A DNA stretch of 34,040 nt, from positions 1-34,040 of the IMG/VR virus record IMGVR_UViG_3300027847_001505; one strand, 5' to 3'. Both the position numbers and the translations under genes were made by a program. A model generated the notes under the pieces. It was given only the letters and a program-made list of their open reading frames with translations, was not told the origin of the DNA and searched no databases. This stretch comes from a virus. Below, one piece after another: positions 1 through 34,040 of this stretch (position 1 is the first letter of the stretch; each line of letters opens with the position of its first letter).

Positions 1-1985
1 TTGAACTTGTTTATAGGCCCCTGCAGGTGGGGGCTGGAGTTCAGGGTGAGGGAGGTGGCATCGTTCAGGCTGGCCGTGTACCCCCTCTCGAACCCGATGT
101 ATCTGTGGGATGTCAGAGTGGGCGCAGGGCGAGCTGGGCGGACGAGTGCCAAGGCCATCGGGAAGCGGGTGCCCTCATCGGGACCCCCTCCCTCCCAGGA
201 TCCGCTGGAGCTCGCCGTCCGGTGCCCCGAATGATCCCACTTGTTGAGCGTGGATCCGGGGGTGTTCAGACCGCCCATGGACATGCGGGGGGTTGCGATC
301 CACGAGTAGTCGATCTGAACATTGATAGATCCCGCAGGCATACGGGGGACGGGGATCTCGGTGGTCACCCTTCCGAGGAAGGGGTTGACGGATCCGACAG
401 CGACTTCAACCCCGTTCACCGAAACGGATACATCCTCCGGGGCGCCTGGTCGTCCGTCACCCCACCCTTTTGTGATGGGACCCCTGCTCGTCCACAGCGC
501 GTCCAGGGCCATCCCAGCGGAGCCAGTGAACGGAGCTGGTGTCTCGTGAACAAAGTTCAGGTCCTCCCCGTAGATCGTCGAGGATGCGGTGAGGGACACC
601 CCATGAATCGGAAGATTGCGGACGATGTATTCTGCCGCCAGGACGAGCTGGACGCCGGGGGACATGACGGGGGCCGCATCTGGGGAACCCACCCCGACCA
701 CGGGAACGCAGATGAGGGGGGCACCGTTCAGAAGGACGGCCCAGTGCCCCGAGGTTGCGTTGCGGAGAATCGTGAGATTGACAGGTCCGAGATCCCAGGC
801 CGCGGCCGCCGATACGGACAAACTCCCACTCGAGAGTGTGATCGTCTTCGATACAACCCCACCCGAGAGCAACAGACTCGCCTGGACCGCTCCATCGCAC
901 ACATGGATTGCCATCGCAGACGACTGGACGGATGGTACGAAGGAGGCCGATGAGGCATCGAACGACACATCAGCCTGAAACGTGCATCCAGCAACCATCC
1001 TGGATCCCGTGGAGTCGGGGAAATGCCACCCGTACGGGGACCCCGCCTCCTTCGTCAGAATCAGAGCTGCCGGTGAGGGGCCCGACGGATTGGGCCCAAT
1101 GACGTATGCCTCCCCAGTCCCCAGCTCGACAGCGCCAGACGGAAGGCCGGCCAGGGGATCATACCTGAAGGCCTTGGCGGGTCCCGCCAAAAGGCCGTAC
1201 TCCACGGAGGTCATGCCAAGGATGCCGAGCTTGACCCTGGAAGTATCGCTGCCGTCCAGTTGTGCGGAGGTCACCGAGGGTTCGATAGGGTAGGTTCCGG
1301 ACACCTCATAGGAGGAGGGATCCTCAGCTCCGGATCCCAGGGGACGGGAGAAGCTCGCAACAATGTATGAACCGCCCGAATCCACCTCGACACTCTCGAT
1401 GGTGTTCCCGACGCCCAGGGCGAGGAACCCCTCGGAGTTCATGCCGTCCACTGCTACGTTGCCCAAAGTGTCCTCAAGAGGATCCACCTTGACGGTGTAG
1501 CGGCCTCCAAGCGTCGTCCCCGAGTGCTGGACAAGAACCTGGATGACACCTTCTGGGGTGAGATCCGTCAGGTCATTCGCTGCCGTGGCGGACACCGCCT
1601 CCACCGTTGGTGTGCAGCCATACACTGGAGTGATCGCCCAGTGGTCGAGGGATCCGAACACAGAGTCGAGGGTTACGAGCTCGTTGAAGGTCACCAGGAG
1701 ATGTTGGCCGTCGGTGGGGATGGCGGAGGTAATCCATGGACCCTCTCCGTCACCAGCACCGTATGGCGATGTACCGTATGGCAGGGCACCGTAGCCCTCG
1801 TAGGGCGGGAACGGGGGCCTCGGGTGCTGGCCGCTGCCGTAGGGACTGAATCCGTATAGGGCCCCTGCATCTGGGTCGGTCGTGCCACCATAACCCCGCC
1901 CCGCTGGGCTCGGTGGGCAGACAGGCACTCCGTTCTCGTCGAAGGGCCCGAATCCGAATGGAATGTTGGGATCGCTACTGGACAT
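1..1985 (-). CDS. Partial large tail fibre-like structural protein with Ig-like and jelly-roll-like domains (C-terminus beyond left edge)
   Basis: I translated this frame by hand from the ATG at 1985. It stays open for 661 codons to the left edge, so the protein is incomplete. The start follows the fibre gene stop by 12 nt, and AGGAGGGG sits 8 nt upstream of the ATG. Residues 1-80 are a Gly/Tyr/Pro-rich low-complexity stretch (YGFSPYGSG, LPYGTSPYGAG). Residues 84-178 read like an SbsA-type bacterial Ig-like domain (TDGQHLLVTFNE...), and 192-293 look like a second one (VEVDSGGSYIVASFSRPL). Residues about 315-480 are beta-rich with a laminin-G/concanavalin-like pattern (LTILRNATSGHWAVLLNGAP). 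The rest is unrecognised beta-rich sequence. Position after the main fibre suggests an accessory fibre or adhesin that binds the host surface; that role is inferred. The Ig calls are pattern-based and need a profile search. Confidence 0.85.
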   Translation of the reverse strand, partial: MSSSDPNIPFGFGPFDENGVPVCPPSPAGRGYGGTTDPDAGALYGFSPYGSGQHPRPPFPPYEGYGALPYGTSPYGAGDGEGPWITSAIPTDGQHLLVTFNELVTLDSVFGSLDHWAITPVYGCTPTVEAVSATAANDLTDLTPEGVIQVLVQHSGTTLGGRYTVKVDPLEDTLGNVAVDGMNSEGFLALGVGNTIESVEVDSGGSYIVASFSRPLGSGAEDPSSYEVSGTYPIEPSVTSAQLDGSDTSRVKLGILGMTSVEYGLLAGPAKAFRYDPLAGLPSGAVELGTGEAYVIGPNPSGPSPAALILTKEAGSPYGWHFPDSTGSRMVAGCTFQADVSFDASSASFVPSVQSSAMAIHVCDGAVQASLLLSGGVVSKTITLSSGSLSVSAAAAWDLGPVNLTILRNATSGHWAVLLNGAPLICVPVVGVGSPDAAPVMSPGVQLVLAAEYIVRNLPIHGVSLTASSTIYGEDLNFVHETPAPFTGSAGMALDALWTSRGPITKGWGDGRPGAPEDVSVSVNGVEVAVGSVNPFLGRVTTEIPVPRMPAGSINVQIDYSWIATPRMSMGGLNTPGSTLNKWDHSGHRTASSSGSWEGGGPDEGTRFPMALALVRPARPAPTLTSHRYIGFERGYTASLNDATSLTLNSSPHLQGPINKF
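1690..1880 (-). repeat. Imperfect PYG/YGxxPYG codon repeats in the N-terminus of the left-edge protein
   Basis: Residues about 43-78 carry several YG or PYG units (LYGFSPYGSG, GYGALPYG, SPYGAG), separated by a Pro-rich stretch (HPRPPFPPYEGY). In DNA this appears as scattered ccgta(t)gg words on the plus strand. It probably forms a flexible linker or attachment segment ahead of the folded Ig-like domains; this is inference. Confidence 0.6.
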
Positions 1986-1997
1986 CTAGAGCCCCTC

Positions 1998-4900
1998 CTA
2001 TGAGCGACCTGTTATGAACCACTTGCAGGCGGCCCCTTCGCCGCCCACGCAGACAAGCGTCATGGCGGTCATCATCGGAATATCCCAGGAGTCCATCCCG
2101 CTGACTTTGCCAGTGAGGGCCCCAGCACCATTCCGCACGGAGATTGTGATGGGAAAGTGCTCGGTGTCACCCGATGTTGGATCAGACTCGTTGCTGATGA
2201 TGACCCTCCGACCCTGGACGGCCCCTTCTGCTTCGGTGTCGGGGAGGTAACACGAGAAAAAACCGCTGACCCCTGCGTCGAGGCCGAGACTGGCAGCAGC
2301 ACTCTCTGTTTCGATCCCCACGTAGCAATCACCTGGAGCCACCACGGTGGTGGTGGTGGCGCCGGCCCCAATAGGAAGGTACTGCCGCACCTCGATGATG
2401 TCGGGATCGCCCTCGAAGTCCGCATCCTCGTCGAAGATGTCGCCCACGCCCCGGAGCATCACGTTCCGATCATTAGGGGCGCTGCCGCCGAGGCCGTCGT
2501 CTGCCATGGTGCTTGCTGCCGAAAAGAGATGCACGACCTGGGCCACGTCCGTAGTGGCTGTATCGGTGAGGGCACCGGCATCGTGGTCATAGTTCCAACC
2601 ACTCACATAAGCGGAAGCGAAGCCCAAGATGGACGACATGAGCAAGGTCCAATGCCAATCACCAAGGGTCCATGTCGACCTGTCGTTTACATCGGTTGAC
2701 CCCATCGAGGGGACATACCCCGCCGCTTGGGCACACCACGCCCCGAGAAGGAAACCCCTCCACTGAAGTTGTGCTTCGGGGCTGATGGCCGTGTAGTCAT
2801 TGACACCGACTCCGGCACCCCATGACTCCAGAGTCGATCCATCTGGAAAGTTCGGCGTCGCGTTGCCTGCTTGTGCCCCGGACAACTGCGTGGGACTCAC
2901 AAGGGGGCACCCCGGAAGCGAGAGAAACTGGTGCAGGCGCATATCGAGCTTGGATGGGATCCAGTCGGCGGCCTGGCCCGCTCCCTTGCGCTTCTTCACC
3001 CCTACTCGACCACCCTTCTTGGTGCCCGTCTTGTGCGAGTCGCCAATCCAGAGCGAGTTGTCCGAGAGGAACAGGTGCCTGATCTTGAACTCGGCAGACC
3101 CGATGTCGTAGACAGCATTCGTGTCGGGGAGGATGTGCCCCTCCATCGTCAGTCCAGAGGCACCCCACTCGAGGTAGTCGTGATCGTGACTGGCGAGGGC
3201 GTAGCTGGAAGGTGCGAGAGGAACCCACTCCCCAGCCACATGATGTAGAGAGGCTCCAGGAGCAGCTCCGCCACCGTTGCCGACAGGGAGATCAGTCTCA
3301 GTGGGTCCCGAAGGATGCCGCACGACATTATTCGATGTATCCACCTCGGATCCGGGAAGCGGGAGAGCCGCCCACCCCGCAACAGCATTGATACCGTCGA
3401 TGATCTCTTGGAGGGTCGCCGCACCTGCGGGGTACTCAATGCCGAGATGCTCACCGTTTGCCTCAATGAAGAGAGGGTCGGCATTATTGGCGAGTTGATG
3501 GAGCTGGACCTCGTCTCCGTCACCCGCGGCTCCGACCTTGCCGACACGAAGGATAAGGATCCCATCAGCGTTAGAAGCTGTGAGCTCAGTGATCTCCAGA
3601 TAGGCAGGGGTATCCACCCTGGCATCCGAGAGGTCGTCTACGCCGTGGGCATGAGCTGCTGCGGCATATGCCGAGTCATGGTTGTGTGCTGCTGCTGCAT
3701 ATGCCGAGTCATGGTTGTGTGCTGCTGCGGAATACAGACCAGCGTGGTCTCCCCATCCGTGCGCCGTGGTCCAGTTGGAGATGTCTGTGGCGACGATGGC
3801 GTTTACGACATGGGAGGTCGCGATGTAGTCGTGAGTGTGGGACGCGAGCTCTGCGCCTGTTGCGTATTGGGCATGCACGTGGCCGTCTTCGGAACCCTCC
3901 TCATCGGCCCCTGCTGCCCAGGAGAGGTTCCCTGCTCCATCATCCACGACCTTGAGGATGTTGCCCTCCGCGATCCCCGGTAGGACAGCAAGAGCGCCGA
4001 GGACACCGTCAGTCGTCAGACTCGAGGCGATCCAGGCTGCGCCGTCCCATGAAAGAAGATCCCCAGATGCAACACCATCGACGAGCCCAGAAGCGGAACC
4101 GACCGACCAGGCACCACCGACGACGAGCAGAGTGCTTCCGTTGTCGCCCCCTGTCACGGGAGGAAGCGTGTCCGTCATGGCGGACACGGTGGATTGGAGC
4201 GTCGTGAGCTCCGACGAGAGGGCCAGGCCGTCGGCGGTGCCCGTTGTGGCATCCCCCTCGACCAGTCGCTTGTAGAACTTGACCGCACCGGAATCATCCA
4301 CCCAGAGGGAGGACTCTCCGACGGCCAGCATGGGGCCGGCTGCCTGGTGCGTGATGACGACCGCGGTGGGGTCCAGGACCCCCGTGATCTTCACATCGCC
4401 GTTGACGGTGAGGGCCTTGCCGGATCCCGAAGCGGGTCCGTTGATGATCACCTCTGAGTTGGCACTCGACATCGTGATGGCGCGTGTACCGCCCGTGCCG
4501 ATGTTGATCGGACTGTTCTTGTTCTCTGCCCCAAGGTTGATGTCATGCGTGTGGCTGTTTGTCTCCAGGTGTAGGGCCGCCGAGCTTGTGACGGCGATGT
4601 ACCCCGCCGCATTCAACGAGATTTGACCCGCCGAGTCGAGGGTGATGGGATCACCCTGGACGGTCGTGGTGGTCGTCGTGGTCCCGAGGTTCAAGTCCCT
4701 CGTCCCGTTCGTGGCGATGTTGACTGGCCCCGGCTTGTTTTCCGTTCCGAGGTTGATGGCGTGTGTGGCGTCGTTGCTCTGCGTGTTCAGGTTCAGGCTT
4801 GCAGCAGAATCCAGCGTGAGATTCCCCGCCGAAGTAACCAAGATTGGCCCACCCACACTCTCAACGGCGAGCCCTGTGGCACCGTCCACCCCGAGGGTGG

Positions 4901-7900
4901 CATACTCCGTCAGGCTGGACCCGATCCGCAGTTGATCCGCGGAGCTCTGGATGTTGATGCCCTGGTTGAAATGCCAGGCCCCGGTCGCCAGGTCCCAGGT
5001 GATGGTCTTGTCCGTATCGCCCTTGAGGGTGATGCCGCCGCCGTCGGCAGAAACGTCAGTTTCACCGCCCCCGTCAATGACTCCGATCTCGATGTTCTTA
5101 TCCTCGACCAGCACCGTGGAGGTGTTCATGGTCGTTTGGTCACCCTGGACCACCAAGTCGCCGTTCACGGTCACGTTACCTGTGAACAGGCCATTACCGA
5201 CTACATGGAGGGGCTCCGTGGCCGAATCGACCCCGATCCCGACATTCCCCGAGAAGAAATGCGTCCCACCGCCGCCGTGAGAGGTGTACTTCGTCCAGCT
5301 CGCACCCCTTGTGAGTTGGAGAGTCTCCAGCCCGTTGAGGAACACGAAGAAATCGTTGTTCGTCTGGCTTCCGACCACAAGGTGTGATCCGTCTGCCCAG
5401 AGGCCCATGTTCCCAGCGTAGGCTCCGTCCACATCAAGGTTCAGGGTTCCCGTGCCGGATTCGGCAGCCACGTTGCCCACAACATGAAGCGGAGTGGCGG
5501 GGGCGTCGGTTCCAACACCCAGCCGTCCATTGACCGCATCCCACCAGAGGTTCTCGTCGCCGGCGAGTACGCCGTCGGCAGACCAGAAGGCCACCTCGGT
5601 GGCATTACCGGTTCCGTCCGAGAGCACGAAGGCCAGCGGATCCTGCTCCACGCCTGCGCCGTCGTCCTCCCCCCGGTAGTGGGGGTGGTTGTCGATGAGA
5701 CCGCCTGCGCCGTTAGAGACGAACACAGCACCCTCACCTTGGGTCGGGTGAATCCCCGCATCGTCAACGAGCGTGTGATCCACCTCGGCGAAGATGAGTC
5801 CCCAGGGGTCGATGAGGCCGGGGACGGTGAGTTTGCCGGTGTCGGCGTTGTAGACCATTGGGCCGACAGCTCCGCCGATCCCGAGCGTGAGCTCGTTGTC
5901 GTCCGTGGTCCGCACGGTGAACGTGTCACCATATGCGCCGTCTACATAAGTGACGGCAGCAGCGGTCAGATCTCCGAGGGCCGTGTTGAGTTGGGCAGAT
6001 GCCGTGACAAGTAGAACATCCGCAAGGGGTCCCGTGGCGTTGGTAGTGAGCTCGAGCTCACCTCCTCCGGTGACTACGGCCGTGACCGATCCTGCCGAGG
6101 CGAGGTTGATGGCACTGGCCACCTGTGCGGGGGTCAATCCCGGATTGACGGAGACCTTGAAGGAACCAGCGGGTGTGGACAGGAAGAGATCTTCTTGAAG
6201 GCCCACGGGGTCGGCGCAAGCATTCGCCGCCGTGAGGACAGCTCCGGTGGATCCAGATCCTGCCACGACCAGGGAGCTCTCTCCGGAGGCGATGAAGACG
6301 GATCCTGGGGTCCCGCCATCCGACGAGCCCGACTGGATGTGGACTGCGCCGCCGTCGGCGGGGCCGAATGAGTCCCCGCCCTGGACGACGACTGATCCGA
6401 TGTAGCCGGGGCCAGCCAGGTTGCTCGCTTGAGTCTGGAGGCGGAGGTGATAGTAGCGCCCGAGAACCTTATCGGAGGATGCCTGCACGACGGCGGCTGC
6501 CTTATGTGAGCCTCCCGGCCAGACGGTCTTACCGAACGAAACCCTCGGGCCTGCGCCGAACGGGTTGGGGTCGAGGTCGATCTCTGGAGCGTCAATGGCT
6601 CCGACCTCCACGTTGGACACAACCTGGAGGCGCCCCTTGGAGTTGGCGGCCCCTGCGAAGTCGTCTGGGGATGTCTTGTCCACGATACTGACTGGGATGC
6701 CCCGGCCGAGAGCATCCGTAGCATCGGCGACAATCTGATGCCCGTGCCCTGATCCGCGCGTGGGCGGATCAGTAGAATGGTCGAGGAGGCCGTCGTAGGC
6801 ATCGTCGAGGGTGGCAACCTGGATGGCCACACGTAGGAGCTTGTCGAGGGCCTGCTGCACACTGTCGGCAGGGAGGTTCCCCGTGGACAGGGAGCTCGTG
6901 TGGACCTCCTTGTCAGTCTTGTAGAAGAGACTCTCACCGGTGGTTCCGTGGGTCACCCTGGCGTCGTCCACGAACTCGGGCGGATCGAAGACCAGGCGAG
7001 GCAAGTCAACCGAGGCGAGGTGCACGCCTGGATCTGCAACGCCTGTGGTGTTGTAGCGGAGTCCGCCCTTGGTGGACTCACTCAAGGACACAAGACTTGA
7101 GTGGGAAACCACGATGCGGTTCCCGGCGGTGCCTGTGGGATTGACATCAACGGCCCATCCGTCTGAAGCCCCCACATCGATCACAGTGCCCAGAACGCCC
7201 GTCCGACCCCAGGTGCGGATACCCGCCGCCGAAGCATCCGGATGCTCGACCCGGATGCGGGATTTCCGAACTTGTATGGAGCTCGAGGCGTCTGCGCTGA
7301 TGCCGCTTGCGCCCTGGATCTCCGAATCCACGATAGAAGCGTCTGCGCCGGAGAGGGTCACAGCGAAACGGTCGCTGTTGGTGAGAGCACTACTCTCGAG
7401 TTTACTCTCGAGGATCTTCAGACGGGGCTGAAGGGATCCCACGCAGGGGCCCTGCGTAGCCGAGTTGCCCCTCTGCTCCACCCATGACCCCGCCAATATG
7501 AAGCTCGCATCTGCGACCCCTGAAACCCGGAGGACACCCTCGGTGTCAGCGGTGTCGAAGTTGACGAAGTGGATCCCGAACACCTGTGCCATGTCACCCG
7601 CATTGGGGAGTTCAACATGGTGGACACCCGGAAGCTGTGCATCGGTGTCTTCAGTGCGTACGATGACCTCGGAGTTGACGGTTCCAGAGGGATCACCCCA
7701 GAGGATCACCCCGGAATGGATCGTGAGGGACTCCCGGTAGAGCCCGGGCCGCACAACGATGAACCACGGATGCTCTGGGCTGGCAGGGACTCCGCAGTGG
7801 CCGCCCGCTACACAGTGATCGATGGCGTCCTGGATCTTCCAGAAGTCTGCGTACCCCTCCGCCTCTACAGTGTTCTGACCGTTCGTGGGGTCGTTGCCAC

Positions 7901-8399
7901 GGTTGGCATCGACATAGACGGTGCGCGAGCTGATGGCTGTCCTGGAGATGTGGTGGAGGAGCTCCTGGAGGTTGTAGTTCTGATCGTTGGCCCACCCCTC
8001 CGTCGTGGCATCAACGGGAACGATCCCCGAACCGTCGCGGCGCTCTCCAGCGGCCACAAGTTTGAGGGATCCGAACCGGGTGAGGAACCGGAGGCGGACG
8101 AACTGCGCGGACTCGGTAGCAGTCCCGGGATCAATGATGAGGCGTACAAGGTAGGCCCCCTCGTGATCAACGGTGAACGAGCACTGCGGAGATGTTTCCT
8201 GGCCGTCAACGGTGGCGGCCGACTTGACCGCACCGGCCTCGTCCATGGGTGCGAAGGCCAGCGTCCAGCGGTATTCACCACCGGGAGCTGCGCTCGCCTC
8301 GCATGTGACCACGTCCCCAGGACGGAGGTCATCTCTGCTGGCCCCCTCCACGAGGGTGGTGGGGTCCCCATTTAGATATGTCTTGATAATGGCTGCCAT
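1998..8399 (-). CDS. Giant tail fibre/tailspike protein with beta-helix, spine repeats and receptor-binding tip
   Basis: 2133 residues. The ATG at 8399 is preceded by GAAGGAG with an 8-nt spacer. Residues about 1-105 look like a PKD/Ig-type domain. Residues 128-150 (GWANDQNYNLQELL) look like a fibre N-terminal connector. Residues about 161-480 open with YVDANRGND and contain FIVVRPGLYRESLTI, typical of right-handed parallel beta-helix (pectin lyase-like) fibre domains. Residues about 958-981 and 1050-1105 carry GVGTDAPATPLHVVGN-type units and the NGDLVVQGD...DGGGITLKGDTDKTITW block, which I recognise from marine phage fibres. His-rich HNHD repeats follow at about 1553-1587, and YDIGSAEFKIRHLFLSDNSL at about 1760. 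The last 350 residues, probably the tip, are unrecognised. I see no S74 chaperone domain. It is expected to assemble as a trimer and bind, or possibly cleave, host surface glycans. Confidence 0.9.
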   Translation of the reverse strand: MAAIIKTYLNGDPTTLVEGASRDDLRPGDVVTCEASAAPGGEYRWTLAFAPMDEAGAVKSAATVDGQETSPQCSFTVDHEGAYLVRLIIDPGTATESAQFVRLRFLTRFGSLKLVAAGERRDGSGIVPVDATTEGWANDQNYNLQELLHHISRTAISSRTVYVDANRGNDPTNGQNTVEAEGYADFWKIQDAIDHCVAGGHCGVPASPEHPWFIVVRPGLYRESLTIHSGVILWGDPSGTVNSEVIVRTEDTDAQLPGVHHVELPNAGDMAQVFGIHFVNFDTADTEGVLRVSGVADASFILAGSWVEQRGNSATQGPCVGSLQPRLKILESKLESSALTNSDRFAVTLSGADASIVDSEIQGASGISADASSSIQVRKSRIRVEHPDASAAGIRTWGRTGVLGTVIDVGASDGWAVDVNPTGTAGNRIVVSHSSLVSLSESTKGGLRYNTTGVADPGVHLASVDLPRLVFDPPEFVDDARVTHGTTGESLFYKTDKEVHTSSLSTGNLPADSVQQALDKLLRVAIQVATLDDAYDGLLDHSTDPPTRGSGHGHQIVADATDALGRGIPVSIVDKTSPDDFAGAANSKGRLQVVSNVEVGAIDAPEIDLDPNPFGAGPRVSFGKTVWPGGSHKAAAVVQASSDKVLGRYYHLRLQTQASNLAGPGYIGSVVVQGGDSFGPADGGAVHIQSGSSDGGTPGSVFIASGESSLVVAGSGSTGAVLTAANACADPVGLQEDLFLSTPAGSFKVSVNPGLTPAQVASAINLASAGSVTAVVTGGGELELTTNATGPLADVLLVTASAQLNTALGDLTAAAVTYVDGAYGDTFTVRTTDDNELTLGIGGAVGPMVYNADTGKLTVPGLIDPWGLIFAEVDHTLVDDAGIHPTQGEGAVFVSNGAGGLIDNHPHYRGEDDGAGVEQDPLAFVLSDGTGNATEVAFWSADGVLAGDENLWWDAVNGRLGVGTDAPATPLHVVGNVAAESGTGTLNLDVDGAYAGNMGLWADGSHLVVGSQTNNDFFVFLNGLETLQLTRGASWTKYTSHGGGGTHFFSGNVGIGVDSATEPLHVVGNGLFTGNVTVNGDLVVQGDQTTMNTSTVLVEDKNIEIGVIDGGGETDVSADGGGITLKGDTDKTITWDLATGAWHFNQGINIQSSADQLRIGSSLTEYATLGVDGATGLAVESVGGPILVTSAGNLTLDSAASLNLNTQSNDATHAINLGTENKPGPVNIATNGTRDLNLGTTTTTTTVQGDPITLDSAGQISLNAAGYIAVTSSAALHLETNSHTHDINLGAENKNSPINIGTGGTRAITMSSANSEVIINGPASGSGKALTVNGDVKITGVLDPTAVVITHQAAGPMLAVGESSLWVDDSGAVKFYKRLVEGDATTGTADGLALSSELTTLQSTVSAMTDTLPPVTGGDNGSTLLVVGGAWSVGSASGLVDGVASGDLLSWDGAAWIASSLTTDGVLGALAVLPGIAEGNILKVVDDGAGNLSWAAGADEEGSEDGHVHAQYATGAELASHTHDYIATSHVVNAIVATDISNWTTAHGWGDHAGLYSAAAHNHDSAYAAAAHNHDSAYAAAAHAHGVDDLSDARVDTPAYLEITELTASNADGILILRVGKVGAAGDGDEVQLHQLANNADPLFIEANGEHLGIEYPAGAATLQEIIDGINAVAGWAALPLPGSEVDTSNNVVRHPSGPTETDLPVGNGGGAAPGASLHHVAGEWVPLAPSSYALASHDHDYLEWGASGLTMEGHILPDTNAVYDIGSAEFKIRHLFLSDNSLWIGDSHKTGTKKGGRVGVKKRKGAGQAADWIPSKLDMRLHQFLSLPGCPLVSPTQLSGAQAGNATPNFPDGSTLESWGAGVGVNDYTAISPEAQLQWRGFLLGAWCAQAAGYVPSMGSTDVNDRSTWTLGDWHWTLLMSSILGFASAYVSGWNYDHDAGALTDTATTDVAQVVHLFSAASTMADDGLGGSAPNDRNVMLRGVGDIFDEDADFEGDPDIIEVRQYLPIGAGATTTTVVAPGDCYVGIETESAAASLGLDAGVSGFFSCYLPDTEAEGAVQGRRVIISNESDPTSGDTEHFPITISVRNGAGALTGKVSGMDSWDIPMMTAMTLVCVGGEGAACKWFITGRS
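3661..3726 (-). repeat. Two-copy 33-bp tandem repeat encoding HNHDSAYAAAA
   Basis: Copies at 3661-3693 and 3694-3726 differ by one base. They encode an 11-residue unit repeated in frame (HNHDSAYAAAA twice, followed by HAHG). HxH motifs in phage fibres such as the T4 gp37 tip coordinate a metal ion along the trimer axis, so a similar stabilising role is plausible here. Tandem repeats of this kind can gain or lose copies by slippage or recombination. Confidence 0.85.
4488..4866 (-). repeat. Two diverged ~55-residue spine repeats inside the fibre gene
   Basis: Two segments of the fibre follow the same plan: LDSAASLNLNTQ...HAINLGTENKPGPVNIATNGTR and ISLNAAGYIAV...HDINLGAENKNSPINIGTGGTR. A Thr-rich run (GTTTTTTTVQGD) separates them. 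They are readable as an internal duplication at the protein level, with enough DNA divergence that it is not recent. Boundaries are approximate. Confidence 0.7.
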
Positions 8400-8463
8400 G
8401 TCATGGGCTCCTTCGCTTCACCGATCCTCACAACCTCCGTGCCGATAGACGGGCGACCGTGGA
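8400..8463 (-). promoter_or_regulatory. Short gap before the fibre gene with its ribosome binding site
   Basis: This is the second-largest gap in the gene block (64 nt). Reading on the minus strand it follows the TGA of the gpI-like gene and ends with GAAGGAG CCCATGAC before the fibre ATG. An ATG inside that spacer is out of frame with the fibre. I see no convincing terminator or promoter. Confidence 0.5.
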
Positions 8464-9963
8464 TCAGATGAGAAACTGATTGGATACGTCCTCCTGCGCC
8501 TGCACGGGCTCCGCCATACCTAGTCTGTCCATCTCGACCTCGTATGCTTGGCCTTCGACGATGTGGGCCATCCTCGGAAATAGGCGGAGTCTGGATTTGG
8601 CAACGCGGATTCTAGATGCGGGTCCTGGGGCTGCACCGGGAGGTCCACCCCCAGTGCCGAGAACGGCGGCGACCCTGTAGGATCCCTTATTGGGGCCCTC
8701 GTGAAAGGTGATGTACTCGTTGGCGGACACGGCAGAGAGGTCTACCGCGGGATCCATAATCTCCCCATCCACCACGACCGCCGACCCTGAGATTCCCGAG
8801 GGGGAGGTCGTGTATGTCCGGGCGACTGGATCCGAATCGGACACCAACCCATAGACTCCCCGGACCGTGTACCTCCCGGCATTGAGACCGTCCTTGATCT
8901 CGAGGGGTGCGGCATAGGGGACCTCCAGAAAGTCCCGAAGGGGATCCACAAGAATCCCCCTATCCCCTTCAGAGGTGTTTCCGAGCCCGGTGATGGAACG
9001 GGCACCCCTCCAGTTTCTCCGGAGGTCTTGGTAGTAGTAGGGGGCCATCTCCACGAGACTCTCGTCAGCGAAAACCCCCTCAAACATCTCCACAAACAGG
9101 TGCCTGTATGAGTAGACCGTGTGAGCTGGCTTCAGAGCGGCCAGGATCAGATCCACGTTCCCCTTCAATGTGAAGGGGTCCGAGGGGAATCCCTGGCGGG
9201 CGGCATGTCCGTGCTCGACCTGTTGGCCGTCCCGGTACGGTTGGACGACCCAGTCCTCAACAAGGTGGTAGTGCGGCGTCTCCGAACCGTCTTCCGAGTA
9301 TGTGCCGTGAGTCCTTCCCGACCCGCTCCCATCGACACGTATGCGGTGCCAGTGACCCCCAACCTCCGAGGCGGCTGCATCCTTGAGAGCAACCATGTTC
9401 ACCTCGAACTCATACTGGTTCGCCAGACCCCACGCCGAGGTCTCCTTGGAGAGATGCTCTGCCTTTTCAACGATGTCCACGCCGAGCTCGGAGAGCAGGC
9501 CAGCCCCCCTCTCGATGGAATCCTTCTTCGCCCCCTCCAGGAGGATCAGGATCATCCGCCGAAGGAAGTCCCGCAGATCCACATCACTGCCCACCTGCGG
9601 CGCCGGCTTTCCGTCCTGCCCTGCCCGAGGGAACACCGACCACCCAAACATCTGATAGATGAAGTCGGGGCGCGTGAGACTCCAGGATGCATCGTCCGTA
9701 GAGAGCTCTGCGATGATCTGAAAGTCGGCGAGCTGGAGGGCAAGTGCCCTGAACAACCTGATGTAGAAGGGTCCTCCAGTCCGTGCAACATAGTTGGAGG
9801 GGAGGGACTCCCTGAAACGCTCCACGATGAGGTCGGCAATCTGATCCCGCCGATGGGATGCTGAATCGGAAAGGGGTGTCAGCGGGGCGGGGTTCTGTAT
9901 TTCAGAGAGAAGCCTCTCGCCCTCTGGGAGGATGGTCCCATCGTCATCGTAATACTTGCTCAT
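8464..9963 (-). CDS. gpI-like baseplate/tail protein (likely links baseplate J to the fibre)
   Basis: 499 residues from the ATG at 9963, which overlaps the TGA of the baseplate J gene by one base (TGATG). A TTG one codon upstream is a less likely start. Early sequence (ESLPSNYVARTGGPFYIRLF, then RALALQL) resembles the start of P2 gpI-type tail proteins. A segment near residue 283 (ALKPAHTVYSYRHLF) matches the KPAHT-type motif common in this group. Residues about 205-250 hold an unusual His-rich insertion (TPHYHLVEDWVV, VEHGHAARQ). The C-terminal third is beta-rich and not recognised. At about 500 residues it is much longer than P2 gpI, as large-phage homologues often are. Its place between J and the fibre is the P2 gene order and is the main support for the role. 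Confidence 0.75.
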   Translation of the reverse strand: MSKYYDDDGTILPEGERLLSEIQNPAPLTPLSDSASHRRDQIADLIVERFRESLPSNYVARTGGPFYIRLFRALALQLADFQIIAELSTDDASWSLTRPDFIYQMFGWSVFPRAGQDGKPAPQVGSDVDLRDFLRRMILILLEGAKKDSIERGAGLLSELGVDIVEKAEHLSKETSAWGLANQYEFEVNMVALKDAAASEVGGHWHRIRVDGSGSGRTHGTYSEDGSETPHYHLVEDWVVQPYRDGQQVEHGHAARQGFPSDPFTLKGNVDLILAALKPAHTVYSYRHLFVEMFEGVFADESLVEMAPYYYQDLRRNWRGARSITGLGNTSEGDRGILVDPLRDFLEVPYAAPLEIKDGLNAGRYTVRGVYGLVSDSDPVARTYTTSPSGISGSAVVVDGEIMDPAVDLSAVSANEYITFHEGPNKGSYRVAAVLGTGGGPPGAAPGPASRIRVAKSRLRLFPRMAHIVEGQAYEVEMDRLGMAEPVQAQEDVSNQFLI

Positions 9964-12900
9964 CAATAACCCTGCGCCGTGGATCCGAAGAACCTGGTCG
10001 ATGAACGATCCTCGTCATAGGTGAAGATCCAGGTGCCGCCCTCGAAGAAGCTCGAGGGGCCGATTTCCAGATCCAAGGCACCCTGGTCCCCGTATGAGGT
10101 GTAGGTAACCGACCATGCCCTGCCCGATGCGGACTCTCCGACGGAGAGGGAAACCAGCACCCGATTGGCTGTGATCTCCTCCCGTTGCCTCTGGATCTCG
10201 GCATCAGTGGAGTAACCCTCCGAACGGATGGTATCGTCGTCACTCAACCCGGGGATCACGAAGCCAGCAGATCCGATGATCCACGCCTGGCCCGGGGTGG
10301 ATCCCAGAAGATGTGGAGATCCCTGAGAGAGCTCCACGGGAGCATCATCCGACCACACACCCGTGTAGTTGCCGGACTCGACCCCTCCCCCGTCGGTGGT
10401 GGCATGTGCAAGGGGCGCCTTCAGGAGGTAGACCTGTGCCTGATTTGTGGACCATGCATCAATGGGGGTCTGGTCGGAGAACTGGTCGGAGGGGAGGATC
10501 TCCCGAACAACCTGAGACGCGTCAGAGAGGGCCATCTTGGTGAGGGGGAGGATGACATAGGACACGGACGAGGAAGCATCTATGGCCTGTACAACATCGG
10601 AATGTCGGATGGGGTCTCCGATTCCGAGCCCCCCGAACAGGTTCGTCAGCATGGTCCTGATGGAGGCATCCGCCTCCGAGGCTGATGCCCCCCGGTTCAC
10701 CACCACGGTGCCTGTGATGTCCACAGCGACCGGAACGGCCTCCTTGGCCAAGAGATCCGCTGACAGATGCTTGTTCTCGTCGATGTCGGTCTGCGTCACG
10801 GACACGGCGAGGTTCGTGGTGTACTCCACGGTGAAGTTCTCGTCGTGCTGATACGAAATGAGGACGGTGTCCCCATCGGAGATCCTGCCCCCCTCGATGC
10901 GCTGGATGCCGAGAGCGGATGTCTGATCCCCTTCGATGATGGTGTAGTCGGAATCCACAGAAGGGTCATAGGGTCCCCTGTATTCGACTTCACCATCGCT
11001 TGATTTGACAGTGAGGGTCAGACCGATGGCCCCGAGGTTGGCGATATACTCCGCGTACTCGCCGATCATCACGTGGGACTCATCCGTCACGGTGATGAGA
11101 TCCCCAGAGGGGACGACCAGGGTCGCGTCGACGTCGAGGGGCTCCGACACCTGGATATAGGCCCCCGCTGAACTGGAGCGACCATATGTCAGGGGGGAAC
11201 TCGGACGGACGAGCGTCCACACCTTCGCATCAAGTGTGCCAGCAACGGTGCCTTTGATTCCCGCCACGGAGGTCACGGGCTGCCGCTCGAGGGTGTACTG
11301 CGTACCCGTCCTGTACCTGTAGTCCCCGAGGACGACATCCCCGAAGTCGAGGTCAGGTTGATCCACCTTCGAGGAGAGGCGGATGGTGTTGTATCCAGTG
11401 ATCTTGGCATCTGTCAGATCGAAGTATTCCCCCGTGCTGGCATTCCGGATGCCGAACTTCGGGGTCTCCTTGTTGAGAACCTCGATGATCGGGTTGGAGG
11501 GCGTCAGATCGTCGTCCAATGCTACGAACTCGAACATGTCCGGTGTGGAGGTGAGCTCAAACTGAATGTCCCTGGCAATCTCGAAGGTAAACGAGAACGT
11601 ATCGGTGACCTGTGCCTCGGAGGCACCCCGCACCCACACATCAACCTTGCCTCCCCGGTGTACACCTCCCTCATCCATATCCCTCTGCATCAGGGGGTCG
11701 CCGGATGCCACCACCTTGATCTGATCCACACCAGGGACCATGGCGGCGCTCTGGAACACCCCTCTGTAGGTTCCGGTATCCACGGAAGCCAGTCGCCTGT
11801 GGGCGCGGATGGCGAGCTCCTGATTGCTCTCCGAATCCTTCCCGCCGAATGTGGCCTCATCGTTCCGGACATTGACCCCAGACATGTCAGACCTGCCGAT
11901 CCTTCCAGATCCCTGATTCCCCCCCGCCCCTGGAGTGGCAGCTCGGATCCCTACGGTTACGGAATACTCACCCTTCGAGGGGTTGTAGTAGCTGGCGGCG
12001 TTGTCTGCTGGAATGGAAACCGCAGACACGGTCCTGAACACGACGGATGCGCCCATGACCCTGGTGCCGAGGGGGATGCTTATAGAAACAGTCGGGAGAG
12101 ATTTCAGATAGAAGGTGACTTCCCCCCGGGCTGAAGCTCCACTGGATCGAACCACTCCGAAGTTGCTTGCGAGCTTGTCGAACTGCACGTTGATGAGCTG
12201 CTGCACACCGGAAGCGGGATTCATGAACAGAGCCTCCGCAACACCCTGCTTGTAGGGAGAGGCGGTGACATCAACACTCTTCCCGATCCCAGTAGGGTCG
12301 TCGATGGCGAGCAGCGTAGAAAACGAGGAGGCCCGATGGAGAAAGTCCACGACCAACCGAATCCGCCCCGCCTCGGTGAGAAATGGATCCACGAACAGAT
12401 CCCGGATAACGGTGCCTGGGTGAAGGGCGAGCGTTGGATCGGTCGAATACAGTGCCAGCGAAGTGCTCTTTAGGAGTTGCTCCCTTGATACAGCGGGGAC
12501 ACCCGCAACAACGGGAACCACATAGACGGGGGTTGCGGACACCTCAGGGGAGTAGGAGGACTCCGACTCGGTTCCATCGAAGGGATCCCGATACAGGGCC
12601 GTGGCCACATAGTAGAGGGGATCCGTCCCCGGAATGGAGGTGAACTCCGACACGGACACGGTGGGTGGGGTGGATGTAGATCCCGCTGTTCGCACATGGT
12701 CAAACGAGTACGTGTTGGAATAGGTGATGGTGTCGACGGATGCATAGACCCGGACCTCGTCAGCTTCGTCTGGAATCGAAAGGGCCTCGTCGATGTCCGA
12801 ATGGAACGAGGTTCCCGCCATATCCACTTGATCGATGCGGAGTCTCAACAGGAGGGGGTCGACGATTTGATTCCCGTCTTTGTCCTTGGAAATGGGAACG

Positions 12901-13457
12901 TCGGCGTCGATAATGCCGACGCGCACCTCCTTGCGGTTCTTCTCTGGAGTTTCCAGGGGGTAGACGTTGATGAGGCTGTAGCCTGAAGACCCTCCGCCGG
13001 GAACGGATGCAGCGTAGATGTTGTAGCCGTAGATGTCCCCGCTGTAGCCACCCTCCACGAGAACGCGCACCCGACCGTCAAACGATTCGGCCCGTAAGGC
13101 GGTGGGCGAGACGGGGACTACGCCGAGGACACCCTCTCCGACGAGGATGATGTCCAAGCTGGAGATCTCGGAGGGTGACCCGTTGGTGTGCTGGGCGCGC
13201 ACGGAAATAGCATTGGACCCCGTGACGAGGGCCAGACCGTCCGGAAAGACCTCCGGATTGGGGATCGCGAAGAGGCCCCCGTGGAATGAGATGAGATCGG
13301 AATCCGCCGCCAGGTCAGATCCCCTCAAGGAGACCTCCAGATCCGCAACCGCCTCCTCGTCATACCTTCCGTAGATGAACCGGGTGTCGCGTGTCGTCGT
13401 GATGACCCCGGACGCCTTATAGGTGCCGTCGGGGATTTTGAACTCTGGGCTGTTCAT
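9963..13457 (-). CDS. Baseplate J / gp6-like wedge protein with Ig/FN3-like N-terminal domains
   Basis: 1164 residues. The ATG at 13457 has AGGAGG 5 nt upstream. Residues about 440-610 carry the baseplate J signature in order: ARGEVTFYLKSLPTVSISIP, LGTRV, VVFRTVSAV, ATPGAGGNQGSGRIG, GGKDSESNQELAIRAHRRL, GTYRGVFQSAAMVPGVDQI, then RDMDEGGVHRGGKVDVWVRG. Residues about 920-970 (MLTNLFGGLGIGDPIRHSDV) match the usual C-terminal part of the family. The first 330 residues are extra: an Ig/cadherin-like stretch (to about 108), then an FN3-like segment (about 113-180, TALRAESFDGRVRVLVEGG), then another beta-rich segment. J proteins form the ring of the baseplate around the spike; the added domains probably face outwards. 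J identity is confident; the domain types in the N-terminus are inferred. Confidence 0.92.
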   Translation of the reverse strand: MNSPEFKIPDGTYKASGVITTTRDTRFIYGRYDEEAVADLEVSLRGSDLAADSDLISFHGGLFAIPNPEVFPDGLALVTGSNAISVRAQHTNGSPSEISSLDIILVGEGVLGVVPVSPTALRAESFDGRVRVLVEGGYSGDIYGYNIYAASVPGGGSSGYSLINVYPLETPEKNRKEVRVGIIDADVPISKDKDGNQIVDPLLLRLRIDQVDMAGTSFHSDIDEALSIPDEADEVRVYASVDTITYSNTYSFDHVRTAGSTSTPPTVSVSEFTSIPGTDPLYYVATALYRDPFDGTESESSYSPEVSATPVYVVPVVAGVPAVSREQLLKSTSLALYSTDPTLALHPGTVIRDLFVDPFLTEAGRIRLVVDFLHRASSFSTLLAIDDPTGIGKSVDVTASPYKQGVAEALFMNPASGVQQLINVQFDKLASNFGVVRSSGASARGEVTFYLKSLPTVSISIPLGTRVMGASVVFRTVSAVSIPADNAASYYNPSKGEYSVTVGIRAATPGAGGNQGSGRIGRSDMSGVNVRNDEATFGGKDSESNQELAIRAHRRLASVDTGTYRGVFQSAAMVPGVDQIKVVASGDPLMQRDMDEGGVHRGGKVDVWVRGASEAQVTDTFSFTFEIARDIQFELTSTPDMFEFVALDDDLTPSNPIIEVLNKETPKFGIRNASTGEYFDLTDAKITGYNTIRLSSKVDQPDLDFGDVVLGDYRYRTGTQYTLERQPVTSVAGIKGTVAGTLDAKVWTLVRPSSPLTYGRSSSAGAYIQVSEPLDVDATLVVPSGDLITVTDESHVMIGEYAEYIANLGAIGLTLTVKSSDGEVEYRGPYDPSVDSDYTIIEGDQTSALGIQRIEGGRISDGDTVLISYQHDENFTVEYTTNLAVSVTQTDIDENKHLSADLLAKEAVPVAVDITGTVVVNRGASASEADASIRTMLTNLFGGLGIGDPIRHSDVVQAIDASSSVSYVILPLTKMALSDASQVVREILPSDQFSDQTPIDAWSTNQAQVYLLKAPLAHATTDGGGVESGNYTGVWSDDAPVELSQGSPHLLGSTPGQAWIIGSAGFVIPGLSDDDTIRSEGYSTDAEIQRQREEITANRVLVSLSVGESASGRAWSVTYTSYGDQGALDLEIGPSSFFEGGTWIFTYDEDRSSTRFFGSTAQGY

Positions 13458-13466
13458 CTGTACCTC

Positions 13467-14543
13467 CTATCCAAGGGATCCCACCATCTGCCCGTTCCTC
13501 TTCAGGACACCCGAAACACCCGGAACGGTGAATACGAATGTGAGGCGCACGTTCTTGCTGCTGGCATTCTTCACTATGATGTCCACCAATACCGTCGTGG
13601 GATCGTCGGGGTGGGTTTTGGCAGAGATGCTCACCACCTCGGAAAGGGTCTCCTTCAAGGAAACCTGCTGATATTTCATCTGCGCCCCCTGTAGGGCCTT
13701 CACCTTGTCGAGTACCCTCCGGATCTCCTGCTCCAAGGCTGTTTCAACACCCGAACCGCGCTTCTTGCCCAACATGTTGAGGAGCTGCGACCCGTACCAG
13801 GGGTGGTAGGAGTTGGACCGATATTCCGTGAGAAGGGCCTTCATGCAGGACTGATAGAGGACACCCTCGTCAAGGACCGTCTCAACATGCCCCGTCGGAT
13901 AATCCACCCGGAGGTCGTTCTCCACCCGACTCGTCATACAGCGTCTACAGCGGGAGGGAGGGGTCCTATAGGTGACCTCCCAACGAGCTCGGCTCCGCTT
14001 CGGGCTTCGCACAAACACGGGCCTCGCCGTCGTCGAGGGTGCAGTAGGATCCGTCCCAATCACCCACGGGGGGCAGAGCTGCCGACCCCTGGCCGACCCC
14101 TGGCCGCCAAACCCGAGAGAAGCGGCTCCGGGACCTGTAACGGACACGAAGCTCCCCCTCCCAGTTGAGGTGGTGTCCTCCAAGACGAGGTAACCCCCCA
14201 CCCCAGAGGCAGAGATGCCGGATACGGACCCCGAAATCAGTTGCGAGATGGTCTGTAAGTCGATGTACCCGGCTGGGAGGACCAGAGTGTAGGAGATCCC
14301 AGCCGAGGAGATGTAAACCTCTGCAGCGTCGCTGTAGATCCTGTAGGGGGCCTCCTTGGACGAGCAGAGTTTTGCGGGAATCTGGAGCCCCCCGTTAGGC
14401 ACCTCAAGACCGTCCATGAAGATGTGTGGGGTGCCTACCACGGTAGAAGTGGTCGCCAACGTGCGCCCGTCCGACCCGAGGACGGAGAGCTCCCTCACGA
14501 TCTCATGGGGGCACGGATATGCGATGCGAAAATCAAACGACAT
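13467..14543 (-). CDS. Baseplate wedge protein with C-terminal gp25/gpW-like domain and CxxC motif
   Basis: 358 residues. I chose the ATG at 14543 (MSFDFRIAYP) because GGGAGAG lies just upstream. The frame stays open to a TTG at 14690, but that extension reads as Trp/Arg/Cys-rich non-protein-like sequence. Residues 1-140 are beta-rich and unrecognised. Four cysteines stand out (C156, C199, C202, C233), with C199-RR-C202 forming a CxxC that may bind zinc. Residues about 230-345 (YQSCMKALLTEYRSN, SYHPWYGSQLL, a helical stretch, then VDIIVKNASSKNVRLTFVF) resemble the GPW/gp25 fold. I do not see the EPR motif of classical gp25. Lying directly before the J gene, as W does in P2, supports a baseplate wedge role. 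Confidence 0.78.
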   Translation of the reverse strand: MSFDFRIAYPCPHEIVRELSVLGSDGRTLATTSTVVGTPHIFMDGLEVPNGGLQIPAKLCSSKEAPYRIYSDAAEVYISSAGISYTLVLPAGYIDLQTISQLISGSVSGISASGVGGYLVLEDTTSTGRGSFVSVTGPGAASLGFGGQGSARGRQLCPPWVIGTDPTAPSTTARPVFVRSPKRSRARWEVTYRTPPSRCRRCMTSRVENDLRVDYPTGHVETVLDEGVLYQSCMKALLTEYRSNSYHPWYGSQLLNMLGKKRGSGVETALEQEIRRVLDKVKALQGAQMKYQQVSLKETLSEVVSISAKTHPDDPTTVLVDIIVKNASSKNVRLTFVFTVPGVSGVLKRNGQMVGSLG

Positions 14544-14547
14544 GAAT

Positions 14548-14554
14548 CTCTCCC
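14548..14554 (-). promoter_or_regulatory. Ribosome binding site that sets the start of the gp25-like gene
   Basis: GGGAGAG on the minus strand, with its GGAG 6 nt from the ATG at 14543. It favours the MSFDF start over the longer in-frame reading that begins with TTG at 14690. Confidence 0.65.
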
Positions 14555-14687
14555 AGGAGGCGGCACAGCCTCCCTTTCGGAGGGGGGGTATAGGGCAGGA
14601 ACCGCCCTGAAGTCGGGGACCCCGCCAACACCTCCTTGAGGCCACGACCACGACGTTCTCGAGATAGAGGCCCCCCTGGAAATCTGA

Positions 14688-14708
14688 CAAGTTTCTTCAA
14701 AAAACTTG
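14688..14708 (-). promoter_or_regulatory. Alternative hairpin overlapping the terminator-like stem
   Basis: On the minus strand CAAGTTT-TTTGAAG-AAACTTG is a perfect 7-bp stem with a 7-nt loop. Its 5' arm uses three bases of the preceding stem (14706-14708) and most of the T run, so the two hairpins cannot form together. This arrangement resembles an attenuator/antiterminator pair, but no trigger is visible. Confidence 0.35.
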
Positions 14709-14720
14709 CTTATGAAGCAA
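14699..14720 (-). terminator. Possible weak intrinsic terminator (hairpin then six T)
   Basis: On the minus strand TTGCTT-CAT-AAGCAA forms a 6-bp stem with a 3-nt loop, followed by G and TTTTTT. The stem is short and AT-rich, so termination would be weak unless assisted. It lies about 95 nt after the stop of the 328-aa gene, in the right orientation to limit read-through into the gp25-like gene. Confidence 0.35.
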
Positions 14721-14813
14721 TAACAGGCACTTACGGGATAAAGAGGGGGCACTGAGCTTTTGGCTCATATTTTGTTGACAGCCGATATGAAGGGGTCCCG
14801 TCGGGTCCGGACG

Positions 14814-15800
14814 TTACAGACCCGTCCAGGCGTCCACCTCGTAGGTGCCGTCAGTGGACGACTGATTCTCCCAGATGATGTCGAACTCCCCCCGCGCCAG
14901 GTTGGCTGAGTTGATGATCTCCGAATAGGGATCTCCAGTCCCCCTGAACCCGATGACTGGAACCTCGATGTCATACAGTCCAGTCTCCTCGGTCTTGGCG
15001 AAGATGATGTCGTCTATGTGGTGGAGGATGGCGGGCACCGAAAGGCTTAGGTCGTGTGATTGGGTGTCGAGGGTGGTTTCGGCGAACACTCCGTTGGCCG
15101 CCCGGTAGATGAGGTGATCCCTCTCTGTCCGGAGCTGCTCCCTCAAGTCCATCTGCTTGATGATGCGCCACTCGAGGTCGTTCCTCTTCTCCCGGACCTC
15201 CTGGGTGATCCACTCCCGCGCCTTGGCTATGTAGTGGCCCGTGTATTCCTCGGCCTTGTCCCAGCTTATGCCGTCCCCGAGTCGGAGCCGGACATCCTTG
15301 TTGATGGACAGCTTCCCGCCGTCGTCCTGGAAACTGCCGCCTCCAATGTCCTCACGGGTGCGGGGGTGCGCGACTCCCCCAGAGGGGTGCTTCCAAACGA
15401 TCTTGAACGCGGCCTCCGTGGTCGTCTCGTCCTCAACGCCAATGCCCTCGACTGGATCCAGGAACATGGAGATGTCGAAGGGGTTGCCCCCTTGGGCGAT
15501 GTACGCCTGGGTGAGCTTCCCGATGGTGGTCAGGGGCCCATCTACAATGAGGCCTATCCGCTGCTCTGACACCCTCTCCACCGGAACCTGCTCGATGTCC
15601 GGATCCTCATCCATGTTGAGTGGAATGACGAATGTGTCGTCCTGCGTCTTCTTCCAGATGATTTCAATGTTCCCTATGCGCTCGAGCTCGGCCTCGATGA
15701 CATCGAGGCGGGAGTCCACATCACGGAGCTCGTGGGCCACGAACCTTCGGAACACCTTGTATGATCCGACCCGGAAGGCACCTACGAAGTTGAATGACAT
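14814..15800 (-). CDS. Uncharacterised phage structural protein, 328 aa
   Basis: The ATG at 15800 directly follows the TAG of the 923-aa gene (no gap). Its GGAGG lies in the last codons of that gene with a 5-nt spacer. The N-terminus (MSFNFVGAFRVGSYKVFRRF) leads into a short helical stretch (residues about 22-42, heptad-like). A mixed alpha/beta region follows (to about 175), then a long charged helix around residues 180-240 (HYIAKAREWITQEVREKRND), and a beta-rich C-terminus ending in TYEVDAWTGL. I recognise no family. It has no signal peptide or membrane segment. Position between the 923-aa protein and the baseplate wedge genes suggests a baseplate or tail-tip component; that is inference from context only. 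Confidence 0.8.
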   Translation of the reverse strand: MSFNFVGAFRVGSYKVFRRFVAHELRDVDSRLDVIEAELERIGNIEIIWKKTQDDTFVIPLNMDEDPDIEQVPVERVSEQRIGLIVDGPLTTIGKLTQAYIAQGGNPFDISMFLDPVEGIGVEDETTTEAAFKIVWKHPSGGVAHPRTREDIGGGSFQDDGGKLSINKDVRLRLGDGISWDKAEEYTGHYIAKAREWITQEVREKRNDLEWRIIKQMDLREQLRTERDHLIYRAANGVFAETTLDTQSHDLSLSVPAILHHIDDIIFAKTEETGLYDIEVPVIGFRGTGDPYSEIINSANLARGEFDIIWENQSSTDGTYEVDAWTGL

Positions 15801-18572
15801 CTATGCCTCCTCCTCTTCTTCTTTTGCCGCAGCCATGATCACCTGGATCAACTCCAGAAGGAGAAGGGGGATGCCGCCTGCGACCACGCACCCGCCAAAA
15901 GCGTAGGCAGTGGATTCGATTTCTGGCTTCTGCTCGGCGGACAGGAAGTCTGCGACCAGCCCATCTGTGCCGGCTGATGTGACCATGAGGAACGCCAGGT
16001 CCCCAGAGATCTCGAAGTCCTTGAACATGGCGAGAATGGCCTGGATCTTCCGGATGAACTGCTGGAGCTCCATGACCCGCATCTCGATCATCCGAATGTA
16101 CTTGAGGATCTCTTCCAAGAGGGCCAGCAGACCGTCGCGGATGGCCTTCACCGTGGCGATGATCTTCTCGAGGAACTCCTCGACAGGCGCCAGAAGACCG
16201 TCGAGAGGGCGGATGGCGATCCATTCACCGGAGGATACGGGACGGGCGGCGATGTTCAAGATCCCCGCGGCTGCCTTGAGCTGGTCGTCCGTGAACAGAT
16301 TCCGAGCAGGGACGAGGACGACACGACCATCAACGGCAACCTCATCAAGAGTATAATCCTCGCCACGAGCAAGGAACAACCTTTTCTTCGATGCTGGAGT
16401 CCCGGGGCTGTCGTATGCCTCCATCACCATCCTCGATGAGTCCGTATTCCCCTTTACGACCTGGAGACATGGAAGAGAGTTCAGGAGGGTGGTTCTCCTC
16501 GCCGCTTTCGGCGTCCTCGCACTTCCCAATCCGCTCCCGGAGTTGATGGCGGAGCCGAGCTCCGTCTTCGCGCTACCCGGTCCCGCAGTTCCTGCATTCT
16601 TGCACCACTCGATGGTTGTTCCCAACGGCGGCTCCATGAGTCCGATGATGGTGTCCCGCTCCGTGGACCCGCCGCCAGCTCCGGCGGATCCGCTGGGGAT
16701 GCTGTATCCACCGAGCTCGATCCTTGCGCCATCGGAGGCGTTGATCAGCTTGTTCCCGTAGGCCTCCATGAGAGCCGACAGGGCGGAGTCTGGAATGGCC
16801 GTCCCCAGTCGCATGAAGTCGGACACGAAGCGGTTGGCGGCGGTCCTGACGCGGAAAGAGAAGTCACCGTACTGCCCGCCCGTGTACCACTCCTCCTCGG
16901 TGCCCCACTGCATCATGTACGCTTTCACGGAATCCGAAACACCCTCGAGGCCCGTCTTGTATGCGTCACCCTGCCACTTGCTGTCCCCGCCGGGGGACGA
17001 GAGGTCGGCCCTCACCAGGGTAGCCACATAGAAGGCCGCCTTCACGGCCTGTGCAAAGCCGAGCATCGTCCCGGAGGGGAAGCTGACCTTGGCCGGCTGC
17101 GATGTGGGTCCTCTGTCGTCCTGCGTCGGCCAGATGGTCGCACTGTTGAGATCCGTGGCCGAACCGAGTCGCCACTGCACACCCTTCCCATCCTCGACCT
17201 GGACGTCCTGCGCCTGCGACCCCTCATTCCGTGTGGTTATTGAACCATAGTAGTCCAGACCCTCGCCGGAGATGGGGGTGACCCGCACATAGACTTCCTT
17301 GGCGGGTTCATCTCCAGCCACCGGCTTCCCATCCTTCACCTCCTTGAGGGGGTAGGGCATGTGCTCCGCCAGTAGGCGGATCCCGAAGCCGCCGAACATC
17401 CCCGCAAGACTCCGGGTGTCCACCACGAAGGTCCTCTGGAGGATGTGCTGCCCTCCCTCCTTCACTGCGTCCCTCCACTTCTTGATCGAAATGGGGTGGG
17501 CGTCACTGGGGCTGGTGAGGGCGAAGGCCGACACCTCCTGAGAGTCGCTGCGGGACGGGGGGAAATCGAACCCTGCGGGGTTCATCTTGTAGCCGCCGGC
17601 GATGACCCCCTTGTAACAGTTGACGGCATCCGGACCCCCATAGAGCATGAGGGGGCCTCCTCCAAACGTCTTGCTGACGCGGAACATCCCGTATCTTCGG
17701 GTGACATCAGTGCTGAACCCGGGGGCGGCCTTCGCCCCTGAAGTTTCCGAAGGGGCCGTGTACCCGACAAAGAGGCCGCCTGGGACCGTTGAGACCTCCA
17801 CCAGGCATCCCTCCGGCGGGAGCGGTGGGAACACCATGAGAGCGGGATCCGCCCCGGGAGGAGAACCAAACTTCCACTCGAGGACGGCCTCCTGGGGAGC
17901 ATCGGTTTCCTTCCAGATTGCGTCCATATCCTTGAACATCCCACCGGCACCACCCTGGGTCTGATAGCGGACCTCCAAACCCACGGCGGGCATGAGGGCT
18001 GAGCCGTCGAAGTTCATCTGGCCGAACAGCTTGGCGATGGTCTTGATCGCCTTCCAGAGTTTGACGACATCATAGATGTCGGCGCCGCCCACGATGAACA
18101 TCCCGAGAACGCCCGAAGCGGAGCTGAAGTTGGGCCTGTTCGGATCGGATCCGTCGGTGAGCCAGTTGACCACGCGGCCCTCGTACCGGCCGTACCCGCC
18201 CATGAACTGGCGGAGCATCCCGTCCCATCCCTTGAGGCCGGCTACTTTGGGGTTCAGACTCCTGGCACCCCCCTGTGCTGAAACCTGGGCTTCAAGGGCA
18301 GTCCAGTCGCCCCGTACATAGAAGCCTGCGTTGCGGAGGTCCCCGAGGATCCCCTCCAGCATGGCGATGATGAGCTCGAGGATGGGGATGAGGGGGCTGA
18401 GCAAGCCGATGACGAACACCTTCACGACCTGAAGGATCACCATCACGATGTCGAGGAGGACGACGAGCATCTCGAGGAACGAGTTGATCGCGTCGATGAT
18501 GGGTTCCATGAACGGAGGTGGAACCTCAAATCCAATGGAACCCCATTTAGCGAGTGCTGTGTCTTCTGCCAT
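15801..18572 (-). CDS. Uncharacterised 923-aa virion protein with hydrophobic helices at both ends
   Basis: The ATG at 18572 overlaps the TAA of the 82-aa gene by one base (TAATG). Residues about 22-75 are strongly hydrophobic helices (LEMLVVLLDIVMVILQVVKV, then FVIGLLSPLIPILELIIAML). The middle, about 80-780, is mostly beta/loop with Gly and Pro, including ISGDW-like GFYVRGDWTALE near residue 85. Residues about 790-886 return to long amphipathic helices (EEFLEKIIATVKAIRDGLLA, MRVMELQQFIRKIQAILAMF). Residues about 893-914 could be a membrane segment (AFGGCVVAGGIPLLLLELIQ), and the protein ends KEEEEEA. I recognise no named family. No signal peptide is present, so it is probably a virion part rather than a secreted protein. 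A tail-tip or membrane-contacting role is possible but unproven. Confidence 0.85.
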   Translation of the reverse strand: MAEDTALAKWGSIGFEVPPPFMEPIIDAINSFLEMLVVLLDIVMVILQVVKVFVIGLLSPLIPILELIIAMLEGILGDLRNAGFYVRGDWTALEAQVSAQGGARSLNPKVAGLKGWDGMLRQFMGGYGRYEGRVVNWLTDGSDPNRPNFSSASGVLGMFIVGGADIYDVVKLWKAIKTIAKLFGQMNFDGSALMPAVGLEVRYQTQGGAGGMFKDMDAIWKETDAPQEAVLEWKFGSPPGADPALMVFPPLPPEGCLVEVSTVPGGLFVGYTAPSETSGAKAAPGFSTDVTRRYGMFRVSKTFGGGPLMLYGGPDAVNCYKGVIAGGYKMNPAGFDFPPSRSDSQEVSAFALTSPSDAHPISIKKWRDAVKEGGQHILQRTFVVDTRSLAGMFGGFGIRLLAEHMPYPLKEVKDGKPVAGDEPAKEVYVRVTPISGEGLDYYGSITTRNEGSQAQDVQVEDGKGVQWRLGSATDLNSATIWPTQDDRGPTSQPAKVSFPSGTMLGFAQAVKAAFYVATLVRADLSSPGGDSKWQGDAYKTGLEGVSDSVKAYMMQWGTEEEWYTGGQYGDFSFRVRTAANRFVSDFMRLGTAIPDSALSALMEAYGNKLINASDGARIELGGYSIPSGSAGAGGGSTERDTIIGLMEPPLGTTIEWCKNAGTAGPGSAKTELGSAINSGSGLGSARTPKAARRTTLLNSLPCLQVVKGNTDSSRMVMEAYDSPGTPASKKRLFLARGEDYTLDEVAVDGRVVLVPARNLFTDDQLKAAAGILNIAARPVSSGEWIAIRPLDGLLAPVEEFLEKIIATVKAIRDGLLALLEEILKYIRMIEMRVMELQQFIRKIQAILAMFKDFEISGDLAFLMVTSAGTDGLVADFLSAEQKPEIESTAYAFGGCVVAGGIPLLLLELIQVIMAAAKEEEEEA
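15804..15816 (-). promoter_or_regulatory. Ribosome binding site embedded in the poly-Glu tail codons
   Basis: The GAG/GAA codons that end the 923-aa protein (EEEEEA) create GGAGGAGG immediately upstream of the next ATG at 15800. Five bases lie between the last GGAGG (15806-15810) and that ATG. Translation of the 328-aa gene is therefore likely coupled to the preceding gene. Confidence 0.7.
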
Positions 18573-18820
18573 TAGGCGCCCCCGCCGTGCTTCAGTCGGT
18601 TCACCTTCTCTCGCAGGGCCTCAAGGGTTTCGGTGTCCTTGTCGATCTGCGCCTGCATCAACTTCTCCAGTTGCACCACAAGCTCCATCTGCTTCCGGAT
18701 CGAGGGCAACTCGGAGGCCTTCATGTTCCGCTTGGGCTTGAGTACCTGGGGACCTGGCCCAAGACCGAGGTTCCGCATGGCCTCCAAGAGTTCCTCATAA
18801 GTCATATTGTCTTTGGACAT
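18572..18820 (-). CDS. Small helical (coiled-coil-like) protein of unknown function, 82 aa
   Basis: The ATG at 18820 lies two bases after the TAG of the giant gene and has GGAGG with a 5-nt spacer. Its stop overlaps the next start by one base. The sequence is charged and mostly helical: an N-terminal short helix (MTYEELLEAMRNLGLGPGPQ), a basic linker (VLKPKRNM), then a long helix (about residues 38-77, KQMELVVQLEKLMQAQIDKD, ETLEALREKVNRLK) with a heptad-like spacing of Leu/Val, ending HGGGA. There is no membrane segment or cysteine. It may be a chaperone, adaptor or oligomerisation partner for one of the large neighbours; that is inferred from size and coupling. Confidence 0.8.
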   Translation of the reverse strand: MSKDNMTYEELLEAMRNLGLGPGPQVLKPKRNMKASELPSIRKQMELVVQLEKLMQAQIDKDTETLEALREKVNRLKHGGGA

Positions 18821-18822
18821 CG

Positions 18823-21800
18823 CTACCTCCCCGTCTTCTCTGTCATGCGTCGCATCCTCTCCATTTCCCGGATACGCTTTGGGAGCTCCCTGTCGAAGCG
18901 CTCTACCTTCGGAAGGGTCCCATCGACCCTGTGGGCGCGGTAGGTCAGCCAGGAGTACCTGAGCTCACGGAACCGGTCGGAGTTGTTCAGTACGTTGTCG
19001 ATCATGTCCACCACCAGCGGTCTTCCCCGCCCTTGATCCCGCATAGCCGTATAGAAAGGATCTGCAGGGTCAGAGTAGGGAGGTCTCGTAAGATCAAGTT
19101 CATAGTCCTGGCATTGAACCCTACGATCCAGGATGGAGAGGCAGTCGGCGTCATTGATGAACTCCGACTTGTCGAACTGGCCCATCACGCCGTAGATGAA
19201 GGCATTGGAAAGTAGCCCGAGGCCCTCCTCGTCCACTGTCGGAGAGCCGAGGTCGTCGATGTGCCGAAGCTCCTGAAAATCCCTGTATGTCCCCCTCTTG
19301 GTGCCGTCCACGGCCCGTCGGAGGTGTTCCATGAGTGAGAGGATTCTCTCGCGGTGGAACAGAATGAGTTCAAGAGACTCCTCCGAGAAGAAATCACTTG
19401 GGCGGATGATGGTGTAGGAGAGCGGCGCAATCGAGAACGGATTCCCCGAGTACTGATGCGGCTCCGTGTCCCCGTCCCCGTCCACCAGATCCAAGAGATC
19501 CTGCCCAACGAAGGCGGTGGGGCGGAGGTCGGACTGGGCCTCGGTCGCTGCTTCAGACGGATCCCCAGACCCCGTGAGTGCAGAGGCCCCAACCGTCGGG
19601 TAGAGAGCGAAGGCCGTGTCCGGTGGTCCTGACACCTTGTTGATGATGCGACTACCAGCGAAGGGGGATTCCTCGAAGGGGAGTACCTTGACCTGCGTCG
19701 GTCCCGGAATCTCGGACACCACATAGTATCCCCTGTTGTCGTCAAGCTCCGCTGGGCGTCCCCGCACATACCCGGTGCGCCCTTCGACGGCCAGGTCACC
19801 GTAGGGTCGTGTCCCCTCCTCGAGAGCATCCTCCTCCAGATTTTCCGAACCCGGTGGGCGTAGGACGCTGGCGGGATCGATAATGAGGATGTCCCCCTCG
19901 TCCACGCCGATCTGCTGGAAGTTGATCTGACCGGGAGCCACGCCAGCATCGGTGTCCGTCAGGATGTTCACGGATGCGTCGTACACCGCCGACTTCCAGA
20001 CGTTGTAAGCGGCGGCATCCGCAGCAAGATCCGGGGGGTCTACAGGATCGGGAGGTGACCCCACCTCTGAAAAGTTCCACTCAACGTAGCCGCCCTGCTG
20101 CCCCTGAGACCCGTCGTTCATCACGGCGGTCCTTTTGTAGATCACTTCCTCTGTAGCCAGCTCGAGCAGTTGTTCGTTTGACTGCTGGTGGGGGACAGGT
20201 GCGATGTTCAGATAGACCTCGAACCGCAGACCCTCCCAGGGTTCATTCAGGTTCGCCCCATCTGGATCGTCATAGACGATGAGACCCGGCGGGGCCAGTA
20301 CGAGGGTGTCCGCAGACTGGATGGACGAGATCTCCCCCTCTGCGATGAGCTCTCCGGTGGCATCCGAATAGACTCGGACCATGTCTCCCGGATTGATGTT
20401 CACATCACCATCGTCAAACCCGCCGAGCTGTGTACCCCCTTCGGCTGACGAGAAGGTCCCGAATGTCCCCGTCTGCGTGTATGAGGCGATGGTCCCCCAC
20501 CTCGTTTCGTATGCATACCGAAGGGCGGCCAGGTTGTTCGCAAAGGAGTCCTGGACATCGTGCCACCTGCGGATCCTGCGGACGCTCACGAGTGTCCTCT
20601 CGTAGAGGAAGTTGTCCTTTGCGGCGATACCGATCTCGGAGAGATCGGCGATGAAGCCGGCCTCGGCGCGCGTGCCCACCTCGGTGGCAGCCAACTCAAG
20701 GGCATCGCTATTGAAGTCGGCGGCGGCCACCACGCGGGGGCCATCAGCCTCCAGAGTTGATGCCAGGTCGGCGGTCGGCATGGGGAATGAAGGCTCAAGG
20801 AACAGACCCGCCTCGGCGTAGAACGAGGGGTGGGTGACCGTGTTGTCGGCGGGGTCCGTATACTTGGTCTCGAGTGAGCTCCCCGGCATGAGGGCATTGA
20901 TGTCCGTCACATGGGCAGCAGGGGCGATCACATCGTCGCTGTATGACTTGTTGATGGCCTGCCAATCCAGGTTCGCCACGAGCTTGAGATCGAGCAGGAT
21001 GGGTGCTCCAGTGTACTGGTAGTCCGACTCGACCTCGTGGAAGGCCCCCGGATCGGTGGGCACGAGATAGTTGGCATCGTAAATGGAGATGGTCGATGCT
21101 GCCGTCGCCTCCAGGTCCCCGTCGGTGTTGACCCCGAACTCGACCGTCCCAGCATTCCAGACCCCGTCTGATCCCTCATCGTACTCGAGGCCGTTGTGCC
21201 GGACGGTGAGGGCGGCGAACCCGAGCTGCGACACATCCTTCTCGGTGTGCCCCGTAGCCCCGGTCTTGGGGAGCCCCTGGCCCGTAATGGACACGGGAAC
21301 CCAACGGATGCCGAACGTCGTCTTCCCCACCTCCAAAGCGAATAGATCCCACCTCTCACCATCCCCCGCGGCGTCGTTGGTGATCACGTTGATCGTCCCG
21401 TTGCCGTCGGCCATGCTGTCGGAGATGGTGCGGACGTCGTCCACCTTGAAGTAGGCCGTCCCGTCAAAGTCACTCGAGCTCTGGTCGAGGTGGATGCTGC
21501 TGTACTCGACTCGGTACGAGGTGGCTCGCCAGGTGTCCTCGTCGATGTTGGTCGCTGCGGAGGCCCGCAGGATGTAGAGGTCGCCTGACTCGTCCCAGGC
21601 ATGGCCCGTCCAGTCGGCGGGCTCATCGGCGGGGGCGCCGTTCCAGTCGAGGGGCTCGATGGACTCGACCCAGATGCGTCCCGAGTCCTGCGCCTCGGCA
21701 GTCGAGGGGTCGAAGTCGGGGTGGTCCTGGCCGAGTCCTCCCGCATCCAGGTAGTCGGGATCCACGCCCGTTACCTTCGGCATGTAGGACCTGGCCCACC

Positions 21801-24800
21801 CGTTCGAGCTTGGCACAGAAGCCGTAAGGTGGAGGGCCCTGACCATGAGCTCCGTTGGAACGGTGGGGAATGTCGGGACCACTGGGGACGCTGCCACGGC
21901 GTGTCTGACCAGGTATGTACCGGAACGGCTGGTTCCCCGCTCCAGAGTGGATAACCCGAGGGCACTCTCTACCCCCTGCTGTACGACGACCACATCACCA
22001 GGCACCACGGGGCCTGCCTCCATGGAGGCAACGCTGGCCCCCTCGTTGTAAACCAGGATGCGGTTCTCAAGGACCGGCGTCACCGTGTCGATCACAAGGG
22101 GATCCGCAATCGCTTCAGCGAAGGCCCCTCCGAAGGCCCCTGATCCCCCGCAGATGATAGCGGGTGAGTCCTTGCCCTGCTGACTCGAGGGGACGGCGGA
22201 GAACAGAGCGCCAGAGAAGGCGATGGGGGTGTTCCCATGACCCTCCCAGGCCATAGCCTTGACGGTGCCGAAGCTGGCACCCCACCACCCCACGCCCTTG
22301 TATGTCCCGGCCCCGATGGGTCGGGCGGAGAATGTGAGGCGGGATCCCTCGTTCATGGATGTTGCGGGGTCGTTCACCGTGGACATGACCGACCACGGCG
22401 TGCCCGCAAGCCACAGTGCAGTCTCCGTCGCTATGTCGTAGAGTTCAAACTCGAGGGAGATCAAGGAGAATGGGTGCTGGTAGCCTCTGGGCCTGGCGGT
22501 GCGGAAGTCGACCGTGTCGCCGAAGGTGAGCCTGTCCTCACCGATGAGCGCCGTGCGCCCCTCCACGACATCGAGGTCGATGTAGAACCCGAGGTACAGG
22601 TCGTCTGCGCTGATGGATCCGTCCGCCCCCCCGTATGTGTAGAAGTGATCGACGAGGTAGTCGAGGTTCGGGTCACCCGCGTTGGGGTGGCCTGGGGGGT
22701 AGAACTCTGGGTCGTCCTCGTTGTCCTCTGCGACGTGTACGAAGTCGCCCCACGGGAACCACACGGCCACGTTGTCCTCGTCGGCGAAACCCGGCACGTA
22801 GAGTGTGTCCAGGTATCCGTTACCGCCATCGACTACTGGCGAGGGGTCATAGCCGAAGCCGCCAGGTTCGATGCCCGCCCCGTCCGTGGCATCGTGGTGC
22901 TCGTCCTCCGGGTGGACGGTTCGGATGATGATGTCGTCCACCCCGGAGGCGGTGTGGAACCAGACCAGTGGTCCGTTGTACATCTGTTCGGGGATGCCAT
23001 CGGGCGGGTCATCCACATCGACCCAGAACACGCTCGGGCGTGTCCAGGTGCCGCCTCCGTCCACGCTGAGCTCAAAGTCGCAGTCCTCGATCCCCTCCCC
23101 TGCGGCGTACGAGCTGGTCTTCTTGATCCACAGCTCGAGCTTGACTTCGCCGTCGCCTGCCTGCGGGTCTGCGAGGTCCGCTGGCCGCCGGAGAATGTTG
23201 AGCTTCAGGGTGGTTCCCGCCTCCGCATTGGCGAACAGGTCGTTCAGACCACCTTCGGGCATCCCCGAAGACGTGAACTCTCCGCCCTCGTCCCCATCAT
23301 CAAGAGTGATGAATCCCGACCCGACGGAGCTGAAGCTGAGCCTGGTCTCCGTCCACCGGAAGCCGGCCTCGAACCCATCGACGGGGTCTGCGGTGTTGTC
23401 GATCCACAGTTGATCCACCCGTAGGCCACTTGCATACCCTTCGTCATCGGCGACCCACCCAAGCGCCTTGTCAGCCTTGTACGAGATCCGGGCACCCGCC
23501 GGGGACGGTGTGATGAACCTCGGAGTCTCGATGATGCCGTCGGTCACCTCCCCGACCGTGAGGATGCCCTGTGCGCCCTCCACGACTGCGGGGCTGGTGT
23601 CGTCGGCCTCCATGAGAAGGAGATCCCACCGGCGCAAATCACCGATTCCAGTATGGTCGTCGTACCCGCCGTTTGTTGCCACGGGTAGGAGGTCCGCAGC
23701 AGTCGTCATAGCAGCGGGATTGTCCCCGGATCCTGACACGGCGCCGTCGGCTCCGAGTACCTCGTCCGGGTACACCGCCTTCCATGTCTGCCCCGCAGCG
23801 GCGGAGGTTGCGTGGAGAGACGAGCAGTCCGACATGAGGACGTCGATACCGCCCCGCTGTGCCGCCTGAAGCCTTTGGATCTCGGTATTGGCTGCCCCGA
23901 GGTAGGGGAGGGTGTAGTCGCCGCTGTCATCCTTGGGTTCTCCGAGAAGAGCAGGGATCTCAACGGGCTCAAGCTCGGACTGGTGGAACAGGACCTCGGA
24001 CTCGATACGGGTGTTGGGCTTGGGCGGATTCTGGCCGAAGATCTCCTGGAGGCCGAAGAATGTGGGGTCATTGAACGAGGGGAGGGACATGTCCCTGAAC
24101 CGCCCACGGCGTCCGTTGTAACTGATGTCGAACCCTGTTCGATACCCAGGCATGGCGGCAGCTAAGCGGGCCATATCCTCCAGTGTCGGAGGGTCAGATG
24201 GTTCGACTTCAGCTCCCGCACCGAGGGACTGCATGACGGTGTCCCCCTTGAACAGTTCAAGCGGTGTCCCCCCATCTTCAGAGGTGACTTCCACAAACGA
24301 GTTTGCATCAAGGACGGCGTCCCCGTCGCTGTCGTTGAACGTGATGCAGCACCCCGCATGGATCGCTTCCACGAACACGGGGTTCACCTTCTTGGCTCCG
24401 AAAATGGAGATCACCGTGACCTCATGGCCCGGGGAGAACACGGTGCCATCGGGACGGCCGAACTGGACCTTTGTCCCGGGCGTCCAGGGCGGGGTGCTGA
24501 TCTCCCAGTCCCCGGTGGTCAGATCGGGACCCCCGGTTTCACTGTTGGCGGCCATGCGGTCAGGATCCGGAGCTCCCGTATCGGGATTCAGGGGGAAGTC
24601 CGCAAGAAGGCCCGGCGTAGCGAGGATGGCGGGCCTCGGGTTCGTAGTGAAGTCGGTGCCGAGTACTGCGTCATATTCTGGGAATCCGGAAGGACTCCAT
24701 GCGAAGATCCGAGCTCGGCTGGTCCGGGGGCCAGACCGGCACGAGAAGATGTTCTCAATGGTCCCGAGGACGGGGTTCGAGATGGTCCCCGAGGTGCTGA

Positions 24801-27800
24801 AAAACGTGCTCTTGAGCTTCCAGTCCCGGATGCCGAGAAACAGGTGCTCCCCGTAGTCCTGTTTCGGAGGGTTGTTTCCCACCCCGGGAAACAGGTTGGT
24901 GAAGGCCCTCGCCCGCTCTGGGAAGATCCGGGAGAACTCATTGGGTTCAGAGAGTCTCTCGTAGCGGCCCTTGGCCTTCAAGATAAAGTGCGGGAGCGGG
25001 AACAGCCTGAAGAGGATGGTAGGCCGCTTACGGCTAACGATGACCAGGTCATCTACATCGTTCTTCACAAGCTCCCGCTGGCGGGTGATCAGGTAACGCA
25101 TCTCATCCGCATCCACGAAGTCCCCGTCGATGGCACCCTCGTCCAGATATGACGACGAAGGCACGACCACCCAATCGTCCTCGTCGGCTCGCATCGCAGC
25201 TGCGGTGCTCCCCGTGTGCTCCATGAATACCGTGGCCCAGAGGTTTCGGGGGTTCAAGAACCCCGTGACGGGGTTCTCCCATCCCGGAGGAGTCCACTCG
25301 AGGCCCTCACCGACCCAGAACCGGAACTTGCGATCCCGGTCGCCCACGATGCGTCCCGTGATAGTCTCGCTGATCTGCTCGAAGCAGACGACCACCTTGT
25401 TGTAGAAACCGAGGTACTTCCTGGCCGCCCGGTCCTTGTCCAAGAGGCTTGTGCGCTCGACCTTGAGCCCCACCCTTCCGTTGTCCCAGTTCTTCGGACC
25501 ACCGCCAGCTCCCGTAGAAGCCCCATATGAAGCCCCCCTCGCCTTGATCTCCTGGATCATCTGGACGGAGACCTCCCCCATGTAGTCGAGAAGGGGCACC
25601 GCCCGGTAATAGAACGTATCCGGAGACCGGAACGTATATGTGCCGAGGAGGGTGGCCGACTTCAATCCGTTGTCGTCGGAGGGGAGGATGCCGTGCTTGT
25701 ATCTAGCCCCGAACCTCGGGAACATCAGGACACCGTCCTGCACCGAGGGCACCGCCATGATGACTCGGGTCCTCGAGAAGGTGAGCCTCTGACCAGGTTC
25801 GACATGGGGACGCTTGGGGAGTTGGAAGGCAATATCCCCGGTGTTGGGGTCGGCACTGTAGTCAACACCCGCCGCAAGGGTCTTTCCTGGGAGTTCGGTC
25901 CCGTCCGAATCCTTCTCACCCCACAGGACGATCTCATAGGGGAGGTCGAAGAGGTATGGGCCCGATCCGATGTAGTTGATGTTCCCCTGAGGATAGACGG
26001 GTCGGGTTGAAAGCCTGACCTCATCGGTCCCGAAGGCATAACCTTGTATAAAGTTCGGAGTGATCGAGAGGGCCGTCCTCCGGCCATCCTCCGAAACCTG
26101 AACGGCGACGATGGTGTACGGGATGCCGGCCATCTCCAAAAGGTGGCCCGCCTGGACAACCTTGGACAGGTCGGCCAGGAACACCAACTCCACACGTCCC
26201 TTCGATACAGGTTCCCAGACGGGTTCGGAGTCGAGTCCGAGGATCGCACCCGGGGTGACCATGAACCCTTCGGGGGCATCAGCCACAACCGCCCCACCCA
26301 CGGTGGATGACACAGGGGTTGCGGTGATGAAGGATATGGCATCGTTCCCTGGAGCCAGTGATCCGGCTCCGTTGGGCGGAGCTGGCGGAAAGATCCCGAC
26401 GGAAGTGGTATTGGATCCGGCATCGTATGCCACGGACTTGAGGTAGAACATGTGACCCCCGAGGCGCATGAGGGCGCCCGGGAGGAGATCACCTGTTCGG
26501 TCGGAGACGAGTTTGAAGGACTCTGCACTCTCGGGGATGTAGAAGGGGGGCCGGTAGACGGGTGGTTTGGACACGGTGTAGACGATCTCGCCACCGAATG
26601 CCTCGAGAACGCCGTAACTGATCTTCACACGGGCGGATTCACTGACTTCGTAGGTGAAGTAGAGAAGGTTCTCGTCCCAATCGACTTCACAGGACTCGAT
26701 ACCGGCGAAGTTCTGCATCTCCGCCCCGACATAGATGACCGGATCTGCATCCCTGAACAGGGTCTTCAGGTCAGGGTTGAAGGAATAGACCTGTGCGGAC
26801 ACCCTTGTGCATACCTCCCCCCTGACAAATAGGGGCAGAATCTCTGTGATGAGGGGTTCAGGAACGCCATCCTCGTCAATGATGAGGTCGCCGCCCGGGT
26901 CACACCGCTGATACTCCACCTCGACCATCTGCCCCTCAAGGAGGGGTTCCTTGAACATGAAGGCACCCGCCATGGGGTTCGGGACCACGTCTGCCCTATC
27001 CTCGGTGATCATCCGGGCGACCCAGTAGACATCCTGCCCCGCGTACGAGGTGATGTCGTCGGATGAGAGGTTGATGTCGCCCGATCCTGGGTCTGCCTCT
27101 ACATCGCCCTGCTGCATGGAGGTGGGATTGGTGAAGGTCTCCGCAAACACAACCCCGGACTGATCGAGAGACTCCAGGAGTGCGCTCCCAAAGCGAACCT
27201 CGCCCGTACTGGAGATGAACTCGGCACCGGCACCGGCACCGGGGTCCTCGGAGAACTCGACAACCTCCGTCAGCTCGGTGCCTACGGCGAGCTCCGTTCG
27301 TCCGACCACGAGCTTGAATGTGCGGTCATCGAAGGAGGGTCCTGGGGGGATGAAGATGGAGCTGTTGGCGATACGCCCAAGCTCCGACCTCTTGAGAAGG
27401 ACGACGGGATGATCGGGGCCGTCCAAACCAAACCTGACATAGAGAGGGCGGCTACGGAGGATGTCCTTGGACATATCCACGGAGAGGCGCCCCGAGGATT
27501 GCTCACCCTCGCTGGCGGGACACAATCCCGTCCCAGTCATGAGACGGACGATGAAGGGTTCCTCGGGGAGATGGTTGAACCGGTCATAGACGTGATCGAC
27601 CACCATCTGGGCATCGATCTCGTCCACGGTCTTCATCCTGTAGATCTCCCAGGCCATCGGGGACTCGCCGGATCCCGCAGGGAATACGGGTTCCACGCCG
27701 AGCTTGCCGTCCTCGACCGCCGTGATCACGTATGAGCCGGTAGCATCTCCCGTGGGGATCTTCAGGCGGTATCCGACCAGAATCCCTTCGTCCTCAAAGG

Positions 27801-30800
27801 CTGCAGAGTCGTCCAGGAGTTCAGACCCACCCTCATCGAAGGCAGCCTTGGATCCGAACAGGAGGAGCTCCCCGATTGTTTCCGTGAGGATTGCGGATCC
27901 AGGGAGGCCGTCGTAGGGGAGGATGTAGTCTTCGTCCTCCTGCATGAGGGCGAAGGGCTCCCCCTCGAGGGAAGCCATGAAATACCCGCCGAGGGCGGGG
28001 TGGAGAGTTTCAGAGATCACATCCTGCGTACCGAGAGGGATGTTCGACACGGGGGCCTCGGATGCGAAGGCCGATGTCTTCGAGCCAATCCAGGCAAACT
28101 TGCCATCCCGGAACATGTGCTTGATGTTGTCGAGGTGCTCCAACCGCTTCCTGTAGGGTCCCCGGAGGATCTCGAAGAACACCCCATCGTCCACTCCCGC
28201 AACATCCTCCAGCGGCTCCTGCATGATGAATACGAAAGGTGATTCAGACACATCACCGAGGATCTCGCCCCCCATCCTCCCCCGAGATGAGAAGTCGGCC
28301 TCACTACCACTGCCATCCTCGTTGTAGGGGCTGCGCCAGAGACCCAGGGATGATCCGTTGTCGGCGAGCCAGTTGGGATCTGCCGCTGTCCCCGCATCAA
28401 CGGGGTTCACAAGGGGGTGCTTCACAGACCAGAATGGGTTGAACCCGAGAGCTGCGCAGCCAGAGAGATCCTTCACTCCATTGAACCCAGGGAGGATTTC
28501 AATCCACCCCTCGTATGGGGGATCCATGTCTGGGTGCAGGACCAGGCGGTTCATAACCGCTGAGCACTTGTACGGAGCACCTTGGGCAGCCAGAGTCGTA
28601 GTGATGTCGTCGGCCACATCAGCAGCCGGGTATGGATCCCCCTCCTCGGATACCTCCCCACTGGAGATCCCCGCCGCAGTCCACTCGACGGCCTGGTTGC
28701 CCACGACGATCTTGAGGGACTCATCACCCCTCAAGGTGTAAGGACCCTCCATCCTGGACACGATTCTGGTGTCCTCCGCATAGGAGGAAGGAGTCAGATC
28801 TGACTGCTGGAAGTAGACGGGGCGGTTGGCGAACCGGACGAGGTCGGTCAACCCTACGGATGCCTTTGTGCCGTCGGAAGTACTCCCCTTGGCGATGCAG
28901 GCACGACCCTTCCTAATCAGGAAGGGCATCAGCTTGAATGCGTCCAGGTCGTCCACATCGTTGTACTGCTTGATCTTCTCAAGCGGCCTGTTCGGTGTGA
29001 ACACGAAGGAGTCCCCAATGCCCTCAACTCTCCGCACAAGACCCGACTCTCCATACCTGTGGTTGATGCCCTGAGATCCATCTGGAACAGCTCCTGTCCC
29101 GTCCTCAAGATGCCAGACCCCTGAAGTGCCAAGGCCTGGATTGGCGGGAGCCTCGGGGATGGTCATAGGAGGCATAGGAGAAGAGAAGATGAGGGCTGAC
29201 TCGATGAGGACTGGAGCTCGGGGAGGCTGGGGGGTTCTCGTCAGCGACACGCCGTCATAGAACACCTCCACACCCCCGAAGGCCTTCTCAAAGTCCGGGT
29301 TGGGAGACTCAACATCGCCCATGCCGGCCTTGATGACATCGGAAGGTGAGAAATGGAGCTTCCCTGTGGAGAGGGAGATTGCGACACTCCCCCCGGGCGG
29401 CCATGCGGGGTCTGCGCCGACAGCACCCGAGAGCTGTGCATCCGAATCCATGTAGATGACCTGGAGCCACCTCCTGCTTCCGATCCTGACAAGGGGCCTC
29501 TCGGTCATCCCCGGGATGGGTGAGAGAAAGAGGGGGTTACTATCTGACCCCTCAAGTTTTCCCACGGCCCCGTTCGAGGTGGACTCGAACGTCTTGTAGA
29601 TGTACCAGACGGTCTTCCCTGCATGGAGGCCGATCATCTGCGGGTTCCAGATCAAGGTGCCAGAGGTTTCACCGACGATGGCAGCTGGCGGTGGCTCGTA
29701 TGAACCGAAATCGAAGTCCCCAGACTCAGCTACATCATTAGGGACCACGAGGATCCCCCGGAAGTCCACTCCGCCATTCGCATCCCCTGCATCCCCGACG
29801 GGGTCAGAGCTCGAATCGGGACGGAGACCCAACCGCACCATGCAGTACTCGTCAGCGTTGAAGGTCCCCGGGAGGTAATCACCGACGGTGAGGTTCTTTG
29901 GGCGGGGGGAAAACTCGTAGCTGTCGTCGGGAGTGAGTTTGCCGAGACTCTTTGGGGCGCCTCCCTTGAAGGGTTCCCACCTCTGACGAGCTCCGTTCCA
30001 TCCGAACCTGGTGTTCTCAGGATCGTTCTTCGTCCACCAGAACCTCGGAGAGGCCAAGAAGTAGACGACCTCCCGAATCTGGTCACCCCGCTTCGAGCTC
30101 ATGGCGGGGAGACTCCCCTCTGCTGGCCGGAAAAGGGCCCTTGTACGGTCAGTGTCCTCGATGAGGATGAGTCCCGTATCAGGATCGGCGCACGATATAT
30201 CGGCACCCACGTAGAGTTCATGCTCCTCATTCTCGTCGTCGTCACCCAGCACGATGGTGATGGAGACAACCCCGGCGATGCTCCGCCCCCCGTTGTCGGT
30301 CAACACGACCCTTTGGGAGGCCCCCGCCAGCGGCTCGATGACCACAAGGCTGCCCGCAGCAGCCAGGAAGCCGGAGGCCACCAGCTCCGTGAGTGTGGCC
30401 TCCGTGTCGGATTCGACGGACTTCACCGTGAACCGGGAGAGACCATAGTAGATGTAGGCGCCGGGAGAGAGGGCTGAAAGGAACGATGTACCCACCCCTG
30501 TGATGGCGTCGGACCCCGTGGTGAAGGTGACTTCACCAGAAACAGGCCTGGAGAAGTTCGCCATGCCCTGCGTGTAGACGTACTGGTCGCCCCAGGGGAT
30601 GGCGACAGTCCCCTCCTTGATGGCGTTGGAGGCAGATTCCACCACGGAGAGATTGGAGCTGTTGGCGGCCCAGGCGATGTATTCCTCGAGTTGACCCTCA
30701 CGGCCAGTGAGGATGGCGCTCTCGTACTGGTAGTAGGACATTCGGACGAGGTTCTCGGACCCCCATGAGCCTATGAAGGTCGCACTCCACCCATTCCCGA

Positions 30801-30906
30801 GGAACTTCACGTCCCCACAGACCCCTCCGGTGGCACTCTCCGTGGTCGTTGCGTTGCCCTGGGCCACCCTTGGGCCCCTCAGCACATGTCCGTCAAAAAC
30901 ACCCAT
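18823..30906 (-). CDS. Giant 4027-aa beta-rich virion protein of unknown function
   Basis: The ATG at 30906 immediately follows the TGA of the 198-aa gene (TGAATG), with no strong ribosome binding site, so translation is probably coupled. The start reads MGVFDGHVLRGPRVAQG. Residues about 126-180 match a small beta-domain I know from phage tail proteins (TFTTGSDAITGVGTSFLSAL, FTVKSVESDTEATLTEL). Similar short beta units recur (VGYRLKIPTGDATGSYVITA; MRLGGHMFYLKSVAYDAG; LLEMAGIPYTIVAVQVSEDG). Near residue 2190 there is an EF-hand-like calcium loop (DSDGDAVLD). The last 220 residues turn helical and basic (LILFHRERILSLMEHLRR; KRIREMERMRRMTEKTGR). No enzyme motif, signal peptide or membrane segment is visible. 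It is not helical enough for a tape measure. Likely a baseplate-associated or tail-surface scaffold; function unknown. Confidence 0.85.
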   Translation of the reverse strand: MGVFDGHVLRGPRVAQGNATTTESATGGVCGDVKFLGNGWSATFIGSWGSENLVRMSYYQYESAILTGREGQLEEYIAWAANSSNLSVVESASNAIKEGTVAIPWGDQYVYTQGMANFSRPVSGEVTFTTGSDAITGVGTSFLSALSPGAYIYYGLSRFTVKSVESDTEATLTELVASGFLAAAGSLVVIEPLAGASQRVVLTDNGGRSIAGVVSITIVLGDDDENEEHELYVGADISCADPDTGLILIEDTDRTRALFRPAEGSLPAMSSKRGDQIREVVYFLASPRFWWTKNDPENTRFGWNGARQRWEPFKGGAPKSLGKLTPDDSYEFSPRPKNLTVGDYLPGTFNADEYCMVRLGLRPDSSSDPVGDAGDANGGVDFRGILVVPNDVAESGDFDFGSYEPPPAAIVGETSGTLIWNPQMIGLHAGKTVWYIYKTFESTSNGAVGKLEGSDSNPLFLSPIPGMTERPLVRIGSRRWLQVIYMDSDAQLSGAVGADPAWPPGGSVAISLSTGKLHFSPSDVIKAGMGDVESPNPDFEKAFGGVEVFYDGVSLTRTPQPPRAPVLIESALIFSSPMPPMTIPEAPANPGLGTSGVWHLEDGTGAVPDGSQGINHRYGESGLVRRVEGIGDSFVFTPNRPLEKIKQYNDVDDLDAFKLMPFLIRKGRACIAKGSTSDGTKASVGLTDLVRFANRPVYFQQSDLTPSSYAEDTRIVSRMEGPYTLRGDESLKIVVGNQAVEWTAAGISSGEVSEEGDPYPAADVADDITTTLAAQGAPYKCSAVMNRLVLHPDMDPPYEGWIEILPGFNGVKDLSGCAALGFNPFWSVKHPLVNPVDAGTAADPNWLADNGSSLGLWRSPYNEDGSGSEADFSSRGRMGGEILGDVSESPFVFIMQEPLEDVAGVDDGVFFEILRGPYRKRLEHLDNIKHMFRDGKFAWIGSKTSAFASEAPVSNIPLGTQDVISETLHPALGGYFMASLEGEPFALMQEDEDYILPYDGLPGSAILTETIGELLLFGSKAAFDEGGSELLDDSAAFEDEGILVGYRLKIPTGDATGSYVITAVEDGKLGVEPVFPAGSGESPMAWEIYRMKTVDEIDAQMVVDHVYDRFNHLPEEPFIVRLMTGTGLCPASEGEQSSGRLSVDMSKDILRSRPLYVRFGLDGPDHPVVLLKRSELGRIANSSIFIPPGPSFDDRTFKLVVGRTELAVGTELTEVVEFSEDPGAGAGAEFISSTGEVRFGSALLESLDQSGVVFAETFTNPTSMQQGDVEADPGSGDINLSSDDITSYAGQDVYWVARMITEDRADVVPNPMAGAFMFKEPLLEGQMVEVEYQRCDPGGDLIIDEDGVPEPLITEILPLFVRGEVCTRVSAQVYSFNPDLKTLFRDADPVIYVGAEMQNFAGIESCEVDWDENLLYFTYEVSESARVKISYGVLEAFGGEIVYTVSKPPVYRPPFYIPESAESFKLVSDRTGDLLPGALMRLGGHMFYLKSVAYDAGSNTTSVGIFPPAPPNGAGSLAPGNDAISFITATPVSSTVGGAVVADAPEGFMVTPGAILGLDSEPVWEPVSKGRVELVFLADLSKVVQAGHLLEMAGIPYTIVAVQVSEDGRRTALSITPNFIQGYAFGTDEVRLSTRPVYPQGNINYIGSGPYLFDLPYEIVLWGEKDSDGTELPGKTLAAGVDYSADPNTGDIAFQLPKRPHVEPGQRLTFSRTRVIMAVPSVQDGVLMFPRFGARYKHGILPSDDNGLKSATLLGTYTFRSPDTFYYRAVPLLDYMGEVSVQMIQEIKARGASYGASTGAGGGPKNWDNGRVGLKVERTSLLDKDRAARKYLGFYNKVVVCFEQISETITGRIVGDRDRKFRFWVGEGLEWTPPGWENPVTGFLNPRNLWATVFMEHTGSTAAAMRADEDDWVVVPSSSYLDEGAIDGDFVDADEMRYLITRQRELVKNDVDDLVIVSRKRPTILFRLFPLPHFILKAKGRYERLSEPNEFSRIFPERARAFTNLFPGVGNNPPKQDYGEHLFLGIRDWKLKSTFFSTSGTISNPVLGTIENIFSCRSGPRTSRARIFAWSPSGFPEYDAVLGTDFTTNPRPAILATPGLLADFPLNPDTGAPDPDRMAANSETGGPDLTTGDWEISTPPWTPGTKVQFGRPDGTVFSPGHEVTVISIFGAKKVNPVFVEAIHAGCCITFNDSDGDAVLDANSFVEVTSEDGGTPLELFKGDTVMQSLGAGAEVEPSDPPTLEDMARLAAAMPGYRTGFDISYNGRRGRFRDMSLPSFNDPTFFGLQEIFGQNPPKPNTRIESEVLFHQSELEPVEIPALLGEPKDDSGDYTLPYLGAANTEIQRLQAAQRGGIDVLMSDCSSLHATSAAAGQTWKAVYPDEVLGADGAVSGSGDNPAAMTTAADLLPVATNGGYDDHTGIGDLRRWDLLLMEADDTSPAVVEGAQGILTVGEVTDGIIETPRFITPSPAGARISYKADKALGWVADDEGYASGLRVDQLWIDNTADPVDGFEAGFRWTETRLSFSSVGSGFITLDDGDEGGEFTSSGMPEGGLNDLFANAEAGTTLKLNILRRPADLADPQAGDGEVKLELWIKKTSSYAAGEGIEDCDFELSVDGGGTWTRPSVFWVDVDDPPDGIPEQMYNGPLVWFHTASGVDDIIIRTVHPEDEHHDATDGAGIEPGGFGYDPSPVVDGGNGYLDTLYVPGFADEDNVAVWFPWGDFVHVAEDNEDDPEFYPPGHPNAGDPNLDYLVDHFYTYGGADGSISADDLYLGFYIDLDVVEGRTALIGEDRLTFGDTVDFRTARPRGYQHPFSLISLEFELYDIATETALWLAGTPWSVMSTVNDPATSMNEGSRLTFSARPIGAGTYKGVGWWGASFGTVKAMAWEGHGNTPIAFSGALFSAVPSSQQGKDSPAIICGGSGAFGGAFAEAIADPLVIDTVTPVLENRILVYNEGASVASMEAGPVVPGDVVVVQQGVESALGLSTLERGTSRSGTYLVRHAVAASPVVPTFPTVPTELMVRALHLTASVPSSNGWARSYMPKVTGVDPDYLDAGGLGQDHPDFDPSTAEAQDSGRIWVESIEPLDWNGAPADEPADWTGHAWDESGDLYILRASAATNIDEDTWRATSYRVEYSSIHLDQSSSDFDGTAYFKVDDVRTISDSMADGNGTINVITNDAAGDGERWDLFALEVGKTTFGIRWVPVSITGQGLPKTGATGHTEKDVSQLGFAALTVRHNGLEYDEGSDGVWNAGTVEFGVNTDGDLEATAASTISIYDANYLVPTDPGAFHEVESDYQYTGAPILLDLKLVANLDWQAINKSYSDDVIAPAAHVTDINALMPGSSLETKYTDPADNTVTHPSFYAEAGLFLEPSFPMPTADLASTLEADGPRVVAAADFNSDALELAATEVGTRAEAGFIADLSEIGIAAKDNFLYERTLVSVRRIRRWHDVQDSFANNLAALRYAYETRWGTIASYTQTGTFGTFSSAEGGTQLGGFDDGDVNINPGDMVRVYSDATGELIAEGEISSIQSADTLVLAPPGLIVYDDPDGANLNEPWEGLRFEVYLNIAPVPHQQSNEQLLELATEEVIYKRTAVMNDGSQGQQGGYVEWNFSEVGSPPDPVDPPDLAADAAAYNVWKSAVYDASVNILTDTDAGVAPGQINFQQIGVDEGDILIIDPASVLRPPGSENLEEDALEEGTRPYGDLAVEGRTGYVRGRPAELDDNRGYYVVSEIPGPTQVKVLPFEESPFAGSRIINKVSGPPDTAFALYPTVGASALTGSGDPSEAATEAQSDLRPTAFVGQDLLDLVDGDGDTEPHQYSGNPFSIAPLSYTIIRPSDFFSEESLELILFHRERILSLMEHLRRAVDGTKRGTYRDFQELRHIDDLGSPTVDEEGLGLLSNAFIYGVMGQFDKSEFINDADCLSILDRRVQCQDYELDLTRPPYSDPADPFYTAMRDQGRGRPLVVDMIDNVLNNSDRFRELRYSWLTYRAHRVDGTLPKVERFDRELPKRIREMERMRRMTEKTGR

Positions 30907-31503
30907 TCACACCACCACGCTCATAGGACTCGTCCCCGCCCCCGGAGCGGGGCCTCCTGCACCTACCACGGCACCTGTACCCGGAGCCCCGAAACCGAGC
31001 ATCACGTTTGCGGCTATACCGTTTCCGAGCCCAGTGGCAAGCATAGAGATACCAGGACCACCTCCTCCAGTGTAAGCCCTCAACATGGTGTTCAGGAGGC
31101 CTATGAGGGTCGCTGGGTTGGCTGACACGATCTTCGAGAAATCCGTGCCTGCACCGGTACCCGCTGACGGACCCGAGTACATGCCCGACTGGGAGATCGT
31201 TGTGGACACCCCGATGGACGCTGCGGTGGCAAGCATACTCATCATAGGCCCCGTGTTCCCCGCCGCCGTACAGGCCCCGATGACCAAAGGGGGAGCTGGA
31301 GGGCATATAAGTTTGCCGGTGACGACTCCGCCGCCGAGGATTCCCGTGTTCATGCCCGTCAACATGACGTTCTGCGGCTGGCCCGTGGCCCAGGCGGTAA
31401 CGGCCATCCCGATGGCCTCCGACACTGGAACCCACATCGTTCCCGTGAAGAGGGGGGCGGCCAGGCGGATCTGCACTGCTATCTGCGATGGGATGAGTGG
31501 CAT
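30907..31503 (-). CDS. 198-aa Gly/Ala-rich repeat protein next to the spike (possible spike-tip or hub partner)
   Basis: I start it at the ATG at 31503 (MPLIPSQIAVQIRLAAPLFT) because AAAGGAGGA is correctly placed 3 nt upstream; a GTG at 31536 would leave that site inside the gene. The protein is rich in Gly, Ala, Met and Thr. It contains about three diverged copies of a unit with a hydrophobic helix after a Gly/Pro turn: LFTGTMWVPVSEAIGMAVTA, GNTGPMMSMLATAASIGVST and GGGGPGISMLATGLGNGIAA. Gly-rich linkers lie between them (ILGGGVVTGKL). It lacks a PAAR-repeat signature that I can recognise. Being directly downstream of the spike gene, it may cap, thread or anchor the spike. No family is recognised. 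Confidence 0.8.
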   Translation of the reverse strand: MPLIPSQIAVQIRLAAPLFTGTMWVPVSEAIGMAVTAWATGQPQNVMLTGMNTGILGGGVVTGKLICPPAPPLVIGACTAAGNTGPMMSMLATAASIGVSTTISQSGMYSGPSAGTGAGTDFSKIVSANPATLIGLLNTMLRAYTGGGGPGISMLATGLGNGIAANVMLGFGAPGTGAVVGAGGPAPGAGTSPMSVVV

Positions 31504-31506
31504 CCG

Positions 31507-31515
31507 TCCTCCTTT
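31507..31515 (-). promoter_or_regulatory. Ribosome binding site AAAGGAGGA fixing the 198-aa start
   Basis: The site overlaps the TAA stop of the spike gene (TAAAGGAGG) and stands 3 nt before the ATG at 31503. It makes the 33-nt longer GTG reading unlikely. Confidence 0.8.
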
Positions 31516-33979
31516 ACGGGGTGACCAGAACCCCACTCTGACAGTTGGTCAGAGCGAGGTAGGGAATACCTGTGATGGTACACCGGGTGCCTCCAGTGGT
31601 GACTGGACCGGGGGCCGCTCCGGGTGCGGAGATCGTAACCGCTGATGTACTCCGGATTGAGATGGGACCTCCGAGGGCCAAGAGAGATACACCTGTGAGA
31701 CCCACTGAACTGACGGATCCGATAGCGGCTGTGGTTGAAGCGTTGCCGACCCCGAGGAGGGTGGACATCCCAGAGGTGCTCACCTTGACAGAGTTCCCAC
31801 CCATGAGGCTGGCCATCATGACCTTGCCCGACCAGGCATGGAGGTTCTGGTCCCCCACCTTGCAGACGCGCGTGTTGTCCCCCATGTCGATGTTCCGGTT
31901 CCAGTCCCCGATCTGTATGGACTGATCCATCTGCACTGTGAAGGGCACAGCCGTCGTTCCCGGATTGGTGGTGATCTTCACCTCCTTTGCGGGCCCGTCC
32001 ATGACATTCCCACCCGAGTGGGTGTCCACGGATGTCTTCGTGGTCGTGACACTGTGGCAAGCTGCGGACTGCGCCAGCTTGTCGCCACTGGAAAACTCGA
32101 GGGAGTTCAAACTCCCCATGGTGACCTTCTGCGTCCGAGTGAGGTCCAACTCGGCCGCATGAATGGAAACCTTCCGGTCACACTCGATGAGAATGTTTTC
32201 CTTAGCCCCGAGGGATAAACTCGGGGAATCGGCCTCGGAACTCGTCCCCTCGCTCCGGCGCCCTACTCGACCCTCGGTGGTCTGCCCGCCCGCATAAATC
32301 TTGATGGCCCCGCTGGGCGCACTCATATCCACCGACCAAGGAGACCCCGAGCTTGAGCCTGTCCCTGTCATGCTGATGCCGCCACCAACGAGTTCAACTC
32401 CCGCTGACTGGATCCGGATCTTCCCGGCCGCGGACACCTCTACGCTGTCCCCTGCACCCCCGAGGAAGGACTTCAGGACTCCTGACTTGGTCACACTCCA
32501 CCAGGTCGTCCCGCCCCCCGTGGGGGACTTCATACGGAACATGGACGCCGCATGGTCGCCCACAGGCTTCCCGATGCCGGACACGATGGATGGAGATGCG
32601 GAGGATCCCTCGAACACGACGGGAACGAGGGGGAGCCCGTACAGTTTGTCGTCCCCGAAGGGGTCGTTGCCGATCACGGATCCGTAGACTGCCTCGATGA
32701 AGGGAGTGTTGGGCGACTTCGCATTGTCCGCATCGCTGAGGGGGAGGCGGTCGGCATCGAACCCGTCTGTCTGTTCCGTTACGGGAAGGACGCCGTTCGA
32801 GTCGTGCGTCACCTCAATCCTGTATTCGCAGAGGGCCTTGTCATCGAGGGCCTTACCTCTCCCTGGTGCGGTGGTGTTCAGCACTCCTGTGGGAGGTTGG
32901 CCCGGGGAAGCGGCCCGAAGACCCACCCTGTACATGACCTTACCGCCGTAAACCTCCCGCCCTGCATGAAGGTGGTTGCCCTTGTTCAGGGACCCCGTAT
33001 CGTCGCAGAAGGGACCCCAGCTCAGGAAGGTGTACGGATCCACATGGCCGGGAAAGGTGGTCCCGAACGCCTCCTCATACTCGGATTCGCCGTCCTCATC
33101 CGTACCTGACTCCCGCTGGAAAATCTCGCCGGGGGTCATGTCATTCTTTTCCCACGGGGCATCATCCAGCACATCTGGGGTTATGAACCCTGAGGGGGTC
33201 GCCAGAGGGCCAACATACTGATTCGGCTGATCCCACCACTCCCCGTCGCTGAACATCTGGGTGGGAAGCAGGCTTGCCTCCCTACGGATGGGTCCCCCGT
33301 ACACCCGAGCTCCAGCCATGGCATGGAACTGATTCACCGAACGAACGATGAACGACTGATCCTGGTCCCGTAGCCGGATTTCGTTCCCCCGGCGGTTGGC
33401 AAGGGTGACCCCCTCATCGAGAATCAGATCGGCCCCCTGGCCGGACGAGGCCACGATGTGGCCCGGTTCCATGTGGCGGAGTTTGAACCGAACACGGCCC
33501 ATGACGCCGCTCCACTTGTCCCTCTCCTTCGGAGTGGAGAGGCCTTCGCCGGGAGCCATGTCGGATCCGGGCACCCAGTCCCGACCCATCCACCAGGGAG
33601 GTGGGAACCAGGTGAGGATAACGGGAAGGCGGGATCCAGCATCTCCCTTCGAGTTCCCCGACACCCACCCGACCAGGCAGAAGTCACCGACCATCGGCAT
33701 CGCCCCGAGGAAGTGGCGGCGGCCAGCTCCAGGGAATGTAAGAGGGGTGGTGGCCTCGAAGGGCTTATCCTCCCGAGTTCCGGACTGTGGCCGCAGAGTC
33801 ACCCTCTGCGCCTCCCAGTCCACGTACATGACCTCGCACACGATGAGAGACCATGCGGACAAGCCCGTGTCCATGGATGCTGCATACGCATCCCGCGGCA
33901 CGCCCACTTGAGCCCTGATCTCACCCCGTGTGACAGGGTTGCCGTCCACTAAAGTCTTCGAGCCTACATCTCCGCCCAT
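31514..33979 (-). CDS. Central baseplate spike protein, gp5/gpV-like, with N-terminal OB fold
   Basis: 821 residues; the ATG at 33979 has TGGAGG 5 nt upstream. Residues about 44-125 fit the gpV/gp5 OB fold (VCEVMYVDWEAQRVTLRPQS, FPGAGRRHFLGAMPMVGDFC, LVGWV). Residues about 170-215 (EPGHIVASSGQGADLILDEG, NRRGNEIRLRDQDQSFIVRS) are typical of the segment after the OB fold in spike proteins. The last 330 residues are beta-repeat sequence suited to a trimeric spike (KIRIQSAGVELVGGGISM; SIQIGDWNRNIDMGDNTRV). The C-terminal tip has two cysteines (TTGGTRCTITGIPYLALTNC). No lysozyme domain sits between OB fold and spike, unlike T4 gp5. It is much longer than P2 gpV. It would form the membrane-piercing needle at the tail tip. 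Confidence 0.85.
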   Translation of the reverse strand: MGGDVGSKTLVDGNPVTRGEIRAQVGVPRDAYAASMDTGLSAWSLIVCEVMYVDWEAQRVTLRPQSGTREDKPFEATTPLTFPGAGRRHFLGAMPMVGDFCLVGWVSGNSKGDAGSRLPVILTWFPPPWWMGRDWVPGSDMAPGEGLSTPKERDKWSGVMGRVRFKLRHMEPGHIVASSGQGADLILDEGVTLANRRGNEIRLRDQDQSFIVRSVNQFHAMAGARVYGGPIRREASLLPTQMFSDGEWWDQPNQYVGPLATPSGFITPDVLDDAPWEKNDMTPGEIFQRESGTDEDGESEYEEAFGTTFPGHVDPYTFLSWGPFCDDTGSLNKGNHLHAGREVYGGKVMYRVGLRAASPGQPPTGVLNTTAPGRGKALDDKALCEYRIEVTHDSNGVLPVTEQTDGFDADRLPLSDADNAKSPNTPFIEAVYGSVIGNDPFGDDKLYGLPLVPVVFEGSSASPSIVSGIGKPVGDHAASMFRMKSPTGGGTTWWSVTKSGVLKSFLGGAGDSVEVSAAGKIRIQSAGVELVGGGISMTGTGSSSGSPWSVDMSAPSGAIKIYAGGQTTEGRVGRRSEGTSSEADSPSLSLGAKENILIECDRKVSIHAAELDLTRTQKVTMGSLNSLEFSSGDKLAQSAACHSVTTTKTSVDTHSGGNVMDGPAKEVKITTNPGTTAVPFTVQMDQSIQIGDWNRNIDMGDNTRVCKVGDQNLHAWSGKVMMASLMGGNSVKVSTSGMSTLLGVGNASTTAAIGSVSSVGLTGVSLLALGGPISIRSTSAVTISAPGAAPGPVTTGGTRCTITGIPYLALTNCQSGVLVTP

Positions 33980-34040
33980 GGTCGCCTCCAGGATATGTTC
34001 ACAGTACCCGGTGGATATAGGGGAGGGATTGCCTCAGGCG
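33980..34040 (-). other. Right edge: likely 3' end of an upstream minus-strand gene
   Basis: These 61 bases precede the spike ATG and carry its ribosome binding site. One minus-strand frame is open across them and would end at a TAG 14 nt inside the spike gene (reading ...PPGTVNISWRRPWAEM). Another ends at TGA near 33999. I cannot tell which, if either, is the end of the preceding gene. Confidence 0.3.

Follow-up and report, generated by a model that had tools for sequence, protein, structure and literature searches.

A conserved gene for a putative giant baseplate protein of uncultivated huge contractile-tailed phages

The tail gene cluster and the giant gene

The stretch of DNA analysed (henceforth the window) is a linear virus fragment of 34,040 bp from IMG/VR, whose minus strand carries an intact open reading frame of 4027 codons (ATG start, no internal stops) along with the other tail genes (Table 1). 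The original prediction of a single 12-kb gene for a 4027-aa protein was exact in extent; the strand had not been given. The product, henceforth called the giant protein, has a pI of 4.4 and a mass of 435 kDa as computed from the sequence. It is 66% identical to a homologue (L001) across aa 1–4026, and codon comparison of the two genes gave a dN of 0.24, a dS of 1.0, and an overall dN/dS of ~0.23, with dN well below dS in each 250-codon block (maximum dN/dS ~0.44). The full family model was spanned by 163 closed open reading frames of 3446–4168 aa (median 3697; fetched loci, overlapping by contig). Given the L001 homologue, the full-span frames, and the dN/dS, the open reading frame is not a product of chance, and the giant is a real gene under purifying selection. 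Its size had been likened to that of the largest phage structural proteins; larger phage proteins are on record, however, Al-Shayeb et al. 2020 having reported predicted proteins of up to 7,694 aa in huge phages (PMC7162821).

Table 1. Features of the window with coordinates, strand, and basis of assignment (aa, residues of the giant protein; conservation across 55 homologues)
Feature	Coordinates	Strand	Basis and remarks
Tail-fibre-like protein, 2133 aa	1998..8399	(-)	Position and composition; no family match
gpI/gp7-position protein, 500 aa	8464..9966	(-)	Position and homologues; no Pfam or PHROG match
gpJ/gp6-like baseplate wedge, 1164 aa	9963..13457	(-)	Pfam Baseplate_J 1.7e-15, PHROG 3.2e-25
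gp25-like sheath initiator with N-terminal extension	13467..14690	(-)	PHROG baseplate matches; homologue of phage G gp187
328-aa protein	14814..15800	(-)	No family match (Pfam, PHROGs)
923-aa protein, partner of the giant	15801..18572	(-)	Hydrophobic helical N-terminus, amphipathic C-terminal helices
82-aa predicted coiled coil, partner of the giant	18572..18820	(-)	Invariant C-terminal GGG in alignment
Giant gene, 4027 aa, 435 kDa	18823..30906	(-)	Many small beta domains; open reading frame, homologues, purifying selection
Giant aa 3441-4027	18826..20586	(-)	Compact conserved alpha/beta C-terminal region; conservation 0.50; possible anchor
Giant aa 2501-3440	20587..23406	(-)	Variable, indel-rich; conservation 0.29; highest dN of the gene; possibly an exposed face
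Giant aa 201-2500	23407..30306	(-)	Evenly conserved beta-domain string, helical block at aa ~1772-1850; conservation 0.50
Giant aa 101-200	30307..30606	(-)	Lineage-specific insertion overlapping the sole fibre-like PHROG matches; conservation 0.14
209-aa Gly/Ala-rich protein, spike-tip (PAAR) position	30907..31536	(-)	Homologues suggest start near 31503
VgrG-like central spike, 821 aa	31514..33979	(-)	DUF2345 in 3/15 family members, best 2.4e-5

The DUF2345 score of the window's own spike is under the curated cut-off, and the 209-aa protein is labelled PAAR from the place of its gene alone: neither a PAAR profile nor the PDB matched it, and PHROGs gave nothing strong. When the families of spike, tip, 923-aa protein, and hub were searched as profiles against the PDB, matches remained at chance level. 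In the alignment, members of the 923-aa family consistently begin with a helical stretch of strong hydrophobicity and end in long amphipathic helices. Judging from the starts of blastp homologues, the gp25-like gene probably begins near 14543. The fibre gene holds a 33-bp tandem repeat (3655–3734) encoding an AAAHNHDSAY-type repeat, a possible metal-binding motif. J proteins 100% identical to that of the window over the matched part were found in two other IMG/VR contigs (L244, L245), i.e., near-identical phages are present in other assemblies.

Architecture and conservation of the giant protein

Conservation was measured across 55 homologues. Their median pairwise identity is 38%, and conservation is even over ~2,900 residues, which would fit a protein whose contacts are many and fixed. 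Occupancy falls to 0.22–0.35 at aa 101–200, an insertion that most relatives do without. AlphaFold models cover 44% of the chain, namely aa 1150–2330 and the C-terminal 587 aa. The former consists of many short strands with one helical block (mean pLDDT 79.8, pTM 0.44), so that its domains are well predicted and their packing is uncertain, and agrees with the small beta units proposed originally; the latter (aa 3441–4027) is confidently modelled (pLDDT 86.2, pTM 0.84). Of the helical basic C-terminus proposed originally, the helices were recovered, several lying in the last ~190 aa, whereas basic character is confined to the last 27 residues (pI 11.2) and aa 3601–4000 are acidic (pI 4.3).

The giant protein gave no match to Pfam, NCBIfam, or PDB sequence families, and PDB profile searches with four of its segments yielded chance-level matches only. 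No tail fibre or tailspike profile covers most of the chain in Pfam or NCBIfam, and the tail-fibre PHROG matches are weak (E 4e-5 to 3e-4) and confined to aa 119–229; neither Pfam nor PHROGs nor NCBIfam yielded a match to a catalytic family (vRNAP, DarB, lysin, lyase). The statement that no enzyme or fibre domain is recognisable was hence nearly right, holding for most of the chain and failing at these weak PHROG matches. Positions invariant in at least 95% of homologues are mainly Gly, Pro, Arg, and Asp, with no His, no Cys, and a single Lys, and form no catalytic-type set. Since neither a family match nor such a set exists, the giant protein is not an evident enzyme.

With either model, Foldseek matched no PDB fold globally; for aa 1150–2330, the PDB rows ranked highest were discarded as spurious long alignments (rmsd >20 Å). 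Local matches of ~90–105 residues were to small beta-barrels, e.g., of phi92 endosialidase (4hiz), Klebsiella K1 lyase (7w1c), and T5 Dit, and weak BFVD matches included proteins annotated as neck. Segment-wise profile searches and structure searches with the models of 44% of the chain, which had been proposed as a check, identified no known tape measure, fibre, or enzyme family.

Two internal duplications were detected by hhalign, aa ~1442–1508 with aa ~1555–1618 (probability 94) and aa ~1020–1073 with aa ~3639–3743 (probability 89). In addition, aa 703–831 resemble residues 96–214 in the N-terminal extension of gp25 (92), and aa 1012–1063 resemble the I-position protein (85, cleaned I model). 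The latter is the single module match left after cleaning of the I-position family; probabilities of 96–98 obtained earlier between giant segments and this family were artefacts of seven giant sequences inside the I model. Internal duplications and modules common with the gp25 extension and the I-position protein suggest that the giant protein may have grown by accretion of tail modules.

Relatives and distribution

The profile for the giant family was started from L001 (66%) and the homologue in LR745208 (34–35%), a 485-kb huge phage. Scanning IMG/VR yielded 93 relatives with the whole protein, 148 with the C-terminal part, and 165 with the core. Giant-bearing contigs reach 618,736 bp, further ones measuring 536,053, 497,194, 485,040, 435,804, and 402,383 bp, and the gene was single-copy in all 14 large contigs checked. 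An alignment of 42 members displayed full-length homology at 32–68% identity to the window copy; in three contigs the frame is interrupted, where assembly error is possible. Among the best 80 matches of a search with J, all seven records of 213–436 kb, two of which share one length (402,383 bp), recur in the giant lists. A J gene without the giant was seen in 13 of 18 contigs, all of them fragments of 26–68 kb, so that these counts do not establish absence of the giant from the phages concerned. In four contigs of huge phages (G001, G004, G008, G009), the stretch matched by J holds one TAG or TGA, representing either the gene end or an in-frame stop.

Among 50,697 phage records, no isolate carried a relative, the only convincing match being that in the metagenomic LR745208. 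In GTDB genomes, one contig matched (CALEMP010000172), which is probably a phage contig inside a MAG and hence does not indicate the host. As judged from these sequences, the giant is a conserved single-copy gene of uncultivated huge contractile-tailed phages, and may serve as a sequence marker for this group. The family is undescribed in Pfam, PHROGs (small insertion aside), NCBIfam, PDB, and the literature searched; no passage naming it was found in the portions consulted of two huge-phage papers (PMC7162821, PMC12619734). As no described family was found, yet huge phage proteins as such are already known, we regard the giant as a new family of very large, probably structural proteins whose genetic context is defined.

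Gene order across relatives

The usual order is 618-family protein, hub, VgrG-like spike, small Gly/Ala-rich protein, giant, 82-aa, 923-aa, and 328-aa proteins, gp25, J, I, and fibre. Neighbours were counted if located on the same strand as the giant at the expected distance. Upstream, the small Gly/Ala-rich gene directly adjoins the giant in 65/71 loci, followed by spike (57/67) and hub (54/63); downstream, the 82-aa gene is the direct neighbour in 62/65, followed by the 923-aa (61/64), 328-aa (52/62), gp25 (45/62), and J (40/57) genes. Most relatives thus have their homologue where it had been predicted, with the spike-side genes to one side and gp25 and J to the other. Hubs are very long, at 1280–1958 aa (L001 1859–6841 and homologues), and one homologue has a sub-threshold peptidase M15/Hedgehog-type match near aa 160–220, which suggests a built-in cell-wall hydrolase.

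The giant lies apart from spike or J genes in eight loci (L003, L008, L015, L026, L030, L058, L060, L074). In six of these (all but L030 and L074), the spike no longer adjoins the giant and the 923-aa gene still comes next after it; hence, the giant with its 82-aa and 923-aa partners is the tightest unit. Where the flanks are long enough, the three genes lie side by side in ~95% of loci, also in most of the scattered genomes, and both partners are present in the window, defining a three-gene unit for expression and cryo-EM. A subset of huge phages has a scattered tail cluster, in which genes for J, gp25, or spike are distant from the giant or oppositely oriented (L003 and L004 (LR745208), L008, L015, L026, L058, L060, and L074).

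Comparison with known systems

In LR745208, an uncultured 485-kb huge phage, an unannotated 3642-aa protein (230286–241214), for which no naming or study was found, is a full-length homologue of the giant protein at ~35% identity. As in the window, a 923-aa family gene comes after it; unlike in the window, the spike-tip-like gene has the opposite orientation, and so has the J-gp25-328 block, ~22 kb off. Its I-position protein (L004 2542–7833) has 1763 aa, of which residues 26–512 resemble the 500-aa I protein of the window and 514–677 a truncated open reading frame at window positions 1–1985, as if two genes had been fused.

Bacillus phage G encodes homologues of the core cluster, i.e., 618-family protein, hub, gp25, and J (gp184, gp185, gp187, and gp188); the likeness of gp189 to the I-position protein is provisional, the match having been made with the uncleaned I model. 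No homologue of the giant, 82-aa, or 923-aa protein exists in the examined stretch of its tail cluster (gp184–gp189), where gp186 (334 aa) is the sole gene separating hub from gp25. The giant is therefore an insert without equivalent in the homologous cluster of phage G; the original prediction had been that P2-type tails have nothing at this place.

The closest working analogue, by a speculative functional analogy, is the spike cage of AlgoCIS (Alg11 domain IV), a ~366-residue insertion inside the wedge protein. This cage surrounds the spike as an extension of beta structure, is negatively charged on its outside, bears two putative carbohydrate-binding modules, and opens at firing (PMC8894135, PMC13314943). 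The giant protein has no sequence or fold match to this cage and is encoded by a separate gene rather than as a wedge insertion, the J of the window being a protein of its own with 1164 aa; it is thus not a member of AlgoCIS-type cages. Cyanophage multi-domain structural proteins, e.g., the putative baseplate wedge A0A3G1L3S6 of S-CBWM1, display a similar style of beta-domain string (Foldseek E 3.5e-4), with TM-scores of at most 0.1 and homology not demonstrated.

Proposed role of the giant protein

Since the giant occurs in more than 100 very large phages and normally lies among baseplate genes, it is most likely an undescribed building block of the infection apparatus, and the predicted structural-type character is supported. 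Regarding place and function, we infer with even chances that it is a conserved structural component of the baseplate of huge contractile-tailed phages and forms an extra layer there; among the roles suggested originally, a baseplate cover fits best. Several copies, assumed to share the six-fold symmetry of the baseplate, would surround the spike in its centre and the wedges of gp25, J, and I as a skirt-like layer. The giant protein would be held in place by its conserved C-terminal domain together with its two partners, the coiled coil of 82 aa and the protein of 923 aa; its beta string (aa 201–2500) would make up the shell, and the variable aa 2501–3440 would be turned outward. At host contact or contraction, the layer is assumed to open with the wedges, so that spike and tube could pass. 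This reading is favoured by the hub-to-J gene order in most relatives with the linkage to both partners, the homologous core of phage G without the insert, even conservation, and a beta string with small-barrel matches to tailspike and Dit modules and modules common with gp25 extension and I. Against it stand the eight loci with the giant apart from spike or J, and in the searches run, no known baseplate protein matched it in fold or in sequence.

Alternatively, the giant protein could be a very long host-contact adhesin, its beta domains reaching out from the baseplate and binding the receptor with aa 2501–3440. The beads-on-string build, the weak tail-fibre PHROG matches, the Foldseek matches of small domains to tailspikes, and the faster evolution of aa 2501–3440 would suit an adhesin. 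However, the C-terminus, where fibres usually vary, is among the most conserved parts, and the fibre-like matches sit in the dispensable insertion, both of which argue against a typical fibre; a separate fibre-like gene (2133 aa) exists, and the giant is more conserved than the spike. We therefore consider host contact, one of the roles proposed originally, unlikely for the whole chain, and retain it for aa 2501–3440 as a potentially exposed face. Placement elsewhere in the virion (tail whiskers, collar, neck), the gene merely being housed in the tail operon, would agree with the unit of giant, 82-aa, and 923-aa genes sitting away from spike and J and with the BFVD neck matches, but most loci have the giant within the hub-to-J run; this makes such a placement distinctly unlikely, including the neck collar considered originally.

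Some large proteins, such as the phage N4 virion RNA polymerase and P1 DarB, are ejected into the host. Size, uniform conservation, and virion-type context would be compatible with such a fate, which the missing enzyme family match, the Gly/Pro/Arg/Asp-dominated invariant positions, and the beta strings of the modelled parts make very improbable. Equally hard to sustain, and if anything further from likely, is a non-virion scaffold or chaperone for baseplate assembly: the tight linkage to two small partners would fit, whereas 435 kDa of tail-type beta modules would be unusual for a chaperone and the modules are common with virion proteins. A tape-measure protein is strongly disfavoured, as predicted; the giant is the longest gene of the tail cluster, but its product is beta-rich, not helical, with mostly strands in the modelled 44%, and three related genomes have, upstream of their hub genes, separate helix-rich candidates of 1008–1117 aa, of which one shows a weak PhageMin_Tail match (E 4.6e-5).

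A further-reaching version of the baseplate layer, which we regard as doubtful, is that the megaphages of this group have an extra baseplate tier composed of the 435-kDa protein and its two partners, which would enclose the spike and gate the firing of the tail, and for which T4, P2, and phage G have no equivalent. With six copies, this tier would exceed 2.5 MDa. The giant gene makes it testable whether the baseplate is enlarged in very large phages.
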